DNA of 64,000 nt from Magnolia sinica. Lineage: Eukaryota > Streptophyta > Magnoliopsida > Magnoliales > Magnoliaceae. This document shows positions 1-64,000 of this stretch, piece by piece. Position numbers and translations under genes: made by a program. Position 1 is the stretch's first letter, and every line of letters starts with the position of its first letter. The notes under the pieces are model-generated. The model did not search any database and had not been told where the DNA came from. It saw only the letters and a list, made by a program, of their open reading frames with translations. The DNA is taken from contig NC_080577.1 in the NCBI RefSeq assembly GCF_029962835.1, positions 5,456,001 to 5,520,000 of the forward strand, written 5' to 3'.

Positions 1-63
1 AGAGAAAAAGTTCTCTCTAGGCCTTCTTCTTCTTTTTTTTTTTGCTAGATTGCTTTCGTGGAT

Positions 64-505
64 CTCGTCATGATGTCTGTGTTATATCCAAACCGTCCAT
101 CTATTTGATGAGCTCATATTAAGGCTTGAGAAAAAAAATAAGATAGATCTAACTATCAAGTGGACCACACTGTAAAAGGTAGTGGGGAATTGAATGTCTA
201 CCATTGAAACCCTTTCAGGGGTTAATGAAGTTTTGGATCATTATGAAATTTGTTTTTCCTCTTCAACCAGGTCTTTGTGACCCTATGAATGAACTTAGAT
301 GGGGAGGATTTCTCACAAACATCACAGTGGGCCCCAACTTAGATGGGGGAGGATTTCTAATGGTTGACCCTCATTCAACACTGTTTTCCATAATGTGGTA
401 CACTTAAGATTTGGATATACCTCATTTTTTGTCTCATACCATAAAATGATCGGAAAAAATATATGGACAGCATGGATGAAAAGCATAAATCATGGTGGGG
501 ACCAC
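64..505. repeat. Palindromic repeat, family A
   Basis: The left end carries 'TGTGTTATATCCAAACCGTC' and the right end carries the imperfect reverse complement, ending in 'GGACAGCATGGATGAAAAGC'. The interior repeats the family's diagnostic phrases: a 'gtggaccacac' block, then 'tgaccctatgaatg', then 'tggtacacttaagatttgga'. The two halves are rough reverse complements, so the whole unit could fold into one hairpin. No coding capacity is visible. It is probably a non-autonomous DNA element. Confidence 0.6.
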
Positions 506-781
506 GGACCACGATCGGCCACTGGCGGTTGGCAGGCGGAGCAGCCAATCCGTTTATGTGAAAAGGAGGGGTATTTTTGTTCTGGAATTAGTTGTCCGTA
601 CGAAGAGGACTAAGTGAGTATGTTAAGTTTTTATTGTTTCAAGAATATCCAATGGATAAAAGGTGGTGTCCACAGTCTTAAATTTCCCTATCTTTAAAGT
701 ACGGTATACCAGAGTGACCCTTTAGCTTTGGATCCTTCGTCCGTACTGGATGGCTTGCCTGTAACCGGGGTTACAAGATTC

Positions 782-1235
782 CCTGTAACCCCAGGATCTG
801 AGGGACGTACGCGATTCCTGTGTTATATCCACTCCATCCATCTGTTTCTCAAACTCATGCTATTCTCTATACCAGAAAATTATCTAGATTAGACACTCAA
901 ATGTACCACACCACAGGAAATAATGGGGTGGTAATTCCCACGGCAGAAAAGTTAGCAGGGCGTCACGTGATCTTCATGTGCTATCCAACCCGTTCATAAA
1001 GTGATTTCCTCATGCATGAAGGGAACAAATACGTATCATACTGATTCAAAGCTTCTGTGGCCTTCAAGGAGGTTTCAATAGCTGCTGTTGAATCTCCACT
1101 GTTTCTGCTGGTGTGGACCGTTTGAGTTATTTATACTTCACCTTTTGGGTTATTTCCGTAAAATGAACCAAAAAAACAGATGGACCGAGTGGATATAAGA
1201 AAAACATTAAGGTGAGTTCCACAGAGCAAGGATTG
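782..1235. repeat. Palindromic repeat, family A
   Basis: The left arm has 'TGTGTTATATCCACTCCATC' and the right arm has 'GGACCGAGTGGATATAAG'. The inner blocks match other family A copies, with diverged sequence and the same left-right symmetry. Confidence 0.55.
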
Positions 1236-1834
1236 ACAGGGAATTCCATAATCCCGGATTAGGGGTGCATACTGTCTTGTAATTTTGGAAAAAAAAAAAC
1301 AGGTGCAATTACAATTAGGATATGTATAGAGGATAAAATTGTAATTTCATAATAGTCTCGCTTCTCCGCTCGTGCGAAAGTATTCAGGAGAGCTGAAACA
1401 AATTACCGAAGCGATGTCATAAAATCGGCTTTTTTCCAGGTTTGAGATCAGGTACTTATGATGGATAAAAACTAAAGGGCAATTTTGACATTTTGCACCA
1501 ACTACGTTTTTATCTTTCTGGTCAAAACCTCGTGGGAGAGGTGGCCTTTCGGTCGAGACTCATTTGTTATTGTTGTCATTTAAGAATGGGAGATGTTTAT
1601 GTTGGGAACGGATTCGGTCAGGCATGGATAACAATGAGTTCGGTCCAGCCGTGATTTTGGGGCCACAATGATGTATATTCTGCAGACTGAGTGGATATAC
1701 CTCGTTTCAACACTTGAGGTCTTGGCATCGATCCCTAGTGGGGGTGGCTAACATGGAGTGTGTGTACTGACATGGGTGTGTACTAACAAGCTAACCCCCA
1801 AAAAATGAAAAAATAAATAAATAAGTAAAAAATT
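1236..1834. other. Intergenic, nothing recognised
   Basis: Low-complexity A runs and short AT-rich sequence. I see no coding exon, RNA gene or clear element end here. Confidence 0.5.
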
Positions 1835-2210
1835 CTCCATGCCGACGCAGTCCATCCGTTTTGCCAAGTCGTTTTAGTGCATGAGCCCAAAAACATTAAG
1901 CAGATCTAAAATCTTAGGTAGAGTACACCACAAGGAGAAGTGGTGATTTAATGCCCGTACCCTTTCTAATGTTTATTTTCCATCCAACTTATTGATGAGG
2001 TCACAGGGTCCGGGATGAAGGGAAGAAGATATTACCTTGATCTAAATTTTCCAAAGTTATTAATTGTGGGCATTCAATCACACTGTTTATTGTGGTGTGG
2101 TCCACTGAGATTTGAATCTACTTCATTTGTGGGCCAATGATTTAAAATGTGTGCTTGAAAAATGGATAGACGGCATCAATGTACAATATACACATCAAGG
2201 TAGGCCCTAC
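1835..2210. repeat. Palindromic repeat, family A (diverged)
   Basis: The unit opens at 'CCGACGCAGTCCATCCGTTTT' minus its first bases and closes at 'ATGGATAGACGGCATCAATG'. The middle has the usual 'gatgaggtcacagggtccgggatgaaggg' block. It is one of four family A units packed into the first 2.7 kb. Confidence 0.5.
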
Positions 2211-2297
2211 TATCATGACCTGACCCAATTGAATGTTAGGCTGGCCATCCCACGCAGATCAGTTGCGACAGGGATCCAACGAGATCGGTGCGACCCT

Positions 2298-2665
2298 AAC
2301 TGTGGGGCCCACCTATTGGTTTTTCAACTTATTTTAGATTATGGTCCAAAAAATGAAGTAGATACAAATAACAGGTGGACATCATAGAATTGAATTCCAT
2401 AGTTAAAAGCTTCTTAGGCCCACAAAAACTTTGGATCAAGTGTTTTTCTTTCATATACATTTGTGCAACCTTATCAACAAGTACAATGGAAAATGAACAT
2501 TACAGTAATCCTTAGGAAGTTTTAATAGTGGGCGTTTAATAATTATTGTTTCCTGTACTGTGGTATACTTGAAACCATGCCTTAAAATAATATGAGAAAA
2601 TAGATGAGCCGCGTGGAATACAATGAATACATTGAGGTGGCCCACGGTGAGGGTCGCACCCACGT
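2298..2665. repeat. Palindromic repeat, family A (diverged)
   Basis: It begins at 'CTGTGGGGCCCACCT' and ends at 'AGGTGGCCCACGGTGAGGG'. It has the family's inner 'gttgataaggt'-like and 'tgtggtatacttgaaacc'-like blocks, though the arms are eroded. Confidence 0.5.
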
Positions 2666-3769
2666 GGCTGAATCTCGGTCACAGGGAATCCGCGTCCTTG
2701 GGAGCTGCTATTTACACTCATCTATTTGATATATTCACCCATCCATTTTACATTTTGGTACCACAATACTGAATCATAAAGTATGATCCTATACATATGA
2801 ATTAAGAGCTTTCCCAGGCCCACACGAGTGTACAACGCAGCTAATGAAAGCATGCATATGGGTAAGAGATCCAGTCCATCCATCTGAGAGGGACCACCAT
2901 GTAGATGTACTGATCCAAGAATCGGATCGGTTTACTGATCAAATGGGCCTCGATTATGAAATAAATGTAAGGCTAATAAATGACTTGACGTATGATTTCT
3001 AACCCGTGCACATGTTACTAATGTCCTGGGCCACCTGATATGTGGACCATCTTTAATTTCGGGTGAGAACATCTCAGACCCACCTGAGGTGTCTGCCACG
3101 CTGTCACATGTGGCAGCGTGTAGATGGTATGCCTTGTAGTCGCGCATGTTGGCAAAGCTCGAAATGCATTCGTCTAGATAAACTGAGGGCTCCGATGTTC
3201 AGTCCCTGTGATTTATCAATAGAGAGCCATCTACGGACATGCCTGCTAGATGGGCAGTCTCGATCCAACTCCTAACATGCCACGTGTCAGGTGTTGGATG
3301 CCGAGCATCGTCTTCCTCATTCAACGTGAAGGACCCGTTGTTTGTCCTTTTTGGGAAAATTTACAATAAGACTGCCACTTACTACAGAAATTAAGTTTTC
3401 ATACCTTTTTTTAAAAGGTTTTCAATAATCTATGAAATTGGTATTTTCATTAATTTTCACTTCTTCGGATCGGTTGGCAAATCCAACTTATAATGTACTA
3501 AAGTTTATGTTCGTTGAAAATATGGGTCTCTTTCCCCAGATGCCTTCGCTTGAATTAATCCTTGAAGTGATTGTTCATTAAAATTTATTTTCATTTTTGA
3601 TTAAAATACTTTTAAAATTATTTCAAAATTATAATTCAACACTTTAAGTTTTATATAATTAAATTAATTTTTATTACTTGTTTTTCAATTTATCAAACAG
3701 AATCTAAATAATCATAGATGGATTACCTTCTCTTACATTTCTAAACAAAAGTGATGGTACAGGCAAGGG
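2666..3769. other. Intergenic, nothing recognised
   Basis: A mixed-composition stretch followed by strongly AT-rich sequence from about 3,350. A 14-base inverted pair around 'cacgctgtcacatgtggcagcgtg' near 3,100 forms a short perfect hairpin. No gene model can be supported. Confidence 0.5.
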
Positions 3770-4320
3770 GTTCAGCAGCTTGGCTGGGCCCCACTGAGAA
3801 ATTCACCATATAAGCAGGTGTCTCATCCAATGTTAGCCTGGAGACCCAAAAATCAGTTCCATCCGTTATTTGAGTGGACCACATTATTACAAACAACGCA
3901 CAAGGCAATTCTCAACCTTCAAAATGTTTTCTTTTACATGGCCCACTTGAATCATGAATAAGCTTGGTGTTTGGATCCAAGCCTAAATTTTAATATGACA
4001 TTTTTTTTAATGCACGCACACACACCCCACACACTTATGCATAGTGAAATTTCACCACCTATGGGTACTCGAACCCTTGACCTGGTGTTGAAACTCCTGA
4101 GAGCCTACCACCAAGAGTAAGGACCCAAATTTTAATATGACATTTAATGGTTCATATGATCATCCTGGTGGGTCGTATAAAATTAAAGGTAGAAGTCCCA
4201 CCTAAATCACAAGTCAGTCGTATTTTTCCTTGGGCATAACATGAGATTGCACCTCTTACTGCCGTAAAAGATATCATGTACACATTTAAGGGCGGCGTCA
4301 GTAAAATACCCCTTTCTTTC
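3770..4320. repeat. Dispersed repeat, family B
   Basis: It shares an ordered set of phrases with 5,960-6,545, 39,095-39,665 and 39,915-40,480. These are 'gggccccac...gaaattcacc', 'gtggaccacat', 'catggcccacttgaatcatg' and 'tggtgggtcgtataaaatt'. About 110 bp near 4,005-4,115 looks inserted. No protein coding is visible. Confidence 0.5.
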
Positions 4321-4679
4321 CATGTTTTTAAAGAGTTGTGAGAGGAACATTACTTTTTTAGGAACCCAATTTGATGTGCTTGAAATTCACTTTGAAAATT
4401 AAATGTGTAATCTTACAATACTCTGTGGGCAAAAAAATCAAGCGACCTTTGATTCAAGTGAGCCATGTTAAAGGAAATAATTGAGAGAGATGTCTACCCT
4501 TGATTTTATAGGCCTATGTGATAATTAATTAGAAACAATTCACTCCATCCATTAGATACCACATTAAAATTTATGCCTAAGTCTTAAACATTAGGCTCGT
4601 TTGTGATTTAGGTGGACACATAAAGAGAAATTATTTGGAGGGAGAAGACACCGTTGAGTAATGTTTCCAACATAGCGCC

Positions 4680-4833
4680 ATTGTGGTGGGCACTGTGGGC
4701 CCCACGTGCAGTATGTGTTCTATATCCACATTGTCCATCCACTTCGCCTCCTCATTTTAGGGCATGGACTCAAAAAGTGAAGTAGATTTGAAGCTTAAGT
4801 GAGCCACGCCATAGAAACAATGGTGATTGCAAC

Positions 4834-4896
<63 letters not shown>

Positions 4897-5075
4897 TGTG
4901 TTTTCCCTTCATCCAAGCCTAAGTGACCTTATCCAAGTGTTGGACAACAAACAAACATTAGAGCAGGCGTTTTGAAGGTATCAACATTGAGTGCCATTAT
5001 CCCCACTATCGTTTTGTGGTGTGATTTACTTGAGCTTTGGATCTACTTTATTTTTGGGTTCCGTAGACACCTCAC
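4680..5075. repeat. Palindromic repeat, family A, interrupted by (AT)n
   Basis: The left arm starts 'CTGTGGGCCCCACGTGCAG' and contains 'tatccacattgtccatccac'. The right arm has 'tgtggtgtgatttacttgagc'. An (AT)n array of about 55 bp at 4,838-4,891 sits where the left arm meets the middle, replacing part of the unit. Confidence 0.5.
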
Positions 5076-5959
5076 CTAAAACAAGGACATGTCACTTTGA
5101 GCTTCAACTTGACTTATATGAATTGTCTTCTGCTGACTTGGAAATCATTGAAAAATCAAACAGATCAAACTAGGAGTATACTCAATACGTGCCGAAGATA
5201 ACCAACGGACCCGATCAGATGACACCAAATCCAGTAGTGATTCGGTTACAACCGAGCATCCAAACTCCAAAACCCCTGAAACTCTCTGTACGACGCAACC
5301 GACATACAAAAATGGATAAAACTAATACTATCCATCCATGGATCACTCTCTGTATCATTTAATTCTTCCAAATAACGTTGTGTTGATGTGTAAGAAGTTG
5401 TATTTTCAAAATCATGGAAAAATACGGTCATCCCGATATATAAAATGGTTATGGTATTATTGGAGGCAAATCCTGACCAATTAGGATGATTTATAATTCC
5501 TTGTAAAGGTGGTCAAATGATCTTCCTAACAAATTTAAATTTCCTCTAATCCGAATCATAATGAGGAAGATTCAGCCCGTTTATCAAAATTATGTATTGC
5601 CAATTGATTAGAATCGAAAAAACTTTGGCTGTGGTTTAAACTAGTCAAGCGGGATCCGATTGAGATAATTTCAGTTGTAATAAAAAGTTTATCAGACGAT
5701 GTTTCCAATGATCCTAATATCATCAAAAATAGACTATTGGTCAAATTGCAAACAACCGATTTCATATATTGGACGGATGTGTTTTTGGTACACTAAATGA
5801 GGTTCGATTGAAGTGATTCTAGTCTTGTTAGAAAGCTTATTTGATCATCTTTCCAACAAGATTAAGATTTCTGAAAACGAATGAAAAATGAACAAGATAA
5901 AATTATTTAAATATTTTGTACAAAAAGATGAAAACCAAATACAACTACGTACACATATT
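5076..5959. other. Intergenic, nothing recognised
   Basis: AT-rich with no splice-bounded coding segment I could follow on either strand. It could be an old, unrecognisable retroelement fragment, but no domain was seen. Confidence 0.4.
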
Positions 5960-6545
5960 TTATATATATGAGAAATGCTCACACACAACTAGTTGGACAT
6001 TACATTTTCGTCCAACTAGTTGATTAATTCATGGACTAATTAATGCTATTTAATACCAATACAGAAAAAAGTTATTCTAAGAGGAAAAGTAGCCGGTGGT
6101 GGTGGCCCCACTATAGAGTTAAAAGTGAAATCCACCCCAACCATCAGGTGAGTCACCCTATATTAGAACGGTGAATTAAAAATTCGGCCTCATCTATGGT
6201 TCAAGTGGACCACATGATTGAAAACAGTGTATAAGGAAAACTCACCCTCCAAATTATTTTCATTCGTTTGGCCCACATGAATCATGTATGCCCCTAATTT
6301 TTGGACATTAGGCATTGATTTTTGGTGTGTCATCTTAATGGCTTGGAGTGGATTTCACATGTTTGTCATGTTGAGCTTGGGTGGGCATCTCTCCCAATGT
6401 TTCCATTGTTGTGGCTGAATTGAATCAAAGGTTAGCATGATTTTTTGGCTCTAAGCCCATAATGAGATTATGCATCTAATGATTGGAGTGAATCTTACTT
6501 ACACATCATGGTGTGGGCTGTAAAAATAGGAGGGTGGTTGTCTGC
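5960..6545. repeat. Dispersed repeat, family B
   Basis: It opens with 'GAGAAATGCTCACACACAAC' and a 'CTAGTTGGAC...GTCCAACTAG' inverted pair, the same start as the copy at 39,095. It continues through the family phrases 'ccaaccatcaggtgagtcac' and 'cacatgaatcatgtatg'. This is the clearest full-length copy on this side of the window. Confidence 0.55.
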
Positions 6546-6659
6546 GCTGCGGCACCACTCTATTACAGAGATGAATACCACCAGGGATGAGTGATTTCAA
6601 GTCACAAAGGTTGGTCATTCCGATGGAGGCGAATTGCGTACTGATTAACTAAGTACCCT

Positions 6660-7105
6660 AAGCTTCCTGAGTAAACTCTATAGGGCCCATTCATGCATTT
6701 TATCTACTCCGTCCATCCATTTTCTCAGGTAATTTTAGGGCTTTAAACAAAAAATGAAGCATATGAAAAGTTAAGTCAGACCACACACTGGAAAAAAGTG
6801 TGAATTGAACATTTACCGTTGAAAAGTTCTCGAGAGCAATAGAAGTTTTAGATCAAGCTGATATTTGTGTTTTCCCTTCATCTATGTCTGTGTGATCCTA
6901 TGAACAGGTTGGATGACAAATAAACATCAATGGAGGCCTTAGAAAGGTTTCAACGGTGGATATCAATATTTCCACTGTTTCCTGTTGTATGGTACATTTA
7001 GGCTTTGTACATGCTTCAATTTTGGGCTTAACTCCTAAAATGATCTGGAAAAACAGATGGACAGCATGGATAAACCACATGCATTCATGATGGCCCAACT
7101 GAGTT
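6660..7105. repeat. Palindromic repeat, family A
   Basis: The left end reads 'GGGCCCATTCATGCATTTTA' and the right end 'TGGATAAACCACATGCATTC', reverse-complement partners. The inner part contains 'tgtttgtgtgatcctatg'-like and 'aacatcaatggaggcc'-like blocks of the family. Confidence 0.6.
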
Positions 7106-7299
7106 TACTCAGTATGATAAGAGGGTACTGAGTACCTCATTATACAATCCTAATTCCATACCGAATGGACCTACCATGGTGTTAATTTGAAATCCAGTTC
7201 CACCATCAAGTGGATCACCCGATGTTATATCAAGGGGACTTAAAATCAATCCCAACATGATTTATACGTTTTATCCATGCCGTCCACACATATTATATG

Positions 7300-8470
7300 T
7301 AAGTAATAATTACATTATATATAAAAGAAATATATATAAATAAATAAAAATCAATATCTGCATGTTGTCATGAGGGAAGAAAATAATAATATATAAAAAC
7401 TACCTCCACGCCCACAATTCAGGGCAAGCACCCATAACACAACTCGAGGTATTGGCGGGGGGGGGGGGGGGGGGGGTGTGGTGGTCCGCAACATGAGTCG
7501 ATGCCTATATAAGGCACCCGGGCCACATAGGAGAGAAAGAGGCTAAATCAAAGGGAGGGAGAAGCCAAGGTAGAGAATTTAAGTAGATAAAAAGAAACAA
7601 AGAGTAAGAGAGAGAAAATAGAGAGTAGAAAGAAATATAGAAAAATATAGAGAGGGTCTGAAGGTTGGAGTTTGCCTAGAGGTATTACTCAAAGTAACTT
7701 AAAGATTTCCAACGTGCCGACATGCTACTCAACATAGGATACAAAAATGGCCATCAAATGAGTCAAAAAAGTTAAGAATTTGTCCATTTATATTTAATTT
7801 GCATTCCACTCCACACATTTCAATTACATTAATTACTTCCACATTTTGTTCTGTATTATTTTCCATCTTCCATTTTTTTACTTTATTTGCCTGCCCAGGA
7901 TTTTAAATCATGTGAAGTAAGGCTAGTTAGCATTTTATCTTATTTACTATTTTTACTTTATTTGCCTACCCATGACCACTTTACTTTGTGATGTAAGGCT
8001 AGATAACTTTTTTTTCTATATCTGACTGTCCAACCCACATGGGTTATGCGAAGTATGGTCAAGTATAAAATGTTAAAATTTCATTAAATTCTTAAAAATT
8101 GCAAATCTTGTAAAGTAGAGACCGCACATTGTGAGAGTGGAAAAAGAATGCTTAAACCCTTCTTTTTCCGTCACTGAGTTCCTTACGCAGAATCTATGAC
8201 CGCAGACCAACCATGTGAGTCACTTGAGTTGGAAATTTATGAGATTCCCTAACTCCTAAGTGATTCTATGGTTCCTAACCGACCGTAGATTTTATGCTTC
8301 ATTTAGCTAATGACGACTCCAAATCAAATGTAATTTTATACCTCATTCAATAGCACATATCGCCTACAGTAATAAAAATCAATACAAAAGCCGACAAAGC
8401 AAGGGCACCGCTACGCACTTGCATGCGTATGGGGGAGGCGTTCACAGGTTCTTTCCCTAAAATAAGCTAT
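7300..8470 (+). mobile_element. LTR-retroelement remnant (Tat/Ogre-like, uncertain)
   Basis: A TATA box at 7,506-7,513 is followed by a purine-rich leader. Near 8,305-8,330 'TGACGACTCCAAATC' resembles the tRNA-Arg-type primer site of Tat/Ogre Ty3 elements, and a 'gggggaggcgttcacag' phrase common after such LTRs follows. A run of 20 G lies at 7,457-7,476, upstream of the TATA box. I could not fix the element's ends or find a partner LTR. It is an old, partial fossil. Confidence 0.4.
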
Positions 8471-9776
8471 ACAAACATAGACAACGTAGATATAAAATAC
8501 ATACATGGATAGAAAATACATATATCTTGTTGGACCCCACAACCCCAGCACATCAACGCACTGCTGCTGAGGTGGCGTTGGTAACACCAACTAATTAATC
8601 CATGTCCGATTTCGCGGAAGCATTACGGTGGAGCCCAACCAAACCGTAAATTCTATATTGTATATGTAGGTTTTTTAAAAATAAAAAATAAAAAAATTCT
8701 TTGTCTGCTAACGGTAGCATGCGTTACCATATCATCTTTCTCACTAACGTGACACTTTTAAGGAATCACTACCATGAAAATGATGGACCCCACCGTGAAT
8801 CCCAAATTCTCAAAAATCAGGATGATCTGATCACCAGGTGAGCCAAAACTGTATGTTGATTCAAACCATCAGCTGACCATGATTCAAACGGCGTGGCCCA
8901 TCTAAAGAGTGGACATCCTGATTTTTGTTTCAGGTGATCTTGATGGGAGAGCCCATCTTTTGCATGGTTCTGATGTCACACAAAAGTTGCAGGAGAGATG
9001 GTACGGTCCCACATGTCGTAGTACCTCGCATGTTAGGCGATCGGTTCACTCTCTCTCAGAGTAATTTGGAAATAGTGGCTCTTTTTTATTTTTATCTTTA
9101 CGGCAAGTGATTTTATTTATGCTGGTAATGACCAAAATATCGCTGTGTATTTTAAATTTGACCGTTTTATATTTCCATTTTTCATATTTCAGAGAAGGGA
9201 AGAGAGTTACAGCGCGGTTGGACGGACGGATTTTCCAACTAAAATCATATGATTCTTGCATGGGATTCCATGCACTTCCACCCCTGACTAGAAAGGCTCT
9301 GAAAATCCCCTCGAAAGCACTGCAAAAACTCCCAAAAACAGCACCCAATTTCTCCATTCCTCTGCAGACCCAGTCCCACCATAATTTTTCAGTTATTTTT
9401 TTTTCATGGAGTTTTGAGCTCAAAACCCACCAAATTTATCTGGGTATCATTCATTTTAGCAGATTTTTTGGTAGGAGCTGAGGAAACAGTTGGTGTCCTT
9501 TGCTTGGGGGCCAGTACTGTTTTCTGGCGGGCAGCAATGGTCACTGTCATGATTTTCTTTGGGTGTTGACTCTCAAAGGTGCATCTAATCAGACATCCTC
9601 CTTTTCTGAGGATGATTTTGATCAGCTCCTCACCACCCAGAGATTGTCATTGAGTTTTGTTGGGTTTTTCTTTTGAGGCTTGGTTTTTTGGTTGAAAGAG
9701 GGTTGGAGCTTTGCTTGTTTTCTTGGGTTGCAAAGTTCAAGAAGAACACAATAAAAAAAAAGCAGATCTTAGTCAG
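8471..9776 (+). promoter_or_regulatory. Upstream region and 5' leader of the polygalacturonase gene
   Basis: The first coding ATG is at 9,777. The 500 bases before it are T-rich and CT-rich, as in plant 5' leaders, and precede a coding exon of only 18 bases. I cannot fix a TATA box or start site by eye. An open frame of about 125 codons exists on each strand around 9,050-9,480, but neither resembles a known protein. No other gene is seen here. Confidence 0.35.
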
Positions 9777-12700
9777 ATGAAGAGATCTGTAACTGTAAGT
9801 TCCTTGGCTCCTCTTTTTTTTCTTTTTTTCCTTTTTTTCTTTTTCCTTTCTTTTTTCTTTTAAAGAAATTTTCGTGTTGTTTTTGGTTTGGAATTATTGT
9901 TCTAGGTGTATGAGTCTTAGTTTATGGATCTGATGGAAAATGATTTCTTTGATTTAAAAATTTTTCTTTTTCAGCTTTTCTTGGTTGGAATCTATATTAA
10001 GAAAAATAAGGGTGGATCAATGAAATTGTGATTTTATTTATTTATTTTTATTTTTGCCTTTTGATGCTTTTGCTTTTGCTTTTGCGTTCAGTTAAACAGA
10101 TCAGCTTTTCACATGATTTTTGATTGGTAAATATAACTCTCTTTGCCAGGATAGAATATGCTTCAATTGGGTTTTGTTTGTTTTTTGTTGTAGTTTATTT
10201 TTTTTGCAATCCATACGTGTCCTTGTTCTTTTGGTAGGGGAAACCAAGTTTCGAGAGTAACCTGATGCTTGTGAAACTGCCATCCAAAATAGACCACATT
10301 AATGGAAAATAAAGCCCATCCGCATAGATCTCATACTTCTATGAGCTCGAGAATGAAAATGTTGAAGATTTCAAAGCATTACTGCCTTTTTGGTTTTTAT
10401 TTTTTCTCCTGATTTCTAATGATCTATTGCTATGCGGGAATTGGGATTTTGGTATCGATCCAAGTTTAATTTTTCTTTCAGCTGCTGGAAGTGCTTCTGG
10501 TACTTGCATTTATCAGTGAGGCTCCATGGGCAATCAGTGGCAGCTTAGGTTGCAAACCATCAAGGTCAAGGGCTTTCCGACCCCACAGCGTCAGGATAAC
10601 TGAATTCGGTGCGGTTGGAGATGGGATCACCCTCAACACGAACGCATTTCAGAATGCAATATTTTACCTTCGTTCATTCGCCAATAAGGGTGGTGCTCAG
10701 CTTTTCGTGCCGGCTGGAAAGTGGTTGACTGGGAGCTTCAACCTTATCAGCCATCTCACATTGATGTTGGATAAGGAGGCGGTGATTCTCGGATCAATGG
10801 TAAGCCTGCCTTTTTCTTCCCGTTCTTGTAGCATGTCCAGCTATTTAGTGCGTGGAGGTTGGTTTAAGGGGCTGCGGTTGGATAGAACTGCAATTGTTCA
10901 TTTCAATAACGGCATTTGAATGCCCTATCAAGTTGAATTGCAATTATCAGTTGACCCGATAGAATTTACTTTCACAAGCATTAGTATTGAGGGATTGAGC
11001 TCCAAATTGCAATTGTGTTACTTTCAAGATGGACTTGGAACTTGGAAGAGGAAAGAAACTGCATTTTGCGAGGGCTTTTCTCATTCCAAATGCTAGGAAG
11101 CATGATCACATTTTGGTCATTTAGCCCTTATGTAGACTGACTGTTTGCGCATCCAAACACAATCCAAAAGAGTAAATAGTCAAAATGGTGCTGGTGCCAT
11201 TCCATTCCTAACGAGGGACTTGCACCTAAAAGTGCAATTATTCTTGTTTCGAATCCGACATGAAATGCATGGAATTGCAATTATGGGTTAAATTGCCATT
11301 ATGAATTAAAATAGTGAAACCATTGTTATGGTCATTTCCTCCATAATGAATCGAATAAAAGTTCAATTAATCATCCAAACAGACTCGAACAGAGTTGCTT
11401 GGTTTGTGTTTAGTTAGATCTACACAGTTCAATATTCGCTGAATTCCCATGAAACTGAGATACACTACAGTGGCTGATAAGTTCATTGACTTCATGGTGG
11501 TATAAGAGCAAATTTTGATATTAGAGTTTGTACTGAAGAACTTGAAATTAATGGCATATTTACTAATTAAAAGAAAAACTAATGGCATGGCCATCTTTCA
11601 AAGATAATCTAAGAGTCTAGTGACATATCTGAACCGTTGGTTAATGACATAAGGACAACTTAATGATCAGAGAGGGTCAATACTAGGCCCTCTGAGGCAG
11701 GCCCAAATTTTACAGAATTCAATTAGCTAACGAAGGTTTGATTTCCAGGACTCCGGAGATTGGCCGGTTGTTGATCCGTTGCCCTCATACGGTCGTGGGA
11801 GGGAGCTACCTGGTAGAAGGCACCAAAGCCTCATTTACGGGGACAATCTAACTGATGTCATAATAACAGGTTAGTGATGTTAGAGAAACCACCTCCCACA
11901 TGCATGTTCTGTTTTTTGTTTTTCCCCTTCTTTTGCCATTTGTGTTTTCTGTTGTCTTAATTATTTGGTTTGTATGAGAATTGTAAAAGAACATGTGGAT
12001 GCCATGGTCAATATGAGTGACTTGATGCTGATGACTGACTTTGATTATTTTGGGTTCAGGTGACAATGGAACCATTGACGGGCAAGGTAGTGTCTGGTGG
12101 GATTCGTTTAGAAACCACACTCTGGACTTCACTCGACCGCATCTTGTTGAGTTGATGCACTCGAAGGGTGTCGTTATCTCGAACTTGACTTTCTTGAACT
12201 CGCCATTTTGGAACATCCACCCTGTATACTGCAGGTTTGTCACCCCCAAAAGGGTTTATTGCCTTTCTCTTCCTTGCTCGTCGACTTTTGAGTTCATTAA
12301 TAGATGGATGAGTGGAGTTTTTGTGTAAGGGGATAGTTGAGACTGTTTTTGCTGGATGTACAGCCAAGTCCATATTCATGATGTTACGATCCTTGCCCCC
12401 CTCAATTCACCAAATACGGATGGGATTGATCCAGGTGAGAAAATGAGTTTTAGAAACTTACAGTTTTATGTTTTCCCAATCAAGTGAAAATGCCATTTAG
12501 TTATTCAAAAACAAGAACAAATTCTGGTCAAGAAATGTTGTTGTTCAGCGATGTAATTTCTTCTCTTGAAAGTAGTACATTTTTACTCCTAAATTGGTTA
12601 TGAGACCTGCTCAGGCTACTTGAATCCTAGTCTCTCTCCCAATGTCATGAAATTCTACATGAACCACTCAAGAATAGGATGCTGTAGAATTTCATGACTA

Positions 12701-13949
12701 TTAACAGTCTCAACAAACTTATTAAAAAAAACAAAAAAGACATGAGAAAAGACAGAACTGCAAGGTAGAACAGTAAGTCTAATTTCATTTCATTGCTTGA
12801 TTAGTCTATGCACTATGACTTCATCGAGTCAATTGCTATGTTAGAAGGCAATCTTCATCGAGTCAATTGCTATATGTTAGAAGGCAATCTTCATCGAGTC
12901 AATTGCTATATGTTAGAAGGCAATGTACTGCTATATATATTAACTAACATTTGATAGTGAAATGTTATTATCTCTGGTTTTGGTAGCTTCTGTTTCCATC
13001 TCTTTTATATTTGACTAATCATCTTAAAAATTAAAATGAATCCTAAAATCTTCTAACTGAATTTATTTTTTTCAAAAATGATTCAAATCAATCTGGTCTT
13101 TGTAACGGTTTTAGGACCAAATTTGATTTAAATAGCATCTGTTTCTCCATACATTTTGTTACTGTGAATCTGAATGAATATTGTATGTTGTCATTCTTTT
13201 TGCATTGCATTAAAATTGATATGATTTGGCTTCTGATATAAGTTATTCAAACACTTTCAGACTCGTCAGACGATGTCTGCATTGAGGACTGTTACATTAG
13301 CACTGGCGACGATGTGATCGCCATCAAAAGTGGGTGGGATGAGTATGGCATTTCCTATGGTCGTCCAAGCACAAACATATTCATCCGTCGTGTCACTGGA
13401 GAGACTACATCTAGCTCCGGAATTGCACTTGGGAGCGAGATGTCAGGCGGTATATCGGAAGTGCATGTGGAGGGCATCCAGCTTTTCAATTCAAAAAATG
13501 GTATCAGGGTAAAAACATCACCGGGGCGAGGCGGTTACATTCGGAACGTTTACATCTCGGATGTGACCATGACTGATGTAGAGGTAGCCATTAAATTCAC
13601 TGGTCAGTATGGCCAGCACCCAGATGACAATTACGACCCAAATGCTCTTCCTATCATAAAGAGGATCACCTTCAAAGATATAACAGGAAAAAACATCAGG
13701 TTTGCAGGCAAGCTACAGGGCATAGAAGGGGATAGTTTCCACAACATATGCTTATCCAACATCACCTTGGATGTGATATCAGATCCACCATGGAACTGTT
13801 CATACATTCGAGGCTATTCTAGATTAGTCTCTCCCAAGTCCTGTGAGCCTCTTAGAAAGAGACTCCCCAAGGATTCATTGGCCTGTTACTCATCTAGTCC
13901 TTTGCCAAGCAAACCGTCTGAAGGCAGACGCTTGGTTAGTACGATGTGA
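9777..13949 (+). CDS. Polygalacturonase-like protein (glycoside hydrolase family 28)
   Basis: Six exons join in frame: 9,777-9,794, 10,482-10,799, 11,749-11,869, 12,060-12,234, 12,364-12,434 and 13,261-13,949. They give 463 residues, and every intron is GT-AG. The start MKRSVT is split from a hydrophobic signal or anchor segment (LLEVLLVLAFI) by intron 1. GH28 landmarks follow in order: ITEFGAVGDG near residue 45, SPNTDGIDPDSS, STGDDVIAIKSG with the paired catalytic Asp, SGIALGSEMSGG, and the IRVKTSPGRGG substrate-binding loop. Known GH28 enzymes cut or trim alpha-1,4-galacturonan in pectin of the cell wall, and secretion is expected. The usual Gly-His-Gly of classical endo-polygalacturonases is replaced by Ser-Gly-Ile. 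I believe this is normal for the plant 'probable polygalacturonase' clade, so endo-activity should not be assumed. No stop or frameshift is seen. Confidence 0.93.
12819..12924. repeat. 36-bp tandem repeat in polygalacturonase intron 5
   Basis: Three head-to-tail copies of a unit starting 'CTTCATCGAGTCAATTGC'. The first copy lacks a two-base AT present in the others. They lie wholly within the intron between exons 5 and 6. Confidence 0.85.
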
Positions 13950-14532
13950 AGTTCAAATCGATGCATCCTTTGATGCTATGGTGAAGATAAAACTTTGATG
14001 AGAATGCCTATTTGTTGATATTGATTGATGCCACTTTTCGAAACCACTTTTAGTTTTCTCTGTGGGGATTTTGTTGCCAACAAAAGCCTGATTGGGTTCA
14101 TGATGTTAGTGGTTTTGAGATGCTTTTGTTTTTGTAAGATGTGTGTAGCAAAAAATAATTGAGTGAATTATCAGAATTGAAGAATGCATTTTGAGTTTCT
14201 GCTCACTTGGGTTTTTGTTTCAATAAGAGTGAGAAGTTAACATCATAGGCTTAATCAGGATTGACTGAGTGATGAATGAAGTACTTGTTTTCCCATCTAA
14301 TAGTAGATGGTGGGAGCTTCAAAAATCTTCTGTTGGTTCTGGCAGTGACTTTCATATTACTAGATTTTAAACTGGATCAAGATATGAAGCTTAAAAGTCA
14401 ATTATCCCAGGGCAAAAGCATAGCTGATAAGAGTTACTTTTTGGCCTATATCAACCAAAGCTAAATGGAGTTTCTATTGCTCTGCTCCAAGAGTCAAATA
14501 TGACAGATACTTCAGATGAAATCTAGCCACTA
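13950..14532 (+). other. 3' flank of the polygalacturonase gene
   Basis: T-rich sequence after the TGA, with possible polyadenylation signals near 14,150 (aaaaataatt) and 14,222 (aataag). No further gene is seen. Confidence 0.4.
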
Positions 14533-14544
14533 TTCTTACTCTGA

Positions 14545-14743
14545 TTTTTTTTTTTCCGCAACAAAAAGATTTTATCAAGGTGGCCGCCAGCCAAAAAGAA
14601 AAGTGAATACCAGTAGCTGATGAGATGTAGGCATCCCCTAGAACAAGATCAGACATTTCCGCTCCTTCCAAATCACCCATAATGCTTGCTGCCAGGAAGC
14701 TCCACTCTCAAACAGTTTTCCTTTCTTCCGAGAATGGTGGATC
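14545..14743 (-). mobile_element. 5'-truncated L1-type LINE tail with 12-bp target duplication
   Basis: The 12-mer TTCTTACTCTGA occurs exactly on both sides (14,533-14,544 and 14,744-14,755). The insert ends in an A-tail on the minus strand (T-run at 14,545). Read on the minus strand it encodes ALWVIWKERK, the Trp-rich tail seen after the reverse transcriptase of plant L1 elements. About 200 bp remain, so it was dead on arrival. Confidence 0.8.
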
Positions 14744-14785
14744 TTCTTACTCTGAATTTATGTAAACTCAAAATGAAAACAATTT

Positions 14786-15415
14786 GGGGTCGTTTGGCAC
14801 CATGGATTTGGGGGGGGGGGGGGGGGGGTGGGGTTTAAGGGGATTTCAAATCCCCCGTCCATTTGGCACCATAAAGTAACTGGGGAATTCAAATCCCCTC
14901 TTTGATAGGGTTTGAAATCCAAGGTGGAAGTTAGGATTACATTTAAAATCCTCCCATAAGTCACATGTGTAACATGTGTGTCACTAGGCTACTAATCTAT
15001 TAGGCACGTGGCCACTGATGATATCCCAAAACAATCAAATTATCAACTGCATCACAAAAATACTTTAATAGGATGATTTGTGCAGTCCAAACGTAGTCCA
15101 TGTAAATCAACAGTTAAAAATCGTTGGTTACTCGATCGGATGTGATCCTATGCTTGTGTCCCATCCGAGCCTTGGAATTTCATCATTTTCAGCCAAAGTA
15201 CATTTCAACGGGCTTATTACAATCATTATGTCAAACATTACATACATACACTAATTAGAAGTATTAAAATTGATTTAGTAATTAAATTCAAACCCCTTGT
15301 AAATGTACTATGCACAGATACTTTTGGATTGCGGGGGATTCTGAATCTAGGGTGCCAAAGACAACCAGAGGATTCCAAATCCAGGTATTTCAAATCCACA
15401 GTGCCAAACTAGGCC
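14786..15415. mobile_element. Terminal-inverted-repeat element (MITE-like)
   Basis: The left end 'GGGGTCGTTTGGCACCATGG' mirrors the right end 'CAGTGCCAAACTAGGCC', and 'gatttgaaat' or 'ggggaattcaaatcccc' motifs recur inside. A G-run of about 18 bases sits at 14,811-14,828. There is no coding capacity. The superfamily (hAT or PIF-like) is not decided because no clean target duplication was found. Confidence 0.5.
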
Positions 15416-16211
15416 TTTATCTTATCTCATTTAAGTTGCAAACTAATGCTTTATGTATGCATCTCAGTCACAGTCCAAGGAAAGGTTATTGTAATTAAGG
15501 TTCTGTTTGGATTGGTAATTTGTACAGGAAATACACTATAAATAAGCAATGATTACAATTCGCTTTACTTCACCATCATGTTAGTGGAGTTACGGTGCGT
15601 TATTTTGTTAGCATATAGAGTATAGTAGATGCAATTTCAACCGCTTAGATCCTTCACTGGTTTGATGGACCCAATCAGCTGAACTACAGAACCCACCTCT
15701 GAAAGGATGGGATTCCACCATCTTTTCCTGGGCCACAGCTGCTTCACTCAAATGGGTCTGCAGACTCCACGAACAAAGGCCTCGTGATATGTTTTTTTCT
15801 CTGAAACTCAATGACCCCAAGTTGATGTTCATGCACGTGACTCTAATTAAACCCAAGGGAGATCCATTTGGTGAAATGCACCTGATTTCTTACAGTTAAA
15901 ATAACTCCATATGACATAAGAATCGAGACATGTTTCACCATTTTTCATGACCACCAGGGCCATCTTCGAGGAATTAAATATATAACAAGAAGTTTAGTAC
16001 AGCTGACAGTGTTTGAATAAACAGTTACTTTTCCTTCCTAAATACTGAAATTACACTCAAGAAAATAAATCCAGCTCAGTTACCAGACTACTTCACTGGA
16101 ACACTTCCAACCCTCAGACACTGATGTATGTTTTACAGCAGTCTCTTGCTGCTAGCAAGCAGTTAACAGAATTTCAATGAATAGATGGTCACTGGAACCG
16201 TACAGACGGTT
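15416..16211. other. 3' flank of the minus-strand 96-residue gene
   Basis: Likely includes the 3' UTR of the gene ending at 16,212. I see no other coding segment or element with defined ends. Confidence 0.4.
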
Positions 16212-17550
16212 TCATTTAGCCTTGTCATAAGCAGCTATGTTCTGGGGTTCGCACTCAGGACTAAAGAGGCGGACCAGCAGAGCTGACGTCGAGCTCATAG
16301 ATACCACCCCACAAGCAGCCCATCTAAGACTCCTTGGTACTGTTATTCTTGGACCTGCATTAAGTATGCAAACCCGATTACTCTATGAAGGCAAGTAAAA
16401 CATTGAAAAATTAGCTCACGAGCTCAAGATCAGAAGCAACTACGTGAAGAGGAATTATAGGGCACAAAGTCCACAGCATAATCAGGTTTTTGGTTGGTGC
16501 ACATGGGGTCCAAGCTTGGTAGTCTGGACTGTTTTATCTGATGTGAAACCCAAGTGAATGGACCATGCCCCAAAAGTCTCATGGATTGGAAAATCCCAGC
16601 CACCAATCATGGGCCTTTTTCGGTCAAGTGTGGACCGTTGCTGCATTTCTCTTTTTCAGGCCACAGATTGAAAGGTTAAGGTTGTTCTATCAAGGAGATT
16701 CTCTGGACATGTTCCATCTACAGCGCGCCCCAACACAGCAATCATGTAGATTAATGACGCAGGGATGAACGTGATGAGGATAACTACTCCGAATCCACGG
16801 AGCTTCTCTGGACTCCTCACAGAGACTTCTCGAATCCACGAGGAAAGAAAGCAGAAAATAGAAATAAATTCTAAGAAATTCAAAATTGATTAATTGATGA
16901 ATAAAAACGAGTTCACAACCCTTTAAATAGGGGTACCAAGCAATGGGAAAGAAATTAGAAACAAACTACAACTCAAAACTCCTAGAATCCGCGACTTACT
17001 ATAAATAGTAAACTTACTATTTATAGACGGTCGTGATGTCTACTAGTGCGCAAGGTTTTCGGCCAAAAATAGTAAGTGTCTTATTTGGCTTCACCAAACC
17101 GTTCTCCTAATTATTCTAAGCTCTTTTCACGTTGGGCGCAACTCCTAAAGCCCGACGGATGAAGAGTTATAATCAAACTAAAACCTACTATTTATAGTAA
17201 AAACGAAATTAAAACAGGGAAACGACCGTCGATCCAGGGGTTTTTCGCAATTCCGGGCTGCGCAACCCGGCGTAGCTAGGTTGGTTGGCTTCAGTAGCTC
17301 GTTCTACCCCAAAATCATATATTTTACGTCAGATAACTCATTCCGGATTGCAAGATACGCCTGATTTAAGGTTCGATGGTCTGGATCACTTCTGTCGTCG
17401 ACCGGGCCTTTTCTGATCCATCTTGGCCATGTAACTATCCGCGACCCGCTCTACATCAATTAACGTGTCCACTGTTCAAATTGATGAGTATGCCATAGAT
17501 ATCATTGGGTCTAGGATCATATAATTCCCTATACAAGATAAAGGCATTGC

Positions 17551-17628
<78 letters not shown>

Positions 17629-19767
17629 CTCTCTTCAAAGTTTCCTCACTTTCAAAAGCACTATAATGTCTATATTCATCACAGTTCTTGACAATACATC
17701 TCAAGTTATAGAAACATGGTAAAGAGGAACTTATCGGCTAAAGAGCATTTCTGTTTTGATATTTATGGAGATGAACATTAATTAGCTATTCTATCGAAGC
17801 TCTATTTATGAGTATTTGAACAAAAAAAAAAAAAAGAGGAAAAACCCCATCGTATATATTATACTTCAGATTTTCCTTTTTTCCTTTTCTTTTCCTTGAG
17901 TATGCCAAACAATCTATAGTGGCAACTAAAAGCTTTGGAACTTGAAATGAAGAAAAGGCCTTTAAACACACATCCTGCAATTGTTAAATGGGCTAAAGGT
18001 TTTTTAAAAAAAAGGAATAAAAGGCCACTTCCCAGATGACAAAAGCATATCAGATGAAGGCTTAGAAGAATCACGTCCTCTTGACATAGTTAACAAATAG
18101 GAAGCCAAACAAAGAGAAAAATTAAAGCATTCTATAATTTCAGAAAACAAGATTACATTTTCGAAACCCTTCATTGCATAAAATACTGTGTCAGTTTGAA
18201 ACTTCAATCGCTATTTTTTTAATGAGGTGAACTTATTTTTAAGTGGCAGCCAAACACGTCCTAAAATAGATGGGCAAACAACAATTACTCTTAAAACAAA
18301 AGGATAAAAAATATCCGTAAAGAAATAGATGAGCTCATAAGGAATTCTACTAATTTCAGATGTGCATATCACCATCACTTGAGAAACACAAGCAAATGAT
18401 GAGACAACCCATTAAGAAGCAACCAGTCAAGAATAAAATATTTAATGATAAAATGGGTATATATTTCCATTACTTGTGAACATGAAAACGATGGAAAAAA
18501 AAAAACCATATAGAACAGATGGGTTAGGTAAAAAATACTGGTTAAAACTAGACGTCTATTCATCAATGTTCCAAAAAAGAGAAATGATACAATACTCCAT
18601 CATCATCCAAGCCTTGTCCCAACTAATTGGGTTGGCTACACGAATCATGTTCCACCATTCCACTCCATCAAGGACTTGAAATGTCAGGAGTCATGAGAAA
18701 AAGCCGTACCGGAAGTTTAACACTGGTTGTCAACCTGACACAATACACCTCCTTTATCTGGCCTTGGGGATCGGCAATGAGCGCAAAACTCCCATTAGCA
18801 GAGTTTGATCCAATACTCCTGCAATATAGTTTATAGTGCTCCTAGTTGCACGGGAAACTTAATCAATCAATCTAGATGGCCCATTAGGTCAAGCCCCCAA
18901 TTCATGGGGCCAATTTTCAAAAATCACAATGATCAAAGTATTACAAGCATCTAAGCAAGAGCCCATAAAATGAACAGGAAAGAGTATTCATGAATGATAG
19001 GTTAAACCATCCATTAGGTGGGGTACCACCAGAAATTACATGAACACGGATTGCGTGGTGACCCTAACATTACGTAGTAGCTCAGTGGTGTTGGGACGTA
19101 GTGGGATTTGATTGGGCCACGTGCCGCTGTGAGAGAAGGGCACAGTTGGGTATGTACTCGACCTAACAACTTGCAAACATGCTTTGGGTCGGTCCCATCT
19201 CGAACAGCGGCACGTAACCCAACCAAATCCTGCCGTGTCCTCACACCACTGAGCTATGTGTTGTTGCGGTCACCAAGCAATCTGGTCTGAATCACATATG
19301 GTTCTAAACAACCACTTTCACCAGAAAATCCTAACCAGCCCATCCATCCATCGCAAGGCCTAGGACCATAAATAAATAAGCCTAGCTTTCGGCTACATAG
19401 GACCATCCAATAGCTGCGATTTTCGTATAGTGGCCCACAAAGTGGACGCTGGACCTACTGGACAGTCCAGATCAATTGATTACTGTCCACTACAAATTAT
19501 TATACAGCTACAAGAACTACAAGTTAAAGTTCGCTCAAAGCACTGGATCATTTATCAATAGGAAACAGGAAGCCACTATTTTCACCCACCCTGATTGATT
19601 TTGCATACACCCACTTTCCATTTTTATGTACTATTTCAATTCTAAATATGTAAAATTGGTGCATGCAAATCATTAGGGATGGTTGTCGATATCAGTTTAG
19701 TATCAAATAAAAAAATCAGACATAAAAATGAAAAAAAGGGTAAGAAAGAAAACCCAAATTACAGAAT

Positions 19768-19823
<56 letters not shown>

Positions 19824-19969
19824 TAGTGCAATCTGCAGAGGACCCAGAAAGCAAGACCACCTCCGACAGAGAAAATCCCAGCCGTGTGTCTCATCAACCT
19901 CGAGCATGGTTTCGAGTCTGATCTCATCAGCTCCCCATCTGACCACCCCAACGCCCTTCTCAATGCCAT
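16212..19969 (-). CDS. Conserved small two-helix membrane protein (96 aa), possibly COX20-like
   Basis: Exon 1 is 19,822-19,969 and exon 2 is 16,212-16,354, joined in frame across a 3.5-kb GT-AG intron (96 codons plus stop). The start MALRRALGWSDGELMRSDSK is followed by PCSRLMR, a first hydrophobic segment (AGIFSVGGGLAFWVLC), then HYGPRITVPRSLRWAACG and a second one (VVSMSSTSALLV). The tail is RLFSPECEPQNIAAYDK. Codon flow is clean and I recognise the sequence as a conserved plant protein type. The spacing of PCxR, two short helices and an R/CG junction resembles COX20, a cytochrome c oxidase assembly factor of the inner mitochondrial membrane, but this is a weak analogy. The first 5' splice site falls exactly at a (CT)n array, giving exon|GTCTCTCT. 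The upstream leader is also (CT)n. Confidence 0.8.
16755..17458 (-). mobile_element. Solo LTR in the intron of the 96-aa gene
   Basis: The 704-bp unit begins TGACGCAGGG and ends CTCTACATCA (TG...CA). It is flanked by the perfect 5-bp duplication ATTAA (16,750-16,754 and 17,459-17,463). On the minus strand a TATA-like CTATTTAAAGGG precedes the presumed R region. No internal domain is present, which fits LTR-LTR recombination. Whether the parent was Ty3 or Copia cannot be told. Confidence 0.85.
17554..17625. repeat. (GA)n microsatellite
   Basis: About 36 uninterrupted GA units within the intron of the 96-aa gene. Confidence 0.95.
18598..18690 (-). mobile_element. SINE-like 3' end
   Basis: On the minus strand 'GTAGCCAACCCAATTAGTTG' is followed by GGACAAGGCT and a (GATGAT)-type tail. 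This resembles the common plant SINE end 'CCAACTTGTTTGGGA-AAGGC'. The 5' end was not located. Confidence 0.4.
19056..19275. repeat. Inverted pair of tRNA-like SINE heads
   Basis: TAGCTCAGTGGT, a perfect pol III A-box shape, occurs at 19,078-19,089 on the plus strand and at 19,245-19,256 on the minus strand. About 80 bp of each arm are imperfect reverse complements. The minus arm also has a B-box-like TGTTCGAGATGG (within 19,191-19,206). This suggests two tRNA-derived SINE heads facing each other, or one snap-back copy. A functional tRNA is not supported. Confidence 0.5.
19769..19820. repeat. (GA)n microsatellite at a splice donor
   Basis: A GA array that directly abuts exon 1 of the 96-aa gene, so that its complement forms the 5' splice site GTCTCTCT of intron 1. 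Confidence 0.95.
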
Positions 19970-21624
19970 ACTCTCTCTCTCTCTCTCTCTCTCTCTGCAA
20001 AATTCAAAACCAGAAGCTCTTTCTGCTCTTGAAGGGTCTTTAATCGTACTCGAGCCTAAGGGTTTTTGCATTGCATACGCGGGTTTTGAATCCTGACAAG
20101 TTGGGCCTATGATTCAGTAATCCAGACTGTTGGTCTGTTGATTCTCGCTTTGGATGGAGCATGTCACAAAATTCTTCTTGATTAGGCCACCATTCCACGA
20201 GATCTATTCAGTTGAACGTGGACCGCTGCTATATTTATTTCTCTTCTTAACTGTCCATTTGTGGGCCAGAAATCGGAAGCTTACTATTGTCGTATTGAGA
20301 AGAGTGCAGTGGCATGATACATCAACGGTGGGATGCAGTATCTCAGCGGTCTAGATTACATAAATATGGGCCCCACTTGTCAGAACTGAAAACCCACGGG
20401 TCGGTGTCAGACATACATTGGGTACTCTGTCCAGTTAATGCGCCGCCCCAAAAATCAGCCAGGTCCAGCACTTAGGTGGGCCACACCATCAGCAACAGGT
20501 GAAACCATGCACAAAACCACTGAATTGCTTGGTCCACCTTGTTTGGAATGGCCTAATTTTTGGCCTGTTCCTTCATCCAGTGGGGCGCAAACAATGAATG
20601 GTTTGGATGGCGTATAAACAACATGGGGTGGACCCCACAAAGAAATCAATGGTGGAGTATCCCACCCTCACCTGATGGACGGGTCGGATTTCTTCAAGAG
20701 ATCAGACAGTATTCTGACCTATGCGATCAATCCCTTTGCAGGTCATGGGATGGCTGGTCCATTAGATGAATCTTGGCGATTCCGACGGTCCATATTAAGA
20801 CCCACTAGATGAATGGTCTGATGACTCGAATGTGTGAAACTTCTTGGTTGTGCCCACCATGTTGATGTGGGCCAACCGATGAACATCTTTGATTGAAAGT
20901 TGGGCACGTGGAAATGGAGATCAGCAGGTCAGTATTAATGGATGGGCTTGGGCCTGGACTTTTAAGCCCAATCATTAAATGGGCCCGGATTGATCCTAGG
21001 TGAGAAGCCTAATAGCAGTCTTGCCCGCCCGAATCAGGGAGGGTACTTATATCTGATAAGGGTCTCCATCTGGTACACTCAACTCTACCGTAAGTTACAT
21101 CCATTCCGTTCATCGTGTTTTCTACTTCAAGTTCTCTGGGGGTCCAAAAATCAACCAGATCACACACTCCAGTGGGCCACACCAAAAGGGAAAACGTGAA
21201 AACCGATGCCAAAAACCTCTGGCCCACCTGAACTCATAGGAACGATTTCTGCGCCCCTCTCTAAGAAGCAGAACGCGCCATCACCTACAGCCCTTTCCTC
21301 TGCCGGGAACTCTGCGAAATGAGAACGGGCGGCATCGTAGTATGCTCGACACTTAGTGCCCTGGTATATATCCTGGCGTACTCCAATAGTCGATCTGTCA
21401 CCGATGCTGGGCTTGGCCCGTCCCATGCAGCTAGCAACTGAAGGCGTCTGTGGCAGATAGACGCCGTTGGCCGGTAACATCTTGATGGGAGAATATTGGG
21501 ACTTTCGAGTCTTTAATTCATAGTCTAAAACCTGACATCGATATTGTAACCAAATTGCTTGACCAAAATTTTGACCGCGTATTGGCTGTTGTCTAGTAGT
21601 CTAGCCAGCTAGCCGGTGGAAAAG
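19970..21624. other. Upstream region of the 96-aa gene, diverged repeats
   Basis: Includes a (CT)n leader at about 19,970-19,996 and presumably the promoter. From 20,110 it is mostly diverged short repeats sharing 'gtggaccgctgc' and 'gggccac' phrases with 16,445-16,735 and 45,830-46,930 (family C). A 106-codon open frame on the minus strand at 21,160-21,480 has an unremarkable composition and no known domain, so it is not called a gene. Confidence 0.4.
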
Positions 21625-22965
21625 CTTTGGGTCCCACAGTGATGTATGTGTTTTATCCACACGGTCTATTCATTTTTTCCGGCTCATTTTAGGACAACAG
21701 CTTAAAAATGAGGCAGATTCAAAGCTCAAGTGGACCACACCACTGGAAACAATAGGGTTTGAATGCCTACCGTTGGAAACTGTTTGGGCCACTGAAGTTT
21801 TCGATCAGCTGATATTTGTGTTTTCCCTTCATACAGGGTTGACTAATGAATAGGTTAGACGACAATGCTAGAAAAAGGTTGAATGTATTGAAAAATAAAA
21901 ATGAAATAAGATAAATTTCAATTGTTTCGTTTCACTAGGCTAAATCACGTAAAGGAATGAAACGCTGTCCTTAAAGTGTGATTCGCCCCCTTATCAATTG
22001 CTGATGGGTTACAGCAAATTGCTTATAGGATAAGACAAGCTTGTCTGGATCCAGCGTGTAGCAGTCACGATGGATCCACTTAGGAACAATTCAACGCAAC
22101 AAATCTGTTCTGGCAGAATATGGATATGTTCACGAGATTCTTATGAAGGAGATGCTATCTGGAGAATCTGATGGAATGGGAGAGATTGGTGTTGAGATGA
22201 TGAATTTGGACCGAAATGGTCTAGTTTATATAAGCACCATGGAGTGAACCTTTGCTAGGTTGCTATCCATGGTTCAAAACGTTTGAAAAATATTTCTGAC
22301 CGTTGATCATTAATTTCAGCCGTTTCTGGTCATCGGATTAGAAGATCTGACTATTGGATTATTACGACCCATCCGTTTTCGGATCGTTGTGGCTTTCAAG
22401 ACAGCTACCCGTTTTCAGAAACGGCTGACCGTTTCGGATTAAAGATCCGACCGTTCTCAGTTGCCTATAAAACCATAGCTCATTGCAGAGTACGCCAGCT
22501 AGTGTCACTACAGCCACATTGCTTGTGCCCGAGCGCCCACGTGCGTGCATTCCAATGCCACGCACTAGAACACACAACCCGAGCATCTCAGTCTCTAAAG
22601 CTCTAAGTAAGAATACTACACACACATCCATGTATAAACCCCAAAACTCTTTCTATCATTTCCGATGTGGGACAAAAGCACACACCGCACTTTTCTTATT
22701 TAAAATTTTCAAAAATCATTTTGGTGGCAAAATCCCAAAATTTTAAACTTTTGAATTATTTTTTCAAAAACCACAAATTTCAACAAGCAATAAACATTGC
22801 GATGGGCCCCAGTAAGTTGCGTTCAATCTCCACTGTCTCTTATGTTGTGGTCCACTTGAGCTTCAATTTGTCTTATTTTTAGGTTCATCCTCTAAAATAG
22901 GCTAGCAACACGGACCACGTAGATAAGACACATACACAATGATGGGCTCACAGAGCTTTTACACC
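21625..22965. repeat. Palindromic repeat, family A, split by a solo LTR
   Basis: The left half (21,625-21,865) runs from 'GGGTCCCACAGTGATGTATG' to 'aataggttagacgacaa'. The right half (22,786-22,965) resumes at 'taaacattgcgatgggcccc' and ends 'cacaatgatgggctcacag'. Together they match other intact family A copies, and the 920 bp between them is a foreign insertion. Confidence 0.7.
21866..22785 (+). mobile_element. Solo LTR nested in a family A repeat
   Basis: It starts TGCTAGAAAA and ends AAATTTCAACA, giving TG...CA ends. The flanking 5-mers GACAA and AGCAA are compatible with an eroded 5-bp target duplication. It carries a TATA box in 'cctataaaacc' near 22,464 and a 'gatgtgggacaaaagcacac' phrase typical of Copia LTRs. 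No internal region remains. Confidence 0.65.
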
Positions 22966-22987
22966 AGCTAGCTTGTTCGTGTAGGGA

Positions 22988-25221
22988 GGGATATTAATTA
23001 AAATAATACTTAATTATGATGTAATAAAAGTGTTTATACTAGATTTTTAATACATATCTTTTATAGCTATAGGAAATATTTTACCTTTTTTGAAACAAAA
23101 ATGCCCATTTGTTAGACGTCCCCTCATATGGTGTTAGCTTATGGGAAGTTAAGAAAGCCTTTTGAGAATGAGGTGTGGGCCCCGCTAAATTAATGATTGG
23201 GGCCATCTTTTAGCCGATCTGATCCATTCACTTTAATTGGAAAGTTGTGAACCCATGATACGATCTTTTTAAAAAATTGTAGTCGTTTGTGGCCCACAAC
23301 TGTATTAATGTTGTGAGTTAATTATAAATGATTTCTTCCGGTGTGGTTCATCCGTGATGAGTCTTGCCTTCAAAACTTTGGAAGATGATATAAAATTAAA
23401 ACTCCTTTCACATAAACGGTTTAGATCTGCTACAAGATGATCCAGTGAGCCACACACAATGTGGGGATAGGTTCAATAAGTGGATCCTTTGCGTAAAAAG
23501 GCCATTTGGTATTTTAATTCTCTTTCTTCTTTGCTTTTTTTCACGGGAAGGGACCATTGGGCCGTTAGAACCATTATCACCTTTGTGTCACCCACTCGGA
23601 TGAGCTTTTAGCATGCATATAGCATCATCCTTTTTATTTTAACGAGTTTCTATGGTTTTTTTTTTTTAAAGATTTCTAGCCGCACTCTTCAACGTGGAAA
23701 CTATGATTATTTTAAGTTTAGATAATAATGGCTTTTGTGTGTTTTTTTAATGGCTATCAATGGTGAGAGTTTGTGAAACGGAGGAGGCTATAGTGGTTCC
23801 TTTTATAATTATTTAAAAAAAAAATTGGTGGGAGTTTGTGAAAGAGATGAATTTTATAAATGCAAAATGTTGTAATTGATGAAGTTTGAAATGGAATAGT
23901 GTTATAATGGATTAATGTGATGAATATTGAAATGGATGAATGTTGTAATAGGTGAATGTTGCAGTAGAAAAATGTTGAAATAGATGAATGTTGTAGTGGA
24001 AAAATATTGAAATAGATGAATGTTGTAGTGGAAGAATGTCAAAATGGATGAACATTAATCATAATTGTCATAACGAGGGAGTTATGATCGTTTTCGTCGG
24101 ATTAATGATCCACGGTGTGTATTGACAATCCATAATCTTTGATGAACTTTCGGCTCACTTTTGGACAATCAAATGGTATCTAAATGAGATAATAAAAGTC
24201 ATTTGAAAGTTCATCAAATTATCTTTTTAACGAGTAGAAGGTCACCCAAATCAGACATGTAACGAGAGAGTTATGATTGTTTTTATCGGATCGACAATTC
24301 ACAAAGTGTATCAGCAATCTATAGTGAGTATTAGCGATCCACCGCTGATATTAAAGGTGGATCGCCGATATTCAATAAGGATCGCTGATAGTCACTGTGC
24401 ATCGCTATTACATATTGTGGATCGCCGATCCGACGAAACGGTCATAACTCAATTAATACATGACCGATTTTGTAATCTTGTATTCGTTGGAAAGAAAATT
24501 TGATGAACTTTTAAATAGCTTTGAAACCATCTCATTTGGACACTATTTGATTGCCCAAAAGTAGGCCCAAATTTCATCAAAGACCGTAAATCATTGAAAT
24601 GCACTGTGGATTGTTGATCCGATGAAAACGGTCATGACTCCCTCGTTATGACAATTATGACCATTCACCCATATCAACATTCATCCACTATAACATTCAT
24701 CCATTTCAACATTCATCATAGTCATCCATTATAACATTCTTCTATTTCAAAATTCATCAATTAGAACATTCTTCCGTTACAAAATTTATACCTTTAAAAA
24801 ATAATTATTAAGGAAATCACTACACCCTCCTCCCTTTCACAAACTCCTACTGTTGATACCCATAAAAAATGTAAAAAAACCATTATTATCTTAACATAAA
24901 CTGACCTTTGACAATCATAGCTTCTACCTCGAAAATGTGGTAAAAAATCTTTAAAAAAACACTCTAAAATTCATCAAAATGGATAGAATGATGTTGGATG
25001 CATAATAAAAACTCGCCAAAGTGGGTGCCACGGAGGTGAGCCCAATTGTTGATTTAATGGGACCCACACCCTCATTCTCAAAGACCCCATCAACTTCCGC
25101 AAAAAGCATAGACGAAAAGGGAAAAAAAAAATGCCCAAAGGGGCTAAAAAATTTATGATTTTAAAATATGGTGTTAGAGACTTTATTACATCATAATTGA
25201 GAATTATTTTAATTAATTCCC
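22988..25221. mobile_element. 2.2-kb near-complete palindrome (foldback or Mutator-like element)
   Basis: The left end 'GGGATATTAATTAAAATAAT' is mirrored by the right end 'ATTATTTTAATTAATTCCC'. Matching inverted blocks continue inward: 'gagaatgaggtgtgggccc' near 23,167 with 'gggacccacaccctcattctc' near 25,060, then repeated 'gatgaatgttgtagtgg' near 23,950 against 'ccactataacattcatcc' near 24,680. Further in, 'cataacgagggagttatga' near 24,070 faces 'catgactccctcgttatg' near 24,630. The centre is rich in 'gatcgccgat' repeats. No transposase frame is visible. Arms of 0.8-1.1 kb suit a foldback or Mutator-type non-autonomous element, but I found no convincing 9-bp target duplication. Confidence 0.65.
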
Positions 25222-25733
25222 AATGTTGGATTGGATTAGGTGAGTATGCGGATCCACCAAGGCGAGTGGGACCCTTGACTGTGGGGCTCACTGTGATATA
25301 TGTGAATGCATCCACGCCGTCCATTCCTATTGAAAGCTGCTTTCATTTTAGGGCATGATTAAAAAAAACTGAAGCAGTTCCAAATCTCAGATGGACCGTA
25401 GTACAAGAAACAGTGGTTGACCATTAAAAACTTCTTGTGAAGTTTTTGTGTGGTCTCTTTATCTACGTGTTTGTGACCCTATCAACAGGTTGGATGGCAA
25501 ATAAACGTTCTGGTTGAATCCATGAAGTTTTTAATGGTGAGGATTCAACTTAAGACTGTTTCCTGTGGTGTGGCCCACCTAAAATTTGAGTCAGCTTCAT
25601 TTTTGAGATCATTCCCTAAAATGAGCTTTCAAAATGGTTGGACGGTGTGGATTTAAGGTACATACATTACAGTGAGCCACACAGTCGGGATTCCCACCCA
25701 CCTCGGTGGGTCAGGGGTCTCACCTAATCCGCT
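25213..25733. repeat. Palindromic repeat, family A (long-arm copy)
   Basis: The symmetry extends past the usual ends: 'GGATTAGGTGAG' on the left against 'CTCACCTAATCC' on the right. This shows the true termini lie outside the 'gtggggctcactgtgatata' block. It abuts the 2.2-kb palindrome. Confidence 0.6.
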
Positions 25734-27136
25734 CCTGCTTGCTAGTGTATGGGCCACCAGCCCATCCACGTCCTTACTTTAATTTTTGACATTTTCCTTC
25801 GTGCGTGGAATGAATGGACTGAATGGCACGTACACAACATGGTGGGCCTCACAAAAAAGTTTTGAAGATTTTATTATTTGGGATCCCCGATCCCTTCTCA
25901 AATGTTCCATGCTGTGGCCCACCTGTTTTTCCCAATCAAGCCGTGTTTTGTCCATATGCCTAGCATAGAAGACCGTCGGACATTTTAGATTTTGGGCCGT
26001 CTAATATATGTCCATCAATCCGATAGCCAGACGATCAAATAAATGTAATTTTTGGTTCTTGATACATCCAAACTGTGACCCCCAATTTGTTCAGATTAAT
26101 TTAAATTTTTATATGCCACGTGTGCAATTTTTAAGTGCCTGTGTATCATCCTTCCATCCATCCATCACACTCTGTCAGAGTATCATCGTTTCTCTTTTAG
26201 AAAAATGCTGAGCGAAAACTCAAAACAGAATATACGACCGAGGAAGCAAACCCTTCTCAGGGGCTGAGAAACAAAACAAACTGTCAAAACATTCAAACAC
26301 AACGGCTATCTCGGGTTACTCTTCTCCGCCTTTTTCACCAAAACAGAGCACATCACCTGCCTTGAGATATAAGTATCAAGCTACCTCGACACCAATGTCA
26401 CTTTCGATTGAAATTGCTCCAGTAGTTCTGCTTCGGTGACACTGCCACGCGGCGAATGCTGTCGGGGAGCCACTCCAAAACCCCTTAGAGACCACCAGCA
26501 TCGTGTCTACGGTAGCACTGGCCTTGTTCCCTTCTGCGCCGGCCCGCATTTTGTCTCTGGTGGCAGTGGTTTCAGTGTCGTTGGCGGCTCAGATTCCACC
26601 ACCGGCAGCAGCTGTCTCGTGATTCGTTCCCTGGCCTTCTCTTTGCTCATCTTTATGAGCTTCCATTGGTTGGATGCCCACACGGAAGTCAGGCTTTCTT
26701 GTTTTCAGTGGAGATTCCAGATTCTCCCTCTATCCTTATTGACAATCTCTTCATGCTCTACATTTATTATTGGATTTCAGATCAAGTTTCTATTGGGGAA
26801 CTGATGATGAGAAAGAAAAATGGAGATAATGCTCTATATTGAGGAATTAAGTGACCCGAGGAAGTAGTGTCACCAGCCTTAAGCGGTGAGTAGGGCCCAT
26901 GGGTAGGTGAACCAGATTGCTCATCTAATCGACCCCACTTATCCTCGGGTCAAGGATCATGCAACTCCTCTCATTTTATCCTACCAAATCTGTTTTCTGC
27001 TCTCTGCACATGAGTCGAAAGTGGATTTTTCCAGAGAGTCGAAGTCAATGCTTTCATCAGAGGATGAATCTGAAACGTCAAACAGTTCCATTGATTGGCT
27101 CTCTCATTGCAAAGATGTAATCATATGTTCGCATCC

Positions 27137-28823
27137 CTTGCAGAAATTATCAGGAAAATAAGCAAATTGAGAGATAAAAGGTGAAAGAATGAAAATGAGG
27201 TAAGAAGTGAGATGATTCTGAAGGATGAAAGATTGCCAACGTGCGTCTTTTCTTTTTCTTCCCCTTTCGCTATAATGCGAGTCCAAGGAGAAATACAACC
27301 AGAAAATTTTGAACCTGCACGAACCAAGGAGTTGGATGGAATCAAATGAAGGCTGCATTTGGATGTACCCCAAATTCCATTTGGAATGGATGTTTTGGCG
27401 GAACGAATGTGCTTTTGGGTTATAACAGAAAGAAGATCTGATGCAGTTATTTCAGCCCTATATCAATGTCCAGAATGCTTGAATTCCTAGATAAGACAAT
27501 TGATATAAATTCAAGCAGAAAGCATCCTGAATGTCCATCTAGCGGCCCAATTATACAGTGATCAGTTTGCTAGTTCAACTGTAAATGAGGAACTGCAGTT
27601 GCAAGTTAGGAGCCCAAACAAAATTAATTAATTAATTAGATGAGAGGATCAACATGATCACAGAGAGAATAAATGAGGAGCTGAGAATTGCCAGTTATCC
27701 TACCACAATTTTCTTTCTTCTCTAATCTCTGTGCAAGTCCCATACCAATGTCAATGAGGTGTGGAGTCCCTTGCAATGGATGAAAACATGTGAAAATGTT
27801 CTTATGTGAGTTGAGAATGCTTGATGTTACAACCATGCATTGATGGATCTTCTATCTGTTGATTTGCTTCAAAGGACATCGTCAATGAGTTAGTGTAGGG
27901 AATTAAATCTTACAGGCCTTAATTAATCAGGCCACAATCATCAGATTTAATGAACCTTTAGCTACGAGTTCTTGGCTGAAAAGTTCAAGAAGCTCCACTC
28001 ATGACTCAATCATTCACAGAAGAGTGTAATTCTATATAGATTTCTACATAGGAGGATGTTTGGGATGAGGGGTTTGGGGCAGGGACCCATGAAATCCATG
28101 GATTTAAAATCTTCCATGTTTGTTTATCACTAGGGATTTCCAATTCCATCCATCACTCCAGAAGTTCATGGACTTGGGTCAAACTCAAATCCACAAGAAA
28201 ACTAAAGACTTGGTAATTCCACAAAATAGGAGACTCTCCAAAAAGGGGGGGAAAAAGAAGGTAAAACAGTGAAAGCAATACCCTTGCAATCAATGCTTTG
28301 CCGCTGCAATAAATTCTTCCCAAATCAAATCCATGGATTTGTAGCTTCATTAGCAACAATGGGCTTTGAGATTTGCCGAATGCAAATCCATGAATATAAA
28401 GTCTGTATTCTTAGTACAATTCTACCTGCTTTTTCATATGATAAGCCAAAGCTTACATTGGGCGCATTAGGCATTTTGAAGTGATGCACCTAGAGTTTGG
28501 CAATAAATCATTAAAGGTGGTACCTATCCCTGGCTGTCTGAAAATTGGATTCATATTATTTAATTCCTATCCCTGGCAATAAAGCTTACATTTTTTTTTA
28601 AATTTTTTTTTGGAAGAGAGAATTTCTATCCTAGTCCTACAAGAGTATATGGCAGGCCAAAATCTTCTATCACGTCTTACCTTCTTTCCATGGCAGTTCA
28701 TGGTTTTGGTTTTACTCGGGTTTGTAGCTTCTTCAATCTCACCAGAAACCAACAGCAATGATATGTGGTCATGATTTCCAAAGTAGAGGCTAAAACGTAA
28801 GAAGATTGATCGTGAAACCACAC
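27137..28823 (-). other. Intron of the S-acyltransferase pseudogene
   Basis: Lies between the membrane exon and the Ser-rich exon. It contains 'gaaatccatggatttaaaatc'-type short repeats near 28,090-28,200 but no recognised element with clear ends and no coding segment. Confidence 0.5.
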
Positions 28824-29439
28824 CTTCCGAATAACAACCACATGAAAGAAGAACAGCTGCTCAAGTGCTGCTGAACAGTATGCTGCCATCAAAGTCAAGA
28901 ACGCCTGTCATAACATGAGCATTAGGGAAGAATCTGAGTCGCATGTGAAAAAGGAAGAAACTTGAAATTAGAAAATGAAAAAAATGTAGAAAGTGTCTGC
29001 GGCCCACTAAATATAGTCCATTGCATAATAATGTAAGTGGTGTAAATATAGAATCTAGGCCGTTCAACTTCAAACCCTTCATCCAGACCATATGAAGGGT
29101 CCGGACAAAAATCAGGTTGTTTTCTAACTCAGTTTTGCCCCTGTGAATATCAAGGGTGGGCTTTCCCTTGCAGCTTGTTACCTTTTGCTGTGACCTACTT
29201 CCGTTTTGGATCGGGGTGAGAGTTCTAGGGGCTTTTGAAGTGATGCATCTAATGGATGGATTAGATGGTGTGAATACATCATGTGGGCCACATCTAGCCA
29301 GTACCACCTTAAGATTAAGGTGGTACCAGTACCACTCTAGAGCGCCCGATAGCAGTTAACTACAATTTGGTTGTCCACTTAGTTGAACCAGTCATCACAA
29401 CTTGATTTGACAGGACTCAAAATTCAGTAGTTATGACCC

Positions 29440-29950
29440 CACTCTCCACTACTGAGGTCTCAGTATTGGTCGGTGTGTGGGGCCCACCATGATGTATGTG
29501 TGTTTTATCCATTGCATCCACCCATTTTTCCAGCTCATTTTCGGGCATGAGCCAAAAAATGAGGCACATCCAAATCTCAGGTGGACCGCACCACTGAAAA
29601 TAGTGGTGATTGAACGAAAACCATTAAAAACTTCCTAGGGACCACTATAATGTTTATTTGCCATCCAACTTGTTGATTAGGTCACACAAACCTAGATGAA
29701 GGGAAAACACAAATATCAGCTTGATCCAAAACTTTTGTGGCACCCAAGAAATTTTTAATGGTGAACATTCAATCACCATTGTTTACAGTATAGTCCAACT
29801 GAGATTTGGATATGCCTCATTTTTGGCTAATGCCCTAAAATAAGCTGGCAAAATGGATGGACAGCATGGATAAAACACATACATCAGTGTGGGGTCCACA
29901 ACACCAACCAGTACTAACCTCGGTGTTGGTGGAGTCACTACCCAATCCGA
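29440..29950. repeat. Palindromic repeat, family A (best-preserved copy)
   Basis: The left arm 'GTGGGGCCCACCATGATGTA' mirrors the right arm 'CATACATCAGTGTGGGGTCC'. The symmetry continues outward as 'cagtattggtcggtgt' against 'acaccaaccagtactaac'. Inner marks are 'gttgattaggtcacacaaac' and 'gaagggaaaacacaaatatc'. This copy serves as the reference for the family in the window. Confidence 0.7.
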
Positions 29951-30270
29951 GTCCGATTCGACGATGCATCCAAATGCAGTTTTAAAATTGGAAAATAGCT
30001 AAGATTCTCACCCTAAAATGGTGATCAAATCCCTCGACACACCTATTGCAATGCTTCTTTTGCTTTTTGACCTGCAAAAGAAGTGCTACCTAACCTTGGT
30101 GTTGGTGGGGTCACTACCCAATCCGAGTCTGATTCGACAATGCATCCAATCGCAGTTTTAAAATTGGAAAATAGCTAAGATTCTCACCCTACAATGGTGA
30201 TCAAATCCCTCAACGCACTTATTGTAATGCTTGTTATGCTTTTTGACCTGCAAAAGAAGTGTTACTTAAT
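29913..30270. repeat. 177-bp tandem duplication
   Basis: Two head-to-tail copies begin 'CTAACCTCGGTGTTGGTGG' at 29,913 and 'CTAACCTTGGTGTTGGTGG' at 30,090. They differ at a handful of bases. The first unit includes the outer end of the family A copy, so the duplication happened after that element landed. Confidence 0.85.
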
Positions 30271-30424
30271 TGCTGAAATTGGCATTATACTGATATAGGA
30301 AAAATCTTAGGGTGTGTTGGCATGGTACTAAAAAGTCAAAGGCATCAGCCCTATAGAAGAAGCACATCAAGATGGAGATGGTATGGTTGGTACTTGTCTA
30401 CAAATCACAGGATACTTGATATCA

Positions 30425-30798
30425 TGGTTCTGAATGTTGGTATCGGTTGGCGTATCAGCCTGGTGGAAAAATGATACAATACGGCGTCGTGTGTATCAAT
30501 ATCAGAGTTGTATTGGCCCATATCGGTTAGAATTTTTTTAAAGCAAAAAATTATGAAAAAAATATCAGAAAAATAGAAGAAAAAAAAAATAGATATCCAA
30601 GAATCTATCCCTTTTTTTTTTTTTTTTTAATTTGTATTTTAACCATGCATTCAATGGTATATCAAACCATTCTTTAATGAGAATGTTGTTTGTCGGTTTA
30701 ACTTGTTAAAGGTCAACTAAATGAGCCCTAAATGAACACAAATCAAGCATGATTTGGTAAACTAGGTTTCATTACATCGAAATACAATAAAAAGAAGA

Positions 30799-30887
<89 letters not shown>

Positions 30888-31255
30888 GTAAAGGTTTACC
30901 CTTCTTTCCATTTTTTTCCCATAATGGTCCACTTCGCTTCGATTTGTCAGATCCCATTCAAATCATTTGTTTTGATTTCAAAATAGGTCTAGATCTAGCC
31001 TAAAATGAGTTTTTAAGCTTCTTCCATGATTTAAATGGAAAAAAGAAGAGGAGATGAGTGAAATTTTGAAAATTTTTAAATTTTGGCTTTTGTAAGCGTA
31101 TTGGCCGTATTAGTGCTGATACGCCCCATATTGCCGATATGGGTAAGTTTTTTTTTGTATCGGGCCGATACGACCTCGTATCGTGTATCGTCTTACGCCG
31201 ATATGGATACGATACGACCGTATTGGCTGATACGATACCGATATTCATATCTATG
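30425..31255. mobile_element. TIR element, family D, with (TA)n core
   Basis: 'GTATCGGTTGGCGTATCAGCC' less one base at the left faces 'GGCTGATACGATACCGATA' at the right. An uninterrupted (TA)n run of about 85 bp at 30,801-30,884 lies inside. It is related to the pair at 43,726 and 59,795. No coding capacity. Confidence 0.55.
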
Positions 31256-31307
31256 TTTGATATATGTGATAATTAAATTTAATATATATATATATATATT
31301 AACAAAA

Positions 31308-31680
31308 ATTGATGGTTCTCTATGCCTTCTCGGATGCTGACTGGGCCAAGTGTCCATTGACTGACTTATCGATCAATCATTATCTACTGTACATATCTTG
31401 GTGGAAATTGTATCTCATGGAGTGCGTAGAAAAAACCGACTGTGGTATGCTCCAATACTGAGGGCAGAATATCGAGCTCACGCTTCTACCGCTGCAAAGG
31501 TTACCTGACTATCCTTCGCCTTGCATAATATTGGTTTGTATTTGAGTTAACCACCTACTCTATTTTGTGACAACTTATTGGCATTATGCATGATGATCAA
31601 TCCTATTTTGCATGCCTATACCAAACATATTGAAATAGACTACCACTTCATACAGGAAAATGTTATTGGTTTTAACAAAG
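31308..31680 (+). mobile_element. Ty1/Copia RNase H fossil
   Basis: The plus strand carries the Copia RNase H signature FSDADWAKCPLTDLS and, further on, IEIDYHFIQENV. It is a degenerate fragment that runs into the inverted-LTR cluster on its right. It appears older than that insertion. Confidence 0.65.
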
Positions 31681-34675
31681 AGATGTAGCAAGAAAAAATT
31701 CGAATATTAGAAATAAGGAAGATTAGAGAAGTTATCTAGAGAGTTGAGGCACGTTCAGACATTGTCTTAAAGACAGATTTGCCCCCACAAAGAATATCCT
31801 TGATGCAATAGGTCCCAGTAACTCTGTCCTCGGGATACAATAACTCTCCTTCAAGATAAACGGCTTCGATCAAGTGCACGCATGATCTCAGCCGCATGAA
31901 CCCAATAATGCTCTTGCTGATTTGCCCAAAGAAATGTTGCAGAGAAAACTCAAAGAGAGAGAATTTTTTCTAAATGATATCTAAAGTGAGAAAGAAGAGT
32001 CTTCATAGAGAGATAAGAAGTAGTCGTTAGAGCTCGAAGCGCATGTGAGCAGCGGATGGAATGCATGTCGGCGCATGCCAACTCATTAATAATTATGTCA
32101 GTGCATGACGGCTCCCTGTCCACACGCACATACAAAGTCATTACTAAAACATAAAAACAAAAATGCCGAATCAAAGACAATACACTGCACCGCATCGCCA
32201 TGCCACGACCACGACCGTGGCCCCCGCGTGCGTGTGTGAGGTTGGGTCTATGGTATACCGTTGATTCCCAATGCAAAAAATTAGTTATGAGTTCTAATAT
32301 AAAAACTTAATTTTTTTTCATCTTCTTTCCAATGTAAAAGTAAACCAAACAAAGGAAAAACCAAATACTCGAAGATAAGGAAAAACATTTTTCCTTATTT
32401 TTTAGATCCATTTTCTTCTAACAATTACCCAAATTTAAAAAATTAGGAGAACACGTTAAAGATAGACGAGGAGAAACTATTTGAGCAAATCAATGAAATG
32501 AAGTGCATCGACGAAGGTACTTAAAATATTTGAATCTTGCTTGGTGTAAACATGTCTGGTTTGTCAGGTGGTAGTAATATAAAGTTTTGAACTAACATCT
32601 ACAATGACAATCCACACACATCACGCACACAAACAATTTGAATTTCCTAAGCCAGCACGTTACAGCCATGTGTTATATCCTAGTTCCATGGGTGCTCTAG
32701 AGAATGTCTCAATTCTCATGGGAAGTGGCCCTATTTCCACACCCATATAAGTGAGTCCATCAGGGATGTACCTGCAGCTAAACATCATACTATTTTACAA
32801 CTATGGAACTCATTAGGGACATAGTCCGACCTCTCTCGCTATAGGTCATGGCACTACTACATCATAGGAATGAGGTTCTCAATTTATGCAAATACAATAT
32901 CGGTACCCAATCACTCAAAGCAACTTATTGTTACCCACTGAACCTAGTTCTTAAGACCTTCTATCATATAGGTAATAGGTTGGGTTCCCATTGCTGATGA
33001 TTTATCTAAATGAGACTCAACCCCGATTCCCCCTGATGTACTCATCACTAACTCTCTGGCTAGCACTTTAGTTAATAAATCGGCTAGATTTCTCTTTGGA
33101 CCTCATAAAGTCAATTACAATTATCATATCTCTGATTAATTGCTTGACTAAGTTGTCTCGGACAAAAATGTCTGGACTTTCTATTATAAGTTCTATTATT
33201 CACCTTAGCTATAGCAGCTTGGCTATCACAATGTCCCATATGGGTATATCTGAAAGTAGATTTCTCATCCATTCTGCTTCACCTGCGGTTGCAAGAGCAA
33301 TGCACTTTGACTCCATTATGGACCGAGAGATGCAAGTCTACTTCTTGGACTTTCAGAATATTGCGGCTCCTCCAAGAGTAAACACATAGCCACTCATGAA
33401 CTTGGATTCCATTGAATCTAATATCCAATTTGCATCAATATACCCCTCTAATACAACTGGATACCCTAGTATACTTAAGACCATAGTTGCAAGTCTTTTT
33501 CAAGTACCTTAGTACTCTATTTACGACATTCCAATGATCTTCTCCAGGATTATTGGTGTATCTACTTAGCTTACCAATTGCATATAAAATATCAGGTTTA
33601 GTACAATTCATTGGATACATTAAATGTCCAACAATACTAGAATACTCAAGTTGTGTTACAATATCACCCTCATTTTTACACAATTTTATATGAGAATCAA
33701 AGGGAATACTTGTAGGTGTATACAAAAGAAGATTATATTTTCTCAAGATCTTTTCAACATAGTGTGATTAAGATAAAGTGATTCCATTGGAATCCTTTAT
33801 AATCTTGATTCTAAGAATCGCATCAGCCTTTCCTAGGTCCATGTCAAATTGTGAACTCAAGAAAGACTTAGTGCCTTTTACCACAACAATGTTAGAACCA
33901 AGGATTTGTGAGAATTGTTGGAAGAAAATGGATTTAAAAAATAAGAAAAAAATATATTTTTCCTTATTTTGAAGTATTTGGTTTTTTTCCCTTTGTTGGA
34001 TTTAGTCTCATATTGGAAAGAAGATGAAAAAATTAAGCATTTATATTAGAACTCTTAACTAATCATTTGTAATGAGAACTAAAGGTATGTCATGGGCCCA
34101 ACCTCACACATATGCGAGTAGGGGTCGTGGTCGTGGCAAGGTGAGGTGTGATGCGGTGTAGTGTGATGTGGTGTCTTTGATTCGGCCTGTTTTATTTTTC
34201 TCTGCTCTAGTAATGACTTTGCATGAAGAGTCATCATGCACCGACACAGTTATTGATGAGTCAACATGCGCCGACATGCATTTAATGTGCCACTTGCATG
34301 CGCTTCAAGCCCCAACAACCACTTCTTATCTTTCTATAAAAACTCTTCTTTCTCACTCCATAAATTATTCTGAAAAATTTTATCTTCTCTCTCTCTCTTT
34401 AGATTTTCTCTACAACATTTCTTTAGACAAATTAACAAGAGCATTCTTAGATTTGTATGGCTGAGATCGTGCATGAACCTGATCGAATTTGTTCATCTTG
34501 GAGGAGAGTTGTTGTATCCCGAAGGCAGAGTTGCTGAAACGAATGTATCAAGGATCTTCCTTGTGGGGGCAAATCTGTCTTTAAGACAACGTTTAAACAT
34601 ACATCAGCTCACTAGATAACTTTTATAATCTTATTTATTTCTAATATTCGAATTTTTCTTATTGCATCTCTTGAT
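31680..34675 (-). mobile_element. Copia fossil flanked by inverted LTR copies
   Basis: An LTR-like sequence of about 760 bp at 31,680-32,440 (minus orientation) reappears reverse-complemented at about 33,915-34,675 (plus orientation, TATA at 'ctataaaaactc'). Shared phrases include 'gacagatttgcccccacaa' and 'gcgccgacatgcat'-like blocks. Between them lies a minus-strand Copia segment: SSIVGHLMYPMNCTKPDILY and [16 protein letters not shown], then RNase H. The left LTR is placed as the 3' LTR of that segment. The right one has the wrong orientation to be its 5' LTR, so a second element or an inversion is implied. It is partial and old. Confidence 0.6.
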
Positions 34676-35170
34676 TACAACTAACAAATGTAGCACTTGG
34701 ATCTTTAGTAATTTGATTTGTCTCCTCCAACAATCAAGCTACAGACATCTCACTAAGCCACTACCTTGCCGATTTTTTGACCAGTTACGGCCAAACTTGG
34801 CCTTTGGCCTAGCCCTTGGCACAGTTTGCGAGAGCGAATAGATGAAGCACATCAAGATGAAGATGTATTACTACCCACATGTCCACGGATCATAGGACAC
34901 AATATATGTGATATGTAAAATTTTAAAAAATAGTTAAATTGTAACAGAAACTCATCCTAAATTGTCAGAGAAACTATTACGGAAATGTATCTCTTGTACA
35001 ATTGTAGAAACTTCTCCCTTGTAGTGGTGTAACTAGTTCTCTTTGAGGTTATAACTATAGAAAAGACATCTTTCTTGACTCACCTTGATTTGGTGAAATC
35101 ATTCAAATTTGAAGTTCTTTAAGCCCTTTTGAAAGCATACAAATGGTTGCGATGAATCTAATTAATGTTG

Positions 35171-35350
35171 TGGCCAACCCAACTATCCAACTGACTTGAA
35201 ATTTCATTGGGGTACTCTTTTTCTTCTTCTTCTTCCTTTTTTGTGATGGACGGTTCGGATTTTCAAACACATGGCACATATGAGCATGCGTGTCAAAGGC
35301 CAACCCAAGTATCCAACTGACTTGAAATTTCATTGGGGTAACTTTTTTTC
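35171..35350. repeat. 126-bp direct repeat
   Basis: 'GGCCAACCCAACTATCCAAC' at 35,172 recurs as 'GGCCAACCCAAGTATCCAAC' at 35,298. Both are followed by 'tgacttgaaatttcattggg' and a T/C-rich tract. Confidence 0.75.
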
Positions 35351-35599
35351 TTTTTCTTTTTTACAATGGACAATTTATATGAGCATGTGTGTCAAAGGCG
35401 CAGTCAATCAATGCTTCAATAGTGCATTTTTAATGACAAATGAACGTCCACTGCAGATTTAATGAAAAATGTAAGATGAGTGGCATCCAAACACGATATT
35501 TGTTCTTCCCCCTTCTTACAAGTTACAACTTAGTATGGTTCCTAATTCTTTTGGGTTGTATCAAATTTCAGTTATCGCAGGCTAAAGCTCTAAAAGCTC

Positions 35600-36150
35600 G
35601 AACTGTTAGAGTATGGCGAATTAATCCATTCATCTCATAGCCCAAGCGACACATCCCATGGGTTAAGATCTCAGCCGAACCCCCCTCGTGGGCCCCACTT
35701 CACATGGGTTCCGCTTCACACGAGCCACCACCTCACAGGGGTGGGGCCCACCTCACATGAGCCACCCATCCCGAGTGTGCCCCTGCATCCAAGGGGCCAC
35801 CCCACTCGAGCCCGGTGTGAAAACGCCCATGCATTAATCACCTCCGGTGAAAAGTCTCGAACACAAGACCTCCCACTCTGATACCACTTTGATGCGGGAT
35901 AATTAACCACTTACTCTAAAAGCTCGAATTAATAGAGCATGGTAAATTAATCCATTTATCTCATAGCCCAGGCCCCCATCCTATGGGTTAGGACCTCAGA
36001 CAAACCCCCCTCGTGGCCCCACTTCACATGGGTTCCACTTCACACAAGCCACCCCCCTCACACGGGCCGCCTACCCCGAGTGTGTCCCTACATCCCACAG
36101 GCCAACCCACTCGAGCCCAGTGTGAAAATGCCCCTGCATTAAAAATTCTC
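35600..36150 (-). repeat. Two tandem copies of a SINE-like unit
   Basis: The block 'atctcatagccca' followed by 'gggttaggacctcag', 'ccctcgtgg' and 'cactcgagcccggtgtgaaaa' appears at about 35,625-35,835 and again at 35,955-36,135. On the minus strand the first copy leads with GTGGTATCAGAGTGGGAGG and a B-box-like TGTTCGAGACTT. That fits a tRNA-derived SINE or a small LTR-less retroelement. Confidence 0.5.
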
Positions 36151-36357
36151 TAAACTATAATATTGACTGAATTCAATAATCCAATTGGAATGATTTACTT
36201 GGCAGCGTGAACTCTACAATTGAAATGTAGTAACCATCGATCCACATTCTAAATACGATTCCAACATAAGGGGCATGGTGGATGGTTTCCACCCTTGGAT
36301 TGCATCCGTAGGTTAATTTGAACCATTCATGTTCTCAATACCATAATATATAAGCTA

Positions 36358-36476
36358 CAAGGGCTGTAATCTTGTTTTTCTAGGAGCGTAATAGATCCGC
36401 TTTCTCAGCGGATCCGCTCCTTTCTCGTTTGTATCCTTTTTCCTTTAATACAAATCTCATGACTCTTCAAAAATAT
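36358..36476 (+). mobile_element. 119-bp LINE 3' end with perfect 12-bp target duplication
   Basis: ATATATAAGCTA flanks both sides (36,346-36,357 and 36,477-36,488). The insert ends 'CTTTAATACAAATCTCATGA' plus an A-rich tail, as in plant L1 3' UTRs. It contains a compact hairpin GATCCGCTTTCTCAGCGGATC less its final base. Confidence 0.8.
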
Positions 36477-38201
36477 ATATATAAGCTATATTCTTATAAT
36501 CATGCTTCATTGATGATCCTAACATTTGAATCTTGGATTTGAATATGAGCCATTAAATATACATATTCATTCACAATCACCTGTTCAACAAATGTTTCTT
36601 ACCTGGATAGCATACAATACAGAACATGAATGATTCAGTTCATCATTTAAAATGCAATCTGGGGTTGAAAACCAGCCACTGTACGATGCGATGGTACGGA
36701 ACTACCGTATCCTAGCAAAACCCTTGCTAAGTCCTCATGCACCTCTACACATGAACACACATGCCAACCCAACAGGTGTGTGGTACACCCAAGCTGTGCA
36801 GCAGGTGGGCCACACATGGATGAAATTAATGGATAGTGGCCCGCCTGATGACTAAACCAGCTTGATTGTTGGGCCAGTTCACCTGAATTAAGGGACCAAT
36901 CTGACACATGCTTAGATGTCCATGACACCACCAGAGTGGGTCGAGTTGAAGTGTCAGAAAGATATGTCTCAGCTTAGCAAAACTCAGAAATACAATCAGC
37001 AACCATAGATTTTGACTGACCTCAAAATCACATAGCAAGCATAATGCAATGTCATCATCTTTCAAATCGGGTGCAATTGCATCGTCCTTCACAACAAGCA
37101 GAAACGGTAGTAGTGGCTCCATTTGAACACTTGTTTTCCAAGTATTCAAACACCTCCTCCGTATACAACACCTGAGGACCTTCTTCTCCCATTTCCTGTA
37201 AAACCTCACCACAATCTGACTCAAAATAAACCTGTAATTCAGCTTAAAGAACCCACTGGATTTTTATCCTCTTTCTTCTTGGAGCTAGTTTTATCAAACG
37301 GATCAATGGTGAATCGGTGATGCACCTTACATAGAACCATTACTGAAAATGCCTGAAAGTCGAGAAATCTAGTAAATCAGTGAGCCGGGGCCATGAAATC
37401 AGAGCAGGAGCCATCAGATTAGCCATGGATCATACCAAGAAGGAAAACACTGGGAGTAAAGTGTTCTTGACTATTCTGTTGCCGAGAAAGGGTCCCAGGA
37501 AGGTATAGAAGGCGAAGACCAGAAAACTGCATACAGCCATTCCCACTATCTGCAATTGTTGATGCCCTTAGATAAGATTCATTAGCTCAGAGATTTCAAG
37601 ATCCAAAACACAGTTTCAGCAAATGGGTATTAAAAAATTCAAAGATTTTAACACCTGAAATGCACGAAGAAATGGATCTCCAAGGAACAAAGATCTTCAT
37701 ACCTAAAATTGCATGGTTTAAGCTAATGGGTCTCATGAAATCAACGTTTCTGATGCCGACAATGCATGCTATCAGAAAACGGGTTTCAAAAAAGTGAGTG
37801 TTTGAATGTTTAAATGAACGATTTAAGCAAATGGGCTATGACAAATGGAGGATTCAAATGTCTAAGTTTTGTGATTTCGACTAATGGTTTCAATTATTCA
37901 AGAAAACGGATAACCTAATGTCTAAAAACACGATTTTGCAACGTATGTCTCATTTTAACCGATGAAATCTCAGATTGAAAGAATAAATCGCGCAATCCTA
38001 ACAGATGGGTTTTAAGAAATCAAAGGATTCATGGTCTTAAAGCGTGGATTTAGCATATGGATTTGAAGAAATCCAAGATCTTAATGTCTCAGAGACATGG
38101 TTTTAGAAGGAGGGCTTCAAGAAAGCAAATATTTCAAGTCCAAGACATGCAATTTCTTAGAAACGTTTCTAATTAGATTTATCAAAACAAAATCCCTTTC
38201 T

Positions 38202-38232
<31 letters not shown>

Positions 38233-39094
38233 AATGGGTGAAGACGGCGTTGCAAGCCATGGCGTCTCATGTTCTTGAGTTGCAGAGGAAAATGGCAGCT
38301 TATCGATGGAAGGCGTTCTCTTCTCGAAAATCAAGAGCTGTGTAAGCTCCTGTATAGAAATGGAAGCTGCGGGTTTCTCTTTTCTTTTGTGGAGATCGAC
38401 TTTCACGCTCCTCTCACAAGACCCAACGGACGTATTTACTGGTGGAAGGTATGCTAATCTCACACACGTGTATAGCCCAGCTCCCGTACACGCTTCCACA
38501 GGGGCCAATGTGGCACACCCATAGACCATCTGAGCCGTTGATCATGTGGGACAAATGTTTTATATAACATGCACTAAATTTTAGGTCGGTTCGACCATCA
38601 GGTGGCCCACAGTGAATGGAAATCGGACGTCTTAATGAATTAATTTGGCTGTCCATTTCCGTAAGCTAGACCCACGCGAAAGGTGGGCTCATTCGATCTC
38701 AGGTGGCCAACCAAACAGAAATCGGATTGCATACCGAGATGAGTATAAACTCTGTTCGGCCCACCGTGAATTTGACAGGGTTTCTCAGTCCATCGGCATC
38801 CCAGGTGGTCTGCCAAACACGGTTTTGGGCCTGACGCACTCCGATTTGGGCTTGGATTAGATTATTGGGATGTAAGAGCTGAGCTCAGGCATAAAATTTA
38901 AGCTAGTTCTAGAGCTGTACACCATCCAAATCGGGTCGAGCTTAGAACAACTTGGCTGAGTTTGACCAGCAACCTATCCCAACTTGAGTTTAGCTCAGCT
39001 TGGTCCCTGAGCTTGATTGGCTAGCTATACGAGGTTCAGTCAACAATTCAGGTCAGCTCCAGCTGAGTTGAATTCAAGCTTTCAAGTTATATAT

Positions 39095-39665
39095 ATATAT
39101 GAGTAATGCTCACACATAACTAGTTGGACCGTCCAACTAGTTTGATTAATTAATGCTAATTAATGCTGAGAGAGAGACGGTTGTTTGTCAGTGGCTTTTA
39201 ATAGGCTCTTATTAAAAGAAGATCAAAAGTCATGGGACCTACCATAGTGTCAACATAAAATTTTCTCTGATCATCATGTGTGTGACCTCATGTTAGATCT
39301 CGGGTCTGAAAATTAGCCATATCCATTATTCAAGTGGGCCACATAATTGAAAATAGTGTAAAAAAAATATCACCGTTCAAAATGATTCCTTTGATGGGGC
39401 CTATTTGAATCATACGTAAGCATGATATTTTGGTACCACACATGGCTTTTGGTGTGACCTCTAACGGCTGGAGTGGATTTCACATGACGATAAATGTGGG
39501 CCCTATACAAATTAAGGTGGACGTCTTTGCATCAATTGTTTTATTTGTGTGGCCTACTTGAATTAAATATCAGCTTGATATTTTGACTCTTTAACTAGAA
39601 TGAGATGACAAATCTGATGGTCAGAGGGGATCTTATATATACATCACATGGTGGGCCTTATAAAA
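39095..39665. repeat. Dispersed repeat, family B
   Basis: Starts 'GAGTAATGCTCACACATAAC' with the CTAGTTGGAC...GTCCAACTAG inverted pair. It then follows the same order of blocks as 5,960-6,545, ending 'tatacatcacatggtgggcc'. Confidence 0.6.
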
Positions 39666-39914
39666 AATCAATGTTAGCCTCCCTCTCCCGCTGTTGGCTC
39701 CGAGAAAAGGACCCTCCCTGCTCATCATTCCGAGAAAAGGGGCATTTGCCAAAAACAAAAAAAGAGACACCAATGAAAATAGGTGTGGCATGGACCATGG
39801 TCCTTACACAATATGGTGCATCCTTCGCCGTGGGGTCACCTTAGCATATGTATTGTATATCCATGCCATTGGTCCATATCTTCAGGTCATATTACAGTAA
39901 GATTCCGAAAGCTA

Positions 39915-40480
39915 GAAGAAAAAATTCTCAGGACTAGTTGGACCGTCCAACTAGCTGTCTGAATTAAATGCTAATTAACGTTAATAAATGATGCGTATGG
40001 AAAAGCTAATTAAAGAGGGAGAGGAGTTGCTGGCTTGGGATGGTCCCACCATACTGTTTATGTAAAATCCACCCCATCCATTAGATAAGTTACCCCACAT
40101 TACATCCACAGCATGAAAATTATATCCATATATGGTTCAAGTAGACCACACCATCGAAAATAATGTGCAGGAAAGCTAACCTTCAAAACTGTTTCCTTTG
40201 GCATGGTCCAGTCGAATCATGTATGGCCCTGCATTTTAGGCATTAGGCCTAGAATTTGGTGTGGCATATAATGGATGGAATGGATTTTACATGCTTATCA
40301 CTTCGAGCTTGATAACAATCAAGGGTGGACGTCCCTCTCAATTGTTTCCATTGGTATGGCCCACTTGAATCACATATCAGTTCGATTTTTTTTCTCTGAG
40401 CCTTATATAGAATCACATACCTAATGATCAGAGTGGATCTAACAGTAAACATCACGATGGGCCCAGTACAAAATATAAGG
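39915..40480. repeat. Dispersed repeat, family B
   Basis: A second copy right beside the previous one, again beginning with GGACTAGTTGGACCGTCCAA and ending 'aaacatcacgatgggccc'. The short gap between them (39,666-39,914) is not family B. Confidence 0.6.
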
Positions 40481-40559
40481 TGGGCATTGCTATGGCGGTT
40501 GGTTATCTGGGACCTTACCGAGAAGGTAAGGAGTTAGGACTCGATCCGTGTTACCCGAA

Positions 40560-41020
40560 TGACAAATAGTGGGCGCTTTCTAGACTGTAGAGCCCACCTT
40601 CATGTATGAGTTGTATATCCACGCCATTCATCAGTTTTTACACATCATCTTAGTATATGGTCTGGAAAATGAAGGAGACCTAAATCTTAGGTGGACCACA
40701 CCACAAGAAATAATAGACATTGAGAGCATGCCATACAAAAAAACTTCACAATGGCCGTCGTAATGATTTTTTACCATCCAACTTGTTGATAAGGTTAGGG
40801 ATACAAGGATAAAGGGAAAACACAAATATCGGCTTGATCCAAAACTTTTGTAGCCCCTGGGAAGTTTCTAATCGTTAATCACCCATGTTTCCTGTGGTGT
40901 GGTCCACTTGAGATTTGGATCCACTTCATTTTTGGGATTATGTACTAAATTGATCTGGAAAAACTAATGGACGTCCTGGATATACAACACATACATGAAC
41001 TTGGCCCCACGGTTAGTGAA
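40560..41020. repeat. Palindromic repeat, family A
   Basis: Left 'TGTATGAGTTGTATATCCAC' faces right 'TGGATATACAACACATACAT', close to perfect complements. Inner blocks are as in the 29,440 copy. Confidence 0.65.
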
Positions 41021-41107
41021 ACACCCACTCCAAAGTGTTTCCCAGGCTACAAACTTACTCGGATTGGGCAGCGACCCAGCAACCCAAGCTGGTGCTGTGC
41101 TGACGTG

Positions 41108-41535
41108 GCAAATTCTGTGAGCCAACCGTGTGATGCATGTGTTATATCCACACTGTTCATCCATTTTCTCAATTATTTTAGTGTATGAGCCGAAAGACTG
41201 GTCAATCCAAAACTCAATTGGACCACACCAAGAAAAGCAGCCGTGACAATGACCCACCGTTAAAATCTTCGTAGGGTTGACAATGATGTTTATTTGTCAT
41301 CTTACCTGTTCATAAGGTCACGCAAACCTGAAGAAGGGAAAACACAAAAATCAACTTGATCCAGAACTTCTAACTCTCAAGAAATTTTTAACATTGGACG
41401 TTTAATTCCCATTGTGTGATCTACTTAAGCCTTGGATCTACCTCAATTTTAAGTTCATGCTCTAAAATGATCGTAACAAAATGGATGCTCAGTGTAAATG
41501 AAACCCATACATCATGGTGGGCCTCACAAAGCCCT
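41108..41535. repeat. Palindromic repeat, family A
   Basis: Left 'GATGCATGTGTTATATCCAC' and right 'AAACCCATACATCATGGTGG' bracket the usual inner blocks. It is tandem to the preceding copy with a short spacer. Confidence 0.6.
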
Positions 41536-41845
41536 TTCTAAGTTGAGGAGTCTATTCATTTCCATTTTTGCAGCCGGGGCGAGATAACATTAAACAGGAG
41601 AGAAGCATTTAATAGAGAGAGAAAAGAGGAAGATGATTCTTTCCAAAGAAAAAGGGATGATTAAAAAATTATACACATGTGATGTATTTGGATGAAGTGC
41701 CACATATGTAAAAAAAATCTAATATGTTAATTAAGTAACGTCTATTGTAAGCAAGTGAATACAGTTTTTTATTTTTATTTTTGTGATAAAAAAATGTGAT
41801 ATTTTTCTAAAAACATTTAGACCATTAGAAATCCATTCCAATGGT

Positions 41846-41847
<2 letters not shown>

Positions 41848-41900
<53 letters not shown>
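41848..41900. repeat. (TA)n microsatellite
   Basis: About 26 TA units in an AT-rich stretch. Confidence 0.95.
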
Positions 41901-41905
<5 letters not shown>

Positions 41906-42554
41906 GTTATAACTCAAGCCAAGTACAGGCCGAACTTCAAATCGAGTCAAGCTTGAGCCAACTCGAGCTTAGTTCAAAATTCTTTGAAGCTCAAAAAATC
42001 AATTCAGCTCAACTTGAACCTAGCTTTCCAGTTGAGCCAAGCTTTTTCGAGCCGAGCTGAGTGAGCTAACCGAGCTAGCCCGGTTCATGTCCAACTCTAG
42101 CCAATTCTTTCAGCCTGCTCCCAGCCCGGCCCATATATGATTTCAATGGCAAAATTTGACAAACATCGTACATGATGGAGGCCCACTTAATGAACAGCCG
42201 AAATCTTTCAAAAATGGGTTGCCGGACTTGGGCTCCGTTTAAACTCAGGCTTGGACCAGGCCAATGGCCTAAGTTCTACTTTGTGGGGCGGGCTTAAACA
42301 GACATCGCCCATCCCGGTGAAAGCTGTATTGATAATTGTTTGGATCCTAGTTCAGTTGCATGTAGATTTCAATCACAATTTACCTGCATGCAACCCACGA
42401 GAAATGGTCCATGGCTTGTGGGTCCCATTGAGACCGTTGCCCCAATCATAAGTTCGTGAGGTCATGGACTAGTGCCACCTTGTGGGGGCCCACCAAAACT
42501 CATGATCATACCAAGCCGGCCCAGCAGCTCCTCCTTACCACCAATTATCGGCAT

Positions 42555-42655
42555 GGACACCCAGAGTTCCCCCAAACACTTCAGTGGAGCCAGGCAAGTG
42601 CCCCAAGAGTTGCCACAGAAGTGTTAAGAGGAACTCCAGGGGACCCCCAATTCAT
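42555..42655 (-). ncRNA. MIR395: MIR395 precursor (minus strand)
   Basis: The minus strand at 42,564-42,584 reads the 21-nt mature miR395 sequence, which starts CUGAAGUGUUUGGGGG and ends AACUC. This is the canonical plant miR395 (3' arm). The opposite arm at 42,614-42,634 (GUUCCUCUUAACACUUCUGU...) pairs with it and is the expected star. The loop is about 29 nt, and the stem continues as GGGGGUCCCCUGG below. miR395 is known to target ATP sulfurylase and a low-affinity sulfate transporter, and is induced when sulfate is scarce. A TATA box and a UPE-like motif lie upstream. It is closely related to the plus-strand copy 4.5 kb away. Expression is inferred, not shown. Confidence 0.92.
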
Positions 42656-42708
42656 CTCAGCCCTTGATTTCCTGTGGTTTTCGATGAAGGGCCTTGCCAC
42701 CCCTACTC

Positions 42709-42719
42709 TATATTTATAT
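42709..42719 (-). promoter_or_regulatory. TATA box of the minus-strand MIR395
   Basis: ATATAAATATA on the minus strand, about 55 bases upstream of the hairpin base. The aligned TATA of the paralogue at 47,060 sits at the same relative place. Confidence 0.7.
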
Positions 42720-42776
42720 CCAACAATGCTCGAAGATAAGTCTGTATTGCATGAGAATGAATCTAGAGTGCAAGTT

Positions 42777-42796
42777 ATGTACATTGAACTTGGACG
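42777..42796. promoter_or_regulatory. UPE-box-like sulfur-limitation motif
   Basis: ATGTACATTGAACTTGGACG matches 18 of 20 positions of the UPE box as I recall it (AGRTWCATTGAAYCTRGACR). That site is bound by EIL3/SLIM1-type factors in sulfur-starvation promoters. It lies about 60 bp upstream of the minus-strand MIR395 TATA box. Confidence 0.6.
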
Positions 42797-43375
42797 TTTT
42801 TGCAGCTCAAGTGGGAAGAGAATCATATCTTGTGTGGTCAAAATCCATGCTCTCTCTATCTGGCTATTGAAATCGATCCAGATGTAGCAAGGATCAGGTG
42901 CCTCAAACATCATGGTCCATTTAGACTTTTTACCATCCATTTTTTTCTTTGGCATGAACTTTTCAACCAGTCCCCAAGTGGCCCCTGTGTTTTACACATG
43001 AGTGAGGTCTCTAGTTTTAGCAGGGGCGATATTTTATAAGCAAGGTATAATCCTTGCATGATAATGGACTAATAATTATAATATGTGTGCCATCCATACC
43101 AGCATCAATACGCCAGATCTCATTAGAACTTGCATTTAGGTATATCCCCACTAGAAAAGTATTAATGCATCAGATCCCATTAGAACTCTATTAATGTATT
43201 GGTCCCAATAGAACTTGTGTCGTGACACATGTTTTGGACTATATATTTGTAGGGTGATCCTTAGAGCTTTTTATAAATACACCAAACTTGTCAGTACTCG
43301 ACAGTTAAATGTGCTTATTAAGCTACACTGGTAAAGGTGACCTTATGAGAAGCCCTCATGTTGCACATCTCCCTC

Positions 43376-43378
<3 letters not shown>

Positions 43379-43433
<55 letters not shown>
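43379..43433. repeat. (TA)n microsatellite
   Basis: About 27 TA units. Confidence 0.95.
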
Positions 43434-43439
<6 letters not shown>

Positions 43440-43725
43440 AAAAAGATTTAATGATTTTGATATGGTTTGTGTTTACACCCTCCTATCCCAATCCATGTGG
43501 ACCAGTAGGAGGTTGCCATGTGTTGACACTATAAATAAGCAATGAACACAATCTTAATCGCGCTTCAAGAAAAAATTTTCATCCACATCCTTCGGCGACA
43601 TGTTGCTTGCCAAAAGCGAAGTGTTGCAGGGCTATACGCACGTCTATGGTCGATAAGCACAAAATGTTGTCTAGTGGCGATGTGGTTGTCACATGCTTGG
43701 CATATATAGTCATAGCCTATACAAG

Positions 43726-44117
43726 CATTGTTCGAAATATTGGCATAGTTTTACAGATCGCATCCTTATGATACATATACGTATTGATTATTGTACATAA
43801 TATCGTTTGTATTGAGAAACATAGAAAAATTGTTGAATTTTTCAATGAAACTTTAAGAATTGTTTTTTTTTTTAAAAAAAAAACATTAATAAACACTTTT
43901 AAATCATAACATATCAAAAAAGAAATGCACATAATATGTTTCTTTTATGTGGTGTCATAATTTATGCGTTATCTGACTGAACTAATGCAACTATATTCAA
44001 ATTAAATGCATAATACTTAGAGTGTATCTGATGATCATTTCATCTAACACTTCTAAATATTTTGAAATTAATTAAATTAATCTCAATTAACAATTGTTCG
44101 AAGGGAAATTTTATTAC

Positions 44118-44188
<71 letters not shown>

Positions 44189-44694
44189 AACAAGGACTTA
44201 ACAAATTAGCATATTAGCCTTCATACATGTTTGATTTCATGTTTAGAGTACAACATTTTAAGTAATTTGCGAGAAATTGAGAAATTTTAAAATTTTCTTC
44301 AAATCGGACTACTTACATTCAAATTTTGAAATTAGAGTATATGTGATGATCATTTCCTCAAACTCTTAAATATATCAAAATTAGTCTCAATTGATAACTG
44401 GTTGATGGAAAGTTTCGAAAAAAACATGGAGAATATGAAGAACGGATGGATATCAAAATTAAAACTCTTACTCCTTGATTTTGCATGCAAAATAAGAAGA
44501 ACTAATGAATTTACAATCATTTAACACTGATTTAACATATTTTCAATAAAAAAAATAGATCAAAAATTAAAAATACTTACGGGATCGAACATGTGGGATA
44601 TATCGACACTACCTATGTGTTTCGTATTGCACAAGTGGAATACAAGATATATCATAAGATATATTGACCAATATTGTCGATATTTAAAACATTG
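43726..44694. mobile_element. TIR element, family D (969 bp)
   Basis: The left end CATTGTTCGAAATATTGG pairs with the right end 'CGATATTTAAAACATTG'. The interior matches the copy at 59,795-60,756 in reverse orientation: 'gggatcgaacatgtgggatatat' against 'atatctcacatgttcgatccgg'. An (AT)n array sits inside near 44,124-44,185. No transposase is seen. Confidence 0.65.
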
Positions 44695-44759
44695 TATACA
44701 AGAAGCTATATAAAAACCTACTGATGCCAAGTATCTTGTTATCCAACACACCATTGGTG

Positions 44760-45520
44760 GGCTACCTCACATGGTCCTACTAAAAATAAGAAATATTTTC
44801 AGAGATGATCAGCAATTTCCCAAAGATAAGCAATCAAAGTCAATATATTAGAAGCAAATCCCAATCAAAGGTGATATATTGGAAGTAAGTGACTTTTGTA
44901 TAAAGAAAGGGAATCACGATGAAGTGTTGAATCACGATCTCTCAAATATATGGGGGTTCGATCTTCCGAAGACCAACAACTACCTCCCAACTCTATAAAA
45001 GCAGTTTTTAAAAGAGAGCTCAGGGCACATGCCAAAACACACAATCTTATCATTTAAAGATACAACACAACGATGTCTTTACCTTAGATTAGTCTTAGAA
45101 TCCTTCATTTATGTCCAACCCTCATCCCAAGTGTTAGGTTAGGTCTTAGTTTATTTTCGCTACCATCCAGTGTCCCCGTTGCAATACACATTTAGAATTA
45201 GGTTAAATATCTGCGACCATCATTGTTGGATATGTGGTTAACCAAGTCAACGCTTGGAAGATCACTTTCCAATTAGGTCCTTCGGACTGCTTCACTGTAA
45301 TTGTCAATCTATACAAGTTGGTTTAGATATTTTATCTCTCTCATTTATTTTGCCTGGTTCTTAATGCCGATTGTAATTTTTATATTTAATATCAATAAAA
45401 TCAATATTTAATACCACACTTCTTATTCATTTTATTCTTAAATTGAATAGATTTAGAGATTGCTATCACTTTTGGAAGAAAAGTTATTAGCACAGGGTTT
45501 TTTTTTTTTTTTTTAAAGAA
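44760..45520 (+). mobile_element. Possible LTR-derived sequence
   Basis: 'CTCCCAACTCTATAAAAGCAG' less one base is a strong TATA context, followed by a leader and an AATAAA near 45,393. That layout is LTR-like. Ends and target duplication were not defined, so this is tentative. Confidence 0.3.
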
Positions 45521-45699
45521 GGATTAATCTTTCCCTTTTAAATTGCATATTTGGTACACATTCGTGATTGGACACTCAGATTAACCTTTATACGTCTGAT
45601 CTTATAATTAATTTGACAGTTAGTTTCCAAGCGTTCAATCCAACCCAAGTCAAGTATAAAAGTAAATAAAGAACATTGGGCATTCGGTGGAAATGATGC

Positions 45700-46480
45700 C
45701 TGGAGCATTTAAAATTTAAAATTTTCAAAAGTCCATTCTCAAATGCCTGTTAAAATTCTCACATACCATTGTTGGATGGTGGGATGGTGGGACAAGTGTC
45801 CATCCACCGTCCATGTGCATAGTTATCATACATCTTTAGTGTTTATGATTCTGACAAGTGGGGATCATCATTTTGTAATCGAGACCAATGTTTAAACCGC
45901 CCCGTCACAGTTTGGATCAGGATCTGTGGCCTTTCCAGGCTGGCCATTATAGCTTCTGGTTTCGGATTGGAAATGCAGTCACACAGTTTTCTGTTCCAAC
46001 CGTCCAAGCCCGATAGTCTGGACCAGACCCGGCAGCTCTTTTTAGCGGTTCACAAGGTTGAACCGGTATGGACCGGGTTCCCAGTAAAGATGGGTTGGCA
46101 TCTGGTACAGGTTTTAAAACAATGATCCAGACCGTTGCTCAGTTGAGTCCCACAGGTGATAGAGCATGACCCAAAAGTCTCCTAGATTGAAGGATCCCAC
46201 CAACAACATTAGGACCCTGGACCCTTGATCTGCTTACCTTCTTAACTAGTTAGACCGTCCCTTTAGGTGATTTTCGAGACCTAGTCCATCCAGATAGGTA
46301 AAAAAGCATACGAACGGCCTGGATTACGATCCTATAAGCCCAGCTTCTCAGAATCCAAAAGCCGCGTACACTGAAAAGATGCGGCCACTTGTCACACAAT
46401 TCCCCCACGTGAATAGCCCAAGAGATGGAAAGGAGTGTGTGTGACCACCAGACTATGATTCTCTGCCCACTTTTGTTGGG
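45700..46480. other. Diverged repeats (family C), nothing else recognised
   Basis: Shares 'catgacccaaaagtctcctag' less one base and 'gatcccaccaaca' phrases with 16,560-16,610. No coding exon is seen. Confidence 0.4.
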
Positions 46481-46487
46481 TTGTAAG

Positions 46488-46507
46488 TGTCTTGGTTCAA
46501 TGAATGT
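46488..46507. promoter_or_regulatory. UPE-box-like motif, distal
   Basis: TGTCTTGGTTCAATGAATGT is the reverse complement of a UPE-like site (18 of 20 matches), about 570 bp upstream of the plus-strand MIR395 TATA box. Confidence 0.5.
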
Positions 46508-46748
46508 AGTATATACACATAAGCTGTGTGTATAGTCTCTACTATAACTAGAAGAGTAACTAACCTTAACTAAAATTAGAGACTTCATGCAGTGTGCTTA
46601 CTGATCAAATGACAGCCTTATGTAGTAATAGAGAATGGGGTGGATAGCCGTCCATCAAGTTGGGCCCACCATTTCAATGGCCAAGAAATAGCTAGGCTTG
46701 TTGTGACCACTCCAGCGGTTATTCCCCTTCCCACTCGAGTCCTGATAA

Positions 46749-46768
46749 TGTCCACGTTCAATGAATGT
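46749..46768. promoter_or_regulatory. UPE-box-like motif, proximal
   Basis: TGTCCACGTTCAATGAATGT again matches 18 of 20 positions on the reverse strand. It lies about 310 bp upstream of the plus-strand MIR395 TATA box, in the same orientation relative to its gene as the 42,777 site. Confidence 0.55.
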
Positions 46769-47059
46769 ATCTTACACACCAGGGGGTCAGATTATGGTCA
46801 TAGTCCGACAATACTCTTGGAATTGTGGTGTCGCATCCAGCCGTTCACTGGCACAAAAGTTCAGAAATCCTGACCGTACGGTTTTGTGATGTAGAAGATC
46901 CTAGCGGGTCGTTCAGTTTTTGGAAGGTCCAGATTGACGTGTCTTAATATATGGTGGTAAACTATCACAGTGATCTTATCCACCTAGACGATAGAGCATC
47001 CATCTACGGATCTCATGCGAACATGTTATTGGGCAGAATAATGAAGAGATAGTGTAGGG

Positions 47060-47067
47060 TATAAATA
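47060..47067 (+). promoter_or_regulatory. TATA box of the plus-strand MIR395
   Basis: TATAAATA, about 70 bases upstream of the hairpin base. Sequence from here to the hairpin aligns with the minus-strand paralogue ('ccttcatc', 'caagggct'). Confidence 0.7.
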
Positions 47068-47130
47068 GGGAAGAGGGTAGGGTAGCCTTTCATCACAAAC
47101 ACCCTTAAAAAAAATTCCAAGGGCTAAAAT

Positions 47131-47235
47131 GAGTTGGGGGTCCCCTAGAGTTCCTCTAAACCACTTCAGTAATTCGACTTGGGCTCTTCATGCTCATTCT
47201 ACTGAAGTGTTTGGGGGAACTCCTGGTGTCATCCA
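47131..47235 (+). ncRNA. MIR395: MIR395 precursor (plus strand)
   Basis: Positions 47,202-47,222 are exactly the 21-nt canonical miR395 (CUGAAGUGUUUGGGGG then AACUC) on the 3' arm. The 5' arm at 47,150-47,170 (GUUCCUCUAAACCACUUCAG...) is the star and pairs along its length. The loop is about 31 nt. The lower stem begins 'GAGTTGGGGGTCCCCTAGA', shared with the other copy. Known miR395 loci occur in clusters, and the product cleaves ATP sulfurylase and sulfate transporter mRNAs under sulfur limitation. The two copies here point away from each other. Confidence 0.93.
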
Positions 47236-47239
47236 ACCG

Positions 47240-48009
47240 TCTCTTTCTGCTCATTTCCAGCTTTCCCATGGGACCCAACAATTCCCTGCCGTTCATCATA
47301 CATTGTTGCCGTTGTTATCAGTTTCACTGGCTAGTGTAACTGACAAGGAAATTGATCTTAGGCTTCAAGAGTTCTACAAAACCACCTACACCTCTCCATG
47401 GTACATCCTATCCGTTCAATTGGGTGGACCCCACTGTCAATATGACCCGGCCCAAAAGCCAGGCTGCTTGGCTCATCATGTTGGCCACAAAGACGAAAAC
47501 AATGGACGGTCAAACGAAACTTCACTGTGCCAAAAATCCACGTGATGGACAAGTCAGATTTCAACTCCCCAGTTTTCATTGCATTCTGTTTTTTTGCAAA
47601 TCATAAGTAGATAGGCTAATCATTGTACTAATTGCAATTGCATTTTTCAGCTCTACGGGCCTACATTACAGGCTCAAGACCAATACAAAGAGAGCCGAAA
47701 TGGTGGGCCGTTTGGCTGACCCAACCTTAGGCACAGTAATCAAAGCACATGGCCTTTAGATATTCCATCATGTATTCACTACCCCAGAGTATCAGGGCCC
47801 ACCGGATGAACTATTCGGATCATTGAAAGATGGGTCCGGTTCTGCTGATTGCTTGGCCCATCCAGCCGTTGATCATTGCAAGAGACTTACAAGGGAGAAC
47901 CTCATCCACCCAGATCGGAAAGAAATAAAAATGTATTTTTATTTCTTTCTAGATTCAAGTAATGCACGGGGATTCTCAGCAGGTCCGTTGAGCCGACTTC
48001 AAGTGGGCC
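47240..48009. other. Downstream of MIR395, nothing recognised
   Basis: Mixed sequence with family C phrases. It could include the rest of the primary transcript. No coding or structural feature is supported. Confidence 0.4.
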
Positions 48010-48175
48010 TCACCAAAAGCAACGATGGGAATGGGAATAAACCTCTTGGGGGCACCGCAGTGTTGTGTTCCACTTGAGCCTTGATCTGCCTCATTTTTTA
48101 GGTTACGCCCCCAAAAGATATAGAAAAGCGGAATAGCGAGGATGAAATGCATACATCATGGTGAGCTCCTCAGAG
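48010..48175. repeat. Family A repeat, right half only
   Basis: Contains 'ttgtgttccacttgagcctt' and ends 'gcatacatcatggtgagctc'. The left arm is missing. Confidence 0.5.
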
Positions 48176-48284
48176 CCCTTGCCTATGCCTGGCTGGGACA
48201 GGCGGGATAGTACCCAGTCCGCGTTTGTGCCCCTGGCCACATGAAATTCCTGTGGTAAAGGGCGCTGGTGAGGTGTTACCAGCT

Positions 48285-48765
48285 AACACAGCTTAGTGGG
48301 TGTTACCCTTGCTGTAAAGCCAATCTGATGGTATGTTGTATATTCACTCCATTCATCTGTTTTTTTCTATCTCATTTTAGGACATGGTTACAAACATTAA
48401 GCATATCTAAATCTAAGGTGGACCACATCACAAGAAACAATGATGACTGAACGCTCACCATTAAAAGGTTCCCAAGGCGGGCGGTAAGCAGATCAGTAAT
48501 GTTTATTTTTCATATAACCTATTGATAAGGTCAAACAGAAATGGATAAAGGGAAAATAGAAAGATTAGTTTAATCCAAAACTTCCATGGCCTACAAAAAG
48601 CTTTTAACAGTTATTCACAACTTTTTTCACTGGTGAGGTCCACCAGATATTTAGATCTTCTTAAATTTTGGGACATCATCCTTAAATGATCTGAAAAACA
48701 GATGAATGGGTGACGTGGATATGAAACAAATTCATCAAGGTGGGCCTCACACTAAGGGTAACATC
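48285..48765. repeat. Palindromic repeat, family A
   Basis: Left 'GGTATGTTGTATATTCACTC' and right 'AAATTCATCAAGGTGGGCCT' bracket the family blocks, including 'attgataaggtcaaacag'. Confidence 0.6.
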
Positions 48766-48919
48766 CATTAGGCTGCTCCCTGGGTAATGGCTAATCCACT
48801 CCCCATGGTCAAAAGCTATGTGGGGCCCACTGGGATGCTACTGACATTTTCTCAAACACATGAAATGCACCTTCAATTTCTCACGGTATGTAAAACAGCA
48901 GCAGCAGTTTACAGGTATT

Positions 48920-49325
48920 TCATCAAGCACTCCCTATGCAACGTCAAAATCAAGATACAAGGGTATTTGTTTCATATACATACCTTCCTCACCACCAGCT
49001 AACACTTCATTGAGTCATTTCATCGAACACTTGGTGAGCAACATCAATATCAAAATAACCGAGTCACTGAACTGGTTCAATCCAAGTTCGATTTGAGTTG
49101 AGCTCAGGCAAGCTCGAACTCGGTTCATCAAACACTCCCTATGCAACGTCAAAATTAAGATACAAGGGTATTTGTTTCATATACATACCTTCCTCACCAC
49201 CAGCTAACACTTCATTGAGTCATTTCATCGAACACTTGGTGAGCAACATCAATATCAAAATAACTGAGTCACTGAACTGGTTCAATCCAAGTTCGATTTG
49301 AGTCGAGCTCAGGCAAGCTCGAACT
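48920..49325. repeat. 204-bp tandem duplication
   Basis: Two nearly identical head-to-tail units share 'CACTCCCTATGCAACGTCAA' and 'caccaccagctaacacttca', and end 'aagctcgaactcggttc'. Few differences imply a recent origin. Confidence 0.85.
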
Positions 49326-49489
49326 CGGTTCGAAATTTTTTCCAAGCTTAAAAAATTTAAAAAAAAAAAAAAAAACAGCTCGACTCGGCCGAGCGAGCTA
49401 ACCGATCTAACTCGGTTCGTGTGCAGCTCGCATATATGTTCTCCCCACATAACTTCCGACTACAGGAACTTCCCTTCGGTCCCCGCTGT

Positions 49490-52060
49490 GCACCACGCCA
49501 TAATCCAAATCATTCATCTAGCAGCTCCTGTTGGTCAACGTAATCATTAATATGGGGACTTCAAAGATGAATGGACTGAATAATAACATGATCGGGCAGA
49601 AGGGGTAGCAGAAGCTGCAGAACCCGCGAGCCTCCAGGCGAGAGCTATGCTGGCAGTGAACCTCAAAAGAAAAACAACGGAAAGAATGGGACCTCAACCT
49701 CTGTACATTGGCATTCAAGCAAAGGTGAGCTAGAAAATGCTTTACCGGGAGCAGCAAGTCACTTTCTATGAATGAACCATCTACATTGGAGGCTTCCAAG
49801 AGGAACGATCTCAATCATCGCACGGTGGGGCAGGAGGGACAACGGGTGGGCCACCTCCATGCAGCCATCCTCACAACCAAAAACACTGGAAAGAAAGGGA
49901 CCTCAACCTCTGCATGCATTTTCCCGCGATAGTTTTGAGTTTGTGGCCGTTGAAAATCTCACAACCTAATTGTATTCAAAGGGAATTTCAGATGATTTCC
50001 CGGCGCCACTACAAAAAATACACAGCTCATGTTACACTGATAGCCGACAGATGGAAGGCATTTCAGTAATATGCAAAATCTATAACCACATCATCTATAT
50101 CCACTGCCTCAGCACTTAACACCGCATCTGAAGATAGGCGCGGCGATTCGCTCCCTTCAAAACCTAGCTTGGCCTGAAAGGTGCTCATATCTGACATCCG
50201 CTCAACAAACTATGCAAAGCGGCGCCAATTATCAGGGTCAAACATGTGTTCATCCATCCTCACAAAGTTGAAAGAGAGAGACTTCTTGGGCATTCCATTC
50301 ATCTAAAGCTTCGAGTTCTTCACAATCTGCTCCAATGATAAATGATCGTACCACTTTGAGGAGTTCTCACCCATGACCGGTATCTTGCTATTCCTAGTGG
50401 CAGACATGACTTGTCTGACAAACACTTCAGGTTTGCTGCTCCGGTCAATCTTTATTTCATCTTTGTCTCGGAGGTTGAAGCATTTGCAGCACAAGGTCAT
50501 GTTGTACTTGCCGAGCATGTGGGCGATTGGGAGGTAGGCATTACCGATCAATGTATTGTAATAGCTGGCCGTTAGTTCAGACAGATGAGAACTCGTAGTG
50601 TAGTGTCAGTGAATGCCAGCCACTTTTCCTGAAATCTTCACACCAGTACCTGAGAAGATGGCCCCTGCAGCCATGGAAAGCCTCTCCCCATGTTGAAGCA
50701 GCATCCCAGAATACCACTTGAGAAAGAACTGACCATAGGGTGTGTTCCAAGTACCATTGTCCCTTATGAAGAAGCTCGTCTTTTCTGGTTCCTTTTTTGG
50801 GTTATCAGCACCAAGGAGATCTGTATTTCCCCACTCAGGCATCCCAACATTTTGTGCAGAGGCATTCAACGAAGCAATCATGTACTGACATGTGAAAGAA
50901 GAAGAAACAAGATTCATAAAAAGCACAGTATATAAGAAATGATTTGAATAAATGAGAACAAAAGGAGGAGATGGGCAAAAGAGTTCTTCAAAGCACAAAA
51001 ACAGTAGATTGGTGGGCGGGAATCCAAATGCAGTTGAATCCGGTTAGCTACCTTATCATAGCACTAAAACTCTCCGATTTGTCGAAAGTGCCGCCATGCC
51101 CAGGAGAGCTTCTCAGAAGGGCGAGAATGATATCTCAGTTCGCCAGCAGGACCCATCCCAACTTAAATGCCCTGCAAAATGAAGTAACAATCACTGGTAA
51201 GCCTACATTTGGCTACCTTTGAAATGTTTTACAACCCATGTATACACCTGAAATGCAGAATCTTATGAATCGAACAAAAAAATCTTACTGTTATGACCAC
51301 TCCAAGATACCCGCTGAAACTATCTCGAAAATTCCTCATAAAATCTGAATAGACTTGAATAGGAGTTCAATCTACTAGAATCCTAGGCACTTCATCGCAT
51401 CCCAGGGATATGTATTCCTTGCTCCTTAATCCAAACCTGTTCAAATGAGCCAAATCTAGTTCCTCATCCATCTCTTTAAGCACCCAGTGAGGAAGAGGGA
51501 TCCTTTGACGTGGGAAGCGGGAAAAAAAAAACCCCACAGTTTTTTTTCCTTTTAAAGATGAAGCAATTTATTAGGAAAAGCCAAAAGCAAACCAAACTAC
51601 ACAGGAAAAGAGAAATGTACAACTAGAAAACAAAAGGGAAAAAGAAAAAGAAAAATCTAAAACTAAAATACAACAAGAACAACAACCCACGGGCTGGAAA
51701 ACTGGCCAGGAAAAATGCCCAGAGGGCACCTAATCCCTCGAATACAACTTTAACCGAATCTAAAACCCCTGATGAGGAAAGACTCTTGTTATGGAAGCAA
51801 CGGTTGTTCCTTTCTCCCCAAATAGCCCATAGAGTAGCAAGGACTAATCTTACTTGTTCCCACCGATAAATAATGCAGACAAAAGACAATGATAATATCA
51901 AATGGAGAAAGAACTCGAGGCATCATAATCAAATAAACAATCTAAACTCATATGATTGAGGAAATCAATGATGCACTAAAAGGAATAACATAAGAACAAT
52001 GACAACATCAGCACATGTTTCTGTTGTTGCAACTCAAAAGGCATTTAAATTCTACGGCAG
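49490..52060. repeat. Segmental duplication, left copy
   Basis: This stretch aligns collinearly with about 60,780-63,430. It covers the 3' flank, beta-amylase exons 4, 3 and 2, and the LINE tail. Matching anchors are 'ggggacttcaaagatgaatg' and 'gcctccaggcgag'. The left gene's first exon and the Copia element lie beyond it, and the right partner continues past the window end. Confidence 0.85.
51541..51890 (-). mobile_element. L1-type LINE tail inside beta-amylase copy 1
   Basis: The minus strand encodes LVLATLWAIWGERNNRCFHN, the C-terminal tail after an L1 reverse transcriptase, ending in an A-tail at 51,541. The same insertion is present in copy 2, so it predates the duplication. Here the distal end is lost. 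Confidence 0.75.
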
Positions 52061-52846
52061 GGCCTGCCAGCAGTCTAGCTCTGCTTCAACAGGTCTCTTG
52101 TAAGTCATAATCAATTTCATTGTAATAGTCATAATGATCAACTTTATGAAGATTCCATTGGATTCAAGAAGCTCATAGCATTGGCCCCGATAAACCCCAA
52201 TTTATTGCTTCCTCTCCGCCAATAATGCTCACTCCAACTCATTCAAAGGGGTATGGGTGATTCTGCATAATAAGCTTTTGATACTCAACAACTTTGTTAA
52301 AGAATAATCACAGAAATCCAAACATTTATCTATCCAGCCATGGGTAGATCAGCAGCATAATGCTATCGGGGAAATTGGTATAATTCATTAGAACAAATGA
52401 GGCATCAAACACCTGGAATTTATTTTGAAACGAATGAAAGTTGATGCTCGGGAGAAATTAGATTTCTCAGATCCCTAAAGGTGAAATAGGTAAAAAGCAC
52501 TCAAAAAAGGTGTCTTCCAGATACTGCAATCTGAAGAAAGGGAATTGGGTGAATCATCTCTGTAATGGCAGTAATTGAATGATAGCCTAATATTGTATAA
52601 TCTTTGTCTAGATTGCACATATAATGAAATATTGGCACGAGCATGGTAGAATTCAGCCCCAGGAGTACCTTTGCATGCGGACAATTTGGTAGGCAAGCGA
52701 GGGAAGACAACGGTAAGACGAGAGACTCTTGATCATTTCACCATTAGTTTTTTTTTTAACAACAAAGAATATTAAAAGAAAGAACAATTATGCTATAGTC
52801 TAGCAAAGTAAGGCAAGATGCACTCAATCCAAGCCGTCCAAATGGC

Positions 52847-55800
52847 AGACTTGTTAGACAGGCCACATGCCTTGCCTTGCATAGCCGATTCTATAGATAG
52901 ACAATGTATAAATAAGAGATTTTGCATTTATCATTTTACCTTGTATAGTCGTTGTAGAACTCTATAAATTCAACCCTTCAGGGTTGTCTCAAATACAAAA
53001 AAAGGAAAGGAGAATCATTTTCCTCAAAGCCTTCATTGTTTTGCCTTGTTTACATGGTATTAGAGCAATACCGATCATAATCCGGCATCTTCTTCATCAC
53101 CGGCACCACCGTCTGTCAAATCCGGCTCCTCCTCTGTCAGATCTGACCCTCACAAAGCTCATCCGGCAACTGTCTGCTGCATCAACAGCCCTGTCCGACC
53201 CTGCCATTGCTGCGTCCGGCCCTGCATCTGACCCTGCGCACGCCCCTGCTTCACGTCCGATCATCCTCAATCTGTCTGACTATTCCCAGGCCCGTCCGAT
53301 CACGCCCTGCTGTCCGATCATGTCCGTGCGCGTCCTGTCACGTCCGATTACACCCTGTTGTCCCGTCTAATCACGTCCTCTGCCTCATCCGATCACCCTC
53401 TACTGCACACGACCTACTACACAAATCCCTACCTCATCCAATCACCCTCTGCGCACACTCTTGCCTCTGTACTGCGCATAATCCCTGCCTCTGGTGTTGT
53501 TGTTGTTCTGTTTCTGTCCCTGCAACCGGCTCTTCTGCTGCAAGGTAACTTCTTCCTTGGCGTGGTTTATCTCACTTCCAACCTATGGAAAAAGACTCCC
53601 GTACAGAGGCCCCACGATGTAGTTTCGATGGCACCAACTACAATCTATGGGCCATCCACTTTCAGAGTTTTCTCAAGGGTCATGGTTTATGGGGATTAAT
53701 TGATGAATCTGTTACTATCCCTGCTTCCACCGATGCCGACAAAATGGCTGATTGGGAAATGAAAAATGGACAAATTATTACCTGGATTTTTGATTCGGTC
53801 GATCGAACAATAATTGTTGGCTTCACGCCACATCGCACTGCTAAGGCTATGTGGGATCATCTCCAGACAATATATCAACAGAGTAATGCGGCATGGTTAT
53901 ACCGCCTGGAACAAGATCTAGTTCACCTTACTCAGGGTGATAGAAGTATTCAAACTTTCCACTCTACAATGGTTACAATTTGGACAGAGATGGCTATGAT
54001 GGATTCAGAATTCCCAAATGACTTTAAAATATTCCACACAATACGCGAGAGTGCGCAAGTTAGACAATTTCTTATGAAACTGCGACTGGAATTTGAGCAT
54101 TGCAGGGTTGCTCTTCTGAACCGTAGCCCCACTCCTTCAATGAATTCGGTTATTAATGATTTATTAGCCGAGGAACAATGACTGCAGTCCTCTCTCTGGG
54201 GACATCACAGGGACCATCTGACCTGACACTTACTGTATCCACCTCTGCACCAAACCGTGGTTCCACTACTTTGATTTGTCGCGGCTGTAACAAAGTAGGA
54301 CATGTCGTCGCTCAGTGCAAAGATTGGTGCGCTTATTGTCGAAGGACTGGTCATGGTATTCAGGACTGTCGTTCACGTGCCTACGCATCCTCATTCAGCC
54401 ATGGACGTGGTGGTCGAGGTCGTGGCCATGGTCGTGCTTTTTCTGCCACTACTTCTTCCGAGCCTTCTATTAGTGATATTGCATCCACTGGTTCTATTGA
54501 AGGTCTTTCCTCACCTTTGACTCCTGCAATGCTCCAGCAGATCATGCAGGCCGATATGTCAGGTATCACCTCATCTTCTCCATGGTTCTTCGATTCTAGT
54601 GCTTCATGGTCGTGCTTTTTCTGCGACTACTTCTTCCGAGCCTTCTGTTAGTGATATTGCATCCACTGGTTCTATTGAAGGTCTTTCCTCACCTTTGACT
54701 CCTGCGATGCTCCAGCAGATCGTGCAGGCCCTTTCTGCGGCCGGTATGTCAGGTATCACCTCATCTTCTCCATGGTTCTTCGATTCCGGTGCTTCAAATC
54801 ATATGACTGGTGATGTATCATATCTCTACAATACTCGTCCCTACACTAGCAATTAGGCTATTTCTACTGTAGATGACACTAAACTACCCATATAGTCCGT
54901 TGGTTCCTTAACTTTCTCTCCTTCTGACCATCACCAGTTTACCCTTCGTGATGTGTTTCATGTCCCTAAACTCTCCTCAAATTTAATTTCTGTTGGTCAA
55001 CTTACATCCAATAACTGTTTGGTCATCTTTCTTCCAAATTGTTGTTGTGTAGGATCTGGCAACGGGGAAAGTACTTGGGAAGGGTAGGCGGCATGAATGT
55101 TTGTACGTGTTGGACTTTCACCCATCCATTATTCCAGCTCGTTGTTTCTTCTCTCCTTCTTCCTCGGATATTTGTTCGGCAAATAAAATGTGCAAACTCT
55201 GGCACTTTCGCCTGGGTCATCCACATTCTGATTGTTTGATTCAGCTCTTTTCTTCTGGCATGTTAGGGAATATTTATCTTAATAAAAGTGATTTGGATTA
55301 TTCTTGTTCTTCCTGTTGCCCTTCAAAAAGTAAGTGTATTCCCTTTCCTCTAAGTACTATAAAATCATCATCTATATTTGAACTGGTGCATACGGATGTC
55401 TGGGGTCCTTCACCAATTATGTTTCTCTCTGGACTACGATATTATGTTATATTCATTGATGATTTCACCCATTACACCTGGATTTACTTTTTGCACTCAT
55501 TTGAAAAATTCAAAATATTTCATTCTATGGTAGACACTCAATTTCGAGTAAAAATTCAAACTCTCCGCTCTAACTCAGGGGGAGAGTATCTCTCCACTAA
55601 TTTTCGTACATATCTTACGGGTCATGGGATTACTCATCAGACCACCTGTTCTGATACTCTACAACAAAATGGGGTGGCTGAACGCAAAATTGTCATATTG
55701 TTGAAACTGCCAATACCTTAATGACAGCTATGAGTGTTCCTCGTTCCTTCTGGGCGGAAGCTATGATGCATTCAGTCTACTTGATTAATCGGTTGCCAAC

Positions 55801-58000
55801 CACAGTTCTGAATAGTAAATCTCCCTACTTTGTTCTCACCGGTTCTCTTCCTACATATTTCACACTTCATGTTTTTGGTTGTGTATATTATGTTCATCTG
55901 GCATCACGTGAATGTAACAAACTTTTCCCAAAATCAGTAAAGTGTATGTGTTTGGGATTTGGAGAAACTCATAAGGGTTTTCGTTGTTATGACCCGGTCT
56001 CTCGTCGTGTACGGGTATCACAACATGTTGTTTTTCTTGAGCATATTGCCTTCCATTCATCCAGTCCTCCTTCGCCCACACCAGACTCTCCTGGTCTTAC
56101 TATTTTTCCTGACATTCCGGTTGCATCGAGTCCACCTTCTTGTCCATTGCAGGTTTATTCACGATGACCACGTATAGATCCATCACCTACTATTCTCCCT
56201 ACCGTACCTGTAACCGATCCAGATCCTATCTTGATACGTCGTTCCACTCATGAACATCGACAGCCTGATCGTTTGATATACTCTAAGTCTACCATGAATA
56301 CTACCCTGGATACTGTATCTATTCCTACTTCATATCATCAGGCAGCCAGTCATGATTGTCGGAAGAAGGCTATGACAGAAGAACTTACAGCATTGAATGA
56401 TAACTATATGTGGGACATTGTTACTCGACCTCCTGACCACCAATTAATTGGCAGTAAATGGATTTATTCTGTGAAGCTCAAATCTGACGGATCATTGGAT
56501 CGATACAAAGCTCGGCTTATCGTTCAAGGATACAAACAGAAACACGGAATTGATTATGATGAGACATTCGCTCCTATGGCCAAGATGAAAACTGTTCGCA
56601 CTCTTCTGGCAGTTTCATCAGTTCGCTTTTTGCCTCTCACTCAGATGGACGTGAAAATTGCTTTTCTTCATGGAGACCTCCAAGAAACAGTATATTTGAA
56701 ACCTCCTCCTGGTTCTTTAATCCCTGCCAATAAAGTCTGTCGCCTGAAGAAAACTCTATACGGTCTCAAACAAGCCCCTCGGGCATGGTTCCAACGTTTT
56801 CATAATGTTGTTATAAGAGTTGGCTTTACTCAAAGTGGTCATGATCCATCCTTATTCTTATGCACCTCTAAGCATGGAATCATCATTGTTCTCGTTTGTG
56901 TTGATGACCTACTTCTGACTGGTAGCAATGACACTGGCATCTCGGCATTAAAGGACATTCTGAAGTCATCCTTCAAGATGAAGGACCTGGGTCATCTAAC
57001 ATACTTTCTTGGACTTGAATTTTTGCGTTATATATGTGGAATCCTGGTCAGCCAGCATAAATATGCCAAGGATCTTCTCGCCTTGGCCTCCTTAACGGAT
57101 CAAAAGACAGTTCAGACTCCCTTGGAACTTAATGTTCAATATGATCGTAACGATGGTGAACTCTTTGCAGATCCCACATTATACCGCCGTTTGATTGGGA
57201 GCTAATTTGTTTTTGCTCCTCGAACTCTTCATATGACTGTAGTATTACGCATCTTACGGTACATATGTGGAACTCTAGATCGATATCTGTTCTTCTTCTC
57301 CACAACCTCTCTAGATCTTCGTGCTTATTCAGATGCTGACTGGGCCGGTTGTACTCTCACCCGCAGATCTACCACTGGCTACCGTGTTTTTCTTAGCACT
57401 TCTTTCATCCCTTGGAAGTGTAAGAAGCAGGCCACTGTTTCCAAATCAAGCACGGAGGCCGAGTATAGAGCAATGTCAACAGCTTGTAGTGAGATTATCT
57501 GGTTACGTGGACTTCTTTCTGACTTGGGCGTTCATCTACAAGATCCTATTCCACTCCATGTCGATAATCTGAGTGTCATTCAGATTGCCTCTAATCCGGT
57601 TTTCCATGAACGGACAAAGCATATTGAAGTTGACTGTCACTTCATCCGCGAGAAGTTTCAGTCTCGACTCATTTCGTTACCACATGTCGCTTCCCATGAT
57701 CAGATTGCCGACATTCTCACGAAGTCCCTCACTTCTGCACGCCACTCATTTTTAGTTAGTAAACTATTACTTATCGATGACCCGCATTAGTTTGAGGGGG
57801 AATGTTAGACAGGCCACATGCCTTGCCTTGTATAGCCGATTCTAAAGATAGACAATGTGTAAATAGGAGATTTTGTATTTATCATTTTACCTTGTATAGT
57901 TGTTGTAGAACTCTATAAATTCAACCCTTCAGGGTTGTCTCAAATACCAAAAAAAAAAAAAAAAAAAAAAAAACACGGATAATCATTTTCCTCAAAGACT
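52847..58000 (+). mobile_element. Ty1/Copia LTR retrotransposon (fossil) in beta-amylase intron 1
   Basis: Short LTRs lie at 52,852 to about 53,037 and 57,803-57,995 (TGTTAGACAGGCC start). The 5-mer AGACT flanks both sides. A tRNA-iMet-type primer site (TGGTATTAGAGC) is at 53,055 and a purine tract precedes the right LTR. Parts appear in Copia order: gag with a zinc knuckle (CRGCNKVGHVVAQC, near 54,273), protease (DSGASNHMTG), integrase (LWHFRLGHPHSDCL, HTDVWGPSP), reverse transcriptase (SKWIYSVKLKSDGSLDRYKA) and RNase H (DADWAGCTLTRRSTTGY). It is broken in several places, and gag has an internal tandem duplication. The LTRs differ at about 6 of 150 aligned bases, so it is fairly young. It lies antisense to the host pseudogene. 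Confidence 0.92.
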
Positions 58001-58319
58001 CACTATAGATAATGGGGCATAGCCCAAAACTTCATATGATCGGATTCTTCTAACCATCAGATAAGTGACCATCAAACAGGATTAGGAAAGAAAAAAAATC
58101 CAAAGATCAAAATCAAATTGGCAAATGACTATAAATTATGTGATTTGAATAGTCTGTGCATGTGATACTTTGAGCTATGCAGCGTCCATGGTGGGCCTCA
58201 CATTTTGGACGGTAAAGACAACTTGCACAGCATAATAACTAAAGAAAGCAATAAACACAATCTCGTAAATAAGAACCAGATTTCCAAGCAAGAAACGAGG
58301 AGAATGTAGGAATACCTAC
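58001..58319 (-). other. Start of beta-amylase intron 1
   Basis: Sequence between the Copia element and exon 1. The donor after exon 1 reads G|GTAGGTATT at 58,319. Nothing else is recognised. Confidence 0.5.
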
Positions 58320-58837
58320 CAGCAGGGATCGCCATGCCACGACCCGGACTGATGGAAAGCCATGATCACGAGCATCTTCAGCCCAAACCGCTCTATCAGC
58401 TCGAAAACGTCCAAATATCCATTCCAATAATAAACTCCGGGAGCTTTTCTTTCAACGAGCCCCCACCAGACCTCGACTACGATGCCCTCCACGCCACACA
58501 ACGCCAATGATTTCAACCAAACCAATATCATCTGGCGCTGAGCCACCAACCATGATTTGGTGAAGATTTCAGGCCGGAGGGTCACGAAAAGGGGCACCAC
58601 CTTGTGGGAGGAGTGAAGCTACGGATCCTACAGGAACTTGCTGGGAAAACCGTTAATGGGAGGATCAGAGCCATCCGCACCAGAGGAAGGCTTGGAAAAG
58701 TAGATGCGGGCAAACAAGTTGGGTCGGTGGCGGAGGGAGGGAAAGGTCGTGACTTGGACGAGTTGGACCGGGTTAGAGCGACTTGAGCAGGTGGAGGAAA
58801 TTGTGATGCTGGATGGAGGGGGAGAGAAGAATGACAT

Positions 58838-59364
58838 TGCATCAGAGAGAGAGAGGGAGAGAGGGAGAGAGAGAGATCCTTGGATTCTTGGAAATCGGGT
58901 TTATTGAGAGAGAGAGGAAATGGGCGGGAGATGAAACGAATGGAAATGGAGAAAAGACGAAAATACCACTTCCTGGCATATGATTATACACCACTTTCAC
59001 TGGACACAGGTGGTAATTGGTCGGGGTGGATCAGCCTGTGGTTCAACTGGCCTGGCCTGCTTTTGAGTTGGGTTTATTCTATGCTAAATGGGTGGTAGGT
59101 TTTGCAAATGAGAAAATGTTGTCTATTTAAGTAAATGGGTCTAACTTGAATTAAAGCTCCATTAGCCAGCTAATTTATAGAGTAGTGAGGGCAATTTTGC
59201 CTACAATTAATTAATTTCTTTTTATAAAGTAAAACATTAAATATTCAGAGGATATAGAAAGATATTTTAAAGAAAGTTGAAGTATCTTGAAAACTTGAAA
59301 GTATGATAATTGTTTGGTGTACTTATATCAATTTACTAAAAGTAACATTTGAAATAAATATCAT
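58838..59364. other. Upstream of beta-amylase copy 1
   Basis: A (GA)n array at about 58,844-58,880 lies just before the presumed start, a CT-rich leader in the gene's sense. No TATA box could be fixed. Confidence 0.35.
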
Positions 59365-59730
59365 TTTAGGCTACAAGCCCAAAAATAGGCAGATCTAAGG
59401 CTCAATTGGCCCACATTACAACAAGCAGCCGTGATAATAATACTCACCATTGAAACCTTCCTAGGGCCCACCGTGATGGTTAATTGCCATCCAACCTGTT
59501 TATAAGTTCACATAAACCTAGATGAAGGGAAAACACAAATATCAGCTGATCCAAAACTTCTGTGGCCCTCAAAAAGTTTCAAACTTTAGATGTTTAATCC
59601 CCAATGTGTGCTCCACTTGTGCCTTCGATCTGCCCCAATTTTTGGGCTTGTACCTAAAGAAAATGATATAGAAAAATGGATGGACGTTATGGATAAAACC
59701 CATACATCGCGGTGACTCCTAATAGCCATG
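59365..59730. repeat. Palindromic repeat, family A (left end eroded)
   Basis: Contains 'ctgtttataagttcacataa' and 'gaagggaaaacacaaatatc', and ends 'ggataaaacccatacatcgc'. Confidence 0.55.
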
Positions 59731-59794
59731 TCCCTTCTAGCTAGGGATGAGTGCGCGTCCATGCGTTAGAGGGTGAAGCTCTTGTACTCCCTAG

Positions 59795-60756
59795 TAATGT
59801 TTTAAATATTGATGATATCAGCCAATATATCCAACGATATATCTTGCATTCCACCTGTGTGATACGAAATGCACAAGTAGTGCTAATATATCTCACATGT
59901 TCGATCCGGTGAGCATTTTCAATTTTCAATCTCTTTTTTTATGTTGAAATTATGTTAATTCAGTGTTAAATGGTTATAAATCCATTGATTCTTCATGTTT
60001 TTGCATGAAAAATCATGGAGTTTGAGCTTTGATTTTGATTTCCGTATGTTCTTTATGTTCTCCATTTTTTTCAAGATTTTCCTTCAACCAGCTATCAAAG
60101 GAGGGTAATTTTAAAGTATTTAATAGTATTTAATGAAATGATCATCTTATACATTCTAATTTCGAAATTTAATTATAGTTGGTCTGATTTGGGGAAAATT
60201 CGAAATTTCCCCAATTTCTCCCAAATTACTTGCAATGTTGCACTCCAAACATGAAACCAAGCTTTCATGAGGGTTGATCTACTGATTTGTTAAGTCATTG
60301 TCAATTTTTGAAAATTTAAAATTATTTTTAATTAAAATTTAATAAAAATATTAAAATATTTTTTTTTTCAAAATTTCCTCTTTACCAGCTATCAATTGAG
60401 ATTAATTTCAAAGTATTAAAGAGTGTTTGATGAAATGATCATCATGTATACTCCAAATGTTATGCATTTATTTTGAATATAGTTGCATTAGTTCAATCAG
60501 ACAATACATAGCTTAGGATCCCATACAAAGGAAACCTTGTGCACTTTTTTTTTGAGATGTTATAATTTAAAATCATGTATTAAGATCTATTCTAACAATC
60601 TCTGAAGTTTTATTGAAAAATTCAACCAGTTTCCTTGTGTTTTCCAAAAAGTCCGGTAAATTCCTCGATACAAATGATATATCCCGTGTGATAAACGATA
60701 CATATATGTATCCCAAGTATGGGATACGCAACGCGATACCGATATTTCAAACATTG
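59795..60756. mobile_element. TIR element, family D (962 bp)
   Basis: The left end TAATGTTTTAAATATTGATG faces the right end CCGATATTTCAAACATTG. It is the reverse-oriented sister of 43,726-44,694, alike over its whole length. No coding capacity. Confidence 0.65.
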
Positions 60757-61301
60757 CCCCGTGAAGGCTCAACACGATCTGCTAAGCCGCTTGTGCCCCA
60801 CCACGTGATGATCCAAACCATTCACCTAGAAGCTCCTATGAGTCAGCGTGAAAGGCGTTGAACGATCACTCATGTGGGGACTTCAAAGATGAATGGACTG
60901 GATCATCACATGATCAGGCAGAACCAGCGAGCCTCCAGGCGAGGGCCATGCCATCAGTGAACCTCAAAAGGAAAACAACCGAAAGTATGCTCACAAGTCA
61001 CTTTGTATGGATGAACCATTTAAATTGGAGGCTTCAAAGTAGATTGGCTTGGATCATAACACGGTGGGGCAGGAGGGGCAACAGGAGGGCCACCTTCTTG
61101 CAGCAAACCTCAAAACCAAAAACACTGGAAAGAAAGAAACCTCAACCTCTGCTTGCATTTTCCACACGAGTCTTGAGTCTATGACTGTCGAAAATCTCAC
61201 TATAGAATTGTATTGAAATGGAATTTCAGATGATTTCTCGGTGCTGTTACAAAAAATACACAGCTCATGTTACAATGTATAGACAAGAGACGGAAGGTAT
61301 T

Positions 61302-62721
61302 TCAGTTATATGCAAAATCTATTCCCACTTCATATGTTTGCACTTCCTCAACTCCTAACACAACATCTGAAGATCGACGTGAGTCCCTCCCTCCCAAACC
61401 TAACTTGGCCTGAAAAGTGTTGGCGTCTGACATCCACTTAACAAACCGAACAAAGCAGCTCCAATTATCAAGCTCAAATATGTTTTATCCATCCTCACAA
61501 AGTTGAAAGAGAGAGACTTCTTGGGCATTCCATCCATGTAAAGCTTCGAGTTCTTCACAATTTGCTCCAACGATATATCACCATACCACCTTGTGGAGTT
61601 CTCACCCATGAGCAGTATCTTGTTATCCCTAGTGGCAGACATGACTTGTCTGACAAACACTTTGGGTTTGCTGCTCCAGTCAATCTTTATCTCATCTTTG
61701 TCTCAGAGGTCGAAGCATTTGCAGCACCAGGTCATGTTGTACCTGCCGAGCATGCAAGCAATCTGGAGGTAGCCATGATTGATCAATGTATTGTTATAGC
61801 CAGCTGTTAATTCAGATGGATGACAGCGCGTGGTGTAGTGCTAGTGAATGGCAGCCACTTTTGCTGAAATCTTAACACCAGTACCCAAGAAGATGGTCGT
61901 TGCAGCCATAAAGAGCCTCTCCCCATGTTGAAGCAACATCCCAGAGTACCACTTGATAAAGAACTGACCATAGGGTGTGTTCCAAGTACCATCATCACTT
62001 CTGAAGAAGCCTGGATCGTGCGTCCGGCTATCAGCACCAAGAGGATCCGCATTTCCCCACTCAGGCTTTCCAACATTTTGTGCATGGGCATTCAGCGAAG
62101 CAATCATGTACTGACATGTGAAAGAAGAAAGGAGATCGATACAAAGCATGGTGTAGAAGAAATTATTTGAATAAATGAGAAGAAAAGGAGAAGATGGACA
62201 AAAGAGTTCTTCAAAGCACAGGAACAGTAGATTAGTGGGCAAGAATCCAAATGTAGTCAAATCCTTGCATACCTTATCATACCACTGAAACTCTCCAGCT
62301 TGCCGCAAGTGCCGCCATGCCCAGGATAGCTTTTCGGAAGGGCGAGAAGGATATATCAGTTCACCAGCAGGACCCATCCCGACTCGAATGGCCTACAAAA
62401 TAAAGTAACAATCTCTGGTACAGGCTACATTCGGCTACATTTGAAATGGTTTACAACCCATGTATACACCTGAAATCCAGAATCTTATGAGTCAACCAAA
62501 AACATCTTACTGTTATGACAACTCCAAGATACTCTCTGAAAGTGTCTCAAATATTCCTCATAAAATCCGAATAGGCTTGAATAGGAGATCAACCTCTAAG
62601 AATGGGCACCTCATCGCATCCTAGGGATATGTATTCCTGGTTTCTTATTCCAAACCTATCTGAATGAGCCAGATCTGGTTCCTTGTCCATCTCTTCAAGC
62701 ACCCATTGAGGAAGAGGGATC
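61302..62721 (-). pseudogene. BAM3-like: Beta-amylase (BAM3-like) pseudogene, copy 2 (partial in window)
   Basis: Exons 2, 3 and 4 (62,511-62,721, 62,273-62,392, 61,302-62,110) correspond one to one with copy 1. Exon 1 would lie beyond the window. It reads [56 protein letters not shown] and MGENSTRWYG, so both catalytic Glu are kept. Stops: TGA at 62,589-62,591, at the same codon as in copy 1; a second TGA at 62,547-62,549; and TAG at 61,841-61,843, the Trp of IHWHY, also hit in copy 1 by a different change. Another TGA follows FDL in exon 4, and a one-base loss occurs near the C-terminus just after VRMD. It is probably non-functional, although exons 3 and 4 are less damaged than in copy 1. 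Confidence 0.88.
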
Positions 62722-62775
62722 CTTTGACATAGGAAGTAGATAAAAGGGAGAGAAAAAAACTCAGTGCCAATACAT

Positions 62776-63118
62776 ATTTTTTTTATTAAAGATGAAGCAA
62801 TTTATTAGGTAGAGCCAAAAGCTAACCAAACTACACAGGAAAAGAAAAACCTACAACTAGAAAACAAAGAGAATCAGAAGAACAAAAAAACTAATAAACT
62901 AAAACTAAAATACAACAGGAACAACAGCCCATGGGCTGGAAAACCTCTCAGGAAAAAAGGACCTTAAGGCACCCAATCCCTCAAGTACAACTTTACCCAA
63001 TCTAACACCCCTAATGAGGAAAGACTCTTGTTACAAAAGCAACGGTTATTCCTTTCTCTTCAAATAACCCACAGAGCAGCAAGAAGGGCTAATATCCAGT
63101 TCTTCCTACCGAGCTTCC
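62776..63118 (-). mobile_element. L1-type LINE tail with 16-bp target duplication, in copy 2
   Basis: CTCAGTGCCAATACAT (62,760-62,775) and CTCAGTGCCAATATAT (63,119-63,134) flank a 343-bp insert whose minus strand ends in an A-tail. It is the orthologue of the insert at 51,541 and keeps both boundaries, so it defines the original insertion. Confidence 0.8.
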
Positions 63119-63430
63119 CTCAGTGCCAATATATCATACCGAAAGATTTCAAAAAAAAAAAAAAAAAAAAAAACCCACTGAAGAACAATCCATAACCCAT
63201 AAACAAAATTTGTTCTTTAGATGGATAAATAATGCGGACAAATGACCGATAACATCAAATGGAGAAAGAACTCAAGGAATCATAGTCCAATAAACAATCT
63301 GAACTCATATGATTGAGGAAATCAATAAAGCACCAAAAGGTACAACATAAAAACAATGACAACATTAGTGCATGTTTGTGTTGTTGCGACTCAAAAAGGC
63401 ACTAAAATTCCACAACAGGGCCTCACAAGT

Positions 63431-64000
63431 CATAACCAAAACCCCAGCTCCAAGTCACCAGGTCTCTTGTCGCTTGCAGCTGCAGGTACCTTTTAAGTTA
63501 GATTAAAAACAGAAAATATCAGATTCTTGTCTTGCACAAAAAGACGAGACCTAAAACCTCAAGCTACCAAAGATTTTTTCACTTCTAATCTCTTTTATTC
63601 AATAAACCCTATGACAGATGATATGGTGTCCCAAGGGAGCACCAAAGAACATTTACATGACAGAACAAATAGAACTCTCTCAACTCTGACGACTTGGAAA
63701 AAAAATATAAAGAAGGAAACAGCAAAACTCTAAAGATAACAATCGCAGGTGATAGGGACCCAAGAACATCACAAAAATTATCACAAAGAAAGGCAAGGAG
63801 TAAACAAAAAACAACACTAAAATGACAAAATAAATCAATGAGCACCATACGGACTCAAGCAAACATTGCGAACATGCAAAGTAGCGAAGAAAGCAATTCC
63901 ACAATGAAACAACTCAAAACCACTTACTCACATTGGTACAACGTGAAGTGATAAAAATGGTGGAGAAAAAAAAATGGTGTTAGTAGGTAGAGGGGGATTT
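63431..64000. other. Probable intron 1 of beta-amylase copy 2
   Basis: AT-rich and non-coding. It would be intron sequence if exon 1 of copy 2 lies beyond 64,000. No element ends are seen. Confidence 0.4.

Follow-up and report, generated by a model that had tools for sequence, protein, structure and literature searches.

The two MIR395 genes described here, found on opposite strands of one contig of Magnolia sinica, are probably two separately promoted genes that share an EIL-type low-sulfur switch at UPE-like boxes and that are older than the block duplication linking this contig (C5) to a second one (C14). The window, i.e. the whole 64,000-nucleotide stretch of DNA analysed, corresponds to C5:5,456,001-5,520,000 in an assembly of 1.84 Gb and 127 contigs. 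miR395 is a well-known plant microRNA that throttles sulfate use, and MIR395 clusters are also well known. As a kind, the pair is ordinary, and its two genes are new members of MIR395 such as are expected in an old plant family. What is new beyond an earlier reading of the sequence alone is the split of the pair before the C5/C14 block duplication and the UPE-like boxes upstream of each gene. The UPE-like element at five of the five loci found, together with a remnant on C14, lifts the pair somewhat above the routine.

Both genes carry the exact 21-mer CTGAAGTGTTTGGGGGAACTC as mature miR395 on the 3′ arm of a hairpin, as a sequence-only reading of this DNA had claimed. The left mature strand (42,564-42,584, minus) lies in a hairpin at 42,554-42,646 (minus; Rfam RF00451, 60.6 bits; fold −53.2 kcal/mol), and the right mature strand (47,202-47,222, plus) lies in a hairpin at 47,138-47,232 (plus; RF00451, 67.2 bits; fold −54.4 kcal/mol). 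The covariance model of the family accepted both hairpins at its cut-off of 56 bits, and these were the only two Rfam matches above cut-off in the window. Folding, which the same reading had proposed as a check, gave stable hairpins for both genes (z −5.5 for the right and −3.25 for the left), and 0 of 200 shuffled sequences were as stable in either case. Further, few miRNA/star mismatches were found in both genes, with all 21 bases of the mature strand paired in the right gene and 19 of 21 in the left. The star strands predicted from the folds (left, 42,614-42,634, minus, assuming a 2-nt 3′ overhang; right, 47,150-47,171, plus) are not the same, again in agreement with the sequence-only reading. 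Because they differ, reads from the two genes would be distinguishable despite the identical mature miRNA.

A chance origin of the 21-mer was ruled out, as 100 shuffles of the window gave no match at up to three mismatches. At the same threshold, no other 21-mer match and no miR395 target site was detected in the window. The exact 21-mer had no match in the viral and prokaryote contigs that served as a specificity control. The open frames overlapping the hairpins (42,432-42,887 and 47,081-47,545, both plus) are present but come with no evidence of protein. Among 13 weak Rfam matches, nine were assigned to other families with scores well under the respective cut-offs and were discarded; two more were opposite-strand readings of the MIR395 hairpins. 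A tRNA search found none.

The two hairpins are divergent and 4,491 nt apart, and each gene has its own TATAAAT box at a matching place (left, 42,712-42,718, minus; right, 47,060-47,066, plus). In a local alignment, the left segment 42,725-42,556 (minus) is homologous to the right segment 47,053-47,230 (plus), a stretch that takes in the TATA box and runs to the hairpin end. On this alignment, the two genes are paralogues forming an inverted duplicate, and the orientation, spacing, TATA boxes and inverted duplication put forward earlier are all borne out. A search for repeats around the pair returned chiefly runs of AT and dispersed repeats. The direct repeats located near 41.2-41.5 and 48.3-48.6 kb were considered as part of the pair and rejected, since they belong to a window-wide repeat.

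For Arabidopsis, two clusters with six MIR395 genes in total are reported, and for rice four clusters with 24 (PMC5344913); MIR395 loci in grape are described as often clustered (PMC2147077). The window pair resembles these clusters in its identical mature strand, its position on the 3′ arm, the hairpin model and the presence of several nearby copies. The rice clusters, however, are reported to lie on the same strand and are thought to be polycistronic (PMC2812943), whereas the window pair lies on opposite strands, 4.5 kb apart, with a TATA box for each gene. Hairpins on one strand in a single transcript, as in a polycistronic cluster, are thus not what was found. According to the available text of the same study, plant miRNA clusters within 1 kb are biased to one strand, and opposite-strand clusters numbered only four in three genomes (PMC2812943). 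The orientation of the Arabidopsis MIR395 genes was not found in the literature searched.

The search for further copies, also proposed earlier, yielded none in the window and three more loci in the genome. With up to two mismatches, the 21-mer was detected at six places, compared with one for the reversed pattern used as a control in the same genome. In addition to the window pair, these are an exact copy at C14:2,053,055, two loci located 19 kb apart on one strand of C2 (base 7 changed from T to A), and C6:78,956,098, which has two mismatches and represents a candidate miR395 target site read on the opposite strand. Two genome searches, one with the 21-mer and one with RF00451, agree on five MIR395 loci: the C5 pair, one on C14 and two on C2. 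This is the number found and no proven total, because scoring in the RF00451 search covered 46 of the 257,514 first-look candidates. Its genome scores above the cut-off of 56 were 67.2, 61.8 and 60.6 bits, so that one of the three loci beyond the window passes (61.8); the C14 hairpin and one C2 hairpin fall below (54.4 and 49.5 bits). Matches on C12 and C5 at 24.8 and 24.6 bits were dropped as noise, and below-cut-off matches also occurred in 6 of 14 control genomes. At base 7 of the mature strand, three copies have an A-U pair and the two on C2 a U-A pair, with both arms changed. Such a change, matched by the opposite change on the star arm, is what selection on the hairpin would lead one to expect.

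The UPE-box is the SLIM1/NtEIL2 element of the LSU and UP9C promoters. Tobacco EIL2 (NtEIL2) and Arabidopsis SLIM1 are reported to bind this 20-nt element of the sulfur-deficiency response (PMC4206189, PMC4292543). With the 20-nt consensus as given in the available text of PMC9229004, three sites were detected in the window at up to three mismatches, each with exactly two mismatches and each upstream of a MIR395 gene. The left box is located at 42,777-42,796 (plus), the right distal box at 46,488-46,507 (minus) and the right proximal box at 46,749-46,768 (minus), all reverse to their genes. The chance expectation per window is 0.14 sites at up to three mismatches (shuffles) and 0.007 at up to two (simulation; roughly 0.1 per Mb), against the three observed. 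The C14 and C2 loci have one UPE-like box each, with starts between 181 and 645 nt upstream of the miRNA. Hence a box with two mismatches is found upstream of five of five MIR395 loci, and six of six such sites are reverse to the gene. In 264 kb around the C5, C14 and C2 loci, in stretches that were picked around MIR395 loci, eight sites were found at up to three mismatches; all have exactly two, and all eight are located at a MIR395 gene or at the C14 remnant. In the same 264 kb, 300 permuted consensuses matched on average 0.34 sites at up to three mismatches (maximum 3) and 0.02 at up to two (maximum 1), a comparison that concerns a motif spotted by eye first and tested afterwards, and sites that are paralogous and not independent.

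Each of the eight sites fits the consensus at 18 of 20 positions and all share the core CATTGAA, while position 2 fits in none (it is never G). There is no full 20-nt match among the eight, each of which has two mismatches, and the sites are for this reason named UPE-like. Compared with the published element, the window element is likewise 20 nt long, upstream of a sulfur-linked gene and matched at 18 of 20 positions; it differs in the two mismatches of every MIR395 site, in position 2 and in the constant reverse orientation.

Induction of Arabidopsis miR395 under low sulfur is reported to require SLIM1 (PMC4206189, PMC4212615, PMC3400089), and in their available text, reviews of 2014 and 2022 describe direct action of SLIM1 on miR395 as still open (PMC4206189, PMC8910084). 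The UPE-box has been reported in only eight Arabidopsis genes, among which APR1 and APR3 are SLIM1-independent (PMC4212615, PMC3400089); on the same account, it is not accepted as the main SLIM1 binding sequence. We found no report of a UPE-box in a MIR395 promoter in the accessible portions of the searched papers that treat both UPE-box and miR395. A link between SLIM1 and miRNA promoters is not new in kind, because a 2025 tomato study reported that promoters of sulfate-responsive miRNAs are enriched in the SLIM1/EIN3 site (PMC12428225). That study, as far as its available text goes, ties the same factor family to miRNA promoters by sequence, as is done here, but by testing the 3-kb promoters of numerous miRNAs for motif enrichment, whereas here one long element recurs at five MIR395 loci.

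These reports bear on an explanation in which real MIR395 genes carry UPE-like boxes that SLIM1 does not use; induction would then depend on SURE or short TEIL sites or be indirect, with the boxes being inherited promoter sequence of related copies. The departure from the consensus at position 2 in all eight sites is in its favour, as are the status of direct SLIM1 action in the reviews, the presence of UPE-boxes in genes that are reported not to need SLIM1 (PMC4212615) and the statement that SURE elements bind SLIM1 as well (PMC10243980). However, the match covers the full 20-nt element in a single orientation, and no other UPE-like site was found in the 264 kb around the MIR395 loci. Also, the left box and its C14 counterpart are identical at 20 of 20 positions while the neighbouring sequence differs (77% and 88% identity in the adjoining stretches). 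We regard this explanation as unlikely, and a low-sulfur switch at the UPE-like boxes as the better account.

The age of the pair can be judged from the copy of the block on C14. The window from about 0.7 to 47.5 kb aligns inverted and with gaps to C14:2,082,200-2,049,131, with the stronger pieces showing about 72-92% identity; the last short matching piece reaches 47,895, past which no ordered match is listed in the stretch compared. The left gene is present in the C14 block with both box and hairpin. For the right gene, the stretch 46,888-47,232 with the TATA box and hairpin (345 bases) is missing and replaced by 40 bases, while the flanks (46,049-46,887 and 47,233-47,543) are kept. Both right-gene boxes remain in this remnant, at C14:2,049,603 and C14:2,049,821. 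Excluding the mature bases, the left gene and its C14 copy are 86.8% identical, whereas the right gene is 64.9% identical to the left and 65.1% to the C14 copy. In the 20 columns where the left gene and its C14 copy differ, the right copy agrees with the left in eight, with C14 in nine and with neither in three. Because the two left copies are equally distant from the right copy, the pair is, on these distances, older than the C5/C14 block duplication. The column count was preferred over a tree of the copies, which is built from five short rows, places L002 on a long branch and leaves one fork open. The C2 identities in that alignment are rough, the TATA anchors for the two C2 copies being poor (L005 is clipped, and the L004 match is probably in inserted sequence).

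A different history would make the right gene a young insertion, in which the left TATA-hairpin segment was copied beside existing UPE-like boxes after the C5/C14 duplication and the hairpin-less C14 block is the original state. The homology between left and right stops at 47,230 and the C14 homology restarts at 47,233, nearly a single point, which speaks for this history. The equal distances and the 8/9/3 split of columns nevertheless speak against the right copy being recent. In addition, the stretch missing on C14 begins at 46,888, 165 bases ahead of the homology to the left gene, and UPE-like boxes with no adjoining gene would be hard to explain. We therefore consider a young insertion very unlikely; C14 probably lost the right gene, loss being simpler than gain. 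Similarly improbable is that one or both hairpins are silent relics keeping the mature sequence by chance, since, although hairpin loss does occur (the C14 sister copy lacks its right hairpin), both genes combine an exact mature strand with good star pairing, a TATA box and UPE-like boxes, and the loop and spacer have diverged while the mature strand stayed exact.

Under the favoured reading of two separately promoted genes, an EIL-family factor of the SLIM1/EIL3 type would bind the UPE-like boxes that precede the two TATA boxes when sulfur is low. Transcription would then run outward in both directions, each gene from its own promoter, and each short transcript would fold into a hairpin from which DCL1 would excise the identical 21-nt miR395. 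The pair itself would have arisen by inverted duplication; the C14 copy would stem from a subsequent duplication of the block, after which the right hairpin on C14 would have been lost. The miRNA would direct cleavage of the mRNA of plastid ATP sulfurylase, for which there is one candidate site in the genome, and the mRNA of a SULTR2-type transporter (SULTR2;1) is probably also cleaved. The candidate site is a 21-base stretch on C6 with two mismatches (L006:1501-1521), inside an open frame with a PUA_2 domain that we take, from knowledge of the domain, to be ATP sulfurylase. At the sequence level, this candidate supplies the ATP sulfurylase target site looked for as a mark of MIR395. No UPE-like site was found at up to four mismatches in a 3-kb stretch around it.

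The five related promoters with one UPE-like element each (one has two), together with the C14 copy that retains boxes only, offer natural material for a test of direct SLIM1 action. The UPE-like elements and the C14 remnant raise the value of the pair because they make the open question of SLIM1 and miR395 easier to test. A further suggestion, which we put forward tentatively and at somewhat less than even chances, is that the variant UPE-box in its fixed reverse orientation is an old direct docking site of SLIM1/EIL3 on MIR395. Such a site would have been kept at all five loci through several duplications, and would have outlived the C14 hairpin, where the two boxes beside the lost gene could continue to influence the left copy nearby. 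If true, this docking-site reading would settle the direct control of miR395 by SLIM1.

The two MIR395 copies on contig C2 (L004:1501-1521 and L005:1501-1521 (-)) carry a predicted miR395 variant in which base 7 is A, and the star arm of both copies is changed to match this A. On contig C14, two UPE-like boxes (sites with 2 mismatches to the 20-nt UPE-box) are retained at C14:2049603 and C14:2049821, in stretch L008, where the neighbouring right MIR395 hairpin is missing. The same inverted C14 copy of the block holds, by alignment, a counterpart of the polygalacturonase-like gene at 10470-13949 (+), which comprises frames with domain matches to Pect-lyase_RHGA_epim and Glyco_hydro_28.

Alignment within the window shows that some 970 bases lying between the two MIR395 genes, at 43725-44693, have an inverted second copy at 59796-60757 (73% identity), and that a 208-base unit is doubled head-to-tail at 48919-49331, the copies of which are 98% identical; this duplication is therefore recent. 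A dispersed, diverged repeat with a CATCATGGTGGGCC-like core occurs in both orientations at 40585-41536, 48058-48767 and other places in the window, and repeat search and alignment there gave identities of mostly 64-80% among its copies. At 53549-57790 (+), domain matches to gag and reverse transcriptase mark a retrotransposon of the Copia type.

Two minus-strand frames spaced 11 kb apart (50606-51043 and 61841-62392) match a partial beta-amylase domain (Glyco_hydro_14) and resemble each other. Because non-coding stretches close to them (49755-49999 versus 60994-61237) align within the window at 82.5% identity, the frames and adjacent non-coding sequence are likely to represent a local duplication.
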